The position numbers were made by a program, and so were the translations under genes. From Deefgea salmonis (lineage in GTDB: Bacteria > Pseudomonadota > Gammaproteobacteria > Burkholderiales > Chitinibacteraceae): DNA of 64,000 nt. Below the pieces are notes generated by a model. The model was not told the origin of the DNA. It made no database searches and worked only from the letters and a program-made list of their open reading frames with translations. Location: NCBI RefSeq assembly GCF_020531905.1, contig NZ_JAJAWG010000002.1, forward strand, positions 186,001 to 250,000, given 5' to 3'. Below, piece by piece: positions 1-64,000 of the stretch (positions are counted from its first letter, which is position 1; every line of letters starts with the position of its first letter).

Positions 1-2
1 TA

Positions 3-698
3 GCAAAGCTAAAAAAAATCTTGCCGATGGTCGATACGGCTAGCGGTGAAGTTGCAGTCAAAGCCGTGGTTTACGAAGTGACGACAGGCAACACCGAAGG
101 CACTGCTTTCTCCATGGCGTTAAATTTACTTGGAGGAAAACTCGGCGTATCCGTAGGCGGTGATGCTGCTGCGCTTAATAATTCGATCACTTTTAAAGCA
201 GCTAACTTTGACTTGGCATTGTCGGCGCTCGCTGGGGATTCGCGCTTTAAGGTCGTTTCAACGCCACGAATTCGGGTCAAATCAGGCTCGCAAGCTCGGC
301 TCACAGTTGGTCAGGACGTACCAATTTTAGGCGCTGTGACATATCCGCAAGGTGGTGGCGGTGCAGTTCAATCCATTGAATATCGGTCTTCCGGTGTGAT
401 TCTCTCACTTAGCCCAGTGGTACGCGGCGCGATGGTCGAAATGACAGTCGATCAGCAAATTAGCGATTTTGCCAAGACAGAAACAGGCGTGAACAACTCG
501 CCCACACTGACCAAGCGAGCCTTATCTACCACTGTGACAGCGGAGGATGGCGAGTTAATTGTGCTTGGTGGCCTGACAACAGACAAGGATAGCCAAGGAA
601 CATCAGGGCTGTCTTTTTTTCCGAAGTTTATGCGTAACAACAGCCAAAGCAGCAATCGCACCGAAGTGTTGTTGTTACTACAAGCCACAAAGTTATAA
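3..698 (+). CDS. Secretin-domain protein, filamentous phage pIV-like, 5' end cut off by the window
   Basis: The reading frame is open to the left edge, so this is the C-terminal 230 or so residues of a longer protein. Readable segments such as VVSTPRIRVKSGSQARLTVG, VGQDVPILG, VILSLSPVV and GELIVLGGL match the secretin (GspD/PilQ/pIV) core. That core forms the outer-membrane beta-barrel pore of type II secretion systems and filamentous phages. A type II secretion secretin would sit among gsp genes. Here the next genes are a DUF4224 protein and an integrase, so a filamentous-phage pIV/secretin inside a prophage is the better reading. The N0/N1 domains and signal peptide would lie outside the window. 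The family call is firm and the phage assignment is inferred from context. Confidence 0.75.
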   Translation, partial: AKLKKILPMVDTASGEVAVKAVVYEVTTGNTEGTAFSMALNLLGGKLGVSVGGDAAALNNSITFKAANFDLALSALAGDSRFKVVSTPRIRVKSGSQARLTVGQDVPILGAVTYPQGGGGAVQSIEYRSSGVILSLSPVVRGAMVEMTVDQQISDFAKTETGVNNSPTLTKRALSTTVTAEDGELIVLGGLTTDKDSQGTSGLSFFPKFMRNNSQSSNRTEVLLLLQATKL

Positions 699-782
699 GT
701 ACCGCCAATTATTTATACGTTGGCGTGCCTACAACGATATGCGTACTGAAAATATGAACACGATTTCAAAAAGGGTGATGGC

Positions 783-1028
783 ATGAGCGGTTTATTTTTA
801 ACTCGTGAAGAATTGATACAGCTAACAGGTATCAAAACTGGGCAGCGTGGAAAAGCGCGTGAAGTATTGCAAAGCGAATGGCTGCGTAGTGTTGGCATCC
901 CTTACTGGTTGAATTTTAGAGGTGTACCGGTTGTCACTCGTGCCGCTATTGAAGGTTCGAAACACGGAGCAGGGGTCTCGACAACAGCGGCGTGGTCACC
1001 GCGTGTTATTTCTGCTGGGGCGAGATAG
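783..1028 (+). CDS. DUF4224 domain protein, small partner of phage integrase
   Basis: This is an 81-residue protein beginning LFLTREELIQLTGIKTG, followed by WLRSVGIPYWLNFRGVPVV. That is the typical DUF4224 pattern (a helix-turn-helix-like small protein). Family members are very often encoded directly upstream of a phage tyrosine integrase, and here the integrase starts 5 bases after this stop codon. A role as excisionase-like or regulatory partner of the integrase is plausible but not proven by sequence. The C-terminal 25 residues are low in recognisable motifs. Confidence 0.7.
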   Translation: MSGLFLTREELIQLTGIKTGQRGKAREVLQSEWLRSVGIPYWLNFRGVPVVTRAAIEGSKHGAGVSTTAAWSPRVISAGAR

Positions 1029-1033
1029 AAGCG

Positions 1034-2095
1034 ATGGGCAGAGTGCCAACAAGAAATAAAAACTTGCCTCCTCGAATGCGCGCGCGTCATCGAGGTGAAA
1101 AAGTTTGGTATTACTACGATGCAGGCGGAAAGCCGCGCCGTGAAGTTCCGTTGGGCAATGACTATGTGACTGCTGTTTTGAAATGGGCGGAGCTAGAGCA
1201 AGCTGAGCGTACCGAAGTCATCGTGATTACTTTTCGCCATGCTGCCGAACGGTATATTCGTGATGTTCTGCCAGAAAAAGCACCGAGAACTCAAAAAGAC
1301 AATTTAACGCAGCTCGAAAAATTATTGGCATTTTTTGATGATCCGCCTGCGCCACTGGATCAAATTGAACCACTTAATATTCGGCAGTTTCTTGATTGGC
1401 GGGTGGCAGAGACAAAAGAGAGATTAAAAAAGGCTGGCAAAGATGATTCGGCAGGGGATGGCCGAGTGCGCGCCAATCGTGAAAAAGCACTGTTCTCACA
1501 TATCTGGAATTATGCACGCTCATGGGGCTATACCAATAAGCCGAATCCATGCCAAGGAATTGCAGGCTATCGTGAACATGCCCGTGATGTATATGTCGAT
1601 GATGCCGCTTATGAGGCGGTTTACCAACAGGCCGATGTTGTATTGCGTGATGCAATGGATTTGGCCTGGCTAACTGGTCAGCGTCCGGCAGATGTTCTGA
1701 AAATGTCCGAAACGGATGTGAAAGACGGTGTGTTGTGGGTCAAGCAAAACAAAACGGGTGCCAAACTTCGTATTTCAGTAATAGGACTGTTGGCCGAAGT
1801 GATTGCACGTATCATGGAACGTAAGCAGGCCTATAAAACCCGAAGTTTGAAGCTGTTAATCGATGACGATGGCAAACCGCTAACCGAATCAATGCTTCGA
1901 CATAAATTTGATCGTGCGCGTGAGTTGAGCGGCCAAACTTGGCAATTCCGCGATCTGCGAGCGAAAGCTGGAACGGAAAAAGAAATGGATTCCGGTATGA
2001 GTGCCGCGCAAGATTTACTTGCTCATACCACGCAAAACATGACTAGTGCTTACGTGCGTAATCGTGTGGGTAAATTGGTTGAGCCGACTCGTTGA
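1034..2095 (+). CDS. int: Phage-type tyrosine recombinase (integrase)
   Basis: The 353-residue protein has an N-terminal arm/DNA-binding region (RARHRGEKVWYYYDAGGKPR), a SAM-like core-binding domain and a catalytic domain. Visible catalytic positions are Arg217 in LTGQRPAD, a Lys in the beta-hairpin KQNKTGAKLRI, FRDLRAK (the usual HxLR box with Arg in place of His, as in many phage integrases), LLAHTT, and the nucleophile Tyr340 in SAYVRNR. I chose the ATG at 1034, 5 bases after the DUF4224 stop. An upstream in-frame GTG at 992 would overlap that gene and adds residues with no family similarity. It should integrate and excise the neighbouring filamentous prophage, probably at the tRNA-Ser gene at 4161-4250. 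Confidence 0.9.
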   Translation: MGRVPTRNKNLPPRMRARHRGEKVWYYYDAGGKPRREVPLGNDYVTAVLKWAELEQAERTEVIVITFRHAAERYIRDVLPEKAPRTQKDNLTQLEKLLAFFDDPPAPLDQIEPLNIRQFLDWRVAETKERLKKAGKDDSAGDGRVRANREKALFSHIWNYARSWGYTNKPNPCQGIAGYREHARDVYVDDAAYEAVYQQADVVLRDAMDLAWLTGQRPADVLKMSETDVKDGVLWVKQNKTGAKLRISVIGLLAEVIARIMERKQAYKTRSLKLLIDDDGKPLTESMLRHKFDRARELSGQTWQFRDLRAKAGTEKEMDSGMSAAQDLLAHTTQNMTSAYVRNRVGKLVEPTR

Positions 2096-2231
2096 TGAAT
2101 TGATTTTATCTATTTGTTTTTAACAACAAAGCTTGGTGAATATCAGGTCGGTCTTTGTGCTGATCTGATATACCCAAAGCGACCGTATTTTGAATTGGGG
2201 GCGAGTGATTACTTTGCTTTATGAAAAGTGG

Positions 2232-2756
2232 CTAAGTTTTGAACGTAAAATTATTAGTTGCGTGAATTTTTAAAAGATCAAAGAGCTTGATTGTTTTAAC
2301 ATCGACCCAAGCAGCTGCATCTGGAAGCTTTATTTCTCTTTTTGCATTTGGTGCAGATGCCTCGTTACTCACGATTGTATAGTTACCAATGTGAGCTGCG
2401 TATGCAATGAGCCACGCATCAGCTTTATTCACATTTAGAAACTTTGTTTTCGCACCTTCTTGAAATTCTTTTTTCGGGTCGTTTGCATGTGTACTCAGTG
2501 ATCTCCATATTGGAAGTGAAGAAATGCTAGGATGAAAAAAATTGTTCAAGGTGTTTGATTCAGCCCAAATCTTGAGCGGATCTTTTTCCCCATCCAAAAG
2601 CTCTGTTTTCACTTTGTCAATGCTAAAGAATAGGCCGGCTTTATGCCCTTCTGCCACCCATCCCCAGAATAACTCACAATAATTGGGGTTGTAATGAAGC
2701 CTAGCAGACGAAATTAATACGTCGGAATCAAACAGATACCGTGTTTTGTTTTGCAT
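2232..2756 (-). CDS. DUF4411 (PIN-like) putative toxin
   Basis: This 174-residue protein starts with YLFDSDVLISS and contains a second acidic block NKADAWLIAYAAH and then YTIVSNEAS. The pattern fits the DUF4411 branch of the PIN-domain fold, whose members are usually metal-dependent ribonucleases acting as toxins. Asp10 and Asp12 and the Asp of KADAWLI would form the metal site. Its start lies 29 bases inside the end of the upstream XRE-ImmA gene, so the two are co-translated on the minus strand. DUF4411 genes commonly sit beside ImmA/IrrE-family genes. The toxin role is inferred from family and pairing. No activity can be read from sequence. Confidence 0.72.
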   Translation of the reverse strand: MQNKTRYLFDSDVLISSARLHYNPNYCELFWGWVAEGHKAGLFFSIDKVKTELLDGEKDPLKIWAESNTLNNFFHPSISSLPIWRSLSTHANDPKKEFQEGAKTKFLNVNKADAWLIAYAAHIGNYTIVSNEASAPNAKREIKLPDAAAWVDVKTIKLFDLLKIHATNNFTFKT

Positions 2757-3864
2757 AGAATTTGACTACATTATTTGGGTTTGTGTTTAAAAGGCGTCCA
2801 GCTTGTCCAAGGGTTATTGCCCCAGAAATAGCTAAATTCGAAACTTGTTTTGAAAATAACTTACTATTTCTAACCGCTAATGTGGCGTAGAAATCCCCGC
2901 CGCTACTAGTTTGTTTTTTTTGCTTAGCTAGGTTGTAGATTTGATTATATGTAGTATAAGTAATATAACCTAAATCTAGGGCTTTTCGTGCGATGACAAG
3001 ATTGCTTACTTTAAACACTCTTCTTGTTTGATCTATTTTTTCTAATGCGTTTTCAGATTGTGCACTGTCCCATTGGATTTTGAACTGTATCGTGGGGACA
3101 AGTATTTCCGCAGCAACAGCATTACAAAATCGTTCTTCTTGATTTTCAGAGATTGGGCTTGCATCAGAAACTCCAGAATTACCTTTCCAGATGTGTGCTA
3201 GCTCATGTGCTAATGTGAATACCCACGCAGCAGGTGCATCTGCTCCATTGATAAAAATAGTGGGCGCCACTTCATCAGCTAAAGCAAAGCCTCTAAATTC
3301 ACTCACAGATAAATGTTTGGAAGTGTTATTGCCAACTACACCATTTTTAAACACTAGAATGCCAATTCTTTCGCAACGATTTACTAGAAGTGAGTACAGC
3401 TCTTCTGCATTTCTTATGCTCATCCTATCCTCGTGCTTGAAATCTAATTCAGCACAAATTTCTTGGGCGAGGATGGAAATATCAATTTTTGTATTTTGAT
3501 ACTTTTTAACAAATTGATGCGGTTTTACTCCGTTAGACATTAAGTAATCACGGTACCATGATTGTTTGAACTCAATATCATCAAAAGTATCAAAAAAGTC
3601 TTTGCTTAAAGGAGTGGGGTCAATAGTTGTCCTGAAGTCGGCAACTGGTAGTTTGCGCGGACTTGGTGGCTCGTCCAAGAACAAATATCCTAAAGTTGTG
3701 CCAGTGGTTTTCGCAAACTTGATTACTTGGGCGTTTGTCAAAATCCCATCTAGAATTTTCTCAGGAGCTTTTTTGGATAATTTGTTGGCGAGTTCATCCA
3801 GGCTGTATCCTGCTTGAGCAGCAGCCCATTCGAGAACAACTGGAGAGAGTTGTATAGTTTCCAT
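2728..3864 (-). CDS. XRE-type regulator fused to ImmA/IrrE metallopeptidase, putative antitoxin
   Basis: The 378-residue protein has an N-terminal helix-turn-helix-like region (residues about 8-60, with SLDELANKLS and TNAQVIKFAKTTGT). A DUF955 peptidase domain follows, with the zinc motif HELAH at 220-224 and a third ligand candidate Glu253 in AVAAEILVP. ImmA/IrrE proteins cleave repressors (ImmA of ICEBs1, IrrE of Deinococcus). Fused HTH-ImmA proteins also act as antitoxins or stress regulators. It overlaps the downstream DUF4411 gene by 29 bases. All peptidase ligands appear intact, so it may be an active protease rather than a mere antitoxin scaffold. Together the pair looks like a prophage-borne maintenance or defence module. 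Confidence 0.82.
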   Translation of the reverse strand: METIQLSPVVLEWAAAQAGYSLDELANKLSKKAPEKILDGILTNAQVIKFAKTTGTTLGYLFLDEPPSPRKLPVADFRTTIDPTPLSKDFFDTFDDIEFKQSWYRDYLMSNGVKPHQFVKKYQNTKIDISILAQEICAELDFKHEDRMSIRNAEELYSLLVNRCERIGILVFKNGVVGNNTSKHLSVSEFRGFALADEVAPTIFINGADAPAAWVFTLAHELAHIWKGNSGVSDASPISENQEERFCNAVAAEILVPTIQFKIQWDSAQSENALEKIDQTRRVFKVSNLVIARKALDLGYITYTTYNQIYNLAKQKKQTSSGGDFYATLAVRNSKLFSKQVSNLAISGAITLGQAGRLLNTNPNNVVKFYAKQNTVSV

Positions 3865-4112
3865 TTGACTTAAATAGTAGCGATTTTTGCTTTGAACTTC
3901 AATTTTATTAGTATATGGGCTGTATTTTGTTGAGTTTTACAACGAGCTGTCACACAGGTTGTTTGTTTACAACTAAATCGGAGGGCTTCCGCATCTGAGA
4001 GGTTATGAGATCGGGTTGCGCTGTAGAGACAAAGCTAGTAAATCTGGCGATTAAATGCAGCTTTGCGGAATAAATGGTTTTATGCGGAACAGTCATTTAC
4101 TTCGGTGCGCAA

Positions 4113-4148
4113 AAAACAAAGCCCTAGATTTCTCTAGGGCTTTGTTTT
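4113..4148. terminator. Rho-independent terminator downstream of tRNA-Ser
   Basis: Inverted repeat GCCCTAGA (4121-4128) with TCTAGGGC (4133-4140), extended by an A-run on the left and a T-run on the right. It terminates in both directions on paper and lies 12 bases past the tRNA-Ser 3' end on the minus strand. Confidence 0.85.
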
Positions 4149-4160
4149 AATTCGAATTTT

Positions 4161-4250
4161 TGGCGGAAGCGCAGAGATTCGAACTCTGGGAGGACTCACA
4201 TCCTCGACGGTTTTCAAGACCGCTGCCTTAAACCACTCAGCCACGCTTCC
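4161..4250 (-). tRNA. tRNA-Ser(UGA)
   Basis: The 90-base gene includes an encoded CCA. The acceptor stem pairs GGAAGCG with CGCTTCC, the T-arm is CAGAG-TTCGAAT-CTCTG, and a long variable arm is present as expected for serine. The anticodon TGA lies at 4214-4216 (complement), in the loop CTTGAAA. The 3' end faces the integrase and TA genes. That is the orientation expected if the prophage integrated into the tRNA 3' half. Confidence 0.97.
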
Positions 4251-4314
4251 GTTCTTGAACAGGTGCGCATCATAGCAAGCATTTCGCTGTTTGTCTCGCT
4301 TTTTTTGAAAGTTT

Positions 4315-5829
4315 TTATAATTTTTCTAAAACAGCAAAATTAGCCAAGGATGCACTGGCGGTATGCTCAATCACCGGCGTGAGGCGAATGCGATAGCTTT
4401 TGCCTTGTGCGGCTAAGCGAAATTCTCGGTTATCGGCAAAGAATGCATGAGGGATCACTAAAAAACGTGCCTGATGAATGGCGGCGTTCTCTGGTGAGTA
4501 AATCCCTAAAAAGCTGCGATTACCCAATAGCGGCGTTAGTTCAACGACAATGGGGGTTTGAGATAGCGTTTCAATCCCCGCGTTAACCTGACCATCGCGC
4601 TTTTTGGTGATGCGCCTAACGATGCCGATTGAGACGGCACTTTGGCCAATGCCGTCAAGTCCGACAATTTCACCAACTTCGAGTTGATCATCTCGACTTG
4701 TTTGGTAATTGATGCCAACACCGGTGCTACTTTCATTGTCTAAAGTCCAGCTTGCGGGCTTGGCTTGGCTTGTACCGCCATTTAAGCGCTCGATGACGTC
4801 GTCAAGGCCGCGGGTGACTTGAATTGATTTTTGGCTGGTATGACGCTCGGCTTTGCGTACTGGGGTGGGGGTGTCACGCGACCATAGATTGATTAGGTGT
4901 TGCATCAAATCTAAATTGGCAATTTGCGCTGATTCGGCCGGTAAGCCTAAATCAAGCGGGTCTGTGCCTTGCTGCAGTTTTTCAATGGTGTCTTTGATGT
5001 GCAGAGTCAGCGTTTCTGTAAACCAATAACGCCAATTTTCACCGACCATGTCGCGGCGAAGTCGTTTTGGCGGGGTTGAGCCGGCAATATTGATCGCAAA
5101 GAGTTGCCGATTGGGCTTGATTTGATTTTCAAGATCAACACGACTGGCCCAGCGCTTAAGCCACTGAGTGATTAATTCAATTTGTGCCGATTGCAGCTTT
5201 TCGGGCATGGCAAGCGATAGCATTAATAACTGCATAAATTCACGGCGAATATCGGTGATCTCTGCGTTGGGGTAGGGCTGTAAAGGCTGAGTGGCAAAGC
5301 CTTTTTGCTCGGCAAATAAATACAGACGATTCAAATTGCGCCAAGTTCGACTATCTAATTCGAGATAACGTAGATAAGACCAACGTGCTTGTTCGGCAAA
5401 ATACATTAAGCCGCGTAAAGTAAAGAGCGGCAAATCTTTATCCAGGCCGCGTGGAATACTGGCACTGGCTTGTTTAATACAGAGGCGATAACCGTCGCCC
5501 ATTTCGTTCCAAAATGCCAGCAAACTGGGTAGGACTTGACTCGGGCTGGCATCGTCATCGAGTAATTTACCTTGGTAAATCGCTACGAGGTGATGTTGTA
5601 GCGCACGTGCTTTTTCATCTAAATATGGAATGGTTTTGAATCGTTCTTTGATATTGGTGCGAGGATTACCATTGATTTGTTGTAGCGCTTTGATGATTTC
5701 AATTTGGGCTTGCAAAATATCGCTTTCAGGCAATTCATTCATCATGACTGTGGCAGACTTTAGGTCGTAAACACCTTCGTTTTTATTCTTTCCGAGTAAG
5801 GCATTAATGAGACTTTTGAAATCGAACAT
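4315..5829 (-). CDS. Conserved hypothetical protein with PilZ-like C-terminal region
   Basis: The 504-residue cytoplasmic protein has a largely helical N-terminal two-thirds without a motif I can name. Its C-terminal portion contains LDNESSTGVGINY, resembling the [D/N]xSxxG box of c-di-GMP-binding PilZ domains, followed by beta-rich sequence (GEIVGLDG, SIGIVRRI). The RxxxR box that normally precedes this motif is not visible, so c-di-GMP binding is uncertain. I start at the ATG at 5829 because AGGAAA stands 6 bases upstream. A longer frame to 5883 lacks support. It is a monocistronic gene divergent from ybiT. No function is assigned. Confidence 0.6.
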   Translation of the reverse strand: MFDFKSLINALLGKNKNEGVYDLKSATVMMNELPESDILQAQIEIIKALQQINGNPRTNIKERFKTIPYLDEKARALQHHLVAIYQGKLLDDDASPSQVLPSLLAFWNEMGDGYRLCIKQASASIPRGLDKDLPLFTLRGLMYFAEQARWSYLRYLELDSRTWRNLNRLYLFAEQKGFATQPLQPYPNAEITDIRREFMQLLMLSLAMPEKLQSAQIELITQWLKRWASRVDLENQIKPNRQLFAINIAGSTPPKRLRRDMVGENWRYWFTETLTLHIKDTIEKLQQGTDPLDLGLPAESAQIANLDLMQHLINLWSRDTPTPVRKAERHTSQKSIQVTRGLDDVIERLNGGTSQAKPASWTLDNESSTGVGINYQTSRDDQLEVGEIVGLDGIGQSAVSIGIVRRITKKRDGQVNAGIETLSQTPIVVELTPLLGNRSFLGIYSPENAAIHQARFLVIPHAFFADNREFRLAAQGKSYRIRLTPVIEHTASASLANFAVLEKL

Positions 5830-6109
5830 GATGAGTTTCCTGGCTAATTCGGGTGTTTTTGATTTTTGCGTCAGTAAAGACAATACATACTAATAAAACG
5901 TAATGAAGTATAGATATTAGTCATCACTCGGTGAAACAACCGTGAAAAAGCAGCACCTTTGGATTGGCCTGATTCGACGGTGATCGTAGTCTTTATGCAT
6001 TGTGCTAAAATAGAGTACTTTGAGCCTTTGGCCGTTATTTTGCCAAAGCGCTACCCACCATCTTACACCTTGCTGGCATAGTCATGTTGGCGAGAAAGCG
6101 TAAAAGACA

Positions 6110-7717
6110 ATGATTAGTTCGAATGGCATCACCATGCAGTTTGGCGCTAAGCCACTGTTTGAAAAGGTATCTGTTAAGTTTGGCGATGGTAATCGCTATG
6201 GTCTGATTGGCGCCAATGGTTGCGGTAAATCGACTTTTATGAAAATTCTCGGTGGTGATTTAGAGCCTACAGCAGGTAATGTGGCACTCGATCCAGGTAT
6301 CCGCTTAGGTAAATTGAAGCAAGATCAATTCGCTTTTGAAGACTTGCGTGTCATCGACGTGGTGATGCAAGGACACGGCGAATTGTGGGCGGCGATTCAC
6401 GAGCGTGATGCGATTTACGCCAATCTTGAAGCCACCGAAGACGACTATATGCACGCTGCTGAGCTGGAAGGCAAAGTGGCTGAGTATGACGGCTACACCG
6501 CTGAAGCGCGCGCGGGTGCTTTGTTAATGGGCGCAGGGATTCCAATTGAGTTGCATAACGGCCCGATGTCCGATGTGGCGCCGGGTTGGAAATTGCGCGT
6601 ATTGCTCGCACAAGCCTTGTTCTCAAATCCAGATGTATTGCTGCTCGATGAGCCGACCAATAACTTGGATATTCACACCATTCAATGGCTGGAAGACACG
6701 CTCAATCAGCGCGATTCAACGATGATTATTATTTCCCATGATCGTCACTTTTTGAACCAAGTGTGTACGCATATTGCCGACGTTGATTATGGTGAAATCC
6801 GTATTTATCCGGGTACGTATGACGATTACATGCTGGCGTCAACGCAAGCACGTGAACGCACTTTGACTGACAACAGCAAAGCCAAAGAGCGTGTTGCTGA
6901 GTTGCAAGCGTTTGCACAGCGTTTTGCGGCGAATAAATCAAAAAGTCGTCAAGCAACCAGTCGTTTGAAATTGGCCGATAAGATTAAAGATGGCATGGTG
7001 GAAGTGAAGCCATCTAGTCGTCAAAATCCGTATATTCGTTTTGATGTGGATGAGAAGCAAAAGCTGCATCGCCAAGCGTTTGAATTGACTAATTTGTCAA
7101 AATCATTCGACAAGCCATTGATCCAAAGTCTGAATCTGATTTTTGAAGCGGGTAATCGTTTGGCGGTGATTGGTGGTAACGGTGTAGGTAAATCAACGTT
7201 GATGAAAATGTTGGTTGGGGTACTGAAACCGGATGCGGGTACGGTGAAGTGGGCCGAAAAAGCTGACGTTGGTTATTTTGCTCAGGATCACGAAGAAGAT
7301 TTCGCTGAAGACATGACGCTGTTTGATTGGATGCGCCAATGGGCTGAAGTTGGCGTTGAAGAGCAAGTGATTCGCGGGATTTTAGGGCGCTTATTGTTTA
7401 GTGGCGACGACGTAAAAAAATCGGTCAAAGTCTTGTCCGGTGGTGAAAAAGGCCGCATGTTGTACGGTAAGTTGATTTTGCAAACGCCGAATGTGCTGCT
7501 GATGGACGAACCGACCAACCATATGGATATGGAGTCGATCGAGTCTTTGAATATGGCTTTGGATTTGTATAAAGGCACCTTGATTTTCGTGTCGCATGAC
7601 CGCGTGTTTGTATCGTCACTTGCCACGCAAATTTTGGAACTCAATGGGGATGGCACTTTCAATCACTTCTTGGGTGGCTATGAAGAATACTTAGAAAGCC
7701 GTGGCTTAGCGACCTAA
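6110..7717 (+). CDS. ybiT: ABC-F family ATPase YbiT
   Basis: The 535-residue protein has two ABC ATPase domains and no membrane segments, which is diagnostic of the ABC-F class of ribosome-associated translation factors. Walker A boxes are GANGCGKST (34-42) and GGNGVGKST (about 354-362). Walker B/H-loop segments are [13 protein letters not shown]...IISHDRHF and [13 protein letters not shown]...FVSHDR, with the signature LSGGEKGRM in the second half. The linker carries SKSRQATSR. Start, length and sequence match the E. coli YbiT type (MQFGxKPLFE near the N terminus) rather than EttA or Uup. ABC-F proteins bind the ribosomal E site. The specific role of YbiT is less well defined. Confidence 0.93.
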
Positions 7718-7735
7718 GTGCTCTAGCGAGATTAA

Positions 7736-7768
7736 GCCCGATGCTCTTTGGAGTCATCGGGCTTTTTT
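7736..7768 (+). terminator. Rho-independent terminator of ybiT
   Basis: GCCCGATG (7736-7743) pairs with CATCGGGC (7755-7762), followed by six T. It lies 19 bases after the ybiT stop codon. Confidence 0.92.
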
Positions 7769-7830
7769 ATGTGTTGAATTAATTATATTGTCTCGGTGGC
7801 GGTCATTATAAAAATCCACATCGTAGGCAT

Positions 7831-7862
7831 AAAAAAAACGAACCCATGGGTTCGTTTTTTTT
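7831..7862. terminator. Bidirectional terminator, mainly serving infA
   Basis: A perfect palindrome centred on CATG at 7844-7847 has A-run and T-run flanks. On the minus strand it lies 64 bases past the infA stop codon. Confidence 0.85.
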
Positions 7863-7925
7863 AATGACGTATTACCCTGCAGCACTTGTTTGATAAGTGC
7901 TGGAGCAATATACCTAGCCGATTAA

Positions 7926-8189
7926 TTAACGGCGGCGGAATTGGTTATTGCGCGCAGGAGCAGGGCGATCATCTTTATGGCGGAAGCTCACGCGGCCTTT
8001 GGTTAAATCATAAGGTGACATTTCAACCGTTACACGGTCACCCGCGATAATGCGGATGTGGTTTTTACGGATTTTGCCTGAGGCATAGGCCGTGATTTCG
8101 ATACCATTGGTCAGGGTGACACGAAAGCGAGTGTCCGGGTAAACCTCGGCCACTACACCTTCCATTTCTACAACGTCTTCTTTTGACAT
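7926..8189 (-). CDS. infA: Translation initiation factor IF-1
   Basis: The 87-residue S1/OB-fold protein contains [41 protein letters not shown] and FRHK, the standard IF-1 sequence. IF-1 occupies the ribosomal A site during initiation. It is longer than the 72-residue E. coli protein because of a basic C-terminal tail rich in Arg, Pro and Asn ([14 protein letters not shown]). This matches the long second-type IF-1 of betaproteobacteria, which is encoded outside the ribosomal protein operon, as here. It is monocistronic, with its own terminator downstream. Confidence 0.95.
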
Positions 8190-8429
8190 TTACTTTTCCA
8201 GTTCTTGCACATAAGCAATTGAATACGGAGCCTGCCGCTGCAATACCTATCAAAGGTCGCCCTCGGCAGTCTCCCGCAATGCGGGAGTGTGATCTATGCG
8301 GGAATAGCCGAACTTGCGAACGATCAGATGCCGGACATAGGCTAATTTGTAACAAATAAGGCGTTAGCAACTTATTTGCCTGCGTGTTACGGCCAATCTA
8401 CAGAAGGGCGGTTCACGAACAGCCCTACA

Positions 8430-9470
8430 CTATACAGGTATTTTGCCTGCTGCAACAGCCAACTCTACTTTTTGCCGCCAGTTGATATGGGCGGCGACCC
8501 AACTTGATTCCACCGTTTCGCCCGCGAGTAAGGCCTGTATGCGTTGTAAACTTTGGGCGGCCAGTTGGGCGCTATCTTGCACGACGGTGTTGATCGGGAG
8601 TGGCATGCAGTCTAGCAAACGGTGATCATCAAAACTCAGTAAATGTTGGGGCGCATTGTTAAAGTGATCGTGTTCATTCATAAAGGCTAAAACGCCTTCG
8701 AGTAATGAAATCGAGGCGGTAAAAATCGCTTCAGGGTAGCGCCCTAAAAGGGTGTAACACTCATTCATCATGGCGTAACCACTTTGATTTTGATAATCAC
8801 GTTGCCAAATGAGCGCTTGATTGACTGGGAGTTGCCGAGCTTGCCAAGCGCGTTGGTAGCCGGCGAGTCGGTCAATACTGGGAGACAGCAGCATTTGTCC
8901 ACCAAAATAGGCGATCTCGGTCACGCCTTGCGCGAGTGTATGCTCGATTAAAGTAAACACTTGTTCTTCGGCGTTGCTCACTACAAAAGGCAAATTGCTA
9001 TCAATTACGCGGCGATCGACCAACACCAGCGGTAAACGCTTGGCCCATTTGGCGTAGAGCTTGGCATTGTTGGTACACGGTACCAGCATCAGTCCATCGA
9101 CTTGGCGGGCTAATAGTTGCTCAACGGCTTTGGTTTCCATGTCGGCTTGATCGTTACTGCTGACTACAAACAGTTGAAATCCAGCATCACGACATAAGGG
9201 CTCGAGAGCTTGAGCGAGCAGGGCATGCGCAAAGTTGGTGAGTTCTGGCACCACTAAACCCAAAGTGCCGCTGCGGCGTGAGCGCAATAAGCGTGCCGAT
9301 GCCGAAGGCTGAAAATGATGCTCAGCGGCAACTTGTCGCACTCGTGCCACGGTACTGGCAGCGATGCGGTATTGTTCCGCTTGGCCATTGAGTACCATAC
9401 TGGCCGTCGTTTTAGAAACGCCGGCCAGTTGGGCAATATCCGCCATCGTTAGGCGTTGAAAAGCGGTCAT
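8430..9470 (-). CDS. rbsR: LacI-family ribose operon regulator
   Basis: This LacI/GalR protein has an N-terminal HTH (MADIAQLAGVSKTTASMVLNG), a hinge helix near ARLLRSRRSGTLGLV and a periplasmic-binding-like sensor domain. The HTH and the Q-A-E-Q-Y-R segment resemble the Cra/FruR branch. Its position as last gene of rbsKDACBR makes it the likely operon repressor, released by ribose or a phosphorylated derivative. Two in-frame ATGs lie close together (9476 and 9470). I prefer 9470 because GGGA stands 5 bases before it. A terminator hairpin sits between rbsB and this gene, so only read-through transcript should reach it. Confidence 0.82.
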   Translation of the reverse strand: MTAFQRLTMADIAQLAGVSKTTASMVLNGQAEQYRIAASTVARVRQVAAEHHFQPSASARLLRSRRSGTLGLVVPELTNFAHALLAQALEPLCRDAGFQLFVVSSNDQADMETKAVEQLLARQVDGLMLVPCTNNAKLYAKWAKRLPLVLVDRRVIDSNLPFVVSNAEEQVFTLIEHTLAQGVTEIAYFGGQMLLSPSIDRLAGYQRAWQARQLPVNQALIWQRDYQNQSGYAMMNECYTLLGRYPEAIFTASISLLEGVLAFMNEHDHFNNAPQHLLSFDDHRLLDCMPLPINTVVQDSAQLAAQSLQRIQALLAGETVESSWVAAHINWRQKVELAVAAGKIPV

Positions 9471-9481
9471 GCTCATCCCAT

Positions 9482-9508
9482 AAAAAAGCCGACACCTGGG
9501 TATCGGCT
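9482..9508 (-). terminator. Intra-operon terminator/attenuator between rbsB and rbsR
   Basis: On the minus strand AGCCGA (9503-9508, complement) pairs with TCGGCT (9487-9492, complement) and is followed by six T. The T-run ends 11 bases before the rbsR ATG at 9470, so it would cap rbsR expression within the ribose operon. Confidence 0.75.
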
Positions 9509-9528
9509 GATCTTGTTGCGGTGAAGCG

Positions 9529-10461
9529 TTATTGAGTCACTAATGCCAGTGGAACTGGAATCGATTTTTCAACAGCTTCGCCTTTACTTAATTTGATTGC
9601 GGTATCGACGCCCATTTTACCAATAAGTTCGGGTTTTTGTTGCACTGTTGCGCTCAATTGACCGGCTTTGACGGCTTTTACGGCATCTGGGGTGGCATCA
9701 AAACCAACGACGATGACATTTTTTAAGCCTGCCGCTTCAATGGCTTTAAATGCACCTAAGGCCATTTCATCGTTGTGAGCAAAAACGGCGGTGAGGTTTT
9801 TATTGCCTTGCAAGATGTTTTCCATGACCGATAAACCTTTAGCCCGGTCAAAATCTGCGGTTTGTTTGGCAACGAGTTTGACATCGGCATGGCCATCTAC
9901 GACCGAATGAAAGCCTTGACCGCGCTCGCGTGCCGCTGAAGAACCCGGAATGCCTTCAAGCTCAACCAGATTGCCTTTATTGCCGATTTTTTCCAGGATG
10001 TACTCGGCAGCCATTTTACCGCCGGCTTTATTGTCTGATGCAATATGCGCGCTAACGTCAGCACCATTGACATTGCGATCTAGAGAAATCACTTTAATGC
10101 CGGCATTCATCGCTTCTTTAACGACGCCGGCAACCGCATCTGAATCGGTTGGGTTAATCATAATGATTTGGACTTTTTTCTGAATCAAATCTTCGATATT
10201 CGAGATTTGTTTTGCCGAATCGTCTTGTGCATCCACTGTAATTAAAGTGACGCCTTGGGCTTTGGCTTCGGTGTCTGCGCCATCACGTAATGCAACAAAG
10301 AAAGGGTTGTTTTGGGTTGAAATCGCCAGGCCGATGGTGACTGCGCCTGAAGCGGCCGCAGCAGGTTCACTTGCCGCGTGTGTGTCTGGACCTTGTTTAG
10401 AACAAGCCATTAAACCTGCCGCGAGTAAACCAACTAAAAGTGGGGAAAGAATGCGTTTCAT
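9529..10461 (-). CDS. rbsB: Ribose ABC transporter substrate-binding protein
   Basis: The 310-residue type-I periplasmic-binding protein has the sequence VTIGLAISTQNNPFFVALRDG, the classic RbsB sugar-binding start. It also has ISLDRNVNG, ASDNKAGGKMAAEYI and VVGFDATPDAV. The signal peptide ends in a lipobox (LMAC, Cys20), so the protein is probably a lipoprotein. E. coli RbsB is instead soluble. I start at the ATG at 10461, preceded by GGAGTC. The ATG at 10473 sits on that ribosome-binding site. It follows rbsC after a 144-base gap holding a hairpin. Confidence 0.92.
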   Translation of the reverse strand: MKRILSPLLVGLLAAGLMACSKQGPDTHAASEPAAAASGAVTIGLAISTQNNPFFVALRDGADTEAKAQGVTLITVDAQDDSAKQISNIEDLIQKKVQIIMINPTDSDAVAGVVKEAMNAGIKVISLDRNVNGADVSAHIASDNKAGGKMAAEYILEKIGNKGNLVELEGIPGSSAARERGQGFHSVVDGHADVKLVAKQTADFDRAKGLSVMENILQGNKNLTAVFAHNDEMALGAFKAIEAAGLKNVIVVGFDATPDAVKAVKAGQLSATVQQKPELIGKMGVDTAIKLSKGEAVEKSIPVPLALVTQ

Positions 10462-10492
10462 GTTTGACTCCAATCAAAAGAAAAACTACGGG

Positions 10493-10537
10493 GTATTGCT
10501 TCTTATGCACTGCTTGTTATTGGTTGTAGGGCAATAC
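10493..10537 (-). promoter_or_regulatory. Intercistronic hairpin between rbsC and rbsB
   Basis: GTATTGC at 10493-10499 is complementary to GCAATAC at 10531-10537, giving a 7-bp stem with a 31-base loop that may fold further. No T-run follows. It may protect or process the transcript so that the binding protein is made in excess. That role is inferred. Confidence 0.4.
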
Positions 10538-10605
10538 TGCTATTATTTTTATTGATTTCACAAAACCGATTAAATTCATATTCAACCCAACCGGCCTCTA
10601 GGCGA

Positions 10606-11544
10606 TTATTTTTTATTCGCGCGATCCAGTAAGACGGCGAGCAAAATCACCACGCCTTTGATCACTTGCTGGTAAAACGATGAAACGCCAAGCAAGTTCA
10701 AGCCGTTATTCAAAATCCCGATTAATAGGGCGCCGACTAAAGTGCCGAAGATCCAGCCACGACCACCAGTCAGACTGGTGCCGCCCAAGACCACTGCCGC
10801 AATCGCATCCAATTCATAGCCAGTCCCTGCTGTCGGTTGCGCCGAGCTGAGTCGAGAGGTCAAAATCATCCCGGCCGTTGCCGCCATTGCGCCGGACAAG
10901 GTGTAAACCCAAATTTTGATGCGATCGGTATTGATCCCAGAAAGCCGCGCCGCTTCTTCATTGCCACCGACGGCATAGACGTGACGACCAAATACGGTCT
11001 TTTTAAGGACAAACCAAAACACCGCAAACATCACCAGCATGATAATCACTGGCACTGGAATTAAGCCGGCAACATAGCCACCGCCGAGCATGGCAAAAAA
11101 GTCGCTGTGTAAACCCGAAATTGGGCGGCCATCAGAAAAGACCAAAGAGAGGCCGCGTAAAATCGTCATCATGCCCAGCGTAGCAATAAACGGCGCAACC
11201 TTGCCTTTGCTAATCACCAGTCCGTTGAGCATCCCCATACCGGCGCCGGCCAAAACCCCTACGCTGGTTGCGACCACCGGATCAATCCCATGACTGAGCA
11301 TCAATGCGGTAAGGACCGATGACAGCGCTAAAATCGAACCGACCGATAGATCAATGCCACCGAGTAAAATGACCAGCGTCATCCCAAAAGCGATCAAAGC
11401 ATTGATCGAGACTTGGCGAAATACATTGAGTAAGTTACCAACAGTCAGAAAATCAGGGCTGGTAATGGCCAAGCCTGTGGCTAGCACCAAGAGCGCCAAA
11501 AATGGGCCTAGTTTTTGGAGTGTGGCTTTTTGTTGTACGTTCAT
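10606..11544 (-). CDS. rbsC: Ribose ABC transporter permease
   Basis: The 312-residue inner-membrane protein has about eight to ten hydrophobic segments. Family landmarks are DFLTVGNLLNVFRQVSINAL, GGIDLSVGSILALS, GRHVYAVGGNEEAARLSGI and AIAAVVLGGTSLTGGRG, all diagnostic of the RbsC/XylH permease family. Its start overlaps the rbsA stop as ATGA, giving translational coupling. It forms the membrane channel with RbsA and RbsB. Confidence 0.95.
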   Translation of the reverse strand: MNVQQKATLQKLGPFLALLVLATGLAITSPDFLTVGNLLNVFRQVSINALIAFGMTLVILLGGIDLSVGSILALSSVLTALMLSHGIDPVVATSVGVLAGAGMGMLNGLVISKGKVAPFIATLGMMTILRGLSLVFSDGRPISGLHSDFFAMLGGGYVAGLIPVPVIIMLVMFAVFWFVLKKTVFGRHVYAVGGNEEAARLSGINTDRIKIWVYTLSGAMAATAGMILTSRLSSAQPTAGTGYELDAIAAVVLGGTSLTGGRGWIFGTLVGALLIGILNNGLNLLGVSSFYQQVIKGVVILLAVLLDRANKK

Positions 11545-13016
11545 TTCAAACCTCCAGTTGCTGCAGTCATAATGGTTTCGGCGGATGCTTGGCTAAAAAT
11601 GCCAGCCTGATGGCCTTGGTGCATCACTAAAATTCGATCACTTAAGGCCAATACTTCAGGGAGCTCAGACGAGACCATGACAATCGCAACACCTGATTGC
11701 GCTAATTCATTAATGATTTGGTAAATCTCGGCTTTACCACCGACGTCAACACCACGAGTGGGCTCGTCCAGCAGTAATACTTTTGGCGCAATCCCCAGCC
11801 ATTTGGCAAACACGACTTTTTGTTGATTGCCACCCGAGAGCGATTGCACTTCTAGCTCGGCGTCGCGAGTTCGTATATGCATACGGTCGATTTCGCGCTG
11901 TACCACGAGCATTTGCTTCGTATGATTGATCACGCCATAGCGAGCGTGCGCTGCTAAATTGGCGAGGGTCGCGTTTTCACGGACTGACATGCCCAGCACG
12001 AGACCTTGGCTTTTTCGATCTTCGGTGACAAAACCAATGCCGGCGGCAATAGCGTCACTGGGCTGATTGCAAATCAGCGCTTGACCATCGAGCTCGATGC
12101 GACCGGCCCGTTTTGGATTAATACCAAAAATGGTTTTCAGAATTTCACTGCGGCCGGCCCCCATCAGGCCCGCAATACCGAGGACTTCTCCGGCCCGCAC
12201 TTCGAAATTAATACCGCTGATGCTAGCGTCGGCTAAATCGCTGACTTTAAGCCGGACTTCTCCGAGTTGCGCTTGGCGTACTGGAAAGCGATCTCCGATC
12301 TCACGGCCGACCATCATGCGAACAATTTCATCAAAATTGGTTTTGACGATCTCGCGCTCGCCAACAAATTGCCCGTCGCGCAATACTGAAATTTTGTCGC
12401 AAACTTTAAAAATCTCTTCCATTCGATGTGAGACATAAACAATGCCAACGCCGCGGGATTTCAAATCGGCAATAATGGCAAATAGTTTTTCAGTTTCGCG
12501 CTCAGAAAGGGCCGCAGTGGGCTCATCCATAATCAGCGTTTGGGCATTGAGCGAGAGCGCTTTGGCGATTTCGACCATTTGTTGCTGACCAATCGACAAT
12601 TGTCCGGCCTCAAGGTCAGGGTCGAGATTTTCAATCCCCAGTAATTTGAGATATTCCAAGCACTGCTCACGCATTTTTAGGCGATTGATCACGCCAAAGC
12701 GCTGCGGCTCACGGCCCAAAAACATATTCTCCATCACCGATAATTGGGCAATAAGATTGAGTTCTTGGTGAATAATTGCGATACCGTACTGTTCTGCGTC
12801 ATTGGTGCTATGGATTTTGACCGTTTGACCATCCACCGCGATTTGACCTTGATCGGCGTGGTGCACGCCGCATAAGATTTTCATCAGTGTTGATTTGCCC
12901 GCACCGTTCTCACCCATTAAGGCATGGACTTGACCGCGCTCAAGTGAGAACTCTACGTTTTCCAGCACTTTGACTGGGCCAAAAGCTTTGCTGATGCCAC
13001 TCATTTTAATCAACAT
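11541..13016 (-). CDS. rbsA: Ribose ABC transporter ATP-binding protein (duplicated ATPase)
   Basis: The 491-residue protein carries two fused ABC domains. The first has GENGAGKSTLMK, LSIGQQQMVEIAKAL and LIMDEPTAALSERE. The second has the degenerate Walker A GLMGAGRSE, plus LSGGNQQKVVFAKWL and LLLDEPTRGVDVG. The weak second Walker A is normal for RbsA/MglA-type proteins. It is tightly packed in the operon, 8 bases after rbsD and overlapping rbsC by 4 bases. Confidence 0.95.
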   Translation of the reverse strand: MLIKMSGISKAFGPVKVLENVEFSLERGQVHALMGENGAGKSTLMKILCGVHHADQGQIAVDGQTVKIHSTNDAEQYGIAIIHQELNLIAQLSVMENMFLGREPQRFGVINRLKMREQCLEYLKLLGIENLDPDLEAGQLSIGQQQMVEIAKALSLNAQTLIMDEPTAALSERETEKLFAIIADLKSRGVGIVYVSHRMEEIFKVCDKISVLRDGQFVGEREIVKTNFDEIVRMMVGREIGDRFPVRQAQLGEVRLKVSDLADASISGINFEVRAGEVLGIAGLMGAGRSEILKTIFGINPKRAGRIELDGQALICNQPSDAIAAGIGFVTEDRKSQGLVLGMSVRENATLANLAAHARYGVINHTKQMLVVQREIDRMHIRTRDAELEVQSLSGGNQQKVVFAKWLGIAPKVLLLDEPTRGVDVGGKAEIYQIINELAQSGVAIVMVSSELPEVLALSDRILVMHQGHQAGIFSQASAETIMTAATGGLK

Positions 13017-13024
13017 GCCGCCCC

Positions 13025-13423
13025 CTAAAAAATAACACCGGAATACAGCACGATATTGGCGTAAGGGCTGGCTTCACCGGTACGAATAATGGCGCGTGCA
13101 TGGTGGCTTAACTGTTTGAATTGTTCGTGCGGCACAAAGTCAATGTTGATGCCTTGTTGGCGCATGGCTTCAGCTTGGCTGGCGACGGTGGGGTTGAGAC
13201 TTTGGCATTCACTGGCAAGGACCGCCCGTTCGACTTGAAAGTCGGCCAAAATGCTATCCAATACGGTGAAATAAGCTGGATTGCCCAGTTCAATTGATAA
13301 ATCGATGCATTCAACATGCGGTGGAATCGGTAAGCCGCAATCGGCAATGACGATGCAATCGGTATGGCCCATGCTGGCCAGCACCCGGCTGATGTCTCGG
13401 TTGAGATGACCATGTTTTTTCAT
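13025..13423 (-). CDS. rbsD: D-ribose pyranase
   Basis: The 132-residue protein begins MKKHGHLNRDISRVLASMGHTD, which carries the His residues characteristic of RbsD/FucU mutarotases, and continues with IVIADCGLPIP. It interconverts beta-pyranose and beta-furanose forms of ribose so that RbsK receives the furanose. The ATG overlaps the rbsK stop by 4 bases. Confidence 0.94.
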   Translation of the reverse strand: MKKHGHLNRDISRVLASMGHTDCIVIADCGLPIPPHVECIDLSIELGNPAYFTVLDSILADFQVERAVLASECQSLNPTVASQAEAMRQQGINIDFVPHEQFKQLSHHARAIIRTGEASPYANIVLYSGVIF

Positions 13424-14328
13424 ACCAGCTCCTTGGCATCATTGGCGGCCAAAAAGGCCTGCAATTGCGCTAAAGTGGGCATGCCCCCTTGGGCGCCGGC
13501 TTGAGTCACCGATAAAGCGCCTGCGGCACAGGCCATTTTGCTGGCTTGAGCTAAGCCCAAATGCCAGAACGCGGCCAATGCGCCATTAAACGTGTCTCCT
13601 GCACCGGTGGTATCGACTGCCGTTACTTTAAAGCTGGTTTGCTGCTGAAGTTCGCCTTGTGGATTGGTGTAATACGCACCGTCTTGGCCGGCGGTCATTA
13701 ACACTTGACCTGGATGCGCCGCCAAGCTTGCTCGCCAATCCGCTTCAGGAAGGGCTAATGCGGCCGCAAGCTCGTACTCATTGGGCGTGAGTAAACTTAC
13801 TTGCGCTAGCAATGCTTTGGATAAAGGCATTGCTGGTGCTGGATTGAGAATAAAAGGTTTGTTGTGACGTGCGGCGAGTTGCGCTGCCATCTCAATGGTG
13901 GCCATTGGTGATTCAAGTTGGGCTAGTACGACATCGGCATTGATAAATGCCGCTTCAGCGGCGAGTAAATCGGCAGGACTTAGATCGGCATTGGCCCCAG
14001 GAACGACAATAATGGCGTTGTCGCTACCGGTAAGGGTGATAGCGGCAATGCCTGTTGCTTGGTTTTTGCTTTGACAAAGCCATTCGGTATTGATGCCTTC
14101 ATCGGCGAGTGCTGCGATGAGTTCTTGACCAAAGGCATCGTCACCAACGCGACCAATCATCGTCACTTGCGCCCCCAATCGCGCAGCTGCGACCGCTTGG
14201 TTCGCGCCTTTACCACCGTGATAGGTGGCAAAAGACTGTCCAAACAGCGTTTCGCCTAGACGGGGAAACTGTGCGACATGAACGACTAAATCCATATTGA
14301 TACTACCAACCACTAACACCTGACTCAT
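13420..14328 (-). CDS. rbsK: Ribokinase
   Basis: The 302-residue PfkB-family kinase has the N-terminal signature VVGSINMDLVV and the substrate motif GGKGANQAVAAARLG. The C-terminal ATP/anion-hole signature is DTTGAGDTFNGALA, with the catalytic Asp in GAGD. It makes ribose 5-phosphate. It is the first gene of the operon and has a strong ribosome-binding site, GGAGG, 4 bases ahead of its ATG. Confidence 0.95.
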   Translation of the reverse strand: MSQVLVVGSINMDLVVHVAQFPRLGETLFGQSFATYHGGKGANQAVAAARLGAQVTMIGRVGDDAFGQELIAALADEGINTEWLCQSKNQATGIAAITLTGSDNAIIVVPGANADLSPADLLAAEAAFINADVVLAQLESPMATIEMAAQLAARHNKPFILNPAPAMPLSKALLAQVSLLTPNEYELAAALALPEADWRASLAAHPGQVLMTAGQDGAYYTNPQGELQQQTSFKVTAVDTTGAGDTFNGALAAFWHLGLAQASKMACAAGALSVTQAGAQGGMPTLAQLQAFLAANDAKELV

Positions 14329-14683
14329 GATGCCTCCGCAACGATGCTAATCGGATTAGGTGATGAATTTCTCATCGATTTGGTATGCTAAACCGTAATC
14401 AGCAGCGCAAAATTGATTTATATCAAACTAATGTAGTGAAAATAAATACACTACATCCCTAGTGCGGTAAGCCTGTAGGTGATTCAAAAAAGAATAGAAA
14501 AAAGGACAAATGTGCTGAGTTTTCGCTGCGGTGTCGGTGAAATCAATACAGCTAAAAGCCAGCGTTTTTAAGCCCTTCCGAGGTGTTTGGCGCTTAAATT
14601 CGGGTAACCATTTGTATTTTTGCTTGCTGTTGTGAGGCAGATTTTTTAAGCTGCGCGATTCAGAAAATAAAATGAGTTAGAAC
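14329..14683. other. Divergent intergenic region between rbsK and the DUF1615 gene
   Basis: 355 bases without a credible gene. The left third holds the rbs operator candidate at 14347-14359 and a second palindrome, GATGA-N5-TCATC, at 14362-14376. The remainder is AT-rich and must include the promoter for the plus-strand lipoprotein gene. I could not fix its -35/-10 boxes. Confidence 0.6.
14347..14359. promoter_or_regulatory. Palindromic operator candidate of the ribose operon
   Basis: CTAATCGGATTAG is a perfect 6-bp inverted repeat around a central G, placed 18 bases upstream of rbsK and next to its ribosome-binding site. LacI-family operators are palindromes of about this size, and a cognate regulator gene closes the operon. 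Binding by RbsR is inferred. Confidence 0.5.
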
Positions 14684-15916
14684 ATGAATTTACGTAGTCT
14701 GGGGGCTTTAGCCATCAGCATGGCCTTGGCGGCATGTGCAACACCTTCACCGCAGCAAAATGTGATGCCTATGCCGACTGCAACGCCGACTGCGCTCACC
14801 ACACCAACCATCTTGCCAACGCCGACCCCCACGGCAAGCCCGATCCCCGTCGTCGTGATCGAGCCGACATTAATTCCTGCCCCAGTTTCAACCGTAAAAC
14901 CATTGAATGTGCAAGAAGCTCGCGCTTTATTAAATCAATTACTGCCGGCCAAAATGCCAGAGCGAGCAGGGTGGTCGGCCGATATTTTGGATGCTTTTAC
15001 GGCGTTAAAATTGCCGTATACCGCCGCTTATTTTTGCGCGGCCGCAGCAACCATTGAGCAAGAGTCAAGCTGGCAGGGCGATCCAACGGTGCCGGGATTG
15101 CCTAAAATTGTCTGGAGCGCGATTGGCGAGCGAGCTGCCAAATATCACATTCCATTGATTGCGGTACAAACTGCATTGCTGAAAAAATCGCCCACAGGAA
15201 AAAGCTATAAAGAGCGCATTGATACGCTGCGTACTGAACGAGAAATGAATGCTTTATTTGAGGATTTGGCTGATGAAGCTGAAAATCTTAATTTACCTCT
15301 GAATATGAAAAACCCGATTCGTACTGGCGGTCCAATGCAAGTGAGCGTTGAATTTGCGCAAGGCCACGTTAAGGCATGGCCTTATCCGTATGCAATGAAA
15401 GGTAGCGTTCGCAATGAAGTGTTTACCCGCCGAGGGGGGACGTATTTCGGTCTAGCCATTTTGCTGCAATACCCAGCGCCCTATACGGATATGGTGTATC
15501 GCTTTGCAGACTATAACGCCGGACGTTATGCCAGTCGTAATACCGCATTTCAGCAGCTGGTTTCTAAACTCACGGGACAAGCCTTAGAACAAGACGGCGA
15601 TTTACTCCGCTATAGCAATGGCACGCCGACAGGCACCAGCAGCACGCAAGCGGCCCTTTATCGACTTGCCAAGCAATTAGGCATGAGTAATGAAGCGATT
15701 TTGCGGGATCTAAAACTAGAAAAATTATCTGGGTTTGGCCAAACCGAATTGTATAAAAAGACTTATGCACTCGCAGAAAAAAACGGTCAGGCTTACCCGC
15801 GCGCTGCATTGCCGCAAATCGATTTAAAAAGCCCAAAAATCACCCGAAAACTAACCACTGAATGGTTTGCTAAACGCGTGTTATGGCGTTATGAAACTTG
15901 TATGGCACGGCGCTGA
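14684..15916 (+). CDS. DUF1615 lipoprotein with lytic-transglycosylase-like motifs
   Basis: The 410-residue predicted lipoprotein has a signal peptide ending LAAC (Cys18). A Pro/Thr-rich linker (residues about 20-70) is followed by a DUF1615 domain. The domain contains IEQESSW (Glu127-Ser128), GGPMQVS (214-220) and DYNAGRYASR (275-284). These three motifs mirror the ES, GxMQ and AYNAG boxes of soluble lytic transglycosylases. A cell-wall glycan-cleaving role at the outer membrane is therefore plausible, though the family is formally uncharacterised. It is monocistronic, closed by a 38-base palindromic terminator. Confidence 0.8.
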   Translation: MNLRSLGALAISMALAACATPSPQQNVMPMPTATPTALTTPTILPTPTPTASPIPVVVIEPTLIPAPVSTVKPLNVQEARALLNQLLPAKMPERAGWSADILDAFTALKLPYTAAYFCAAAATIEQESSWQGDPTVPGLPKIVWSAIGERAAKYHIPLIAVQTALLKKSPTGKSYKERIDTLRTEREMNALFEDLADEAENLNLPLNMKNPIRTGGPMQVSVEFAQGHVKAWPYPYAMKGSVRNEVFTRRGGTYFGLAILLQYPAPYTDMVYRFADYNAGRYASRNTAFQQLVSKLTGQALEQDGDLLRYSNGTPTGTSSTQAALYRLAKQLGMSNEAILRDLKLEKLSGFGQTELYKKTYALAEKNGQAYPRAALPQIDLKSPKITRKLTTEWFAKRVLWRYETCMARR

Positions 15917-15940
15917 TACCGGCTCAGCAGCGTGATTAGG

Positions 15941-15978
15941 GCGTAAAAAAAGAAGGGATATCCCTTCTTTTTTTACGC
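15941..15978. terminator. Perfect 38-base palindromic bidirectional terminator
   Basis: The two 19-base halves are exact reverse complements, with an A7 run in the left arm and a T7 run in the right arm. It serves the lipoprotein gene on the plus strand and the decayed PEP-CTERM gene on the minus strand. Confidence 0.9.
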
Positions 15979-15999
15979 CTGCGTTTTATGCAGGTTGAA

Positions 16000-16375
16000 T
16001 TATGTTTGCGAATTACGATTGCGGCGTGCCGCCAATAGAGCACACAGTCCAATACCCATCAGCGCATAGGTTTCAGGTTCTGGTTGGAGTTAGGGTTGAG
16101 TTGTTCTGCGCAGAAAAAGCGGCAGATGCCGCGCTTCGCTCGGACGCGCCTGCAATAGTGGGCGAGTCGACAAAAGAAACCAAACGACCTGACAAAGCAT
16201 CCTGTGCAGACATTGTCGTGTTGGTAAATAGCGACTCAATCGCGGCATAGTCATTTTGCTGTTCACCCGGCAAGACTGATATCAATGGTAAGTCAATAAC
16301 CTATTTGTATTGCACGATTGATGCATGCGAATTTAAGCAAACTAGCCAAAGTAAGGCTATAAAATTAAATTTCAT
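16000..16375 (-). pseudogene. Decayed PEP-CTERM protein gene (one nonsense codon, one frameshift)
   Basis: Read on the minus strand from the ATG at 16375, a signal peptide (MKFNFIALLWLVCLNSHA) is followed in frame by a TAG at 16303-16301. The same frame then stays open (VIDLPLISVLPGEQQNDY...) to about 16076. A one-base frame change joins it to PEPETYALMGIGL...ARRNRNSQT and a TAA at 16002-16000. That C terminus is a typical PEP-CTERM sorting signal: a PEP box, a hydrophobic helix and an Arg cluster. The arrangement shows a short PEP-CTERM gene of about 125 codons inactivated by two lesions. It lies just outside the exosortase locus. The two intact genes at 42.1-43.6 kb show the same tail. Confidence 0.8.
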
Positions 16376-16828
16376 TAGCTTGTATGCATTCTGTATGGAT
16401 GATATTCATTTTGTTGATCGATGCAAATAATCGAATTGGCGATATCTATTTTGGGTCAATGGGTTAGCGAATATGACTAACTATTTTCAGGACTGAGCGC
16501 TGCGGGTTGATACGACTAAAAACGACGAATTTAAGCCCAAAATCAGCAAGATTTATACGAGCCACAGATTGATTTGTTGTGAAAGCACTGTGCAAGTTAA
16601 CGTAAATTTTAATGTTCAATGGCGCTGAAGGTAAGCTTGTAGCACAACATAAATAAGCTTGAAGAAATATTAGACATAATAAATTACTAAATAAGCACGA
16701 CTTTATTTAATTACACAGTAATTAATGACGGTGGTATAGTCATAGGTTGACTTGAAAGCAAGTAATCTAATCGTAATAATTTTGTGTTGATAATGTATCT
16801 GGCGCTCTATTTTTGGAATAAACCGGTA
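16376..16828. other. Intergenic region upstream of the exopolysaccharide operon
   Basis: About 450 AT-rich bases without a supported gene. The promoter of the eps operon must lie here. A TTGACT hexamer occurs at about 16747-16752, but no well-spaced TATAAT-like box follows. I found no GG-N10-GC sigma-54 motif with correct spacing. Confidence 0.5.
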
Positions 16829-18004
16829 ATGTTGAAAAAGAATTTGTTGCTATTGAGTGTACTGGCCATCGGGAATACACAAGCTGCTTCTGACCCTGAG
16901 GATACGGTCAAATTATTTACAAATATTGCTTATATTTATGACTCAAACGTATTTCGGCTATCGGACACGCAACAAAATAATTCAACACGTCAACACCAGC
17001 AAAAAAGTGACTCAAGTTTTACCGTTGGCGTCGGGGGACGGCTTGATCTGCCTGTGAGTCGGCAAAATTTCTATGCAACGGCTGATTTTTCACAGGCGAA
17101 TTATTTGGTTTTTGATGAGCTCAATGGCCCTGCTTGGGACGTGGGCCTAGGCTGGAATTGGGTCGTGGGCAATCAATGGAATGGCAATTTATCCGTATCA
17201 TCGAGCAGTCAATTGTCCTCGTTTGACGACGTACGTGTAGCCGTCGTTGATACCGTCAAAACCAACCGGGCCAATTGGAATGGCAACTGGCGGTTATTGA
17301 GCAATTGGGCTTTAGTTGCGAACGCATCGTATACCGAAGAAAACCATGATGTAAGAAAGTATCAAAATGCGAATGACCGACAATTTGGCGGTGGCTTGCG
17401 GTATATCTCAGATCGAGGATTCGCTCTGACCTTGCTACACAACTGGTCTAAATACAATTATGCAGAGCCCTTATTTTTTATCCCCGCTAATTTGCGCGGC
17501 TATTCAGATCAAAATACAAGTTTGGGGCTGAATTGGCCAGTATCCGATAAATTTAATGCCAATTTAACGGCCGGATATAGTCAATGGAAATCACAATTTA
17601 ATGGCACTAAAAATAAAAAACCAACCGCAAATATTGATTTAATGTGGGCTTTAACAGAAAAAACAACTTTAAAAACAGGTGCCGGACAAAATTTTGAATC
17701 ATTTGGAAGCAATGTGATTGGCCGTGATTTGGAACGAACTGCATATTTATCTGCGAATTGGGATTTCGCAGATAAATCAAAACTGGGCGCACGATATAAC
17801 TATCGGCAGTTAAAAATAGAAACATCTATTGGTATTGTGACGCAAGATTCTGTTTATGACACTTTTCGAGTGTCCTACGATTATCAAGTGTTGCGCAGCA
17901 TGATGATTCAATCTTATGTGCAATTTGAATTAAGAAATGAAAAAATTAACCAGTTTGATTATAACGACGAGCAAGTTGGTGTGTCGTTAAAATACAATTT
18001 CTGA
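16829..18004 (+). CDS. epsL: EpsL, exosortase-B-associated outer-membrane polysaccharide protein
   Basis: The 391-residue protein has a signal peptide (MLKKNLLLLSVLAIGNTQA). It is then made of alternating amphipathic strands such as YATADFSQANYLVF and LGARYNYRQLKI, ending in an aromatic residue (SLKYNF), as beta-barrel outer-membrane proteins do. Sequence style, length and position match EpsL of XrtB-type exopolysaccharide loci, a putative outer-membrane export component. I prefer the ATG at 16829 because an upstream ATG at 16784 would add 15 residues before the signal peptide. It is the first gene of the 25-kb operon. Confidence 0.8.
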   Translation: MLKKNLLLLSVLAIGNTQAASDPEDTVKLFTNIAYIYDSNVFRLSDTQQNNSTRQHQQKSDSSFTVGVGGRLDLPVSRQNFYATADFSQANYLVFDELNGPAWDVGLGWNWVVGNQWNGNLSVSSSSQLSSFDDVRVAVVDTVKTNRANWNGNWRLLSNWALVANASYTEENHDVRKYQNANDRQFGGGLRYISDRGFALTLLHNWSKYNYAEPLFFIPANLRGYSDQNTSLGLNWPVSDKFNANLTAGYSQWKSQFNGTKNKKPTANIDLMWALTEKTTLKTGAGQNFESFGSNVIGRDLERTAYLSANWDFADKSKLGARYNYRQLKIETSIGIVTQDSVYDTFRVSYDYQVLRSMMIQSYVQFELRNEKINQFDYNDEQVGVSLKYNF

Positions 18005-18032
18005 TTGATATGATTAATAGGATGTAACTGCT

Positions 18033-19505
18033 TTGCATCAAGATGTTCCTGAAAAAAATCTATTAAAGCCGGTTCAGAGTGGCGATCAAACTTTACAGGC
18101 ACCCAGCTTGTTAGGTGATCGTTTTCGCGAGTTTAGTAATTCGTCGCCAGTCATTGGTTTTTTTAAGCTTTGCTTAGATCCATTTATCGTTGTGGCTACG
18201 CTTTATGCGCTCGCTATACCTTTTGAAATTGCAATTGATGGCGTTGAATTTGTATTCGGCGTGTTAGCTTTTTTGCTTACGGCAATTTTGCTAGATGGTA
18301 TATTTTTATTTGTTCCTGGTTATTCTAGACAATTGTTAGGCTTATGCCGTTTTTCGCTTGAATGGGGGTGTGTATTATTAAGCTTGTTTTTTATCGGGCA
18401 AGTATCCGGATTTAGCACTTATATGTACCCACCTTATTATCTAACATGGGCAGTTGTAGCGCCTCTAGTTTTGATATTAACGCATTTTCTATTTAGATTG
18501 TTTGTACTGCACCCAGTTCAAAATAATGTTAAAAAAATACTGATTATTGGCGCGAATAAGCCGGGCCAAATGCTGGCAAAAAATATTCAACAGCAATCAT
18601 TTCTTAAAATGGAATTCCTAGGTTTTTTTGAGGATAGAGATGCTTCAAGATTAGATGGCATTAATTCAGAAGAGATCATTGGCGATCTGAGCGTATTTCC
18701 AGAATATATTTGTGAAAATACAGTGCATCAAATTTATATTACATTACCAATGACGGCGCAGCCGCGGGTGATGGAATTGCTTGATTATTTAAAAGATAGT
18801 ACCGCATCGATTTATTTTATTCCGGATTTGTTTGTTTTTGATTTGATTAATGCTAGGTTTGATAATGTCGCTGGTTTACCGGTGGTGGCTATTTGTGAAA
18901 GTCCTTTTCTAGGGCTTAACGGCTTAGTAAAGAGGATTACAGATATTGTACTGTCGTTGCTGATTTTGCTGTTGATTTGGCCGGTTCTGTTGGTCGTCGC
19001 TATTGCAGTCAAACTTACCTCTGCAGGACCTATCTTTTTTAAACAAAAGCGTTATGGTGAAGATGGTCAGAGTGTCTTGGTCTATAAGTTTCGCTCGATG
19101 ACCGTGATGGAAGATGGCGATCAAGTGATTCAAGCTAAAAAAAACGATATGCGACTTACACCGATCGGTAGATTTATTCGTAGAACATCACTGGATGAAC
19201 TGCCTCAATTTATTAATGTATTACAGGGAAAAATGAGTATTGTTGGTCCAAGACCACATGCGAATGCCCATAACGAGCAATACAGAAAATTAATTAAAGG
19301 TTACATGATTCGTCATAAAGTGAAGCCGGGCATTACTGGCTGGGCGCAAGTGAATGGTTTTCGGGGGGAAACCGATACTTTAGAAAAGATGGAAGGCCGA
19401 ATTTTATACGATTTAGAATATTTAAGAAATTGGTCTGTCTGGCTTGATTTAAAGATTATTTGGCGGACGGCGACTGGCATGTTCCGAGACAAAAATGCTT
19501 TTTGA
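18033..19505 (+). CDS. epsB: EpsB, undecaprenyl-phosphate glucose phosphotransferase
   Basis: The 490-residue polyprenyl glycosylphosphotransferase has N-terminal membrane helices, then a CoA-binding-like domain (ILIIGANKPGQMLAKNIQ). A further helix (LSLLILLLIWPVLLVVAIAVKL) leads to the C-terminal bacterial sugar transferase domain. Catalytic-domain landmarks are VYKFRSM, TSLDELPQFINVLQGKMSIVGPRPH and KPGITGWAQVNGFRG. It transfers a hexose-1-phosphate to undecaprenyl phosphate and begins each repeat unit. The start is a TTG at 18033 with AGGA upstream, so initiation may be weak. Confidence 0.9.
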   Translation: MHQDVPEKNLLKPVQSGDQTLQAPSLLGDRFREFSNSSPVIGFFKLCLDPFIVVATLYALAIPFEIAIDGVEFVFGVLAFLLTAILLDGIFLFVPGYSRQLLGLCRFSLEWGCVLLSLFFIGQVSGFSTYMYPPYYLTWAVVAPLVLILTHFLFRLFVLHPVQNNVKKILIIGANKPGQMLAKNIQQQSFLKMEFLGFFEDRDASRLDGINSEEIIGDLSVFPEYICENTVHQIYITLPMTAQPRVMELLDYLKDSTASIYFIPDLFVFDLINARFDNVAGLPVVAICESPFLGLNGLVKRITDIVLSLLILLLIWPVLLVVAIAVKLTSAGPIFFKQKRYGEDGQSVLVYKFRSMTVMEDGDQVIQAKKNDMRLTPIGRFIRRTSLDELPQFINVLQGKMSIVGPRPHANAHNEQYRKLIKGYMIRHKVKPGITGWAQVNGFRGETDTLEKMEGRILYDLEYLRNWSVWLDLKIIWRTATGMFRDKNAF

Positions 19506-19536
19506 AAATAACATTTTAAACTTTGAGGAATGAATA

Positions 19537-20436
19537 ATGAAAAAATTAAGCACAGTAGTCCTTGCGCTTTCAACGCTATTTTTACTCACGGCATGTAACG
19601 ATAAAGAAGAAAAGAAATCACCTAGCCAAGTCCTCGCCAAAGTGAATGATGCTGAGATTACTGTACACCAACTAAATTTTGTATTAGGCAAAATTCCACA
19701 AGCGACTGCTGAACAAAAACAACAAGTATTAGATCAACTGATTGACCAAGAATTACTGCTCAATAAAGCCAGCGAATTAAAGCTGGACCGTGAACCAAAT
19801 ATTGTTCAAGCGATTGAAGCGGCTAAACGCCAAATTTTAGCGCAAGCCGCCGCAGAGCGTGTGATGGGTAAACCAGCGGAACCAAGCAAAGCGGCAGTTG
19901 ATGATTTTTATGCAAAAAATTCAGGCCTATTCGCGGATAGAAAAAACTATGAATTTGTAATGTTTTTATTGGACAAGGCTAAGTTAAATGATGCAATTAT
20001 TGCTCAGCTAGATACTGCTGTAACGCCGATGAAAGTAAAAGCCATCTTAGATGCCGCCAATATTCCATTTGAAATCAATGAAGGCCGGCGCGCAGCAGAG
20101 CAACTACCAATGCAAATGCTACCTAAATTTGTCGCAATGAAGCAAGGCGATATTTTGTCGATGAATGAAGGTGACAAAATAATGCTTTTGCAATTAAAAG
20201 ATAGCCAAGCAGCGCCTGTCACGCCGGTTGAGGCAGAGCCATTAATTAAGCGTTATTTAAGCACTAATGCCGCACAAGAAAGCGCAAAAACCAAACTTAA
20301 AGCTTTACGAGCTGCGGCAAAAATTGAGTACTTACAAAAATTTGCTTCCGCTCCTGTGGCGGCTCCTGCTACCGGTGCAATGAATGCCTCGGCAGTCGAT
20401 GACAGTCTTAAAGCTGGATTAAAAGGATTGAAATAA
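19537..20436 (+). CDS. epsD: EpsD-type peptidyl-prolyl isomerase lipoprotein
   Basis: The 299-residue lipoprotein has a lipobox LTAC (Cys20). It is followed by a SurA-N-like region (VLAKVNDAEITVHQLNFVL, VLDQLIDQELLLNKASEL) and a weak parvulin-like remainder. It matches EpsD of exosortase-linked polysaccharide clusters, thought to assist folding of export components in the periplasm. The parvulin active-site pattern is poorly kept, so a chaperone role is likelier than catalysis. Its stop overlaps the epsE start as TAATG. Confidence 0.82.
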   Translation: MKKLSTVVLALSTLFLLTACNDKEEKKSPSQVLAKVNDAEITVHQLNFVLGKIPQATAEQKQQVLDQLIDQELLLNKASELKLDREPNIVQAIEAAKRQILAQAAAERVMGKPAEPSKAAVDDFYAKNSGLFADRKNYEFVMFLLDKAKLNDAIIAQLDTAVTPMKVKAILDAANIPFEINEGRRAAEQLPMQMLPKFVAMKQGDILSMNEGDKIMLLQLKDSQAAPVTPVEAEPLIKRYLSTNAAQESAKTKLKALRAAAKIEYLQKFASAPVAAPATGAMNASAVDDSLKAGLKGLK

Positions 20437-21227
20437 TGTTTAAAAAATTGGGCATGCTGCTGTGTTTTGGCTTGCTAAGTCTGCTGACTGCGATTGCTTG
20501 GGCCCAACCGAAAGGTGACTATGTTTTGGGCTCAGGCGATGTGGTGAAAATCCAAGTCTATGACCACCCCGATTTAACCACTGAGGTTCAGCTCAATAAT
20601 GAAGGGGCTTTAGCTTTTCCCTTAATTGGTGTGGTGAAACTAGAGGGTTTAGATTACACGCAAGCTGAGACATTAATTGCTAAAAAATTAATTGAAGGTA
20701 ATTTCATTAAAAAGCCCAATGTCAATGTTTTAATCGTGCAATACCGCAGCCAAAGGGTGGCGGTATTGGGCGAAGTGAATAAACCGGGCCGATATGCGCT
20801 CGATAGTGCCACTAATATCATTGATTTACTGGCGATCGCGGGCGGTATAAGTCCAAATGGCGGTGACAAGGTGGTGATCTTGCGTGGCGAGCAACGCATT
20901 GAGTATGAGCTGAGCAAATTGACGCAATTAGCTAATCCTGAAAAACGCCACATTCAAATTATGAATAGCGATACGGTGTATATACCGAGAGCACAGCAAT
21001 TTTATGTGTATGGCGAGGTTAACCGCCCCGGCGCTTTTCGCTTAGAGCCGAAAATGACCTTGATGCAAGCGCTCTCACTCGCTGGTGGATTTAATCCACG
21101 TGCGTCGCATAGCAGCCTGCAAATTCATCGTGTTACAGCAGAAGGACAAATAGAAAAACTTTCGGCAAAACTTTCCGACTTCATTCGTGAAGGCGATACC
21201 GTTTATGTGCAAGAAAGCTGGTTTTAA
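20436..21227 (+). CDS. epsE: EpsE, Wza-type polysaccharide export protein
   Basis: The 263-residue periplasmic/outer-membrane protein has a signal peptide ending AIAWA. The polysaccharide export domain follows (YVLGSGDVVKIQVYDHPDLT, GALAFPLIGVVKLEG). Two SLBB modules come next (VAVLGEVNKPGRYALD, FYVYGEVNRPGAFRLE). It builds the periplasm-spanning and outer-membrane ring for export. The protein is short compared with Wza, as usual for the EpsE type, so EpsL may provide the outer-membrane part. Confidence 0.9.
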   Translation: MFKKLGMLLCFGLLSLLTAIAWAQPKGDYVLGSGDVVKIQVYDHPDLTTEVQLNNEGALAFPLIGVVKLEGLDYTQAETLIAKKLIEGNFIKKPNVNVLIVQYRSQRVAVLGEVNKPGRYALDSATNIIDLLAIAGGISPNGGDKVVILRGEQRIEYELSKLTQLANPEKRHIQIMNSDTVYIPRAQQFYVYGEVNRPGAFRLEPKMTLMQALSLAGGFNPRASHSSLQIHRVTAEGQIEKLSAKLSDFIREGDTVYVQESWF

Positions 21228-21256
21228 TCGCGCCCTATCACTGCTGAGTAAATTCG

Positions 21257-22630
21257 ATGACTTTTGAACAATTATTAAATATCCTGCGCGCTAGAAAATG
21301 GATCGCAATTTCGGTGTTCTTTGTCGTAATACTGACAACGTTGGTTGTCAGTGTATTGCTCCCTAAGCAATACACCGCAGAAGCTACATTAGCGCTGGAT
21401 GTAAAAGCGGCCGATCCAGTGACTGGGCAACAGATCGTTGGCTATATGGCTCCCAGTTATATGGCGACCCAAGTCGAGATGATTTCTAGTCAAAATACGG
21501 CACTGAAGGTGGTGGATACTTTAGGTCTTGCTCAGTTGCCCGAGGCGCAAGCGCAATTTCAAGCAGCCACCAATGGCAGAGGTGATATTCGCAATTGGTT
21601 TGCCGAGTCATTGCTAAAAGGTTTGACAGTAAAGCCCAGCCGAGAAAGTAATATCATTAATTTGGAATACACCTCGACTGACCCTAAATTTGCGGCAGCA
21701 TTGGCGAATAATTTTGCACAAGCGTATATCCGCACCACGATTGATATTAAAACAGACGCTGCGCAGCAAAATAATGTGTTTTTCCAAGAGCAGCTTAAAT
21801 CATTACAAAGTAATTTAGAAAAAGCGCAAAATAAACTTTCTGAATATCAGCAAACCCATGGCATTGTGGGTTCAGACGAGCGTTTAGATGTTGAAACTCA
21901 ACGCCTCAATGAGTTATCTAGTCAAGTGGTCGGGGCGCAATCGCAAACCTTTGACGCACAATCACGTGCTCGTGGCGGTAATGTTGCACCGGATGTATTA
22001 AACAATCCATTGATTCAGCAGTTGAAAGGCCAGCTGGCGGTGCAAGAGGCCAAATACAATCAACTGTCGGAAAAAAATGGTGCCAATCATCCGCATAACC
22101 AACAAGCAATGGCTGAGCTCAATGCAACGCGCAGCCAGCTTAATGAACTGATGGGGCAATACGCCGGTGGCCTCAATAGTGCTGCAGGCAATTCGGCCTC
22201 ACGCCAAGCCTCACTCAATACTGCATTGCAAACACAAAAAGAAAAAGTATTAGACTTAAAATCGCAGCGCGCCGCAATCGATGTGTTGCTGCGCAATGTG
22301 GATAGTGCTCAGCGCAGCTACGACCAAGCATTGCAACGCTTTAGTCAAACCATGCTCGAAAGCCGCTCTGATCAAAGTAATATTTCTATTATCAAATCAG
22401 CGCCTGAGCCAATGAAACATTCCAGCCCAAAAACGATGCTGAACTTAATTTTGGCGATTATTGTCGGCGGATTATTGGCGATTGGATTTGCAATGTTAGC
22501 TGAATTAGCTGATCGGCGTATTCGGTCTAAAGATGATATCGAATCAATGTTAGGGCTGACAGTTTTAGCTGATTTATTGCCTCCCAAAAAGAAACGTCGA
22601 TTTGGTTTTAAAGTAGGAGCCCCAGCATGA
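21257..22630 (+). CDS. epsF: EpsF, Wzz-like chain-length determinant
   Basis: The 457-residue inner-membrane protein has a Wzz domain with a first transmembrane helix (ISVFFVVILTTLVVSVLL). A long periplasmic coiled-coil (residues about 170-360) and a GNVR-type end (KHSSPKTMLNLILAIIVGG) lead to the second helix. This is the polysaccharide co-polymerase that works with a cytoplasmic BY-kinase partner, here EpsG. The gene overlaps epsG by 4 bases (ATGA). The short cytoplasmic tail (KKKRRFGFKVGAPA) carries no kinase. Confidence 0.9.
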   Translation: MTFEQLLNILRARKWIAISVFFVVILTTLVVSVLLPKQYTAEATLALDVKAADPVTGQQIVGYMAPSYMATQVEMISSQNTALKVVDTLGLAQLPEAQAQFQAATNGRGDIRNWFAESLLKGLTVKPSRESNIINLEYTSTDPKFAAALANNFAQAYIRTTIDIKTDAAQQNNVFFQEQLKSLQSNLEKAQNKLSEYQQTHGIVGSDERLDVETQRLNELSSQVVGAQSQTFDAQSRARGGNVAPDVLNNPLIQQLKGQLAVQEAKYNQLSEKNGANHPHNQQAMAELNATRSQLNELMGQYAGGLNSAAGNSASRQASLNTALQTQKEKVLDLKSQRAAIDVLLRNVDSAQRSYDQALQRFSQTMLESRSDQSNISIIKSAPEPMKHSSPKTMLNLILAIIVGGLLAIGFAMLAELADRRIRSKDDIESMLGLTVLADLLPPKKKRRFGFKVGAPA

Positions 22631-23493
22631 ATGCTATCCCTGATCCAATCGCCAATGAAGTGATCAAAGGCAATATCGGCCAGCAATTATTGGTTAATGG
22701 CAAAATTAATGCGCAACAAGCTGAAAAGATTTTAAGACTACAGAAAGAAACTGGTGGACGTTTTGGGGAAGCCGCCATCAAGCTGGGATTTGTTACCGAA
22801 AATGACATCCAAGATGTATTGGCGCAGCAATTTGAATATGCCTATCTCGTCGCAGGGCAAAGTGCCGTCGATCAAAAGTTGGTTGCGGCTTATTCACCAT
22901 TTGATTCGCGAGTTGAAGCTTTACGTAGCTTACGCAGCCAAATTTTATTACGTTGGGTAGAAGGCGGAAATAAATCGGTGGCATTGGCCTCCTACGATGC
23001 CGATAACACCTGCGATATCTTGGCCGCCAATTTAGCGATTGTATTCTCGCAATTGGGTGAACACACTTTGTTGGTTGACGCTAATTTACGCAATGCCGTG
23101 CAGCACCAACTCTTTGCGGTAGAAAACCGTAAAGGCCTGAGTGATATCTTAGTCGGTCGTAGTGGTTTAGAGGCAGTACAACGCATTAGTGAGTTTAGGG
23201 ATTTATCGATCTTAACGGCTGGTACGACTGCGCCTAATCCACAAGAACTACTCTCAAGAGACGTATTTAGTAATATCGTTGCTGAGTTAGCACAAGCCTA
23301 TGACGTAGTGATCTATTGTACTAGCGCATTAAAAGATGCCGCAGATGCGCAATTAGTTGCTTCACGTGTTAAAGGTACGATCTTGGTGGCCAGCCGCAAT
23401 CAAACACCGGCAAAAGGGCTAGAATCCGCTAAATTACAATTGCAATCAGCAAGTGCGACTTTGCTCGGTTGTGTTCTATCTCAGGAAGAATGA
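22627..23493 (+). CDS. epsG: EpsG-like tyrosine kinase homologue with degenerate nucleotide site
   Basis: The 288-residue protein has a GspE-N/MshEN-like N-terminal module (LLVNGKINAQQAEKILRLQK...RFGEAAIKLGFV, residues 20-75) and a BY-kinase P-loop fold. The second fold keeps scaffold segments such as AANLAIVFSQLGEHTLLV and NPQELLSRDVF. The expected Walker A (GxGKS/T-type) is replaced by SYDADNTCD at 122-130. Walker A' reads LLVDANLR (148-155, Asn for the second Asp), and Walker B reads VVIYCTSA (227-234) without its Asp. A C-terminal tyrosine cluster is also absent. It is most likely a catalytically inactive partner of EpsF. A sequencing error is unlikely to explain three separate motif losses in an intact frame. 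Confidence 0.85.
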   Translation: MNAIPDPIANEVIKGNIGQQLLVNGKINAQQAEKILRLQKETGGRFGEAAIKLGFVTENDIQDVLAQQFEYAYLVAGQSAVDQKLVAAYSPFDSRVEALRSLRSQILLRWVEGGNKSVALASYDADNTCDILAANLAIVFSQLGEHTLLVDANLRNAVQHQLFAVENRKGLSDILVGRSGLEAVQRISEFRDLSILTAGTTAPNPQELLSRDVFSNIVAELAQAYDVVIYCTSALKDAADAQLVASRVKGTILVASRNQTPAKGLESAKLQLQSASATLLGCVLSQEE

Positions 23494-24374
23494 TGATGGA
23501 AAATAGCAATACAGTCATTGAAAATGGCCAATTTAATTTGGCCATTTTTTTAAAACAGAATTTTCTAATATTGCTAGGTTTTTTGGTATTGTCAATTTCA
23601 ACCATTATTAACCTAGTCAATAGCACCTGGAAAAGTGATGATCAAGCCCATGGGCCAATTATTCTGGCCATTGTTATTTGGTTGTTTTGGCAAGTAAAAG
23701 ATAAAATTGCGAAAATAAATACAACTCCAAATCCTATTCTTGGATTTATGTTCGTTATAAGTGCATTATTCATCTATATACTAGGTCGTTCTCAATCGAT
23801 TTTGATTTTTGAAATTGGTGCATTTATTCCATTAACTTGTGGCTTATTACTGGTTAGTAAGGGTTGGCGCGCGCTATCAATCGCTTGGTTTGCTATCGTA
23901 TTTATGTTGTTTTTGATTCCTTTACCCGGTTCGATTGTGGATGCTTTAACAGGGGCATTAAAAGGGCAAGTATCTCATATTGCCGAAGTGTTATTATATT
24001 CTGCAGGCTATCCCGTAGCGCGTAGCGGTGTATTAATTACTATTGGACACTATCAATTACTCGTTGCTGATGCCTGTTCGGGCATGCATTCTATGTTTAG
24101 CCTATTGGCGGTGGGCTCGTTGTATGTGTATATCACCAATCACAGTAGCAAAATTCGCAATACTTTATTGATTCTTTCTATTATCCCAATTGCTTTTGCT
24201 GCCAATATTATCCGTGTAATGACGTTAATATTAGTAACCTACCATTTTGGTGATGCAGCAGGGCAGGGCTTTATTCATGATTTTGCGGGAATGGCATTGT
24301 TTGCGATTGCATTAATAGGGATGTTTACTTTAGATAAAATTCTTGGCGTTTTTTTAAAAGAGCGAGGTGAATAA
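23490..24374 (+). CDS. xrtB: Exosortase B
   Basis: The polytopic inner-membrane protein has 294 residues and about eight helices. The exosortase/archaeosortase catalytic set is visible: Cys196 in LLVADACSGMHSM, Arg242 in FAANIIRVM and His263 in QGFIHDFAGM. The eps genes around it and EpsI directly downstream identify the XrtB subtype. It should cleave PEP-CTERM tails at the inner membrane and transfer the proteins for export. Three ATGs lie in a row (23490, 23493, 23496) behind AGGA. The first overlaps the epsG stop as ATGA. Substrates in this window are at 42123 and 43072. Confidence 0.93.
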   Translation: MMMENSNTVIENGQFNLAIFLKQNFLILLGFLVLSISTIINLVNSTWKSDDQAHGPIILAIVIWLFWQVKDKIAKINTTPNPILGFMFVISALFIYILGRSQSILIFEIGAFIPLTCGLLLVSKGWRALSIAWFAIVFMLFLIPLPGSIVDALTGALKGQVSHIAEVLLYSAGYPVARSGVLITIGHYQLLVADACSGMHSMFSLLAVGSLYVYITNHSSKIRNTLLILSIIPIAFAANIIRVMTLILVTYHFGDAAGQGFIHDFAGMALFAIALIGMFTLDKILGVFLKERGE

Positions 24375-25059
24375 ATTGAAAGTTAAAATGACTCTTCAAG
24401 CATTACTTTGCGGATTAATGATTTTCTCTTTTTTTATTGTTGATTATATAAAGCCGAATAAAAAAATGTCGGAGGAAAGAAGTGTTTTATTAGTAGATAC
24501 TCTACCCGATACGATTGGCGCTTGGCGTGTTGATAAGCAGCAAGTGAATGTGATTGAAAACCAAGCAATCCAAGACACAATAAAAAAAATATACTCTGAT
24601 GTGGCGAGCAAAACATATGTAAATACAGCTGGACAAAGGGTTATGGTTAGCTTGGCCTATGTTGCTGATCAAAGTGATGCAATGGGTGTGCATTTACCAG
24701 AGGTTTGTTATCCCGCGCAAGGATTTACTGTAGATAAAATTGATTCAATTAAACTCAATGTAGGTGATAAAGAATTGCCTGTAAATAGAATTTATGCTGT
24801 AAGTGGCGAGCGCCATGAACCTATTTTATATTGGACGGTAACTGGTAATTATTTAACCTTGCCTGGTGATTCTACTAAATTAATACAATTAAAATATGCT
24901 TTGTCGAGAACAGTGCCAGATGGTCTTCTTGTACGTATTTCAACTATTGGAGATGATCGCAATCTGGAATATAAAACGCAAGAATTATTTGTTACTGATC
25001 TGTATAAAAAACTAACTGTAAAATCAAGGGAAAGGCTATTTGGAGTTACCAGTGAATAG
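24367..25059 (+). CDS. epsI: EpsI, exosortase-associated protein
   Basis: The 230-residue protein has one N-terminal membrane anchor (ALLCGLMIFSFFIVDYI). A periplasmic EpsI-family domain follows, with LPDTIGAWRVD, HLPEVCYPAQGFTVD and ILYWTVTGNY. The family always travels with exosortases and its role is unresolved (proposed partner or processing factor). The start is a GTG at 24367, overlapping the xrtB end by 8 bases. The conserved Cys lies in LPEVCYP. Confidence 0.88.
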   Translation: MNKLKVKMTLQALLCGLMIFSFFIVDYIKPNKKMSEERSVLLVDTLPDTIGAWRVDKQQVNVIENQAIQDTIKKIYSDVASKTYVNTAGQRVMVSLAYVADQSDAMGVHLPEVCYPAQGFTVDKIDSIKLNVGDKELPVNRIYAVSGERHEPILYWTVTGNYLTLPGDSTKLIQLKYALSRTVPDGLLVRISTIGDDRNLEYKTQELFVTDLYKKLTVKSRERLFGVTSE

Positions 25060-26572
25060 TCATAATATATTAAAGGCTTATTTTCTCGAAGTAATGAAAC
25101 CAGCAGGGTGGAGTAAATCAGTTTTAGCTGTATTTGTCATGTCAATCGTATTTTCTATGTATGTAGGCTATTGGTTAAGTTTTATGCCTATTTATGTAGC
25201 ATTGTTAGTAGGTGTATTTTTCTCATTACTTGCTAGCTGTTATATTCCCATTCGTTTTCTATTGATTTCTACATTGTTTTTTCCTGTTTTGATTACAGGT
25301 CAAATCTCATTTTGGCTTGGATTCTCACAAGCATTTTGGTTGAATTATATTTTTTGTTTTGTATTGCTGCTTCGAGTGTTATGGTATTTGGCTTGGACAA
25401 ATAGAGCTGTGCCATGCTTGAGCGCAGATGAAAACAATACAAAATTTGGAAAATTCTTTTTGTTGCTGGTTTTTTTTGTAATTGCTATTTTGTCTTGGAT
25501 TGCCAATGGTGCAAATATAGGTGGTATAGCATTAATCATTAAAAATTATATGCTGCCTTGGGTTGTTGCATTTTGTGTGGTATTGGGGTTCCTAGATAGT
25601 AATAAATTAGTGAATGTATTCAAAATGATTTTGGCGATTGCTGTTTTGCAATTGCCATTGGCATTGTTTCAGCGCTTTTACATGGTAGGTCGTAATGGTG
25701 CAAGTTGGGATGTCGTTGTTGGTACTTTTGGTGGGAATTACTTAACTGGAGGTGCTAGTGCTGCTTTAGCGCTGTTCTTATTTTTTTCTATTTTTTTAGC
25801 GATTGAATTTTATAAAGAAAAACAACTTAGCTTGTTATCAAGTTCTATTGTGGTAATTTTTTCTGTAGTGTCAATTGCATTAGCAGAGGTGAAGATTGTT
25901 TTGCTACTATTACCAATAGGATTTTTAATATTAAATTGGCGTGAGATATTAAAATCACCAAGCCGATTTTTACTTGTACTGATGGTTATATTTCTGATTT
26001 TATTATCTATTTTATATACGTATGCTGCTATGTATTCATCTGAATCTGGATATTCAGATGTAAATATAGGTCGGTATATTGACTATATGTTCTTTGCGGA
26101 AAAAGATATTGGATTTTACAATCCTATTACTCGTGAGGTTTCCCGCTTGGGTGCGATAGAACGTTGGTTTTATTATAATCAAAATCTACTTGATTTAACG
26201 TCATTATTTGGAAACGGTGCAGCTACTACTAGGGAAAGTCAAACGCTGGGTGCTGGTACTTTAGCAATGAAATACCCATTTACGCTTTCAACCAGTACGC
26301 TATCGATTTTACTTTGGGAGTTAGGAATTTTAGGCGTTTTGGCAATGGTTGCTTTTAACTTACAAATTGCTTGGCTTGGTTTTGGAGTCTCAAAACGCAA
26401 TTCAAATGAGGCTCTGAGCCCCGTACTTAAAGTTTGCTCAATGTTTATATTTATTGTTGTGGTGCTATATATTTATAATCGTGATGCGATTGATTCTCCT
26501 ACGATTCAAATCCTGTTGGCTTTTGTAGTGGGTACCATTTTGTACGGCAATAATATATATAAAAGGATTTAA
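25052..26572 (+). CDS. O-antigen-polymerase/ligase-like membrane protein (Wzy candidate)
   Basis: The 506-residue protein has about 11-12 hydrophobic helices. A large periplasmic loop (residues about 315-400) contains SRLGAIERWFYYNQNLL and LFGNGAATTRES. This is the layout of Wzy/WaaL-type enzymes, which join repeat units on the periplasmic side. In a Wzx/Wzz-type locus lacking any other polymerase, Wzy is the natural role. I prefer the GTG at 25052 (GGAG 6 bases upstream, overlapping the epsI stop) over the TTG at 25040. Such proteins diverge strongly, so the assignment rests on topology and context. Confidence 0.72.
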   Translation: MNSHNILKAYFLEVMKPAGWSKSVLAVFVMSIVFSMYVGYWLSFMPIYVALLVGVFFSLLASCYIPIRFLLISTLFFPVLITGQISFWLGFSQAFWLNYIFCFVLLLRVLWYLAWTNRAVPCLSADENNTKFGKFFLLLVFFVIAILSWIANGANIGGIALIIKNYMLPWVVAFCVVLGFLDSNKLVNVFKMILAIAVLQLPLALFQRFYMVGRNGASWDVVVGTFGGNYLTGGASAALALFLFFSIFLAIEFYKEKQLSLLSSSIVVIFSVVSIALAEVKIVLLLLPIGFLILNWREILKSPSRFLLVLMVIFLILLSILYTYAAMYSSESGYSDVNIGRYIDYMFFAEKDIGFYNPITREVSRLGAIERWFYYNQNLLDLTSLFGNGAATTRESQTLGAGTLAMKYPFTLSTSTLSILLWELGILGVLAMVAFNLQIAWLGFGVSKRNSNEALSPVLKVCSMFIFIVVVLYIYNRDAIDSPTIQILLAFVVGTILYGNNIYKRI

Positions 26573-26575
26573 TAC

Positions 26576-27259
26576 GTGCAGCACATACCTAAAATATTTC
26601 ATCAAATATGGATCAATAAAGAAAATCCTAATTTGCCTGAAAAATATGCTAAATATCGTGATTCTTGGTTGCAGCTACATCCAGATTGGTCATACCAATT
26701 ATGGAATTTAGATAATTTGCCGTTTAAGTCTAGATTTATCTCACAACTAGACCAATGTGAAAATTATGCACAAATGGCTGATATTTTACGGTATGAAATT
26801 TTATATGAATTAGGTGGTGTTTATATTGATACTGATTTTGAATGTAAAAAACCTATTGAATTTTTGCTTGAAGATGTTAAAAATTTTTCGTGCTCAGAAG
26901 ATGGCCGCTCTGTTTCGATAGGACTTGTTGGGGCAGAGAAAAAATCGAAGCTGATGGAACAATGTATCATAAGTATGCCCAAAGTGATTGGCCTTACTGT
27001 TCCAACTCGAGAAACAGGACCAGGATTTTTTACGTATATAATTTTAAATTATGGCTTTAATAATGATTTAACATTATTTCCACGTGAATATTTCTACCCT
27101 TATAACTGGAATGAGACGCATAGAGAAAATGAAGAGTTCCCTAATGCGTATGGGATTCATCGGTGGGCAGGGTCATGGAAAGATGAAACTAAAACCTTGC
27201 GTAGCAGAATAAAGTTCCGATTTAACAACATTAAAAATAAAATATTCAATGACAAGTAA
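26576..27259 (+). CDS. GT32-type glycosyltransferase
   Basis: The 227-residue protein starts IPKIFHQIWIN and carries AQMADILRYEILYELGGVYIDTDFE, the defining DXD sugar-nucleotide motif of the GT32 (Och1/capsular polysaccharide) family, with IHRWAGSW near the end. It is cytoplasmic or membrane-associated and would add one sugar to the lipid-linked unit. Donor and acceptor cannot be predicted. The start is a GTG at 26576, 3 bases after the polymerase stop. Confidence 0.85.
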   Translation: MQHIPKIFHQIWINKENPNLPEKYAKYRDSWLQLHPDWSYQLWNLDNLPFKSRFISQLDQCENYAQMADILRYEILYELGGVYIDTDFECKKPIEFLLEDVKNFSCSEDGRSVSIGLVGAEKKSKLMEQCIISMPKVIGLTVPTRETGPGFFTYIILNYGFNNDLTLFPREYFYPYNWNETHRENEEFPNAYGIHRWAGSWKDETKTLRSRIKFRFNNIKNKIFNDK

Positions 27260-28265
27260 ACCCTTGGTTTCAATAATTATGCCCGCATTTAATGCAGCAA
27301 AGTATATTGAAGCAGCGATAGATAGTGTATTAATTCAGACTTACCGCAATTTCGAATTGATAGTTGTTGATGATGGTTCTACCGATGCTACTTCAGAAAT
27401 AGTGCAACGTTATGCTGATGCTCGGGTGAAGTTCTATATTAATTCTGTAAATAAAGGCTTGATTTATACACGAAACTTTGCAATTTCCAATTCAAATGGT
27501 GATTATATTGCTTTTTTAGACTCTGATGATATTGCATTTCCAACAAGACTAGAAAAACAAGTTTGTTTTTTAGAAGTGGAGCCAAGTGCGGCAGGCGTCG
27601 GCGCATTTGTGCAGTCGATTGATTCCAATGGTGCTATTCGTGGCAAACCATGGAGATATCCAACGCAAGCAAAAGAAATAAAAGCACTATTGCTATTTAA
27701 AATATGCATTAATACCTCTTCGTTTATGATTCGCTCAAATCTATTAAAAAATAATTTGTTTGACCTAGACATACCTTATGCAGAAGATTATGCCTTGTAT
27801 ATTCAGTTAAGTAAAAATAATAATCTAGTTAATCTTCCTGAAGTACTCACTTTCTATCGTGTACATTCAACGAATACATCTAAAGAGAAAAAAACTGAGT
27901 TGTCACGTTGTCTAGATATGATTACTCTAGCTGAACTAAGGTCTCTGAATATCAACGCCTCCCCAGATGAACTAATCATTCATCGATACTTAGAGTGGTT
28001 TAACTTACCACCATCAGTAGAACTTTTGCAAAACTGCTGCGACTGGCTAAATAAAATTAAGGCGGCAAATTTAAGTTTTCATATTTATGATCAGTCCTCA
28101 TTAGATAAAACACTAAATAGTATTTGGATGTCGGTTTGTAAACATAATGCTTCCAACTTGGGATTACGAATTATTTTTGAGTATTTCAAGAATAATCCAA
28201 GTCGTTTTGTGGTTAATCTAGACTTATTTCGTTTTGCATTCAAAGCCTTGGTGCGTAAATGCTAA
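27249..28265 (+). CDS. GT2 family glycosyltransferase
   Basis: The 338-residue GT-A enzyme has the N-terminal signature VSIIMPAFNAAKYIEAAIDSV, the motif ELIVVDDGSTD and the DXD-type YIAFLDSDDI. A later acidic motif (PYAEDYALYIQL) matches the catalytic-base region. It overlaps the GT32 gene by 11 bases and the flippase by 7. It probably transfers one repeat-unit sugar with inversion. The exact specificity is unknown. Confidence 0.88.
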   Translation: MTSKPLVSIIMPAFNAAKYIEAAIDSVLIQTYRNFELIVVDDGSTDATSEIVQRYADARVKFYINSVNKGLIYTRNFAISNSNGDYIAFLDSDDIAFPTRLEKQVCFLEVEPSAAGVGAFVQSIDSNGAIRGKPWRYPTQAKEIKALLLFKICINTSSFMIRSNLLKNNLFDLDIPYAEDYALYIQLSKNNNLVNLPEVLTFYRVHSTNTSKEKKTELSRCLDMITLAELRSLNINASPDELIIHRYLEWFNLPPSVELLQNCCDWLNKIKAANLSFHIYDQSSLDKTLNSIWMSVCKHNASNLGLRIIFEYFKNNPSRFVVNLDLFRFAFKALVRKC

Positions 28266-29581
28266 GTAGCATAAAAAACAAAATGAATTCAGCAAGCATA
28301 AAATCGATGCTATGGCTTGTTAGCGAAAAAATAATTCGTATGTTTTCGGGGGTGATTGTTGGGCTCTGGATTGCTAGATATTTAGGCCCTAGCCAATATG
28401 GAATGTATACCTTTGCTTTGGCCTGGGTTTCTTTGTTTAATGCCATTGCATGGTTTGGTGTTGGTGAGAACGTAATTAGGAATTTAGTTCGTGAAGAAGG
28501 AAGTGAGGGCGAGCTCATGGGGGCTGCCTTTGCAATTAGATTGTTCGGTTCTATTTTAGCTGGAGTTCTAGCAATTGCGGGAATTTTAATCACGCATGGC
28601 AATGATTTATTGCTGGTTAAATTGGTAATATTTATGAGCTTGGCAATTCCATTTGCTGAGATGCCAGCAGGAATTTTCTTGTTTTTTCAAAGTAAGCTTG
28701 ATGTTGCAAAACCTGTAATGGCGCAAAATATAATTAGAATTTTAGCAGCAATATTTAGAATAATATTAGTTATTGGTGCGTTTGAATTGATTTGGTTTGG
28801 CTTTGCTATTTTAATTGAGTCGGCGCTTATTTGTGCTTCGTTATTTTTATTGTATAAAATTTATGGTGGCAAAATTAGCACTTGGCGATATAGGTTGAGT
28901 AGCATTGTATTAATGCTGCGACAAGGTGCCCCAATTGCGCTTGCATCATTAGTCGGTTCACTCAGCGCTAGAACGGATCAATTAATGCTAGGCTGGTTTA
29001 CTAATTTTTCACAAGTTGGAATGTATTCTGCAGCGTTACGATTTTCTGAGATTTGGTGGTCGTTTGCACCTATTATTATGAACTCTCTATCGCCGAAGTA
29101 TATTTTTAATATTGAGAATGAAGCAGTATTAAAGCAAAATATTTCAAATATAATGGCTTATCTTTTCTTGTTGTCATTTATTCCTGTTGTTGGCGTATTA
29201 GTGTTGGGACAGTACGCCATTCCCTTTTTGCTTGGGGAGCAATATGCTGATGCTTTGCCCATTTTATATGTTCATGTTTTTATGGCGATTCTGATTTTTT
29301 TTGATGCGCCAACAGGCCAATATCTTTTGGCTCAGCAACGACAAAAACAAATGATATGGAAGTCATTTTTTTTATTACTGGTTAATTTTATGCTTAACTA
29401 TTTATTTATTCCTCTTTGGGGGGCATTAGGTGCTGCAATTGCTACCTTATGCTCATATGTGTTAATGCAAGTTGTGTTGTATCGTATGTTACCAATATTT
29501 AAAGATTTGGCTGATATGCAAAATCAAGCATTTGTCGTTATGTTGCGAATCATTAGAGGAAAGAGCATTGTATGGGGTTGA
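28259..29581 (+). CDS. wzx: Wzx-type oligosaccharide flippase
   Basis: The 440-residue MATE/MVF-fold membrane protein has about 12-14 helices. Characteristic segments include LVSEKIIRMFSGVIVGLWIARYLGPSQYG (N-terminal), GAPIALASLVGSLSARTDQLMLG (middle) and FIPLWGALGAAIATLCSYV (C-terminal). It flips undecaprenyl-linked repeat units to the periplasm. It overlaps the next gene by 10 bases. The gene is distinctly AT-rich compared with the flanking housekeeping DNA, as usual for repeat-unit assembly genes. Confidence 0.88.
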   Translation: MLSSIKNKMNSASIKSMLWLVSEKIIRMFSGVIVGLWIARYLGPSQYGMYTFALAWVSLFNAIAWFGVGENVIRNLVREEGSEGELMGAAFAIRLFGSILAGVLAIAGILITHGNDLLLVKLVIFMSLAIPFAEMPAGIFLFFQSKLDVAKPVMAQNIIRILAAIFRIILVIGAFELIWFGFAILIESALICASLFLLYKIYGGKISTWRYRLSSIVLMLRQGAPIALASLVGSLSARTDQLMLGWFTNFSQVGMYSAALRFSEIWWSFAPIIMNSLSPKYIFNIENEAVLKQNISNIMAYLFLLSFIPVVGVLVLGQYAIPFLLGEQYADALPILYVHVFMAILIFFDAPTGQYLLAQQRQKQMIWKSFFLLLVNFMLNYLFIPLWGALGAAIATLCSYVLMQVVLYRMLPIFKDLADMQNQAFVVMLRIIRGKSIVWG

Positions 29582-30780
29582 AAATATTATTTGCCATGCG
29601 AGATGCGCTACCACCGTTCCGTGTTGATGTAAAAATTCTTTTTGGTAAATATTTATTTGATAAAGGAATCTCCACGCATTTGGTCGGCCGCTCTAAATCT
29701 CAAAATCTGAGTCCTATTGTATGGAATGCTGGCGACGTATCGGTTTCAGCGACTGATGGCGAGGGCATAATAAAGACCTTTTATTGTATGCTGTTAGAGT
29801 CTTGGTTTCTTTTATTGTATGGCCGTACGGCCGATATTATTCAGGTTCGTGATCGTATTCGATTGTTGCCAGCTGCGTGGCTTTCGTCTTTTTTATGGAA
29901 TAAACCTTTCGTTTATTGGGTTTCCTTTCCAATTGTTGAAGGTTATGAGTTGTCATGGCAATCATTGAAGGGCGCAAGTAAGTTGAAGTCTTTCGCTTTT
30001 ATGCTGCGTTATAAATTGGCAAATTGGTTTTTTTATAAGCTGCTGCCAAAGACGGCGAATCTTATTTTTGTGCAAAGTGAGGCAATGAAGCGAGAAATGG
30101 CAAGTCGTGGATTTTCTATTGCCAAAATGCACGCGGTTCCGATGGGGGTTGATCTTGAAATGTTCTCTGAGCCTGTGGCTAAACCGCATCTAGCTTGTGA
30201 CGACGATTCGTTTGTTCTCGGATATTTGGGATCAATTTCTAAAGCGAGGCAGTCTGATTTCCTATTGGATGTTTTACTTGCCGCCAGTTGCAAGATTCAA
30301 AATATTAAATTACTGATTATTGGTGATGGTGTAACAGAGTCTGATCGTGTTTGGTTACGTGAAGAAATTGGCCGTAAAGGCCTGCAAGGAAAAGTTGAAA
30401 TATCTGGTTGGATGCCGCAGCTTGAGGGTATATCGCTGCTTGCTAGTGTTGATGTTGGTTTATCACCAATACCCCGTGGAAAATTATTTGATGTCTCATC
30501 GCCAACAAAAGCAGTTGAGTATCTGGCTTGTGGTATTCCTTGTGTTGGTAATGATATCCCCGATCAACAATTGGTTATTAATCAAAGCGCTGCCGGCTTG
30601 TGCGTACCTATGACGGTTGAGTCATTTGTTTCGGCTATTGAAATATTGTATTCCGATAAAAATAAATTACATGTCATGTCTGTCAATGCTAAAAATTATG
30701 TGCGTAATAATAGAAATTATAATGTTATTTCTCATTCTATTTTTAAGTGCTATCAGAATTTACTTTCGGTATGTAAATAA
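29572..30780 (+). CDS. GT4 family glycosyltransferase
   Basis: The 402-residue GT-B enzyme has a C-terminal half with SKARQSDFLLDVLLAA, LLIIGDG, ISGWMP and SSPTKAVEYLACGIPCVGNDIPDQ. The last carries the E-x7-E-like nucleotide-sugar motif of GT4 retaining transferases. The N-terminal acceptor domain is divergent. It starts at the ATG at 29572, overlapping wzx by 10 bases. Confidence 0.85.
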   Translation: MGLKILFAMRDALPPFRVDVKILFGKYLFDKGISTHLVGRSKSQNLSPIVWNAGDVSVSATDGEGIIKTFYCMLLESWFLLLYGRTADIIQVRDRIRLLPAAWLSSFLWNKPFVYWVSFPIVEGYELSWQSLKGASKLKSFAFMLRYKLANWFFYKLLPKTANLIFVQSEAMKREMASRGFSIAKMHAVPMGVDLEMFSEPVAKPHLACDDDSFVLGYLGSISKARQSDFLLDVLLAASCKIQNIKLLIIGDGVTESDRVWLREEIGRKGLQGKVEISGWMPQLEGISLLASVDVGLSPIPRGKLFDVSSPTKAVEYLACGIPCVGNDIPDQQLVINQSAAGLCVPMTVESFVSAIEILYSDKNKLHVMSVNAKNYVRNNRNYNVISHSIFKCYQNLLSVCK

Positions 30781-30797
30781 ATTAATAAGGAATGAAT

Positions 30798-33011
30798 GTG
30801 AAAAATATTATTGCGTTGTTTTTTGTATTTATTCTTCCTGCTAGCTTTGCAGATTGGATTGAGACAACTGATCCTCTAGTTGTTACTGCATTTCCTGTTC
30901 ATCAAGCTGAAATTAAGCAAAATCCACCACAATTTCGTTGGCCACAGCCTGCTCGTATTCCTACTGGCTATGAGGTTCAATTGCTAAGTGGTCGTGGTAT
31001 TAATTATTCATTTAATGTGATGAGGAATTGGCTGTTACCTAGTCAGTTATTCCCTGCGGATACGTATTCTTGGCGAGTTCGTACGAAAGATGCGGGTGCC
31101 GTTTGGAGCGATTGGCGTCAATTTACTTTAGCGGCTAATGCAGATGTGTTTTTAGTGCCAGAAAATGCGCTACTTTTGAGTCGGTTGAAAGCAAAGTCTC
31201 GTCCGAAGTCATTGCCAATTCATTCTGCAGGCGTCGACGATTGGCGCTTAAAAATAAATACTGAGCGCACTAATTCTGTATCGAGTTTAAAAAATAATGT
31301 TGATTTACAAATACAAAGTCCGATTTTAAAAGATACAGATATACCACTAATTGCGAGCAGCGTAGATAGTTCTGCTTGGGCGGCATCGCAAGCTAATATT
31401 CGTAACCGTGCAGAAGCCGAATCACGTCAGTTACGCAATAGTGCATTACTCTGGCAAATTACACGCAATCCTAATTATTTTTCCGAGGCGATTCGCCGAG
31501 GGAATGCTTTAGTCGCGCTCGATTTAAAAGGGTCGACGAGTTATAAAAATCAAGATCAAGCAACGCGAGCTATCGCATGGGCACTGGTACAAAGTATTGA
31601 TTTACTAGCGAGTGATTTACCAGCAGTAACGCGTATCGCTTGGTTGAACAACGCCAAGGCCCGAACTTGGGAAATCTATCGTGATTTAGCCAATTACAAT
31701 TGGCGCTTGGATCAGACGCCATTTGATTCGCATGGTTCTACCAATCTGGGCTATGTGGCCGCGATTTCGACCTTATTGGTGGGTGATGCGCCCGAGGCCG
31801 ATATTTGGTTTCGCGATACATTCCATGCGTATGCACAATATATAAATCCATTTGGTGGTGAAGAGGGGGGATTTGCTAATGGCTCCGCTTATGCTGAATA
31901 TTCTGCCGATTTTTATTTACAGCTATGGGATCCCATCGCGATTGCTTCGGGTATTAGTTTTTATGACAAACCGTGGTCAAAAGGGATGCTGTCGTACTTT
32001 GCTTATTTTCTACCGCCAGGCTCGCCTAGCCATGTTTTTGGGGATGGGGCCGAAACTAAGCCTTATTTCCCGTTAATGAAAGCCTACGCGAGCCGATTTA
32101 ATACACCCTTAGCGGCTTGGTATTATCGAAATTTAATTGGCGATGAAAGTGCTAGTACTTTGCTTTCAGCACCATTGCCCTTACCGATTGAAAGTGCTGC
32201 AACCGCTTTGCCTAGTATTAATTCGTACTATTTTCCAACGATAGGCTGGGCAGCAATGCACAGCGAATTGGCAGATCGAAATCGCACGTCTTTGTATTTT
32301 AAATCCAGTCCATATGGCAGTTTTAATCACAGCCACGGCGATCAAAATACGTTTACTTTAGTGGATCAAGGCCGGCCGATCTTGGTCGATAGTGGTATTT
32401 ATGATTGGTATGGATCAGCCCATTGGCATCAATGGTATCGACATACTAAGGCCCATAACGGGATCACGTTTGATGGTGGCCAAGGGCAAATTACCCATGA
32501 TACTAATGCGAGTACATTGGCAAAAGGCCAAATTACTCAATATCAATTTGCAGACAAGATCGATATGGTCGAAGGCGATGCTATGCAAGCCTATGGCGGG
32601 CAATTAAGCCAAGCATTGCGCCGAATTTGGTATTTACGTGATCAAAATTTAATCGTGGTTTGGGATAAGCTGAAATCCCCCGTGGCGCGACAATTTGAAT
32701 GGAATCTGCATGCGAATGAGGCATTTGATCTTTCGCTACCAAAGCAATACGTTTTGCCAAATCAAGGTAAACCGATTTGTATTAATACGGTTTGGCCAGA
32801 ATTAACGAATGCTGTTCAAACGAGTGGCTACGATGTTCCGCCTGAAATGAAGTCAATTCCCCCTGTTTGGCATCTGCGGGTATCTTCGAGTTTAATGCTT
32901 GAACAACAATTTGTTCATATCATTAATCTAAATTGCTTGATAAAGCCAAGCTATAGTTTTGATTTTGACCAGTCAAAATTGATACTTGATAGTAAAGAAA
33001 TTAACTTCTAA
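30798..33011 (+). CDS. Secreted heparinase II/III-family polysaccharide lyase
   Basis: The protein of about 737 residues has a signal peptide (MKNIIALFFVFILPASFA). A fibronectin-like/DUF4962 N-terminal section (FRWPQPARIPTGYEVQL) and an (alpha/alpha) toroid (residues about 190-430) follow. The C-terminal heparinase II/III beta-domain carries FNHSHGDQNTFTLVDQGRP and AHNGITFDGG. The His in NHSHGDQN and nearby Tyr residues match the catalytic region of uronate-specific lyases. It would trim or release the exopolysaccharide in the periplasm. The GTG at 30798 is preferred: AAGGA lies 6 bases upstream, whereas it abuts the ATG at 30792. A 160-base gap with no gene follows. Confidence 0.8.
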   Translation: MKNIIALFFVFILPASFADWIETTDPLVVTAFPVHQAEIKQNPPQFRWPQPARIPTGYEVQLLSGRGINYSFNVMRNWLLPSQLFPADTYSWRVRTKDAGAVWSDWRQFTLAANADVFLVPENALLLSRLKAKSRPKSLPIHSAGVDDWRLKINTERTNSVSSLKNNVDLQIQSPILKDTDIPLIASSVDSSAWAASQANIRNRAEAESRQLRNSALLWQITRNPNYFSEAIRRGNALVALDLKGSTSYKNQDQATRAIAWALVQSIDLLASDLPAVTRIAWLNNAKARTWEIYRDLANYNWRLDQTPFDSHGSTNLGYVAAISTLLVGDAPEADIWFRDTFHAYAQYINPFGGEEGGFANGSAYAEYSADFYLQLWDPIAIASGISFYDKPWSKGMLSYFAYFLPPGSPSHVFGDGAETKPYFPLMKAYASRFNTPLAAWYYRNLIGDESASTLLSAPLPLPIESAATALPSINSYYFPTIGWAAMHSELADRNRTSLYFKSSPYGSFNHSHGDQNTFTLVDQGRPILVDSGIYDWYGSAHWHQWYRHTKAHNGITFDGGQGQITHDTNASTLAKGQITQYQFADKIDMVEGDAMQAYGGQLSQALRRIWYLRDQNLIVVWDKLKSPVARQFEWNLHANEAFDLSLPKQYVLPNQGKPICINTVWPELTNAVQTSGYDVPPEMKSIPPVWHLRVSSSLMLEQQFVHIINLNCLIKPSYSFDFDQSKLILDSKEINF

Positions 33012-33180
33012 CTCAGATGGCCAAGGTAATGCAGTCGTTGTAACTGATATGCAGAGCGTCATCGCAAAGTCAAATGCTAGAAATAATTGATTTTATAGTC
33101 TGCATAGGTGTTGGGTTAAAAAGATCGATCAGGATAAGATTAATCAACTCAATTCATAGTCAATTTAATAAGTGATTTTT

Positions 33181-34506
33181 ATGCACGTTAAAAAAGAATT
33201 AAAGTATTTTTTTCGATACCTTGTTCGAGATGGCTTTATTGCAGATTTTGTTTTGCGTAAGGTTTTGGGGTCGCAGCCTACGGTGAAAAGCTCGTCTGAT
33301 TATCAATTTAAAATGTTGAATAAAAGTCTAGTTCGTGCTGTTGAAACTTTACCTGCTTATACTCAGGTTGATTTAAAAGAGGGTAATCACGGCTCTTTGG
33401 CGGATTTAATTAGTAAATTTCAAATTGTCACCAAGGCGGATCTACTAGAAAAACCGACTATGTATTATCCCTATCAGGCTAAGCCGAAACGATGGCATTC
33501 AGTAGGGAAGTCCAGTGGTACCACTGGATCGCCACTTGTGATATTTCGCGATCTATATTCTGTGCTTATTGAGAATTACTTTGTAAAACGTCATTGGCAA
33601 GAGTGTGGTTTTGTTCTTGGGCAGAGATGTGCTTCATTACGCGGTGATCATATTGTTGAATTAAATAGTAGTACACCCCCGTTTTGGTTTTTTAATCGAT
33701 ATAATAATCAGTTGTTAATTTCTTCACGTCATTTGGTTGCGGCATGTATAGATGCAATTATAAATGAGTTAAGGGATTTTTCTCCTCAAATGTTGCAGGC
33801 TTATCCTTCTACTGCATTTACTTTGGCTAAATATTTGGAAGAGAAAAATCAATATTTATCTATTCCAATCATATTTACCAGTTCGGAGCCATTGTATTTA
33901 CATCAAAGAGCACTTATTGAATCTCGCTTGCAGGGTAAATCTTATGATATGTACGGTATGGCCGAGCGTGTTGCTTTTGTAACTGAATGTGAACATGGTG
34001 AAATGCATGTTAATAGCGAATACTCTTTGGTTGAAATTGTCGATGATAATGATATTGCAACAGATGATTATGGTTATGTAGTTGGTACTACTTTCCATAA
34101 TAAAGCAATGCCTTTGATTCGTTATAAATTATCCGATAGAACTAAGTGGAAAAAAATAGCCTGTCAATGTGGTAGTGTTTTTCCTGTTGTTGAGCCTATT
34201 GTCGGAAAATACGAAGATCAGATATTTGGTGGAAGTGGCGCGCCAATTAGTCCATCGGTCTTAACTTTTGCGTTTAAAGGTGTTAAAAATATTTTGAAAT
34301 CACAGGTGGCTCAAATAACATCTGCTATTTGGGAAGTCAGGATTGTTCCAGATTGTCGATATTCTGATGTAGATGGGCAATTGCTTATACGTAATATCGC
34401 TGAATTAGTTGATGCTCACATTATAATCAATATTATTCTCAGAGATGACTTGCCAAATACACTGTCTGGCAAGTTTAGGTGGGTTGTGAACGAGATGAAG
34501 AATTAA
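33181..34506 (+). CDS. CapK-like adenylate-forming enzyme (phenylacetate-CoA-ligase fold), copy 1
   Basis: The 441-residue protein has the AMP-binding loop SVGKSSGTTGSPLVIFRD. It also has a second adenylation motif, YDMYGMAERVAFVTECEHGE, and MPLIRYKLSDRTKW near the hinge. It is related to PaaK and to CapK proteins of capsule loci. The expected chemistry is carboxylate adenylation followed by transfer to a thiol or amine. A carrier protein is not encoded nearby, so the acceptor is unknown. The start could also be the GTG at 33172. It lies immediately before a GT4 gene. A decorating role on the polysaccharide is inferred. Confidence 0.78.
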   Translation: MHVKKELKYFFRYLVRDGFIADFVLRKVLGSQPTVKSSSDYQFKMLNKSLVRAVETLPAYTQVDLKEGNHGSLADLISKFQIVTKADLLEKPTMYYPYQAKPKRWHSVGKSSGTTGSPLVIFRDLYSVLIENYFVKRHWQECGFVLGQRCASLRGDHIVELNSSTPPFWFFNRYNNQLLISSRHLVAACIDAIINELRDFSPQMLQAYPSTAFTLAKYLEEKNQYLSIPIIFTSSEPLYLHQRALIESRLQGKSYDMYGMAERVAFVTECEHGEMHVNSEYSLVEIVDDNDIATDDYGYVVGTTFHNKAMPLIRYKLSDRTKWKKIACQCGSVFPVVEPIVGKYEDQIFGGSGAPISPSVLTFAFKGVKNILKSQVAQITSAIWEVRIVPDCRYSDVDGQLLIRNIAELVDAHIIINIILRDDLPNTLSGKFRWVVNEMKN

Positions 34507-34507
34507 T

Positions 34508-35569
34508 ATGAAAAAAATAATTATGGTTGGTACTGATCTACATGGGCAAGGGGGAATTGCTTCGGTAGTGTGTACCTATCAAAAAGCAGGGGTTTTTGAA
34601 AAAAATAATATTCAATATATTGCATCGCATGTAGCTGGTAGCGCGCTGAAAAAATGCTTGGTATTTTTATGTGCATGGCTGAAATTTTTTGCATATTGCT
34701 GCCTTGGGAAGGTCAGTATATTGCATTTAAAAATGGCATCTTATGGTAGTTTTATGCGCAAGTATGCCTTTTTTGTGGTGGCTAGAGTTTTTGGGATTAA
34801 AACCGTAGTTCATTTGCATGGTGGTGAATTCGACTTATTTTATCGAGAGCGTAGCAATTCAATTCAAAAAATGATGATTCGTGACATCCTTAGTCATGCC
34901 GATTTTTTTGTGGCACTGTCTAATCAGTGGCAATTAAAATTACATAAAATGTGTGCAAGCGCTAATGTGGTCACTATCTACAATCCGATTATTGTTCCTA
35001 AGCAAATTTCTAAACAGCGCGCTGCTAATTTATTGATATTCCTTGGGAATGTTTCCGAATCTAAGGGTACATTTGATTTGATTCGTGCCATGCCTGATGT
35101 AATTAAATTAAATCCCTCCGTTCAATTAAAAATTGGTGGCACCGGTGAAATTGAAACTGCTCGTCAATTGGCGGTCGATTTAAAAGTCGATGCGCACGTT
35201 GAGTTCTTGGGCTGGGTGGTTGGCGAGGACAAAGAGCGGCTGCTTAATTCAGCGACCTTATTATTGCTACCTTCGTATAACGAAGGTTTGCCGATGTCTA
35301 TTTTAGAAGCAATGGCCCATGGCTTGCCGGTGATTGCTAGCGATGTGGGTGGGATTCCCGAGGCACTTGCTTGCTGCGTTGCCGATTGCATTGTTAAGCC
35401 AGGCGATGTGATTGATTTGGCCAATAAAATTAATCATTTATTAGCCGATGATGCTTTGCGTGGGCAAATTGCACGGAAATTGCAGCAAACCGTGGCGGAG
35501 AAATTTGATGTTGAGGTTGTTGCTAATGAATTGACACAACTCTACAACCGCTTGTTGGAAGTGCAGTGA
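34508..35569 (+). CDS. GT4 family glycosyltransferase
   Basis: The 353-residue GT-B protein has an N-terminal DLHGQGGIASVVCTYQKAG loop, KTVVHLHGGEFD, FLGNVSESKGTFDLIRAM, VEFLGWVVGEDKERLL and YNEGLPMSILEAMAHGLPVIASDVGGIPE. The last is the strong E-x7-E region of GT4. It should add a sugar with retention. The first half of the gene is noticeably richer in A/T than the second half, which reads like a mosaic. Its stop overlaps the next ATG (TGATG). Confidence 0.88.
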   Translation: MKKIIMVGTDLHGQGGIASVVCTYQKAGVFEKNNIQYIASHVAGSALKKCLVFLCAWLKFFAYCCLGKVSILHLKMASYGSFMRKYAFFVVARVFGIKTVVHLHGGEFDLFYRERSNSIQKMMIRDILSHADFFVALSNQWQLKLHKMCASANVVTIYNPIIVPKQISKQRAANLLIFLGNVSESKGTFDLIRAMPDVIKLNPSVQLKIGGTGEIETARQLAVDLKVDAHVEFLGWVVGEDKERLLNSATLLLLPSYNEGLPMSILEAMAHGLPVIASDVGGIPEALACCVADCIVKPGDVIDLANKINHLLADDALRGQIARKLQQTVAEKFDVEVVANELTQLYNRLLEVQ

Positions 35570-37554
35570 TGGCTACTTTAGATTGGTATATGAATCGATT
35601 GCGTTGCATGAGTTTGCCAGAGGTGCTGCATCGTGTTGCAGCGCATTCTCGTAAATTATTGCAAGAGAAGGGATTACTGCTGGCTCATTCAAAGGCACCC
35701 GAACGCGTTGTGGCAACTGCGCCCTGGATTCAAAAGCCTGAGCATCTAAGTTCTGATGAATGTGCTGCAATTTTGAATTCAGCAGCGCATTTGTTGGCTG
35801 GGCGGTGGGATGTCTTTGGGCAACGATTACCATTGGGTATGCCACCTGATTGGCAAGTTGATCCTTTAACAGGTATTCGTGCTCCAGTCAGCTTCGGTTT
35901 GCGCTTAGCAATTAGTCAACGTAACGTCGTTGGGGATATCAAATATTTGTGGGAGCCAGCCCGTCATCTTGAATTAGTAACTTTGGCGCAGGCTTGGGTT
36001 TTAACACAAGATTTACGCTACATTTCGGCGCTGCAGGACTGCTTCGCATCTTGGCTAAAAGATGCTCCCTATCCGAATGGGCCGCATTGGTCGAGCAGCC
36101 TTGAAACAGCAATTCGCTTGATTAATTGGTCGATTATTTGGCAATTAGTCGGGCAAGATGATTCTGCTTTGTGGGCTGGTGAAGTGGGTCATAAACTCAA
36201 ATCGGATTGGTTGGCGCATATATATCAATCCTTATTTTTTATTCGGCATCATTTATCTCAACATTCATCTGCCAATAATCATTTAATTGGTGAGTTGTCT
36301 GGCTTGCTGGTGGCTTGCATGACTTGGCCTTTCTGGGCCGAATGCAGCCAATGGCGAGATTTCGCGAAGGACAACCTGCTAAAGCAAGCACTGTTGCAAA
36401 ACGGCGTTGATGGCGTCAATCGCGAACAAGCCATGTCTTACCAGCAATTTGTGTTTGAATTTTTGTTCTGGGCTGGGCGCTCTGTAGAGGCTACGCCGTA
36501 TGCATTCTCTGCGGACTATTGGGAGCGCTTGTATGCAATGGGCGAGTGGGTTGCTGCTGTGCGAGATGTGGCTGGCAATGTTCCTAGCATTGGTGATGCG
36601 GATGATGGCTATGTCACGCAGTTAGCGCGCGATTCAGCGACATCACCGTTTGATCATTTATTGCAAGTCTGTGGTGAAATTTTTGGGTGTGCGCCGTGGC
36701 AGACATTAGGTTGTCATTCAGCAGCGGCAAAATGGTGGCTGTCTTTTCCTTTATCAAAACCTAAACGCAATGCCAATCTGCTTGCCGTACCGCGCTTGTT
36801 TGCTGAGGGTGGGTATGCAGTGATTGGCTCTGACTGGGGTATGCCATCAGAGGTTAAGTTAACACTGGATTCGGGGCCATTAGGCTATCTGGGTATCGCT
36901 GCTCATGGGCATGCTGATGCCTTAGCTATATTACTTTCTGTTGGCGGCATGCCGGTGCTGGTTGATTCAGGTACGTACAGTTATCACGCTGAAGGCGGAT
37001 GGCGTGATTATTTTCGCGGTACTGCGGCACACAATACGGTCTGTATTAACGGGCAAGATCAGTCGGTTAGTGGCGGTAAATTTATGTGGGTAAAGCAGGC
37101 CAAATCGGTACTGCATGATTTTACATTTGGTGATGGCTTGACGACTTGGTGTGCGTCTCAGGATGGTTATCAGCGATTGGAAAGCAAAGTGGCTCATCTG
37201 CGACGTGTTGAATACTCACATGCCGAGCAGATTGTGCGGGTGTTTGATGAAATTGATGCCGCTTCGCCTTGCTCGATTTCTATCAATTGGCAGCATGCAC
37301 CAGATCTTGAGGTCGTTTGCGCTGATGCGGGATGGGCGATTCGTTCGCCAAAATTTAACATTGTGGCCACTGTGTCTGGTGCTGATTTTTCTTTGATTGC
37401 TCAGCGTGGTGCATTGAGCCCAATTGCGGGATGGGTTTCTGAGCGTTATGGAGAAAAGCAGCCTGCGACTCGTTTAGATTGTCGTATTGCAAACCATGTA
37501 GGTAAATCAATCTGGATTACAGAATTTAAAATTGAATTTTTAGAAATTGGTTAA
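35569..37554 (+). CDS. Heparinase II/III-family protein of the polysaccharide locus
   Basis: The 661-residue protein has an N-terminal region WYMNRLRCMSLPEVLHRV typical of locus-linked heparinase-like proteins. An alpha-toroid with HHLSQHSSANNHLIGEL follows, then the beta-domain AAHGHADALAILLSVGGMPVLVDSGTY and GTAAHNTVCINGQDQS. No signal peptide is visible. This differs from the lyase at 30798 and suggests cytoplasmic or cryptic export. It is a candidate lyase for uronate-containing chains, in line with WecC downstream. Confidence 0.82.
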   Translation: MATLDWYMNRLRCMSLPEVLHRVAAHSRKLLQEKGLLLAHSKAPERVVATAPWIQKPEHLSSDECAAILNSAAHLLAGRWDVFGQRLPLGMPPDWQVDPLTGIRAPVSFGLRLAISQRNVVGDIKYLWEPARHLELVTLAQAWVLTQDLRYISALQDCFASWLKDAPYPNGPHWSSSLETAIRLINWSIIWQLVGQDDSALWAGEVGHKLKSDWLAHIYQSLFFIRHHLSQHSSANNHLIGELSGLLVACMTWPFWAECSQWRDFAKDNLLKQALLQNGVDGVNREQAMSYQQFVFEFLFWAGRSVEATPYAFSADYWERLYAMGEWVAAVRDVAGNVPSIGDADDGYVTQLARDSATSPFDHLLQVCGEIFGCAPWQTLGCHSAAAKWWLSFPLSKPKRNANLLAVPRLFAEGGYAVIGSDWGMPSEVKLTLDSGPLGYLGIAAHGHADALAILLSVGGMPVLVDSGTYSYHAEGGWRDYFRGTAAHNTVCINGQDQSVSGGKFMWVKQAKSVLHDFTFGDGLTTWCASQDGYQRLESKVAHLRRVEYSHAEQIVRVFDEIDAASPCSISINWQHAPDLEVVCADAGWAIRSPKFNIVATVSGADFSLIAQRGALSPIAGWVSERYGEKQPATRLDCRIANHVGKSIWITEFKIEFLEIG

Positions 37555-37561
37555 TTATTAT

Positions 37562-38317
37562 ATGAAAAATACTCGTTTAGAAATTTTAGGTTGTTCTGTT
37601 GATAACTTAAACATGCAAGAAACATTAGTACGAATTGGTGAGTTAATTGAATCGGGAATGCCGAATCAACATGTCGTAATTAATGCAGATAAAGTCGTAA
37701 AGGCTGATAAAGACCCCGAATTACGTCAAATTATTAATGATTGTGCATTAATTAATGCCGATGGTATGCCAGTGGTTTGGGCGTCTAAATTATTGGGCAT
37801 TCCTTTAAAAGGACGGGTGGCTGGCGTTGATTTGTTTGTTGAGCTGATGCGCTATTCGGCCGAGCAGGGCTGGCGGGTTTATTTTTTGGGTGCCAAAGAG
37901 GCGGTGGTTAAAGGCGTGGTGGATAAATTTACCGCTCAGTACCCGAACCTACAGATTGCTGGCTATCGCAATGGGTATTGGTCTGCAGGCGAGGAGCAGT
38001 CTGTTGTGGATGCCATTACCCTGAGTAAAACTGATTTGCTGTTTGTGGCGATTAGCTCGCCAAAGAAAGAGCAATTTTTAGGTAAGTATCAATCGCAAAT
38101 GAAAGTGCCGTTTGCGATGGGCGTGGGCGGTACGTTTGATGTCATGGTGGGTAAAACGCAGCGGGCGCCTGTTTGGATGCAAAAATCTGGGCTGGAATGG
38201 TTTTATCGCTTTTTGCAAGAACCGCGCCGAATGTTTAAACGTTACTTTATCGAAGATATGTATTTCTTTGTCTTATTGGGCAAGGCCGTTTTTGCAAAAG
38301 CGATGGGTAAATCATAA
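37562..38317 (+). CDS. WecG/TagA/CpsF-type glycosyltransferase (GT26)
   Basis: The 251-residue protein has [57 protein letters not shown] and [13 protein letters not shown]. The end, [37 protein letters not shown], is diagnostic of GT26. Family members transfer ManNAc (TagA) or ManNAcA (WecG). That fits the UDP-ManNAc(A) genes wecB and wecC directly downstream, so ManNAcA transfer is a reasonable guess. I start at the ATG at 37562 over a TTG at 37547. Its end overlaps the wecB start. Confidence 0.9.
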
Positions 38318-39447
38318 TGAAAGTTCTAGTTGTATTTGGCACTCGCCCAGAGGCGATCAAGATGGCACCCGTGGTGGCGGCTTTGCAGGCTGATGCGCGT
38401 TTTGATGCCAAGGTGTGCGTTACCGCGCAGCATCGGCAAATGCTGGATCAAGTCCTAGCTTTGTTTGCGATTAAGCCTGATTTTGATTTGGATTTAATGC
38501 AGCAAGGGCAAGATTTGACTGATATTACCAGCCGAGTTTTATTGGGCATGCGCGGTGTGTTTGCCCAATGGCAGCCGGACATTGTCTTGGTGCATGGCGA
38601 TACCAGTACCACGATGGCGGCTAGTCTGGCTGCCTTCTACCAGCGTATACCTGTTGGTCATGTAGAAGCTGGCCTACGTACTGGCAACATTTACTCGCCT
38701 TGGCCAGAGGAAATGAATCGCAAAATTGCGGGTGCGATTAGTGCCGTGCATTTTTCGCCGACTGAAACGTCGAAAAATAATCTACTGCGCGAAGCTGTCA
38801 ATCCCGCTCATGTGCATGTAACGGGCAATACGGTGATTGATGCTTTGCTGGATGTGGCGGCGCGGATTAAAAACGATAGCGAATTAAATGCTGAATTAGC
38901 CGCGCAATTCCCATTCTTGGATGCGACAAAACGCCTGATCTTGGTAACCGGCCATCGCCGTGAGAATTTTGGTCAAGGGTTTGAGAATATTTGCGCGGCA
39001 TTGGCCGAGTTGGCGCAACGCCCGGATGTAGAGATTCTTTATCCAATGCATTTGAACCCAAATGTACAAGAGCCGGTGCGCCGTATTTTATCGGGTTTGC
39101 CGAATGTGCATTTGATTGAGCCACAAGATTACTTGCCGTTTGTATATTTGATGACGCGTGCCAACTTGATTTTGACCGATAGTGGTGGGGTACAAGAAGA
39201 AGCGCCATCTCTGGGTAAGCCGGTATTAGTCATGCGCGATACCACCGAGCGCCCAGAGGCGGTCGATGCCGGTACGGTGAAGTTAGTGGGTACGAATCAA
39301 GCGCTGATTGTGAAAGAAGCGACCGAGTTACTCGACAATCCTGCCGCGTATGAGCAAATGTCACGCGCACATAATCCATATGGTGATGGTTTAGCAGCAA
39401 AACGAATTAACGATATTCTTGCAACTGGGAGTTTTAAGCATGGCTAA
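38317..39447 (+). CDS. wecB: UDP-N-acetylglucosamine 2-epimerase (non-hydrolysing)
   Basis: The 376-residue enzyme begins [16 protein letters not shown] and contains [36 protein letters not shown] and [27 protein letters not shown]. It converts UDP-GlcNAc to UDP-ManNAc in the cytoplasm. It overlaps wecC by 8 bases, so both precursor enzymes are coupled. Confidence 0.95.
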
Positions 39448-40687
39448 GTATCAAACTGTAGCAATGATCGGCTTGGGTTATATCGGCTTGCCGACGGCAA
39501 CTGTGATTGCCAGTCGTGGCGTTAAAGTAATTGGTGTCGATGTGAATCAACACGCGGTTGATACCATCAATCGTGGGAAAATTCATATTGTTGAGCCCGA
39601 TTTAGATGGTTTGGTACATCACGTGGTGAATGAAGGCTTGTTGGTAGCGCAAACTACGCCATCAGAAGCTGATGCCTTTATGATTGCGGTGCCTACGCCT
39701 TTTACCGAAGGTACTAAGCCTGATTTGAGCTACATCGAGGCGGCTGGTAAAGCCATTGCACCTTTCTTAAAAAAGGGCAATTTGGTGATTCTGGAGTCGA
39801 CGTCGCCCGTTGGCGCTACTGAGAAGCTGGCTGGCTGGTTGGCCCAAGCACGCCCAGACTTAAGCTTTCCGCAACAAGCTGGCGAAGAAGCGGATGTGCA
39901 AGTGGCGTATTGCCCAGAGCGTGTTTTGCCAGGCCATGTGCTGCGTGAGCTGGTTGAGAATGATCGTATTGTGGGCGGTATGACCCAGCGTGCCGCAGAA
40001 ATGGCGGCTGATTTGTACCATATTTTTGTGAAAGGCGAATGCCTGCTGACCGATTGCCGCACCGCAGAAATGGCGAAGCTAACTGAAAACGCATTCCGCG
40101 ATGTCAATATTGCATTTGCGAATGAGCTGTCAATTATTTGCGATAAATTGGCGATTAATCCTTGGGAATTGATTAAGCTAGCCAACCGTCATCCACGTGT
40201 GAACATCCTGCAACCCGGTCCAGGCGTTGGCGGTCATTGCATTGCCGTTGATCCGTGGTTTATTGTGGATTCAGCGCCAGAAGAAGCACGCATTATTCGC
40301 ACTGCACGCGAAGTGAATGACTTTAAACCGCATTATGTGGTGACACAGGTAGTAGAGGCGGCGAGCAAGTTTAAAGCGCCCGTGATTGCGTGCTTGGGCT
40401 TGGCGTTTAAAGCTAATATTGACGATCTACGTGAAAGCCCTTCGGTCGGCATTGTGGCTGAATTGGCAGCAAAAGGCGTCGGTCGTATTTTGGCGGTTGA
40501 GCCACACGTTGATACCTTGCCGAAGAAATTACAAGGCAAGGTTGAATTGGTCGATACACAAACTGCAATTGATCAAGCCGATATTATTATTCTGTTGGTT
40601 GATCATAAGCATTTTGGCCGCATTCGTGCCGAGAAATTACAACGTTGCATCGTGATTGATACCCGTGGATTTTGGTCGAATAAATAA
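39440..40687 (+). CDS. wecC: UDP-N-acetyl-D-mannosamine dehydrogenase
   Basis: The 415-residue UDP-sugar dehydrogenase has a Rossmann motif ([19 protein letters not shown]), the central helix with [18 protein letters not shown], the catalytic Cys in [13 protein letters not shown] and [15 protein letters not shown]. The WecC-type signature and position after wecB indicate oxidation of UDP-ManNAc to UDP-ManNAcA with NAD. I start at the ATG at 39440, which has GGGAG 6-10 bases upstream. The product is a uronic acid, consistent with the lyases and CapK-like enzymes in this locus. Confidence 0.93.
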
Positions 40688-40695
40688 TTGATACC

Positions 40696-40726
40696 AGCAA
40701 TCCAGCCGCTTTTCAGTTGGATTGCT
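40696..40726. terminator. Hairpin after wecC, weak terminator or processing site
   Basis: AGCAATCCA (40696-40704) pairs with TGGATTGCT (40718-40726). No T-run follows, so it may attenuate rather than stop transcription into the second CapK-like gene. Confidence 0.45.
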
Positions 40727-40771
40727 CTATAGTAGCAAAATATATAACGGGGCAAATTTGCGAGGCATTAA

Positions 40772-42061
40772 ATGTTGGCCAAAGTGTTTAAAAATATTTA
40801 TAACGAAGCTCGGTGCTATATTCCAGATCGCCTACTTTATGCAAAAGAATATTTTTCGATTAAGTCTATTTTGGCCTCTAATAATAAAATTCAGATCAGC
40901 GCCTTGGTAGAGGCCCAGTTGAAGCACGTTTTGTTAGTTTGTTTAAGAGATGTCAATTTCTATAAAAACAATGTTGCTATTTCATTGGCGGATATTGAAC
41001 ACAACGATCCTTTTGTGATGCTAAAATCATTTCCAATAATTTCTAAAAGTGATTTGATTACGCATAAAAATGATTTTGTGAATAAACAGTATACAAAATC
41101 ATTTCTATCTAAATCATCATCAAGTGGTTCGTCTGGGTTTGGTGTTGAAGTTTATCGCAATAAAAAAGCGGCAGATATTGAAAAAGCTTTCTTTTCGCAC
41201 TACTGGGGTAAGTTTGGATTTAATGTCGAGTCTTCTAGGACGGTTCGTATTGGTCAAGATGCTTTAAGATCCAGCAGTAAAAAACCGACCTTCATGCAAG
41301 GTAGTCGGTTAATGCTATCTCCAACGCATATTTCAGAAAATAATATAGATGAGATTGCCATGAGTATTTTAAAGTTTAAACCTGACTTTATTCATGGTTA
41401 TCCAAGTTGTATATATCAACTTGCTTGTTTACTCGACTCAATTAACGTAAAGATTAAAGTCAAAGCTGTTTTGTTGGCATCAGAACCGGTGTTAGATTCT
41501 CAATTGAAAATGATGAAAGATGTTTATATAGGCGAAATATCTGCAAATTATGGTTTGTCAGAAAGAACTAATTTGGCATTTTCAACGTATGAAGAAAATG
41601 ATGGTATGAGTTATACATTCGATGAGTTGTATAGCGTGAATGAATTTATTGATGATGAGTTAGGTACTCAAATTATTGGTACGTCATTGTGGAATGAGGT
41701 TATGCCCTTAATTCGTTATCAAACGCAGGATTATGTAAAAATAACATCTGACAATAAAATACGTATAGATGGTAGACAGCAGCATTATTTAATAGCTAAA
41801 AACGGATTAAAAATACCAAGCCTTATTGTTGACGATGTTCCTTGGCAATATATTAGCCAAATTCAGATTAAGCAACCCAAATCGGGCTGCATTATACTGT
41901 ATGTTGTATTAAAAATGGATGTACATATTGATGGCGCAATCGAATTCATTACGAACCGGCAGAAAGCACTTTGGGGTGAGTGGTTTGATGTTGAAATTGT
42001 CGTAAAAGAAAAGTTAGAGCGCACGCAAGCAGGAAAAATCAACTTGGTGATTTTCGATTGA
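40772..42061 (+). CDS. CapK-like adenylate-forming enzyme, copy 2
   Basis: The 429-residue protein has the AMP-binding loop region KSSSSGSSGFGVEVYRN, less canonical than the SSGTTGSP of copy 1. It continues with FIHGYPSCIYQLA, SANYGLSERTNLAF and MPLIRYQTQDYVKI. It belongs to the same PaaK/CapK fold as the protein at 33181 but is clearly diverged. The weak loop lacks the TTG step, so activity may be altered. It is the last gene of the plus-strand locus, closed by a terminator at 42081. An unusual pairing: two such enzymes in one polysaccharide locus suggest sequential activation or a two-step decoration. Confidence 0.75.
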   Translation: MLAKVFKNIYNEARCYIPDRLLYAKEYFSIKSILASNNKIQISALVEAQLKHVLLVCLRDVNFYKNNVAISLADIEHNDPFVMLKSFPIISKSDLITHKNDFVNKQYTKSFLSKSSSSGSSGFGVEVYRNKKAADIEKAFFSHYWGKFGFNVESSRTVRIGQDALRSSSKKPTFMQGSRLMLSPTHISENNIDEIAMSILKFKPDFIHGYPSCIYQLACLLDSINVKIKVKAVLLASEPVLDSQLKMMKDVYIGEISANYGLSERTNLAFSTYEENDGMSYTFDELYSVNEFIDDELGTQIIGTSLWNEVMPLIRYQTQDYVKITSDNKIRIDGRQQHYLIAKNGLKIPSLIVDDVPWQYISQIQIKQPKSGCIILYVVLKMDVHIDGAIEFITNRQKALWGEWFDVEIVVKEKLERTQAGKINLVIFD

Positions 42062-42080
42062 TGCTGTTGCTGAGTGATGA

Positions 42081-42112
42081 AAAAAGCCCTGCTCAATTTG
42101 AACAGGGTTTTT
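42081..42112. terminator. Bidirectional terminator closing the exopolysaccharide operon
   Basis: CCCTG and TCAA (42087-42096, with one bulge) pair with TTGA and CAGGG (42098-42107). An A-run precedes and a T-run follows. It separates convergent genes. Confidence 0.85.
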
Positions 42113-42122
42113 ACAATTAAAA

Positions 42123-42629
42123 TTATGCAGTTTTGATTCTACGACGGCGAGCAGTGAGTAGACCAATTAGTCCTAATCCCATTAAGGCATAGGTGGCTGG
42201 CTCTGGCACGGCAGTAACGGTGTAGTTTAAATTACCCGTGTAGTTGCTGCTAATACCATTAAATTGGAATTTATAGTTTTTATTGGCTGAAAATGTATTG
42301 CTAAATAAAAATTGCCCTGTTGCTCCAAAGAATTGAGTATTAATTACTTTGCTGCCTTCCAGTAGTTTTACCGACAACCAATCAAATGTGCCTTTGCCAA
42401 CATTATTGGCTTTTTGTTCAGTAAAAAAGCTAAACAAAATTGGCGATTGATCCGTTACTTTAAAGCTAATTGAGTTATAGATCCATTCATCGCCAGAATT
42501 CTTATTGATTTTTTGCTCAGCACTAAACTCACTACCCTGATTTAATGTCACTTTTGTGACCGCTGCTTGGCTAGATATTGCAGTAAGACCAATGATTGCA
42601 GCGCATACAAAATGGCTAATTTTTTTCAT
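42123..42629 (-). CDS. PEP-CTERM protein
   Basis: The 168-residue protein has an N-terminal signal peptide (MKKISHFVCAAIIGLTAISSQA) and a beta-rich body with SILFSFFTEQ-like strands. The C-terminal sorting tail VPEPATYALMGLGLIGLLTARRRR has the PEP box, hydrophobic helix and Arg cluster. Exosortase B would process this tail. Functions of such proteins are unknown, and several have been tied to floc or biofilm matrix. It is transcribed convergently with the EPS operon. Confidence 0.92.
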   Translation of the reverse strand: MKKISHFVCAAIIGLTAISSQAAVTKVTLNQGSEFSAEQKINKNSGDEWIYNSISFKVTDQSPILFSFFTEQKANNVGKGTFDWLSVKLLEGSKVINTQFFGATGQFLFSNTFSANKNYKFQFNGISSNYTGNLNYTVTAVPEPATYALMGLGLIGLLTARRRRIKTA

Positions 42630-43020
42630 TTATATACCTATATAATAGATTACTTAAATTGAAAGTATGTTAATAGTTGGCATTTTAACTGGTGATGTCT
42701 TTAGCTCAAAGCGTTTAGTTCAGTACGGTGTGAATTTATTTTTATACCTGTATTTTGGGTACAATTGATTTCATTTTTATTACTTGCCGCAATTGAATGA
42801 GCAGTAGTGTATTAATGCGTTAAGTGGTTAAGAGAAATACTTTTGACTCTTCGTCGCATTTGCTCAGCTAGCAAAGCATTGCATTCGTTGGCAAGCCAGC
42901 GCCTACCAGTTTCAATCCCTTATTCGTGAGCAATTATTTTCATCTGAGGGTGTTGCTTAATTACTTTTGGCCAAATTGGATTGATTATGACTGATATTTC
43001 TGCGGCTATCGTTTGCGGCA
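42630..43020. other. Intergenic region between two PEP-CTERM genes
   Basis: About 390 bases. Short open stretches exist (for example one around 42880-42990 on the plus strand), but none has a start site, ribosome-binding site and protein similarity together. The left end must hold the promoter of the PEP-CTERM gene at 42629. Confidence 0.5.
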
Positions 43021-43021
43021 T

Positions 43022-43052
43022 AAAAAACAGCGCTAGCGTATTGCTAGCGCTG
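43022..43052 (-). terminator. Rho-independent terminator of the second PEP-CTERM gene
   Basis: A 10-bp perfect stem, CAGCGCTAGC (43028-43037) with GCTAGCGCTG (43043-43052). On the minus strand it is followed by six T, 20 bases past the stop codon. Confidence 0.9.
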
Positions 43053-43071
43053 TGTTGAGTTGTACTGCTAG

Positions 43072-43623
43072 TTAGTGCGCTTGTTGACGACGGCGTGCAG
43101 CGAGTAGCCCGAGCAAGCCCAAACCCATTAAGGCATACGTTTCTGGCTCAGGCACGGGTGTGACTGTCGCGCTCATCGTTCCGCCCTTAAAGCTAGGATT
43201 GGTGAACGTGAATTGTGTGTTGTAAGCAAATTTGGCATCTTCAATTGCGCTAAAGCTATAGGTGCGAGCCCAAGAGGAAGTACCAATCATTGCATCTTGA
43301 AATGTTGCAATCAGATGGGGTGCAGAGGTGAAATTGGGGTTGGTGCCTGTCCAATTGACTTGAGTAATCAATGAAAGCGCACTGATCAGCTTGCCTGAGT
43401 CTGGCGCGCCGTCAATTTTGAACGTCAGCTGATAGTCCCCAGTGTGTGCGATATTAAAAAAACCATAGCTAGTGAAGTTTGTCGTATCGTGGCTGCTGCT
43501 AAATAGCGTCACGAGTTGCTGATCAACGGTTTGTTCTGCAGGCGTTAAATTGAGGGTGGCGGCTTGACTTAAGCTGACTGCTGAACTGATGACGATTGCG
43601 GCTGCGATATGGATTAATTTCAT
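43072..43623 (-). CDS. PEP-CTERM protein
   Basis: The 183-residue protein has a signal peptide (MKLIHIAAAIVISSAVSLSQA) and a secreted body with short motifs such as HTGDYQLTFKIDGAPD. The tail VPEPETYALMGLGLLGLLAARRRQ is a typical PEP-CTERM signal. It differs strongly from the neighbouring PEP-CTERM protein except in its tail, so the two are not simple duplicates. I start at the ATG at 43623. An in-frame TTG two codons upstream is weaker. Confidence 0.92.
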   Translation of the reverse strand: MKLIHIAAAIVISSAVSLSQAATLNLTPAEQTVDQQLVTLFSSSHDTTNFTSYGFFNIAHTGDYQLTFKIDGAPDSGKLISALSLITQVNWTGTNPNFTSAPHLIATFQDAMIGTSSWARTYSFSAIEDAKFAYNTQFTFTNPSFKGGTMSATVTPVPEPETYALMGLGLLGLLAARRRQQAH

Positions 43624-43836
43624 ATTCAAATCTCATTGAGGATTTTAAAATCAGTACATGTTAATATTCTAACTAATTGATTATTAACAATATTTACTTG
43701 AAATGAAATGCTAATCGCATACTGTCGCAAAGTCAAAGCAATGGTGTAAGTTATTTTTAATTAATATAAAATTAATAGTAAATTTTTTGTAATTTATTTT
43801 TGTGGAACGATTTTAGTTTTGGGTCGATGTAATAAC

Positions 43837-43867
43837 AAAAAAACCGGCGAATTTCGCCGGTTTTTTT
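43837..43867. terminator. Rho-independent terminator of htpG
   Basis: CCGGCGA pairs with TCGCCGG around a 3-base loop near 43851-43853, flanked by an A-run and a T-run. It stands about 30 bases past the htpG stop on the minus strand. Confidence 0.9.
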
Positions 43868-43895
43868 GGGGCTGGTTAACTACAAATCCATGCGT

Positions 43896-45797
43896 TTAGT
43901 TTTGCATCGCCAGCATCAAGCCATTCAAGCGTTTTACGAATGAAGCAGGGTCTTCGAGCTGACCGCCTTCGGCCAATAAAGCTTGGTCAAAAATCAGCTG
44001 AGTCCAATCGCCAAACTGCGCACTGGCCACTTCAGATTTGAGCTTGTTGATCAATGGATGCGTCGGATTGACTTCCAAAATTGGCTTGCTGCCTTTTACA
44101 TCTTGCCCCGCTGATTTGAGCAAACGCTCCAAGTTCGCGCTCATGTCTTGATTTTCAACCACCAAACAAGCTGGGCTGTCGGTCAAGCGATGGGTTACGC
44201 GGATGTCTTTGACCGCATCGCCAAGCACGGCTTTCATTTGCTCAATCACGTCTTTCAGCTCGGTGGCAGCGGCTTCTTGCTCTTGCTTTTCGGCTTCGTC
44301 GGTAAATTGCTCTAAATCGAGCTCGCCTTTGGCGACCGACTGGAGTTTTTTACCTTCAAATTCGGTTAAGCCGCTAAATGCCCATTCATCAACGCGATCA
44401 GACAATAGCAAGACTTCGATGCCTTTTTTGCGGAACACTTCCAGATGTGGGCTGTTTTTCGCTGCGGCATACGAATCGGCGGTGATGAAGTAGATCTGCT
44501 CTTGGCCTTCTTTCATGCGGCCGATGTAGTCAGCGAGCGATACGGTTTGCTCGGCATTGTCATTGAGGGTGGAAGCAAAACGGCAGAGCGCGGCGATGCG
44601 TTCTTTGTTACCAAGGTCTTCACCAACGCCTTCTTTGAGTACTTTGCCAAACTCAGTCCAAAATGCAGCGTATTTGGCTTGTTCTGCGCCATCGTCAGCG
44701 TTGGCCATGCTTTCTAACAGACCCAGCACTTTTTTAACGCAACCGGATTTGATTTGTTCGATGTCTTTGCTGTGTTGCAAGATTTCACGCGACACGTTGA
44801 GCGGCAAATCGGCTGAATCAATCACCCCGCGGATAAAGCGCAGGTATTGCGGCAGCAATTTTTCACTGTCTTCCATGATGAATACGCGGCGTACGTACAG
44901 CTTCACCCCATGGCGACGTTCGCGGTCGTATAAATCAAATGGCGCACGTTTTGGCACGTACAGCAGCTCGGTGTATTCTTGGCGGCCTTCGACTTTGGCG
45001 TGGCTCCAAGCGAGCGGTTCTTCGTAGTCGTGCGCAACGTGTTTATAAAATTCGATGTATTGCTCAGGCGTGATGTCAGATTTGCTGCGCGTCCATAAAG
45101 CATTGGCTTGATTGACGGTTTCTTCGCCTTCGGCGGGTTTAATTGAACCGTCTTCGTTGTAGCCTGCTTGCGCTGGCATCATGATCGGCAAAGTGATGTG
45201 GTCTGAATATTTGCGGATGATGCTGCGTAAACGCCAATCGTTGAGAAATTCTTCTTCGCCTTCTTTGAGGTGCAGCACGATGGTCGTGCCACGACTGGCT
45301 TTTTCAACGGTTTCTAGCGTGAATTCGCCATCGCCTTTGGATTCCCATTGCGTGGCAGTTGCTTCGCCTGCGCGGCGGGTGGTGAGAGTGACTTTATCGG
45401 CAATGATAAAGGCCGAGTAAAAACCCACGCCAAATTGACCGATTAAATGCGCGTCTTTTTGTGCGTCGCCAGAGAGTTGGCTAAAGAATTCTTTGGTGCC
45501 AGAGCGGGCGATCGTGCCAATATTTTGGATCACTTCATCGCGGCTCATCCCGATGCCGCTATCGCTGATGGTGATGGTTTTGGCATCGGCATCAAAGCTC
45601 ACGTGAATTTTGAGTTCGGGGTCATTGCCAAACAGGCTGTCATTATTGATGGCTTCAAAACGCAATTTGTCGCATGCATCAGAGGCATTGGACACTAGTT
45701 CGCGTAAGAATATTTCTTTGTTGGAATACAAAGAATGAATCATCAGTTGCAAGAGTTGTTTGACTTCGGCTTGAAAGCCTAATGTTTCTTTAGACAT
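43896..45797 (-). CDS. htpG: Molecular chaperone HtpG (Hsp90)
   Basis: The 633-residue Hsp90 has an N-terminal ATPase with [30 protein letters not shown] and [15 protein letters not shown] middle domain ([25 protein letters not shown]) and the C-terminal dimerisation domain follow. Length is within the bacterial range. HtpG folds and protects clients with Hsp70 under heat stress. No sigma-32 promoter could be fixed by eye in the 250-base divergent region. Confidence 0.97.
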
Positions 45798-46050
45798 AGT
45801 CTTATTGCTTCCTGTGGGTTGAACAACATGAATGCTTTACAAATGGGGGCATCGCAGCTTGCTTCAAGTGAGTTTGGCGCTTAATTCTCCGTGGCTTACG
45901 AAATCCACCAGAAAGCATGACAATTGAAACGAGAAACAAAATACACCTTTGTCATAAAAGACGCAGCTTGTGCGGTGCAGCAAGGCATTTTAAAGCTGAC
46001 ATGAAGTGCGGTGTTATAGTGTGATCAGATCAATTGGCGAGGGTGTTGCG

Positions 46051-46839
46051 ATGATACGACGGGTCGTCTTTAATCAAAAAGGTGGGGTTGGCAAATCGAC
46101 GATTACGGTGAATCTGGCCGCGGTGGCCGCCGCGCAAGGTCGTCGGGTATTGATTATTGATTTAGACCCGCAAGGCAATAGTAGTCATTACTTACTCGGA
46201 TCTGCCGCGAATCAGATTGAACCTCATCTGGGTGATTTTTTTGATCAAGTGCTGAATTTCTCTTTATATGCCAAGGGCTCCGCCCAATTTATTCACCCGA
46301 CGCCGTTTAAAAATCTATTCATTATGCCGTCGCATCCGTGCATTGCTGAGCAGCAAACCAAGCTGGAAGCGCGTTATAAAATATATAAATTACGTGAAAC
46401 TTTGGCTGAATTGGCCGGGCAATATGATGAGGTTTATATTGATACGCCGCCAGCACTTAACTTTTTCACACTTTCGGCCTTGATTGCCGCCTCTGGCTGC
46501 TTGATTCCGTTTGACTGTGATACATTCTCTCGCGATGCCTTATTGGGTTTAATCGCCCGCGTTGAAGAAATCCGGCAAGACCATAATAGCGAGTTGCGAG
46601 TTGAAGGGATTATTGTTAACCAATATCAGCCACGTGCTAGCTTGCCGCAGCGTTTGGTGCAGGATCTGATCGAACAAGGCTTACCTGTTTTGCAATCAAA
46701 ACTATCCAGTTCAGTCAAAATTCGTGAGTCGCATGATCAAGCGATGCCCTTGATTGCTTTGGATGCCAAACATAAACTGACACAAGAATTTTGCCAGTTG
46801 TATGCTGAGTTATCGCCCGTTGCGATCAGTCAGCATTAA
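46051..46839 (+). CDS. ParA/MinD-family ATPase
   Basis: The 262-residue ATPase has a deviant Walker A KGGVGKSTITVNLAAVAA, Walker A' LIIDLDPQGN and Walker B VYIDTPPALN. No ParB gene or parS-like repeat is near, so this is an orphan ParA rather than a chromosome-segregation pair. It starts at the ATG at 46051 after GAGGG. It is followed by the response-regulator gene 15 bases later, suggesting a two-gene operon. Orphan ParA proteins often position chemosensory or other complexes. That role here is inferred. Confidence 0.85.
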   Translation: MIRRVVFNQKGGVGKSTITVNLAAVAAAQGRRVLIIDLDPQGNSSHYLLGSAANQIEPHLGDFFDQVLNFSLYAKGSAQFIHPTPFKNLFIMPSHPCIAEQQTKLEARYKIYKLRETLAELAGQYDEVYIDTPPALNFFTLSALIAASGCLIPFDCDTFSRDALLGLIARVEEIRQDHNSELRVEGIIVNQYQPRASLPQRLVQDLIEQGLPVLQSKLSSSVKIRESHDQAMPLIALDAKHKLTQEFCQLYAELSPVAISQH

Positions 46840-46854
46840 ATAGTTGAGGTGAAT

Positions 46855-47760
46855 ATGGCAGCAAAACCACTCAATCGAATCCTGATTGTTGATGATGAAC
46901 CGTTTAATTTAGAAATTCTTTCTGAGCATTTGGCCGATGCCGGCTATGAAACGGTGACCGCTGAAGACGGCGAGGCGGCTTGGGACATCTTGCAGCACGA
47001 TCAGCAAGGTTTTTCGACCATTTTGCTTGATCGAATGAGGCCGCGCATGGATGGCATGCAGGTCTTGGCCAAGCTCAAGCAACATCCTGATTTTTTGCAT
47101 ATTCCGGTGATTATGCAAACCGCGGTTGGCGCGGCTGAAAACGTTCGAGAAGGTCTTGCGGCTGGGGCTTATTACTATTTGATTAAGCCATTTCAGCGTG
47201 AAATGTTATTGGCGATTGTGGCGGCCGCAGTCGGCTTTCATAAAGAGCGCAAGCAGCTTGAAGATCAAATTACTGAGCATGCCGAGTCTTATCGCTTATT
47301 GGTGAATGGCGAATTTCATTTTCGTACTTTAGATGAGGCTAGGCAGCTGACATTAATGCTGTCACGCGCTTGCCCAGAGCCTCAGCGGGTGGCGATGGGT
47401 TTGTCTGAGTTGCTGGTGAATGCCATCGAGCATGGTAATTTGGGGATTAGCTATGCCGATAAATCCCGCTTACTGCAAGCGGGGTGTTGGCAAGATGAAG
47501 TGGAGTCACGACTAGCCAGCTCAGAATATGCCGCAAGAAAAGTGGCCGTAAAGTACAGCATGAATGAAGATGAAATTCAGATCTACATTACGGATGAAGG
47601 ACAGGGCTTTGATTGGCAGCCTTTTTTAGAGTTTTCGCCTGAGCGTGCGTTTGATCCGCATGGCCGTGGGATTTCAATGGCGAGAATGATGTCGTTTGAT
47701 AGTTTGGAATATCAAGGCAAAGGTAATGAGGTATTGGTTCGAGTGCTACGTAAAACCTAA
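46855..47760 (+). CDS. Response regulator with RsbW-like ATPase output domain
   Basis: The 301-residue protein has an N-terminal receiver domain (RILIVDDEPFNLEIL, phospho-acceptor Asp59 in LLDRMRPRMDG, Lys in YLIKPF). A C-terminal HATPase_c of the anti-sigma/RsbW type follows (GLSELLVNAIEHGN, VKYSMNEDEIQIYITDEGQGFDWQPF, HGRGISMARMMSFDSL). Such REC-HATPase proteins act in partner-switching or as Ser/Thr kinases. No sigma factor or anti-anti-sigma gene is adjacent. I start at the ATG at 46855, preceded by GAGG. Confidence 0.85.
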   Translation: MAAKPLNRILIVDDEPFNLEILSEHLADAGYETVTAEDGEAAWDILQHDQQGFSTILLDRMRPRMDGMQVLAKLKQHPDFLHIPVIMQTAVGAAENVREGLAAGAYYYLIKPFQREMLLAIVAAAVGFHKERKQLEDQITEHAESYRLLVNGEFHFRTLDEARQLTLMLSRACPEPQRVAMGLSELLVNAIEHGNLGISYADKSRLLQAGCWQDEVESRLASSEYAARKVAVKYSMNEDEIQIYITDEGQGFDWQPFLEFSPERAFDPHGRGISMARMMSFDSLEYQGKGNEVLVRVLRKT

Positions 47761-47785
47761 GCTGTATGAATATACCCTCGGAAAT

Positions 47786-47819
47786 AAAAAAAGCCCGCTT
47801 CATTCGCAGCGGGCTTTTT
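47786..47819. terminator. Bidirectional terminator between the response regulator and thrC
   Basis: GCCCGCT (47793-47799) pairs with AGCGGGC (47808-47814), flanked by an A-run on the left and a T-run on the right. It serves both convergent genes. Confidence 0.92.
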
Positions 47820-47843
47820 GTTTTGGTGTTTGGTATTTGGTAT

Positions 47844-49286
47844 TTAAGCGAGGTGTTCCACGATGTAGTGTTTAACTAAATTCGCATCGGCATCAATCGC
47901 ATCAAAGCGCTGCGGCAAAGCTTCTAGGCCCGCCAAACCTTTAGGGCGGAACGGCGCTTGTTTGAGGGCTTCTAGCATGGTGTCTTCAAACTTGGCGGGC
48001 AAGGCAGTTTCCATAATCAGCATCGGTACGGCAAGATTGCGATGGGCTTTGGCGGCTTTAAAGCCATCGGCCGTATGCGGGTCAATTTGTACTCCGTATT
48101 TTTCAAACACTTCGCGAATATGGGCAATCCGATCGCTGTGATTGCTGGCTGATGATTTAAAGCCATAGCTGTCTTGCATCAGCGCTAGCTCAGCGGGGGA
48201 TAGATCAAAGCCACCTCCGGATTCAACTTCGGTCCACAATGCCGCTAAACGCGCGCTATCACGGCCGATCAAATCAAACACAAAGCGCTCTAAATTAGAG
48301 GCTTTGCTAATGTCCATCGACGGGCTGGTGGTTTCAAAGGTGTTGGCTACATCGCGTGGATGGTAGCCGCCGGTTTTGAAGAACTCGTCCAGCACGTCGT
48401 TTTCATTGGTCGCGACGACCAATTGGCCAATCGGCAAGCCCATTTGGCGGGCAATATGGCCGGCGCAGATATTGCCAAAATTACCCGACGGCACGCAGTA
48501 GTCGACTTTATCGCCGACTTTTTTGCCGGTGGCTAAGATGGTGGCAAAGTAGCCTTTGAAGTAATACACCACTTGGGCCACGATGCGGCCCCAGTTGATT
48601 GAATTGACAGCGCCAATTTTGTATTGAGCTTTAAATTCAGCGTCTTTATTGATGTTTTTAACGATGTCTTGGCAAGCGTCGAAAAAGCCATGCACTGATA
48701 AATTGAAAATATTTTCGTCTTGTAGACTGAACATTTGTGCGCGTTGGAACGGGCTCATTTTGCCAAATGGCGACAGCATAAATACATTCACGCCGCGTTT
48801 GCCGCGCATCGCGTATTCGGCAGCAGAGCCGGTGTCGCCTGATGTTGCGCCAACAATATTGATTTGCTCGCCTTTTTTGTCCAGCACATATTCAAACAGA
48901 TTGCCGAGCAATTGCATCGCCATATCTTTGAACGCCAGCGTTGGGCCGTTGGAGAGTTCTTGGATATAGAGCGAAGCATCGAGCTTAATCAGCGGCGTGA
49001 TGTGGTCGGCTTGATTTTTTGAGCGACCATTGCAATACACTTCGGCAGTGTAGGTTTTGTCGATCAAGGCTTTTAGATCGTCGCTAGGAATATCGTCGAC
49101 AAAACGGCTAATCACCGCGAAGGCTAAATCGCGGTAATTGAGCGTTGCCATGCTTTCTAAATCGGCTTGAGACAGTTGCGGATATTGCTCTGGAATCGAC
49201 AGGCCACCATCGGGCGCGAGGCCACCAAGAAGAATATCGCTGAATGCTTGGGCGTTCATACCGCCACGAGTCGAGATGTATTTCAT
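47844..49286 (-). CDS. thrC: Threonine synthase
   Basis: The 480-residue PLP enzyme has the N-terminal MKYISTRGGMNAQAFSDILLGGLAPDGGLSIPE. The PLP-lysine region is ELSNGPTLAFKDMAMQLLGNLFEY, and VGATSGDTGSAAEYAMRGK is present. It converts O-phosphohomoserine to threonine. It lies downstream of hom on the same strand. A homoserine kinase gene is not adjacent, so that step must be encoded elsewhere. Confidence 0.96.
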   Translation of the reverse strand: MKYISTRGGMNAQAFSDILLGGLAPDGGLSIPEQYPQLSQADLESMATLNYRDLAFAVISRFVDDIPSDDLKALIDKTYTAEVYCNGRSKNQADHITPLIKLDASLYIQELSNGPTLAFKDMAMQLLGNLFEYVLDKKGEQINIVGATSGDTGSAAEYAMRGKRGVNVFMLSPFGKMSPFQRAQMFSLQDENIFNLSVHGFFDACQDIVKNINKDAEFKAQYKIGAVNSINWGRIVAQVVYYFKGYFATILATGKKVGDKVDYCVPSGNFGNICAGHIARQMGLPIGQLVVATNENDVLDEFFKTGGYHPRDVANTFETTSPSMDISKASNLERFVFDLIGRDSARLAALWTEVESGGGFDLSPAELALMQDSYGFKSSASNHSDRIAHIREVFEKYGVQIDPHTADGFKAAKAHRNLAVPMLIMETALPAKFEDTMLEALKQAPFRPKGLAGLEALPQRFDAIDADANLVKHYIVEHLA

Positions 49287-49343
49287 GGGTATCTGCTTGT
49301 AGGTTAGTATTCTTAAGGCTTGGGTTAATATACGTTCAATTTT

Positions 49344-49361
49344 GGTGGGCTGAAGCCCACC
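49344..49361. repeat. Short GGTGGGC-type intergenic repeat
   Basis: GGTGGGC-TGAA-GCCCACC followed by CTACG. A related sequence, GGGTGGCAGACCCACCCTACG, occurs at about 50866-50886 between hom and alaA. A weaker relative lies near 8405. These look like members of a dispersed intergenic repeat family. Confidence 0.6.
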
Positions 49362-49384
49362 CTACGAGGCTGCAATCAGAATTC

Positions 49385-49506
49385 AACAGCGAGCGAGAGG
49401 CGTGAAGGCAATGCATCAGCGCTTCGAAAAACCGGAATGTACATTGAGTACATGAGGATTTTGAGGGGCGCTGATGAAGCCGCATTCGCGCCTCGTAGCC
49501 GCTGTT
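49385..49506. repeat. 120-base structured inverted-repeat element between hom and thrC
   Basis: AACAGC at 49385-49390 pairs with GCTGTT at 49501-49506. About 30 further bases on each side are roughly three-quarters complementary (including ATCAGCGC with GCGCTGAT). The centre contains ATGTAC-ATTGA-GTACAT flanked by AAAAACC and GGATTTT. The whole piece can fold as one long hairpin on either strand. It ends on the base before the hom stop codon triplet. It has no coding frame and resembles a small non-autonomous (MITE-like) or regulatory RNA element. Confidence 0.7.
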
Positions 49507-50820
49507 TTAGCCGTTCAAATGCTCCAAACGCAATTTCACTACCTTGCCATGCGTGCTGGCGAGGTTTTCGATTTTGGCGATGGCGATGTTGATGTTTTTT
49601 TCGATCGCGATGTGCGTCACGATGATGATCTCAGCCGTGCCGCCGGCTGCCGCAGCAGGTTTTTGCAGCATAGCATCGACCGAAATTTGCCCTTCAGCCA
49701 AAATACCGGTGACATCGGCCAACACGCCAGGTAAATCTTTGGCGGTTAAGCGCAGGTAGTAGCAAGTTTCCACTTCGTCGATCGGCAAAATCGGCAAATT
49801 GGCGATTTGCGACGGTTGGAACGCTAGATGCGGTACGCGATGTTCTGGATCGGCCGTGTGCAGGCGAGTGATGTCGACCAAATCGGCAATCACCGATGAG
49901 GCGGTTGGTTCGGCGCCAGCGCCCGGGCCGTAATACATGGTTGCGCCTACGGCGTCACCTTTGACCAGCACCGCATTCATTACGCCATCGACATTGGCGA
50001 TCAAGCGACCCGCTGGAATTAACGTTGGCGACACGCGCAATTCAATGCCGTTCGGGCGGCGGCGCGTCATGCCAAGTAATTTGATGCGATAGCCCAATTC
50101 GGCGGCGTATTTAATATCGGCCGCGTCAAGCTTGCTGATGCCTTCTAAATACGCTTTGTCGAACTGAACGGGGATACCAAAAGCAATCGCGCTCATGATG
50201 GTGAGTTTGTGCGCGGCGTCGTGGCCTTCGATGTCGAAGGTCGGATCGGCTTCGGCGTAACCGAGGCGCTGCGCTTCGGCCAAGACATCGGCAAAGGCTG
50301 AGCCTTTATCGCGCATTTCCGTTAGGATAAAGTTCGATGTGCCGTTGATAATGCCGGCCACCCATTCGATTTGGTTGGCGGTTAAACCTTCGCGCAGTGC
50401 TTTAATCACTGGAATACCGCCGGCAACGGCGGCTTCAAACGCCACCATCACGCCTTTTTCTTGGGCGAGGGCAAAAATTTCATTGCCGTATTCGGCGATG
50501 AGTTTTTTATTGGCCGTCACCACATGCTTGCCGTTGGCAATCGCGGCTAAAACCAAGTCTTTGGCAACGGTGGTGCCGCCGATGAGTTCAACGATGATGT
50601 CGATATCGGGATTGTTCACCACATCCATCGCATTGTCGGTGAGCAGAACATCGTCACCGAGTAATTCACGTGCGCGATCTAAGTCGCGATTGGCGGCCAT
50701 GGTAATGATGATAGGGCGGCCAGCGCGGCGGGCGATTTCATTACCGTTGCGTTTTAAAACGGTGGCGGTACCGCCACCGACTGTTCCTACGCCGCAGAGG
50801 CCAACGTTGATTGCTTTCAT
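49507..50820 (-). CDS. hom: Homoserine dehydrogenase
   Basis: The 437-residue protein has an NAD(P) site (VGLCGVGTVGGGTATVL) and a catalytic domain with GIINGTSNFILTEM and YAEADPTFDIEGHDAAHKLTIMSAIAFG. A C-terminal ACT domain follows (RLTAKDLPGVLADVTGILAE), which usually senses threonine. It converts aspartate semialdehyde to homoserine. An earlier in-frame start at 50919 would run into alaA. The ATG at 50820 matches the family start MKAINVGL. Confidence 0.97.
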   Translation of the reverse strand: MKAINVGLCGVGTVGGGTATVLKRNGNEIARRAGRPIIITMAANRDLDRARELLGDDVLLTDNAMDVVNNPDIDIIVELIGGTTVAKDLVLAAIANGKHVVTANKKLIAEYGNEIFALAQEKGVMVAFEAAVAGGIPVIKALREGLTANQIEWVAGIINGTSNFILTEMRDKGSAFADVLAEAQRLGYAEADPTFDIEGHDAAHKLTIMSAIAFGIPVQFDKAYLEGISKLDAADIKYAAELGYRIKLLGMTRRRPNGIELRVSPTLIPAGRLIANVDGVMNAVLVKGDAVGATMYYGPGAGAEPTASSVIADLVDITRLHTADPEHRVPHLAFQPSQIANLPILPIDEVETCYYLRLTAKDLPGVLADVTGILAEGQISVDAMLQKPAAAAGGTAEIIIVTHIAIEKNINIAIAKIENLASTHGKVVKLRLEHLNG

Positions 50821-50890
50821 TTTGCTTCCCTTGTCGCTCGGGTTAGCGAAACCCGACGGTTTAATAGCGGGTGGCAGACCCACCCTACGG

Positions 50891-52135
50891 TTATTTTGCA
50901 GCAAACTCACCGGTGCCATGGCGTTTACGCCATTGCGTCAAAAAGCGGGCAACGCGATTGAGTGCATCAGTGAGGTCGTCCAAATTAGGCAGAAAAACCA
51001 CGCGAAAGTGATCGTGCTGTGGCCAGTTAAAGCCGGTGCCTTGAACCAGTAGCACTTTTTCATCTTGTAGCAATTCGAGCATCAATTGCTGATCGTCGCT
51101 CACCGGGTAAATCTCTGGATCGAGTTTGGGGAACATATACAGCGCGGCTTGTGGCTTGACGACCGAAACACCGAGCATGGCGCTGAGCATGCTGTAAGCC
51201 AAATCGCGTTGTTTGGCTAAACGGCCGCCTTCGCACACTAAATCATCAATGCTTTGATAGCCGCCGAGCGCGGTTTGGATGGCGTATTGCGATGGCACAT
51301 TGGCGCACAAGCGCATCGTCGCCAGCATATTGAGGCCTTCGATATAGTCTTTGGCGCAATGTTTTTCACCAGAAACAATCATCCAACCGGAGCGATAGCC
51401 GCAAGCGCGGTAGTTTTTCGACAGCCCGTTAAACGTGACAAAGAGCACATCATCGGCCAGCGAAGCGATTGAGGTGTGGCTAACCCCGTCGTAAAGCACT
51501 TTGTCGTAAATTTCATCGGCATAAATAATCAGGCCAAACTCGCGCGCCAGCGCAATGATGTCGAGCAGCACCGAGTCTGGATACAGCGCACCCGTTGGAT
51601 TATTGGGGTTGATGACGACAATCGCCCGCGTTTTGGGGGTGATTTTGGCGCGCATATCGCTGATTGATGGCAGCCAACCGTCGGCTTCGTCGCAGAGATA
51701 ATGCCGTGGCGTACCGCCTGCGAGGCTGACTGCGGCGGTCCAGAGCGGATAGTCTGGCATCGGTACTAAGACTTCATCACCGGTATTGAGTAAGCCTTGC
51801 ATACTCATCACGATGAGCTCAGACGCGCCATTGCCAATATAAATATCGTCAACAGTAACGTCGGCGATATTTTTTTGTTGGGTGTAATGCATGATGGCTT
51901 TGCGCGCTTGAAATAAACCTTTGGAATCCACATAACCGGCGGCATTGGCCAAATTGCGAATCACATCTTGCACGACTTCTTCGGGCGCATCAAAACCAAA
52001 GTTGGCGAGGTTGCCAATATTGAGTTTGATAATGCGATGGCCTTCTTCTTCCATCTGCCGCGCTCGCTCTGGAATCGGTCCACGGATTTCGTAACAGATG
52101 TTCAATAATTTGTTGGACTTGAGGATGGCTTCCAT
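50891..52135 (-). CDS. alaA: Glutamate-pyruvate aminotransferase AlaA
   Basis: The 414-residue class I aminotransferase has YEIRGPIPERARQMEEEGHRIIKLNIGN, IYIGNGASELIVMSMQGLL, NPNNPTGALYP and the PLP-lysine region FNGLSKNYRACGYRSGW. It makes alanine from pyruvate and glutamate and also handles other substrates. It lies directly upstream of hom and thrC, an order common in betaproteobacteria. I start at the ATG at 52135 (MEAILKSNK). The upstream extension to 52204 has no family match. Confidence 0.93.
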   Translation of the reverse strand: MEAILKSNKLLNICYEIRGPIPERARQMEEEGHRIIKLNIGNLANFGFDAPEEVVQDVIRNLANAAGYVDSKGLFQARKAIMHYTQQKNIADVTVDDIYIGNGASELIVMSMQGLLNTGDEVLVPMPDYPLWTAAVSLAGGTPRHYLCDEADGWLPSISDMRAKITPKTRAIVVINPNNPTGALYPDSVLLDIIALAREFGLIIYADEIYDKVLYDGVSHTSIASLADDVLFVTFNGLSKNYRACGYRSGWMIVSGEKHCAKDYIEGLNMLATMRLCANVPSQYAIQTALGGYQSIDDLVCEGGRLAKQRDLAYSMLSAMLGVSVVKPQAALYMFPKLDPEIYPVSDDQQLMLELLQDEKVLLVQGTGFNWPQHDHFRVVFLPNLDDLTDALNRVARFLTQWRKRHGTGEFAAK

Positions 52136-52302
52136 CGTATGGCCTGCGCAAAGGTTTTTCAGGGAAACCCCGTATTCTAACGAAAGAATGAGGGAAATGG
52201 TCATCTACGTGTATTAAATCCTGAGTTCGCACGTATTTTTGCATTTTGCACACGGTGGCTTTGGTAGAATCGTTGAAAATCATTTAAATAAGGTCTGTTG
52301 TG

Positions 52303-52671
52303 ATGAAGCTGCACCAATCCAGAGTAAAAAATGTGAATCAATTTACGGCGTATGACGCCACTGGCGTCAAAGTGAACGATGAGCGTTTTGAAGGCAGCGT
52401 TTTGGTGTTGCCTAATGAAATCCATTCGTGGCGTCCAACGTCGTTTGCCGCTTTAACGGCAGAAGACTTTGCTGACTTGTTGGTGTATGAGCCTGAACTG
52501 GTGCTGTTGGGGACGGGAAGCAAGATTCAGTTTCCCCATCCACAGCTGTATGCGGCGCTATCGAGTCAAAGAATTGGGGTCGATGTGATGGATACCGGTG
52601 CTTTGTGCCGAACTTTTAATGTGCTCACGGCAGAAAATCGCCGTGTTTTGGCCTTGGTTTTACATACTTAA
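52303..52671 (+). CDS. Mth938-like (DUF498) domain protein
   Basis: The 122-residue protein matches the Mth938/Xcc1710-like family: VLVLPNEIHSWRP, LLVYEPELVLLGTGSKIQFP, IGVDVMDTGALCRTFNVLTAENRRVLALVL. These proteins occur beside amino-acid or respiratory-complex genes and have no settled function. It is divergent from alaA and appears monocistronic. Confidence 0.85.
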   Translation: MKLHQSRVKNVNQFTAYDATGVKVNDERFEGSVLVLPNEIHSWRPTSFAALTAEDFADLLVYEPELVLLGTGSKIQFPHPQLYAALSSQRIGVDVMDTGALCRTFNVLTAENRRVLALVLHT

Positions 52672-52864
52672 TTCAACTTTCTTGTCATGAATTAGTAAAA
52701 TCAATCTGTTATTTTCATTGCGTATGAATGAATGTTATTTCGGGTTGCTTATTAATTTTTGTTAGGTATTTGTTTGTAGATAAATACAGATAAGCCTTAG
52801 GTGTTTATACCCATCGCTTATTTCTTGTAAGTCATCCGATTTTCACCCTGATTGGGGAAATAAA

Positions 52865-54250
52865 ATGAAAGTGACGGTTATTGGCTCGGGCTACGTTGGC
52901 TTGGTGACGGCAACGTGTTTGGCGGAGTACGGCAATGATGTGCTGTGTTTGGACGTGGATGCGAGCAAAATTGAGTTGCTCAATCAAGGTGGCGTACCGA
53001 TCTATGAGCCGGGCTTAGAAGAAATGATCAAGCGCAATCGTGCTGCTGCAAGATTACGTTTTACAACCAATATTGCTGAATCGGTGGCGCATGGCACGAT
53101 TCAATTTATTGCCGTGGGCACGCCACCCAATGAAGATGGCTCGGCCGATTTGCAATATGTTGTGGCGGCGGCAAGTCATATTGGCCGCCACATGAATACC
53201 TATAAAGTGATTGTGAATAAATCCACGGTACCTGTGGGCACGGGGGATGAAGTCCGCGCTGTGATTGCCAATCAATTGGCGCAGCGCGGTTTAAACTCGA
53301 GTTTTGCCGTTGTTGCCAACCCGGAGTTTTTAAAAGAAGGGGCGGCGATTGATGATTTTATGCGGCCAGATCGAATTGTGATTGGCTGTGAGGATGAAAC
53401 GGCGAGCGATTTATTGCATGCTTTATACGCGCCGTTCGTGCGTAATCATGATCGAATTTTATTGATGGATCTTCGTTCGGCTGAAATGACCAAATATGCG
53501 GCTAATGCCATGTTGGCGACGCGTATTTCATTGATGAATGAATTGGCCAATTTAGCTGAAATTTTAGGTGCTGATATTGAGCTGGTGCGCAAAGGGATCG
53601 GTGCCGATCCGCGCATTGGCTACCATTTTTTATATCCAGGTGTGGGCTATGGCGGCTCGTGCTTTCCGAAAGACGTACAAGCATTGCAACGCACGGCGAA
53701 CGAAAATGGCATTCAGCTGCAGGTGCTTTCGGCCGTGGAGCAAGCCAATTTAGCGCAAAAATCAGTCATTATTCATAAAATTAATCAGCGTTTTGCCGGT
53801 AATTTAAGTGGCATGCATTTTGCATTGTGGGGGTTAGCATTCAAACCCAATACCGATGATATGCGCGATGCCCCTAGCCGCGTATTAATTGAGTATCTAT
53901 TGGCGCAAGGCGCAACGATTGCGGCGTATGATCCGGTGGCGATGACGGAGGCGCGGCGGATCATGCCCAATGCCACTGGGCTGCACTATGGGGAAAGCCC
54001 TCAGGCGGTGTTGGTGCAGGCGGATGCCTTGGTGATCATGACCGAGTGGAAGGTGTTTCGCAGTCCGGATTTTGCTGAAATAAAAGCCTTATTGTCGCAG
54101 GCGATTATTTTTGATGGACGAAATTTGTACGAACCGCAGTATTTGGCCAAGCAGGGTTTTGAGTATTATCCGATTGGCCGCAAGCAAATTTATCCGGCAA
54201 ACGTGAGTAGCACATCGCTGGCCGAGCAATCTACTGAAGCGCTGTATTGA
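52865..54250 (+). CDS. ugd: UDP-glucose 6-dehydrogenase
   Basis: The 461-residue enzyme has [28 protein letters not shown] and [15 protein letters not shown], with the catalytic Cys in [31 protein letters not shown] follows. It oxidises UDP-glucose to UDP-glucuronate. It is a different paralogue from wecC at 39440 and lies outside the EPS operon, so UDP-glucuronate may be a general precursor. Confidence 0.95.
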
Positions 54251-54275
54251 ATCGGGATTAAATAGATCTTTAATG

Positions 54276-54306
54276 GGTTGATCGTCGCGTGCGGCAACGA
54301 TCAACC
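54276..54306. terminator. Stem-loop between ugd and the ABC permease
   Basis: GGTTGATCGT (54276-54285) pairs perfectly with ACGATCAACC (54297-54306). The T-run is short, so termination may be weak. It separates convergent genes. Confidence 0.6.
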
Positions 54307-54316
54307 TTTGTGGTAC

Positions 54317-55114
54317 TTACATGCCGCCGCTTTGTTGGTAGCGTTTTTCTAAGTGACTCACGCCTGCGGCCAGTATCAAGGTCATGATTAAGTAAATAAA
54401 TGAAATGGTGAGATACGGCTCCCAATACCGTGAATAGGCCCCAGCAACGGTACGTGCCGCGTAGGCCAGTTCAGCCAAGCCAATGGCCGACACCAAGGAG
54501 CTGTCTTTAACCAGCATAATGGCTTCATTGCCAAGTGGCGGCAACATGCGGCGGAATGCTTGCGGAATAATCACAAAGCGCATGGTTTGCCCGTAAGACA
54601 TGCCGAGCGAGCGTGATGCCTCAAACTGCCCTTTGGCAATCGATTGAATCCCCGCGCGGAAAATTTCGGTAATGTAGGCACCGGCATTTAAAGTTAGCGC
54701 AACCAGACCGGATAAAAATGCGCCGTACTCTTGCCGTAATGTGGCCGCCATATCGCCACTCAGTAAAATGCCGGTATCGGGATGGACCAATAACGGCATG
54801 ACGGCAAAATGTGTTAATAGAATTTGTACGAACAGCGGTGTGCCACGAAAAAACGTCACATAAGCAGTGGCTGGCCAGCGTAGTAGTAGTTTAACTGGAT
54901 ATTTCCAGACACCGTGTTTGACCTCTGCCAATCGAGCCATGCCGGCAAACAGACCAATTAAAGTCCCAACGGTCACCGCAACTAAGGTGATGCCGAGCGT
55001 CATTTTGGCGCCGTCAATAAATAGATCTCGATATTCCCAAACAATTTGTAGTTGGAAGTTTTCAAGAAGTGGTGCTGTTTGTTGGATTTGTTGCCAAATC
55101 GTAATGAAATCCAT
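54317..55114 (-). CDS. Amino-acid ABC transporter permease (HisM/GlnP type)
   Basis: The 265-residue inner-membrane protein has about five helices. FRGTPLFVQILLTHF and AGAYITEIFRAGIQSIAKGQFEASRSLGMS carry the EAA-type coupling loop, followed by VIIPQAFRRMLPPLGNEAIMLVKDSSL. I prefer the ATG at 55114, which has AGG 7 bases ahead. The ATG at 55120 is too close. It partners the binding protein upstream. No ATP-binding subunit is encoded nearby. Confidence 0.9.
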   Translation of the reverse strand: MDFITIWQQIQQTAPLLENFQLQIVWEYRDLFIDGAKMTLGITLVAVTVGTLIGLFAGMARLAEVKHGVWKYPVKLLLRWPATAYVTFFRGTPLFVQILLTHFAVMPLLVHPDTGILLSGDMAATLRQEYGAFLSGLVALTLNAGAYITEIFRAGIQSIAKGQFEASRSLGMSYGQTMRFVIIPQAFRRMLPPLGNEAIMLVKDSSLVSAIGLAELAYAARTVAGAYSRYWEPYLTISFIYLIMTLILAAGVSHLEKRYQQSGGM

Positions 55115-55135
55115 GGTCATACCTATTTGATACAG

Positions 55136-55172
55136 AAGAAAAAGAAGCGCGACCGTTCAGCGGTGCGCTTCT
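55136..55172 (-). promoter_or_regulatory. Terminator-like hairpin between binding protein and permease
   Basis: AGAAGCGC (55143-55150) pairs with GCGCTTCT (55165-55172), with a second inner stem CCG/CGG. On the minus strand a T-rich run follows. It probably limits permease transcription, leaving more binding protein. Confidence 0.65.
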
Positions 55173-55242
55173 CAGGTTGATGCTGAATGCAAATTGAACG
55201 GATCAAACTTAAATGACTGCTCAGTGACTGCTCGTCATTTGC

Positions 55243-55995
55243 TTATTTACCAAAGTACTTGGTGTAGATTTTTTCGTAAGTGCCATCGGCTTTGATTGCG
55301 GCCAAGCCTTTATTAAGTTGCTCGATCAAGGCTTTATTGCCTTTTTTCACTGCGATACCATAGTACTCTTTGGCAAAAGTGGCATCATCGATGGTTTTTA
55401 AATTCGATTTTGGGTTGTTTGAAACAAAATTTACTACGACACCATTATCTGCAACAACGGCATCAACACCGCCATTTTCTAATTCTTTGATGGCCAGCGG
55501 GGTTGATTCAAATCGTTTAATGTTAGGGCTGGTTTTACCTTGTAACTTTTGAATCACTTCATCACCAGTCGTGCCCGTTTGTACACCGACTTTGATGGTT
55601 TTTAAATCAGTGAATTTACTTACTTTGTTCTTTTTATTTACTGCAATCAATTGTTTAGCTTCAAAGTAAGGCTCAGAGAAGTCCATTGATTGTTTACGTT
55701 CAGGGGTAATGGTGACCGATGAAATAACCATGTCACGATCGCCATTGGGTAGGGTGGCAAAAATCCCTTCCCATGGTGTATTGATAAATTTGATTTTCAT
55801 CCCCGTTTTTTGGGCAATCGCTTCGAGGATATCGACGCTAAATCCCACCACTTCTTTTTTGCTGTTGAGTGATTCAAAAGGTGCATAAGCGGCATCGGTG
55901 GCAACTTGATACACTTTTGCAGCATGGGCATGTGTACTGAACATCAGACTGGCAAACAGAACGCTAGCAAGAAAACCTAGTTTTTTTGTATTCAT
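55243..55995 (-). CDS. Periplasmic amino-acid-binding protein (polar amino acid type)
   Basis: The 250-residue protein has a signal peptide (MNTKKLGFLASVLFASLMFSTHAHA) and the family-3 solute-binding fold. Landmarks are VATDAAYAPFESLNSKKEVVGFSVDILEAIA, PWEGIFATLPNGDRDMVISSVTITPERKQSMDFSEPYF and VGVQTGTTGDEV. I start at the ATG at 55995, preceded by GGAGATAA. An ATG at 56064 would put unrelated hydrophobic residues before the signal. It forms one unit with the downstream permease. Confidence 0.92.
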   Translation of the reverse strand: MNTKKLGFLASVLFASLMFSTHAHAAKVYQVATDAAYAPFESLNSKKEVVGFSVDILEAIAQKTGMKIKFINTPWEGIFATLPNGDRDMVISSVTITPERKQSMDFSEPYFEAKQLIAVNKKNKVSKFTDLKTIKVGVQTGTTGDEVIQKLQGKTSPNIKRFESTPLAIKELENGGVDAVVADNGVVVNFVSNNPKSNLKTIDDATFAKEYYGIAVKKGNKALIEQLNKGLAAIKADGTYEKIYTKYFGK

Positions 55996-56174
55996 TATTA
56001 TCTCCAGGTACAACAAGAAAAAGGGCAGGACGAGAATTGTATATGAAATACACAAAATTCTCACGCTGCCCAGATGCTAGTAAGGTTTAAAGTTCAATAT
56101 AATCAGGATTATCCCTAGGGTCTGTTGATGTTTGGTGTGGCAACAGACCCTCGGTTGATGGCGATCACGAGCAC

Positions 56175-56999
56175 TTAGCCAATGATGTCATCCATTCCGC
56201 TGGATAGCTCAGACAATTCAGAAAGTTTGAAGAACAATTCGTCTTTATTGATGCCGGTCTCAACTAAGATCGAGTCAGGGATTTGTTCGGCCAGTTCTTC
56301 GATGCTTATTTTTTCTGCCGACAAAACGGTAATGAGCTTGGCTAAAAACAGAGCTGCAGTGAGCTTACTGATGGGGTCTTGGCTTAGTGGTGCGTTTTGA
56401 CCGCGAATTGCCAGTTGGATCTCAACTGGGAAATTCCAGCGTCTAGCCAGCTCTTCGCCGACCATCACATAGTCAAAACCAATATTATTGGCCTCCAATG
56501 CAACGCGATCACCACCACTTTCAACAAATTTATCAATTTTGACCGCAATTTCCGGTGCGATGATATGAATCAGCATTTCACCAATATTGTGAATCATGCC
56601 GCAGGTAAAGGCGACCTCGCCATTAATCTTGGCTTGCTTGGCAAGCCATTTGCAAATGGTGGCCACGGACAGGCTGTTTTTCCAAAATGCTTTACGGTCA
56701 AAGCCAGGCGTTGCAACAAAAGCACCGGTAATACCAGAAGCCACCACCAGTGTACGCACCGTATTAAACCCTAAAACGACAACGGCTTCTTGAACTGAGC
56801 CAATTTGGCGGCTGGCACCAAAGTGTGCGGAGTTGGCAAGACGGAGTACTTTGGCGGTAATTACCTGATCCTGCGCGATTTTTTTTGCAATCGTGTCAAT
56901 GTCGATGTCATCGTTGCTAAAGCTATCGATGAGTTCCTGAACGACTTTAGGAATGGTGGGTAATTTATGAGTTTGCTCAAAGACTTCTTCTAATTTCAT
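56175..56999 (-). CDS. HDOD domain protein
   Basis: The 274-residue protein begins MKLEEVFEQTHKLPTIPKVVQELIDSF and contains ITAKVLRLANSAHFGASRQI, FTCGMIHNIGEMLIH and GFDYVMVGEELARRWNFPVEI. This is the HDOD fold, related to HD hydrolases but usually without the metal-binding HD pair. Here MIHNIGE stands where HD would be. HDOD proteins act in signalling, motility and c-di-GMP responses. No partner domain is fused. It is monocistronic. Confidence 0.88.
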   Translation of the reverse strand: MKLEEVFEQTHKLPTIPKVVQELIDSFSNDDIDIDTIAKKIAQDQVITAKVLRLANSAHFGASRQIGSVQEAVVVLGFNTVRTLVVASGITGAFVATPGFDRKAFWKNSLSVATICKWLAKQAKINGEVAFTCGMIHNIGEMLIHIIAPEIAVKIDKFVESGGDRVALEANNIGFDYVMVGEELARRWNFPVEIQLAIRGQNAPLSQDPISKLTAALFLAKLITVLSAEKISIEELAEQIPDSILVETGINKDELFFKLSELSELSSGMDDIIG

Positions 57000-57081
57000 T
57001 GGTCTTACTCCCTGTGTATTTTTGTCAGTTGCGCCTAGTCATACTAGAACACCCAAAATCACTATGCCAGTTTCCAAACGT

Positions 57082-57115
57082 AAAAAAGCCGTACTCATGA
57101 ATTGAGTACGGCTTT
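57082..57115 (-). terminator. Rho-independent terminator of rne
   Basis: A 13-bp stem, 57085-57097 with 57103-57115, closes over a 5-base loop. A T-run follows on the minus strand, 25 bases past the rne stop. Confidence 0.92.
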
Positions 57116-57139
57116 GGGCGATGGAGACCGAGTTAAGAA

Positions 57140-60064
57140 CTAGTCGTGATGGGTCTCAATTTGAGATAAGCCATCTACATCTGTGCTTTTGGCTTGAGTT
57201 TCTGTTGCAATATCTCGGCGACGGCGGACGGTTTTTGGTGGCTGAGCATCAACTGGCGTTGCAATGACAACTGCTGCGGTTGTTTCTACCATTTTTAGCT
57301 CAATGGATTCATTGACGATGATAGGTTTCGTCGCGGCATTGCGTCGACGCGCCGTTGTCGTATTGCTAACGACTTCGGGCTGATCGGCTGTCGATTGACG
57401 TGTTGCGACTTGCGTTAAGTTACTTGCTTCTAGAGGCGCTGCTTTGGTTTCAACAGCGGGAGCTTGCACATTGCTTATCGCCACACTAGCTACGACTTCT
57501 TGGTGTATGGCTGGCGTGGCAGCAACTGATTCAGTTGCAGCAGCTTGTTGCATCGCGGGTGCAGCAACAACCCGTTCTTCAGCGGCTTGGGGTGTTGAAG
57601 CGATGGTGGCCGGAGCAGCGGTAGCAACAGGAGCAACAGGAGCAACAGGAGCAACAGGAGCAGCAGGAGCAACAACAGGAGCAGCAGGAGCAGCAGGAGC
57701 AGCAGGAGCAACAACAGGAGCAACAACAGGAGCAGCAGGAGCAACAACAGGTGCAGGAGCAACAACAGGTGCAACTGTAACGACCGCTGGCGCGACAATC
57801 TCTGCCACTACTGGTGCGGTCGCGATTTGTGCTTCTGCGGTCGCCTTAATCAATTCGACCTCTGTTGCTGGCGCTTCAGTAGCAATTGCAGTACTTTCAG
57901 TTGCTGTAGTTTCGACATCCATGCGGTCACGACGATCACGACGGCCACGACGACGGCGGCTACGCGTTTCGGCATTGCCATCGGCAGACGAGGTTGCTGT
58001 GTGTTCCGGTGCAGTGGTGACTGCCGCTAAATCGGCTTTGAGGGTTTCGCTGCGCTGCTCATTGCGTGGCGCACGTTCCGCACGCGGTTGGCGCTCGGGA
58101 CGTGGTTGACGCTCAGGCCGCTCGCCACGTTCAGGTCGTTCAGCTTTCTCAGGTCGATTTTGGCCGTCACGTTTTTGCAAGTCTTCTTCAATGCGTGGCT
58201 TGTTGCTTGGGCGTGCGTTACGCTCTGTGCGATCTCGACTCGCATCACGTGTTTCACTGCGTTGACCTTCTGGACGTGACTCGTTACGCGGACGACGTTG
58301 CTCATTGCGGCCACGTTGTGGGCGCGGTGCAGGTTTCGCTTCTTCAGCTTTAGCCACTTCTGGCGCCGCACTAAACCATGAAACAATTTTTTGCCATAGC
58401 GATGCTTTAACTTCGGGAGCTGCTTGACGCGTTGGACGCTCGGATGTTGCTGGCGCTGGTTGTGATGGCGTAATGCCTTTTACCGCTGCTTCTTGACGCT
58501 TGGCTTGCTCTTCTTTGGCTTTAGCTGGCTGATAGCCTTCATCAGTTGGTTGTTCAACCATGCGATAAGACGGCAGGATATCTTCAAGTTGATTGACATC
58601 ATCATGACGTAAACGCGTGATGCTGTAGTTCGGTGTTTCTAAGTGTGTGTTTGGAATCAAAATCACGCCGACTTTGAGGCGATCTTCAACTGCAAACAAT
58701 TCTGCGCGTTTTTCGTTGAGTAAGAATGTCGCTACATCAACAGGCACTTGTGCGTGGATTGCACCGGTGTTTTCTTTCATTGCTTCTTCTTGAATGATGC
58801 GCAAGATGTGCAATGCCGATGATTCAATACCGCGAATGAAACCAGTGCCGTGGCAACGTGGGCAAGCCATGTGGCTGGTTTCTTCTAAGCTTGGTTGCAA
58901 GCGTTGGCGTGATAATTCAAGCAGGCCGAAGCGGCTGATTTTGCCGGTCTGTACGCGAGCACGGTCGTGATGTAATGCTTCACGGACGCGGTTTTCTACT
59001 TCGCGTTGGTTTTTCGGGTTTTCCATGTCGATAAAGTCGATCACGATCAAACCACCGACGTCACGCAAACGCATTTGACGGGCAATTTCATCGGCCGCTT
59101 CAAGGTTGGTACGTACTGCGGTTTCTTCGATATCGCCACCGCGCGTGGCTTTGGCCGAGTTGACGTCGATTGACCACAAGGCTTCGGTGCGATCGAGTAC
59201 GATGGCGCCGCCTGATGGCAAGCTCACTTCGCGTGAATAGGCGGTTTCAATTTGATGTTCGATTTGAAAGCGTGAAAACAGAGGCACATCATCTTGATAG
59301 AATTTGACTTTGTGCGCGCTGCCCGGCATCACGTGCGCCATAAATTGCTGCGCTTGCTCGTAGATGTCACGTTTGTCGATGAGTAATTCACCGATATCCG
59401 GTTGGAAATAATCGCGGATGGCGCGAATCACCAGGCTAGATTCTTGATAGATCAAGAATGCGCCAGTTTGTTTGGTTGCTGCGTCTTCGATGGCGCGCCA
59501 CAGTTGTAGCAAATAGGACAAGTCCCACTGCAATTCTTCGGCGTTGCGGCCAATGGCGGCAGTGCGGGCAATCAGGCTGGTGCCAACTGGCGTATCCAGC
59601 TGATCCATCGCGGCGCGTAATTCATTGCGCTCTTCGCCTTCGATACGGCGAGAAACACCGCCGCCACGTGGGTTATTTGGCATTAAAACTAAATAACGAC
59701 CGGCCAAGCTGATGTAGGTAGTGAGGGCTGCGCCTTTATTGCCGCGTTCGTCTTTTTCGACTTGAACGATGACTTCTTGGCCTTCAGAAAGATTGCCAGC
59801 GACGCGGCCACGGCCACCTTCGCCATCACCCATATAAGAGCGAGCAATTTCTTTAAACGGCAAAAAGCCATGACGGTCGCAACCGTAGTCAACAAAACAC
59901 GCTTCAAGCGATGGCTCGATGCGAGTGATGACGCCTTTGTAGATATTGGATTTACGTTGTTCTTTGCCAACGGTTTCAATGTCGAGATCGATCAGTTTTT
60001 GACCGTCGACAATCGCAACACGTAGCTCTTCAGCTTGTGTTGCGTTAAATAGCATGCGCTTCAT
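57140..60064 (-). CDS. rne: Ribonuclease E
   Basis: The 974-residue protein has an N-terminal S1 domain (residues about 35-120) and the RNase E/G catalytic core. The core has [15 protein letters not shown] and [11 protein letters not shown] (the two metal-binding Asp residues) and a Zn-link CPRCHGTG. The C-terminal 430 residues are disordered: Arg/Glu-rich (residues about 600-700), then a long Ala/Pro/Val tract, then a basic end. In E. coli this half scaffolds the degradosome and binds membrane. I start at the ATG at 60064 ([10 protein letters not shown]), preceded by GGAGT. The upstream extension to 60136 is not conserved. A 5' leader with hairpins precedes it. Confidence 0.95.
57611..57775. 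repeat. Tandem GGAGCAACA/GGAGCAGCA repeats inside rne
   Basis: About 18 imperfect 9-base units on the plus strand encode, on the minus strand, an Ala-Pro-Val/Ala-Pro-Ala tract at roughly residues 764-818 of RNase E. The near-identical units are prone to slippage and would change length in steps of three residues without breaking the frame. Confidence 0.9.
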
Positions 60065-60692
60065 GTAGGACTCCGGCGCACACTGCTCAGATTGAGTGCA
60101 AATCAACAGGGTGATGAAGACGGCAGTTCGGCACAATAAGTAGTCATGCTATCTGGCACAGATTGAAATTAAATCTGTGGGAGGTAACACAATGGCTAGT
60201 TGTTGTGGCTTAGGAACTGGGTATCGTTCTCCACAATAATCATTATGAGGTCTGTCTAGCTATACCCTAAGTTTCTTTGGTTTAGACAACTTAGTGTGAA
60301 TCAATCCGGTCAGTGCACTAATGTAATAAATCAATTACCATCGCTGCTTGATGCTACGGTGAGCGTTATAACCGTTCTCCGACTCTGATAACCGACGTCA
60401 TCGCTCTGGCATGACGAGCCCCGCGCATCAGCTCCAAATCTGGAGTTGGCAGATAAAGTATTTTTATCTACGGCGGGAAAGAATTCGTCAGCTGATAACG
60501 CTGAGTTTGCGGTCAAAGAGCGGAACTTTTAATTAGATCGGTGGTGTGCTTTGGTAAAGCCTCACCACGGGCAATTTAGCAGTATTTTTTCATCAATACC
60601 TAAATTGCGTTGCCACCCCAGTCTTTAAGTATTTAGCTTAAAGCGGCCACAACTTGCTGCAAATTGCAGCGCGTCACAGAGTATATGTCAAT
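60065..60692. other. Divergent region with likely structured rne leader
   Basis: 628 bases between rne and rluC hold no supported gene. Three stems sit on the rne side: CACAGATT/AATCTGTG (60157-60179), GGGTAT/ATACCC (60219-60267) and CTAAGTT/AACTTAG (60267-60294). E. coli rne has a long autoregulated 5' leader, so a similar leader is plausible here. Promoters for both genes lie to the right, not located exactly. Confidence 0.5.
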
Positions 60693-61655
60693 ATGTCCGA
60701 GACTAGCAAAGCGTCTGTCACTTTCGTGACGGTCGAAGCAGAAGATGCCGGTCAACGGCTCGATAATTTTTTATTAAAAATGTTGAAAGGGGTGCCTAAA
60801 AGCCATGTTTATCGCATTGTTCGCGCTGGCGAGATTCGAGTAAATAAGGGGCGCGTCGATGTGACTTATCGCATTGTTGCAAATGATGTGATTCGCATTC
60901 CACCAGTGCGTGTGGCAGAGAAAGCGCCGGTGCCGGCGACCGTTTCTGGTGCTGCGCAGGCAGTACAAATTCCGGTCGTTTTTGAAGACGATGCCTTGAT
61001 TGTATTAAATAAACCGTCTGGCATGGCCGTGCATGGCGGATCCGGAATTAGCTTTGGGGTGATTGAGCTTTTGCGGGCGCAAAGGCCACAAGCCAAATTC
61101 TTAGAATTGGTGCATCGCTTAGATCGCGATACCTCTGGATTATTACTGGTGGCTAAAAAGCGCAGTGCTTTAGTTAAGATGCACGAAGTGTTGCGTGAAA
61201 ACCACCGCATTGATAAGCGTTACCTGGCTTTGGTTGAAGGTGTTTGGCCGAATGAACGCAGTCATGTGAAATTTAAACTGCTTAAGTATGAAACACCAGA
61301 AGGTGAGCGACGAGTCAAAGTGCATAGCGACGGCTTAACGTCTCAGACCACCGTAAATCGTAAGCAAGTGTGGGCAGATCAAGCCAGTTTGCTTGAATGT
61401 GAACTTAAAACCGGTCGAACGCATCAAATTCGGGTGCATTTATCTGCCAGTGGTCATGCGATTTTAGGCGACGATAAGTACGGCGATCTCTCCGTGAATA
61501 AAACCGTAGCTAGGCGTGGTTTGAAGCGGATGTTTTTACACGCTTGGCGCTTAAGTTTGGATCACCCTTTGACGGGCGAGCGGATGGTGCTTGAAGCGCC
61601 TTTGCCCGTCGAGTTGCAATCATATTTAGATATATTGAATTCTCAAGGAAAATAA
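60693..61655 (+). CDS. rluC: 23S rRNA pseudouridine synthase RluC
   Basis: The 320-residue protein has an N-terminal S4 domain (QRLDNFLLKMLKGVPKSHVYRIVRAGEIRVNKGR) and an RluA-type catalytic domain. Asp144 in HRLDRDTSGLLLVAKK is the catalytic residue, and TGRTHQIRVH is present. RluC modifies 23S positions 955, 2504 and 2580. I use the ATG at 60693. An upstream TTG at 60654 is less likely. Its stop overlaps the next start (TAATG), opening a four-gene operon. Confidence 0.93.
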   Translation: MSETSKASVTFVTVEAEDAGQRLDNFLLKMLKGVPKSHVYRIVRAGEIRVNKGRVDVTYRIVANDVIRIPPVRVAEKAPVPATVSGAAQAVQIPVVFEDDALIVLNKPSGMAVHGGSGISFGVIELLRAQRPQAKFLELVHRLDRDTSGLLLVAKKRSALVKMHEVLRENHRIDKRYLALVEGVWPNERSHVKFKLLKYETPEGERRVKVHSDGLTSQTTVNRKQVWADQASLLECELKTGRTHQIRVHLSASGHAILGDDKYGDLSVNKTVARRGLKRMFLHAWRLSLDHPLTGERMVLEAPLPVELQSYLDILNSQGK

Positions 61656-62311
61656 TGAGCCGACAATTTGATTTATTGGTGTTCGATTGGGACGGCACCT
61701 TGATGGATAGTACCGGCATGATTGCACGCTCGATTCAGCGTGCTTTTCTCGATGTCGGTTTGGTTGCACCGAGTGATAAGGATGCACGCTTTGTCATCGG
61801 TTACGGCCTACATGAAGCGATGCAATATTTGGGGCCACAATTAAATGCTGAGCAAATTCAGCGTATTGTTGATGCTTACCGTGGTCATTTTTTAACTCAA
61901 GACCATGAGTTACAGCTTTATCCGGGTGTAGAAGCGGGTTTGTTACGTTTACAAGCTGCAGGTTTTCGCATGGCGGTAGCCACCGGAAAGTCACGCGCAG
62001 GTTTGGATCGTGTGTTAGCCGCGACGGGATTGTCGCCATTTTTTGAGGTGAGCCGCACTGCGGATGAAGCTTTTTCTAAGCCGCATCCTGCAATGTTGGA
62101 ATACATTCTGGATGCATGCGATATCGAAGGACATCGGGCTTTAATGATTGGCGATACCACGCATGATTTACAGCTGGCAATCAATGCCGGAACGGCGAGT
62201 GTGGCATTAAGCTATGGTGCACATTCGTTAGAAGAGTTGTTGTCTTTGCAGCCCTTGGCGCATTTTGATGATTTTAGTCGATTGACGGATTGGATTTTGG
62301 CGCATGGCTGA
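61655..62311 (+). CDS. HAD-family phosphatase (phosphoglycolate-phosphatase-like)
   Basis: The 218-residue HAD subfamily IA protein has motif I FDWDGTLMDST (nucleophile Asp). Motif II is VATGKSRAGLD, the motif III Lys is in SKPHPAML, and motif IV is MIGDTTHDLQLAINAG. It is likely a small-metabolite phosphatase. Substrate cannot be read from sequence. It overlaps the Rieske gene by 8 bases. Confidence 0.88.
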   Translation: MSRQFDLLVFDWDGTLMDSTGMIARSIQRAFLDVGLVAPSDKDARFVIGYGLHEAMQYLGPQLNAEQIQRIVDAYRGHFLTQDHELQLYPGVEAGLLRLQAAGFRMAVATGKSRAGLDRVLAATGLSPFFEVSRTADEAFSKPHPAMLEYILDACDIEGHRALMIGDTTHDLQLAINAGTASVALSYGAHSLEELLSLQPLAHFDDFSRLTDWILAHG

Positions 62312-62660
62312 GCGCCAAATTTGCGTGTCGACGGATGTGGTTGAGTGTGGCTTGGCGTTTCGCTTTGGTTTGAGACAGCAAGGACGAGAACGTCAAGCCA
62401 TCTTGATTCGTTTTCAGGGGGTAGTGTATGGCTACCTCAATGAATGTGCGCATATTCCGATTGAACTCGATTACAATCTCGGCGATGTATTTGACTTGAG
62501 CCGACAGTATTTAGTCTGTTCTACCCACGGTGCTTATTACGATCCTCGCAATGGTCTATGTTTAGGTGGCCCATGCGCGGGGAAACGATTGCAATCGATT
62601 GCTGTATTTGAACAAGATGAGGCCATTTGGCTGACTGAGGAAGGAAATAGGAATGAATGA
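62304..62660 (+). CDS. Rieske 2Fe-2S domain protein
   Basis: The 118-residue protein has the Rieske ligand pattern Cys48-x-His50 (NECAHIP) and Cys72-x2-His75 (VCSTHGAYYD). No oxygenase domain is fused. Small standalone Rieske proteins can serve as ferredoxin-like electron carriers. The spacing (21 residues between the two halves) is slightly above the usual 15-17 but fits loose members. It overlaps sppA by 8 bases. Confidence 0.88.
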   Translation: MAERQICVSTDVVECGLAFRFGLRQQGRERQAILIRFQGVVYGYLNECAHIPIELDYNLGDVFDLSRQYLVCSTHGAYYDPRNGLCLGGPCAGKRLQSIAVFEQDEAIWLTEEGNRNE

Positions 62661-63585
62661 AGCGCAAGAGCGTAGTGTTTTGCAAGAGGTGCTCGGCGCC
62701 TCGATTAAAGAACAACGTCGCGCACGTCGGTGGGGAATCTTCTTTAAGTTACTGACCTTTAGTTATTTATTTCTCATCTTGGCTTTGCTAATGGGCTGGT
62801 TGGGCAAAGATGGTGATAAAGCCAGCATGAAAGCGCATACCGCGGTCGTGGATCTGCAAGGCACAATTGCCGCTGGTGGCGAGGTGACGAGTGCGCTGAT
62901 AACCGAAGGTTTGCGCGCTGCGTTTGAGGACAAAAATACCAAAGCAGTTATTTTGCGTGCCAATAGTCCAGGTGGCAGCCCTGTTCAAGCGGGCATGATG
63001 CACGATGAAATTCAGCGGCTCAAAAAACTGCATCCACAAATCCCTTTTTATGTGGTGATTGAAGATATCTGCGCTTCGGGTTGTTATTACGCCGCAGTAA
63101 CCGGTCAACAAATTTATGCGGATAAGGCATCGATTGTGGGGTCGATCGGCGTATTGATGGATGGTTTTGGTTTTACGGGGGCCATGGAAAAAGTCGGGAT
63201 TGAGCGTCGTTTACTCACTGCAGGGGCCAACAAAGGCTTTTTAGATCCATTTTCACCACAAAGCGCTGAACAAAAAGAGCGCGCTATTGATATGCTCGAT
63301 GAAATCCATCAGCAATTTATTGGCGTAGTTAAAGCGGGGCGTGGTAAAAAATTGGCTGACAATCCTGATTTATTCTCGGGTCTTGTTTGGTCAGGTGAAA
63401 CAGGCGTTAAACTTGGTTTAGTCGATGGCTTAGGCTCGGTTGAAAGTGTGGCGCGTGATATTGTCAAAGTCGATAACATCGTTGATTTTACGCCGCAACC
63501 GACTTATGCCGATCGCTTGGCACGTCAATTGGGGGTTGCTGCGGCAACCACTTTAAGCACTCATCTTGGTTTACAAATCAAATAA
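62653..63585 (+). CDS. sppA: S49-family signal peptide peptidase, SppA type
   Basis: The 310-residue inner-membrane protease has one N-terminal anchor (LLTFSYLFLILALLMGWL). Its short-type S49 domain carries the nucleophile Ser142 in ICASGCYYAA and the general-base Lys194 in GANKGFLDPF. NSPGGSPVQAG precedes the active site. It digests residual signal peptides. The Cys in place of the usual Gly in ASGGYY is minor, since both catalytic residues are kept. Confidence 0.92.
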   Translation: MNEAQERSVLQEVLGASIKEQRRARRWGIFFKLLTFSYLFLILALLMGWLGKDGDKASMKAHTAVVDLQGTIAAGGEVTSALITEGLRAAFEDKNTKAVILRANSPGGSPVQAGMMHDEIQRLKKLHPQIPFYVVIEDICASGCYYAAVTGQQIYADKASIVGSIGVLMDGFGFTGAMEKVGIERRLLTAGANKGFLDPFSPQSAEQKERAIDMLDEIHQQFIGVVKAGRGKKLADNPDLFSGLVWSGETGVKLGLVDGLGSVESVARDIVKVDNIVDFTPQPTYADRLARQLGVAAATTLSTHLGLQIK

Positions 63586-63594
63586 GTAGGCTTT

Positions 63595-64000
63595 ATGGCA
63601 CGCAAACAACGGCATGAAGAGCATGAAAATCATGAAAGATGGCTGGTTTCTTATGCCGACTTTATCACGCTGTTGTTTGCTTTTTTTGTGGTGATGTATG
63701 CGATTTCATCGGTGAATGAGGGCAAGTACAAAGTGCTCTCCAATTCATTAGTCGATGCATTTAAGCCACAGCAAAATCCGCCCGCCGTGCAATTAGATAA
63801 CCAAGCAATCAAAGGTAGTCCACCACAAATTAAATTAGCGCCTCAAACCAGTCCAAACAACCCTAAACTCGAGCAACAAACGCAAAAAATGAAAGGTATG
63901 GCCAATGACTTGCGCGAGTCATTGGGCAGTCTGATTGATCAGGGCAAGGTGAAAGTGACACAGTCAAAACGTGGGATTGCTGTCGAAATTAGTGATTCAA
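63595..64000 (+). CDS. motD: Flagellar motor protein MotD (MotB family), 3' end cut off by the window
   Basis: From the ATG at 63595 the frame reads MARKQRHEEHENHERWLVSY, then ADFITLLFAFFVVMYAISSV, and stays open to the window end. The single N-terminal helix with Asp22 (YADF) is the proton-binding site of MotB-type stators. The MARxxRHEEHENHERWLVSYADF start matches MotD rather than classic MotB. The OmpA-like peptidoglycan domain lies outside the window. A motC gene would be expected directly upstream, but sppA is there instead. Confidence 0.85.
   Translation, partial: MARKQRHEEHENHERWLVSYADFITLLFAFFVVMYAISSVNEGKYKVLSNSLVDAFKPQQNPPAVQLDNQAIKGSPPQIKLAPQTSPNNPKLEQQTQKMKGMANDLRESLGSLIDQGKVKVTQSKRGIAVEISDS

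Follow-up and report, generated by a model that had tools for sequence, protein, structure and literature searches.

Two kinds of BY-kinase system provide the closest described parallels to the locus considered here. In Wzc and CapB, a cycle of tyrosine phosphorylation is described as making and breaking the octamer (PMC12004946), and the ring interface of BY-kinases has been assigned to an ExxRxxR motif (PMC3795738). EcpK from Myxococcus xanthus and HfsB from Caulobacter crescentus, on the other hand, are stand-alone BY pseudokinases of bipartite PCP-2 systems, and have been proposed in 2025 to act as phosphorylation-independent scaffolds for PCP-2 proteins that lack a kinase domain (PMC12004946).

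The stretch of DNA analysed here (hereafter, the window) comprises 64,000 nucleotides from Deefgea salmonis and carries a polysaccharide locus with a gene for a protein of the EpsG type. A preliminary description made from the letters of the window proposed that this EpsG has lost all three of its P-loop motifs, that selection retains it as a partner of the neighbouring EpsF, and that a conserved pseudokinase would represent a different regulatory mode. The motifs are indeed gone and an EpsF-like gene adjoins EpsG in 164 of 178 EpsG loci, but a partner of this kind is already in print for EcpK and HfsB (PMC12004946), so that the mode as such is not new.

Genomic context of EpsG

The gene for EpsG is located between those for EpsF and exosortase B (XrtB), within the set of genes listed in Table 1. 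EpsF, the presumed partner of EpsG, is a protein of 457 amino acids in which residues 1–440 are covered by the TIGR03017 match, and the end of its gene overlaps the start of the EpsG gene by 4 bases. The locus thus supplies the neighbouring kinase-less PCP-2 protein that characterizes the EcpK and HfsB systems. The 178 EpsG loci used for comparison were reduced to 176 rows by dropping two identical ones, and to 167 distinct rows by dropping those identical in the core; counts over 167 or 176 rows include some close relatives. Because 80 of the loci are the nearest 80 of at least 563, the sample leans towards the protein of the window.

Table 1. Genes of the Eps locus and sequence features of EpsG, with positions in the window
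Feature	Position	Strand	Basis
EpsL-like outer-membrane protein	16784..18004	+	TIGR03014, 200.6 bits, below cut-off 275
Undecaprenyl-phosphate glucose phosphotransferase (WcaJ-type sugar transferase)	18033..19505	+	TIGR03023, 510.7 bits versus 410.75
EpsD-type peptidyl-prolyl isomerase	19537..20436	+	TIGR02925, 194.5 bits versus 108.9
EpsE-like polysaccharide export protein	20436..21227	+	TIGR03028, 260.7 bits, just below cut-off 262.65; Pfam Poly_export and SLBB
EpsF, PCP-2 chain-length protein without kinase domain, presumed EpsG partner	21257..22630	+	TIGR03017, 549.6 bits versus 422.75
EpsG-type BY pseudokinase, 288 aa	22627..23493	+	Translation; TIGR03029; AF2 model; Foldseek
MshEN motif 1, residues 16–39 (NIGQQLLVNGKINAQQAEKILRLQ), first position Asn, not Arg	22672..22743	+	NF053729; family profile
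MshEN motif 2, residues 45–68 (RFGEAAIKLGFVTENDIQDVLAQQ), 5 residues past motif 1	22759..22830	+	Fits published relaxed pattern
ExxRxxR ring-interface motif, residues 97–103 (EALRSLR)	22915..22935	+	Alignment; role from PMC3795738
Walker A position, residues 122–130, now SYDADNTCD	22990..23016	+	Translation; alignments
Walker A', residues 148–155 (LLVDANLR), first Asp (D151) kept, second replaced by Asn	23068..23091	+	Translation; alignments
Walker B, residues 227–234 (VVIYCTSA), Asp at 231 replaced by Cys	23305..23328	+	Translation; alignments
Exosortase B (XrtB)	23469..24374	+	TIGR03113, 330.8 bits versus 275
EpsI, B-type	24367..25059	+	NF045609, 247.8 bits versus 220

A profile search of the genome returned no BY-kinase above the TIGR01007 cut-off besides EpsG itself. 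Seven further matches to this profile score 20–53 bits, where the cut-off is 108; the one that was inspected corresponds to a ParA-like gene of the window. An arrangement in which EpsG is partnered with an active BY-kinase encoded elsewhere was accordingly rejected, and heteromers that would include an active kinase are improbable in this genome for the same reason. A cognate phosphatase of the LMWPc family within the locus was rejected as well, as both of the LMWPc matches found in the genome lie on other contigs.

Two-domain organization of EpsG and the state of its kinase motifs

The frame of EpsG is intact, as the preliminary description had it, and encodes 288 residues without an internal stop. 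The protein narrowly passes the NCBIfam EpsG profile TIGR03029 (314.9 bits versus a cut-off of 313.8) and clears the BY-kinase subfamily profile TIGR01007 (132.1 versus 108.05), while its match to Pfam AAA_31 remains below the cut-off (15.6 bits versus 27, E = 0.016). The namesake of TIGR03029 is EpsG of the methanolan locus of Methylobacillus sp. 12S, which presumably belongs to the same family and type of locus as the Deefgea protein.

An AlphaFold2 model of EpsG was calculated from a 34-row alignment (pLDDT 87.1, pTM 0.76). The best matches returned by Foldseek for this model were CapAB (E 8e-17) and the octameric kinase domain of Wzc. Superposed on Wzc (PDB code: 3la6), the model aligns over 203–208 columns at 1.5–1.8 Å with several of the chains, and over more columns at 7–8.5 Å with others. 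The EpsG family profile finds CapB and Wzc through profile positions of approximately 69–77 to 277, and its N-terminal part separately finds MshE (5htl, E 3e-8) and PilF (6f8l, E 3e-11). Given these matches, EpsG is a two-domain protein, composed of an MshEN-like head and a body with the BY-kinase fold.

The readings of the three nucleotide motifs given in the preliminary description all match the translation (Table 1). The Walker A position does not contain the GK[ST] of active BY-kinases, the DxD of Walker A' reads DAN, the Walker B Asp has become Cys231, and no Tyr follows residue 272 in the place of a Tyr-rich tail. The statement that all three motifs are lost holds for the catalytic motifs, but D151, the first of the two Asp residues in Walker A', persists, without exception in 167/167 distinct EpsG rows. 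The protein also retains the ExxRxxR motif together with the kinase fold; among the 167 distinct rows E97 is found in 166, R100 in 166 and R103 in 167.

In comparison to CapB and Wzc, EpsG thus has the fold and the ring motif in common with them and is missing the P-loop Lys, the second A' Asp, the Walker B Asp and the Tyr cluster. With EcpK and HfsB it shares the BY-kinase fold without Walker motifs or Tyr tail, apart from the one remaining A' Asp, as well as the separate kinase-less PCP-2 partner. The MshEN-like head and the exosortase B locus are, by contrast, features of EpsG, and the EcpK paper makes no mention of MshEN in its main text (PMC12004946). Judged from these motifs, a dead active site in Deefgea EpsG is well supported, and the protein may be free of nucleotide, as the preliminary description supposed. 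With dead motifs and no Tyr tail, EpsG should be unable to run a tyrosine phosphorylation cycle.

The MshEN-like head and c-di-GMP

The MshEN-like N terminus noticed in the preliminary description is borne out by the profile of the MshE-related c-di-GMP domain, NF053729, which EpsG passes with 49 bits versus 38 over residues 17–68. The consequence that such a head may provide a replacement input had not been drawn there. Similar to MshE and the GSPII-B domain of PilF, the head contains two 24-residue motifs with a 5-residue spacer, a length that is kept in 175 of 176 EpsG rows, and conserves Gly, Gln and hydrophobic contacts. It departs from these proteins in the missing first Arg and the Lys after Gly of motif 1, in a Phe for Leu in motif 2, and in its fusion to a BY-kinase fold. 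Motif 2 of Deefgea EpsG fits the published relaxed pattern and motif 1 does not, the misfit being, by reading, the Lys after Gly; over the 176 rows, the pattern is matched by motif 2 in 111 and by motif 1 in one. The first position of motif 1 is Asn in Deefgea and Ser in 92 of the 167 distinct rows, and residue 32, where MshE has a contact Leu, is Ala in Deefgea EpsG.

Twelve ligand positions, taken from the description of MshE (PMC5013675), are less variable in EpsG than the remainder of the domain, with a mean entropy of 0.81 versus 1.77 bits (rank test, p 0.001) calculated from the 112 rows under 80% identity. Four residues, G18, F46, G47 and Q68, are invariant in all 167 distinct rows, and R45 is present in 158. 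The genome has 33 GGDEF matches and only two matches to NF053729, EpsG among them. From the presence of the head, the low variability of its ligand positions, the invariant residues and this genomic complement, we infer that c-di-GMP is the probable input.

An alternative that we regard as less likely also makes EpsG a pseudokinase that partners EpsF, but one whose MshEN-like domain has lost the binding of c-di-GMP and serves purely as a protein contact or a stabilizer of the fold. The absent first Arg, the Ala at contact 32 and the failure of motif 1 to fit the pattern in 175 of the 176 rows would be accounted for in this manner. Non-binding relatives of MshEN have been described, namely PilF GSPII-A and XpsE (PMC12002112, PMC5013675), and PilF GSPII-A constructs were deprived of c-di-GMP binding by a Ser at the corresponding position of motif II (PMC12002112). 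Moreover, EcpK works without a known input of this type, and the paper that describes it names neither MshEN nor c-di-GMP in its main text (PMC12004946). The invariance of G18, F46, G47 and Q68, with R45 nearly so, is however the pattern of a ligand site that has been kept. PilF GSPII-B is reported to bind c-di-GMP tightly with Lys and Leu in place of the Arg residues at the motif starts (PMC11731258), and although Arg9 of MshE is among the residues involved in binding, changing the charged residues, Arg9 included, altered the affinity no more than fivefold, and perfect conservation of the motifs may not be required (PMC5013675). On balance, the sequence evidence makes c-di-GMP binding by the head of EpsG somewhat better than an even prospect.

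Extent of the motif loss in the EpsG family

The preliminary description suggested a comparison with relatives in the genus, and held that an intact Walker A in related strains would speak against it. All three nucleotide motifs are lost in EpsG of 7/7 Deefgea genomes, and an intact Walker A is found in 0/7. The loss is not, however, a peculiarity of the locus, as had been implied, nor is it peculiar to Deefgea, a notion that was dropped after alignments of relatives showed the same loss. Within a set of 61 genomes (that of the window and 60 relatives) there are 34 matches with both domains, and GK[ST] was absent from all of the first 30 aligned (0/30). For the full-length EpsG proteins of the window's family, the Chitinibacteraceae, GK[ST] occurs in 0/27; the Gly preceding the Lys position is gone in 25/27, the second A' Asp is replaced by Asn in 26/27, and 18/27 lack the Walker B Asp.

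A wider draw of 300 genomes from the order yielded 77 full-length EpsG proteins in 71 genomes, which are all of the two-domain rows among the 150 listed; two of the 77 are represented by the same locus from the 61-genome set, and L095 is cut short by the end of its contig. The Walker Lys position is occupied by Lys in only 10 of these proteins, by Arg in 32 and by other residues in 35, and in the 32 GR[ST] takes the place of GK[ST]. The triad is complete in 9/77 and wholly lost in 6/77, all six from the window's family. Of the proteins in the draw that score above the cut-off for what NCBI names "tyrosine kinase EpsG", Lys is kept in 1/54. An Amantichitinum protein present under two handles (L014 = L133) was scored as without GK[ST], its LKS lying one residue off and being alignable to GKS with a gap. 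The loss is family-wide in EpsG and graded, being specific to neither the locus nor the genus. Going by the frequencies, decay appears to have begun, widely, with the Lys and to have continued with the second A' Asp; the Gly and Walker B would have been the last to go, in Chitinibacteraceae and close relatives.

As controls, 40 kinase domains without an MshEN-like head were selected by hand from the 73 such rows listed for the same draw, most of them the best-scoring, with some stand-alone domains added. The Walker Lys is present in 35 of the 40 and replaced by Arg in two, Ser in two and Ala in one; three or more Tyr residues lie beyond the matched domain in 30/40. In EpsG, read from residue 272 to the stop codon or, for one row, to the end of its contig, there is no Tyr in 147/176 rows, one in 28 and two in one, so that a tail with three or more Tyr residues is found in 0/176, the Lys-bearing EpsG included. 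Set against these controls, the kinase site has decayed in EpsG in particular. In the 112 rows under 80% identity, the Lys column has an entropy of 2.81 bits versus a mean of 1.75 for the kinase domain; ranked by variability, it exceeds 220 of 289 columns, with 69 varying more. A tree requires four changes of Lys state inside EpsG, in which loss and regain are not told apart; 59 of its 137 inner branches are drawn open, and one control (L188) is placed inside EpsG, joined to another long row (L097).

These frequencies also bear on an improbable reading, according to which a rebuilt loop lets EpsG still bind ATP or a different nucleotide, with an activity that is weak or altered. The invariant first A' Asp, the kinase fold of the predicted model and the GR[ST] of the order draw are what such a protein might show. 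In the window's family, however, nearly all proteins have lost not just the Lys but also the preceding Gly, most have lost the Walker B Asp, and EpsG has no Tyr-rich tail to phosphorylate. As proteins of other EpsG branches in which the Walker Lys has become Arg may still bind nucleotide weakly, inactivity is firm only for EpsG of the Chitinibacteraceae.

The ten Lys-bearing EpsG proteins include L080, L084, L086, L087, L088, L090, L093, L094 and L096. An XrtB-like gene is absent from the flank of 9/10 of these loci versus 24/168 of the others, where the flank extends for about 1.5 kb and the ten derive from few branches. With tails that contain at most two Tyr residues, the Lys-bearing proteins may also not be ordinary autokinases. 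Three headless BY-kinase domains in frames of about 300–340 amino acids (L214, L217 and L218) have Ala or Ser for the Walker Lys (GDGAS, GEGST) and no Tyr afterwards, and are candidates for further pseudokinases.

Selection on EpsG

Comparison with three congeners gives dN/dS values for EpsG of 0.063, 0.053 and 0.053, similar to those for EpsF (0.061, 0.082 and 0.065); in comparisons with species further away, silent sites approach or exceed saturation. EpsG is under strong purifying selection, in agreement with the proposal that the gene is retained. A decaying gene or an error of sequencing or assembly, which the joint alteration of three motifs in one gene might bring to mind, is most improbable and was rejected on the open frame, these dN/dS values, the same state in all seven Deefgea genomes with graded states across the order, the confident AlphaFold2 model, and the intact KGGVGKST kept by the ParA-like gene of the same window (46006-46839).

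The lost P-loop of the Deefgea clade has a conserved core of its own. In 11/11 rows (L001–L011), it is replaced by SYD, five mostly variable residues and [DE][IL]LAANLA, corresponding to positions 22990-23034 of the window. The loop looks as if it had been recruited for another role.

A proposed phosphorylation-independent partner for EpsF

The EpsG sequence combines dead motifs, the absence of a Tyr tail, purifying selection, a kept ring motif and an MshEN-like domain, in a genome with no other BY-kinase above the cut-off. The reading that we favour, and consider rather probable, is that EpsG is a BY pseudokinase scaffold that partners EpsF, with the ring formed by binding and with c-di-GMP as the probable input through the head. 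EpsG would be the cytoplasmic partner of the kinase-less EpsF, for which normal use of ATP and phosphorylation should be impossible. Most likely it would act as a scaffold, joining EpsF in a ring by means of the ExxRxxR face and a hold on the cytoplasmic tail of EpsF. Whereas Wzc and CapB assemble and release in a cycle driven by tyrosine phosphorylation, that of EpsG would be set by binding, and the probable signal, c-di-GMP, would be sensed by the N-terminal MshEN-like domain. Binding to EpsF, ring formation, c-di-GMP binding and an effect on chain length are all steps that we infer for EpsG.

More tentatively, and with slightly less than an even chance in our estimation, the EpsG proteins of XrtB loci could be widespread c-di-GMP-gated BY pseudokinases, in which c-di-GMP at the fused MshEN domain replaces phosphorylation as the switch that opens and closes the EpsF ring, and so has a direct influence on chain length and export once synthesis is under way. 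If this were the case, the family named "tyrosine kinase EpsG" by NCBI would for the most part not be a kinase, c-di-GMP would become a concrete candidate for the driver of the phosphorylation-free co-polymerase cycle raised by EcpK and HfsB, and a c-di-GMP control point would be placed on a Wzx/Wzy-type co-polymerase.

Among the matches listed from a search of the open-access literature, none calls EpsG of an exosortase locus a pseudokinase or ties it by name to c-di-GMP, and none reports the family-wide motif loss or the combination of pseudokinase and MshEN. The closest prior print among them for a tie between EpsG and c-di-GMP is PMC5013675 (2016), in which an exopolysaccharide synthesis protein of Methylobacillus is given among the MshEN proteins; this protein is presumably EpsG. 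The pseudokinase partner mode and, for Methylobacillus, an exopolysaccharide synthesis protein with MshEN are thus known already, and what may be new is the combination of a pseudokinase with an MshEN-like head and its extent across the family.

Other features of the window

Several further genes of the window were noted by eye. The ParA-like ATPase gene is directly followed by a gene (46849-47760) whose product looks like a response regulator that ends in an ATPase of the histidine-kinase type. The polysaccharide cluster includes two mutually similar proteins resembling acyl-CoA ligases of the PaaK kind (33172-34506 and 40772-42061) and two large heparinase/alginate-lyase-like proteins (30792-33011 and 35566-37554).

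Over positions 22627-25059, comparison with the homologous loci L002, L003 and L004 reveals a rise in dS just after EpsG, from 0.19–0.26 in EpsG to 0.77–1.29 in XrtB, and EpsI is strongly diverged in L003 and L004, with a dN of about 0.7 versus the window. The jump in dS and the divergent EpsI together suggest that the downstream half of the Eps locus has been exchanged between strains.
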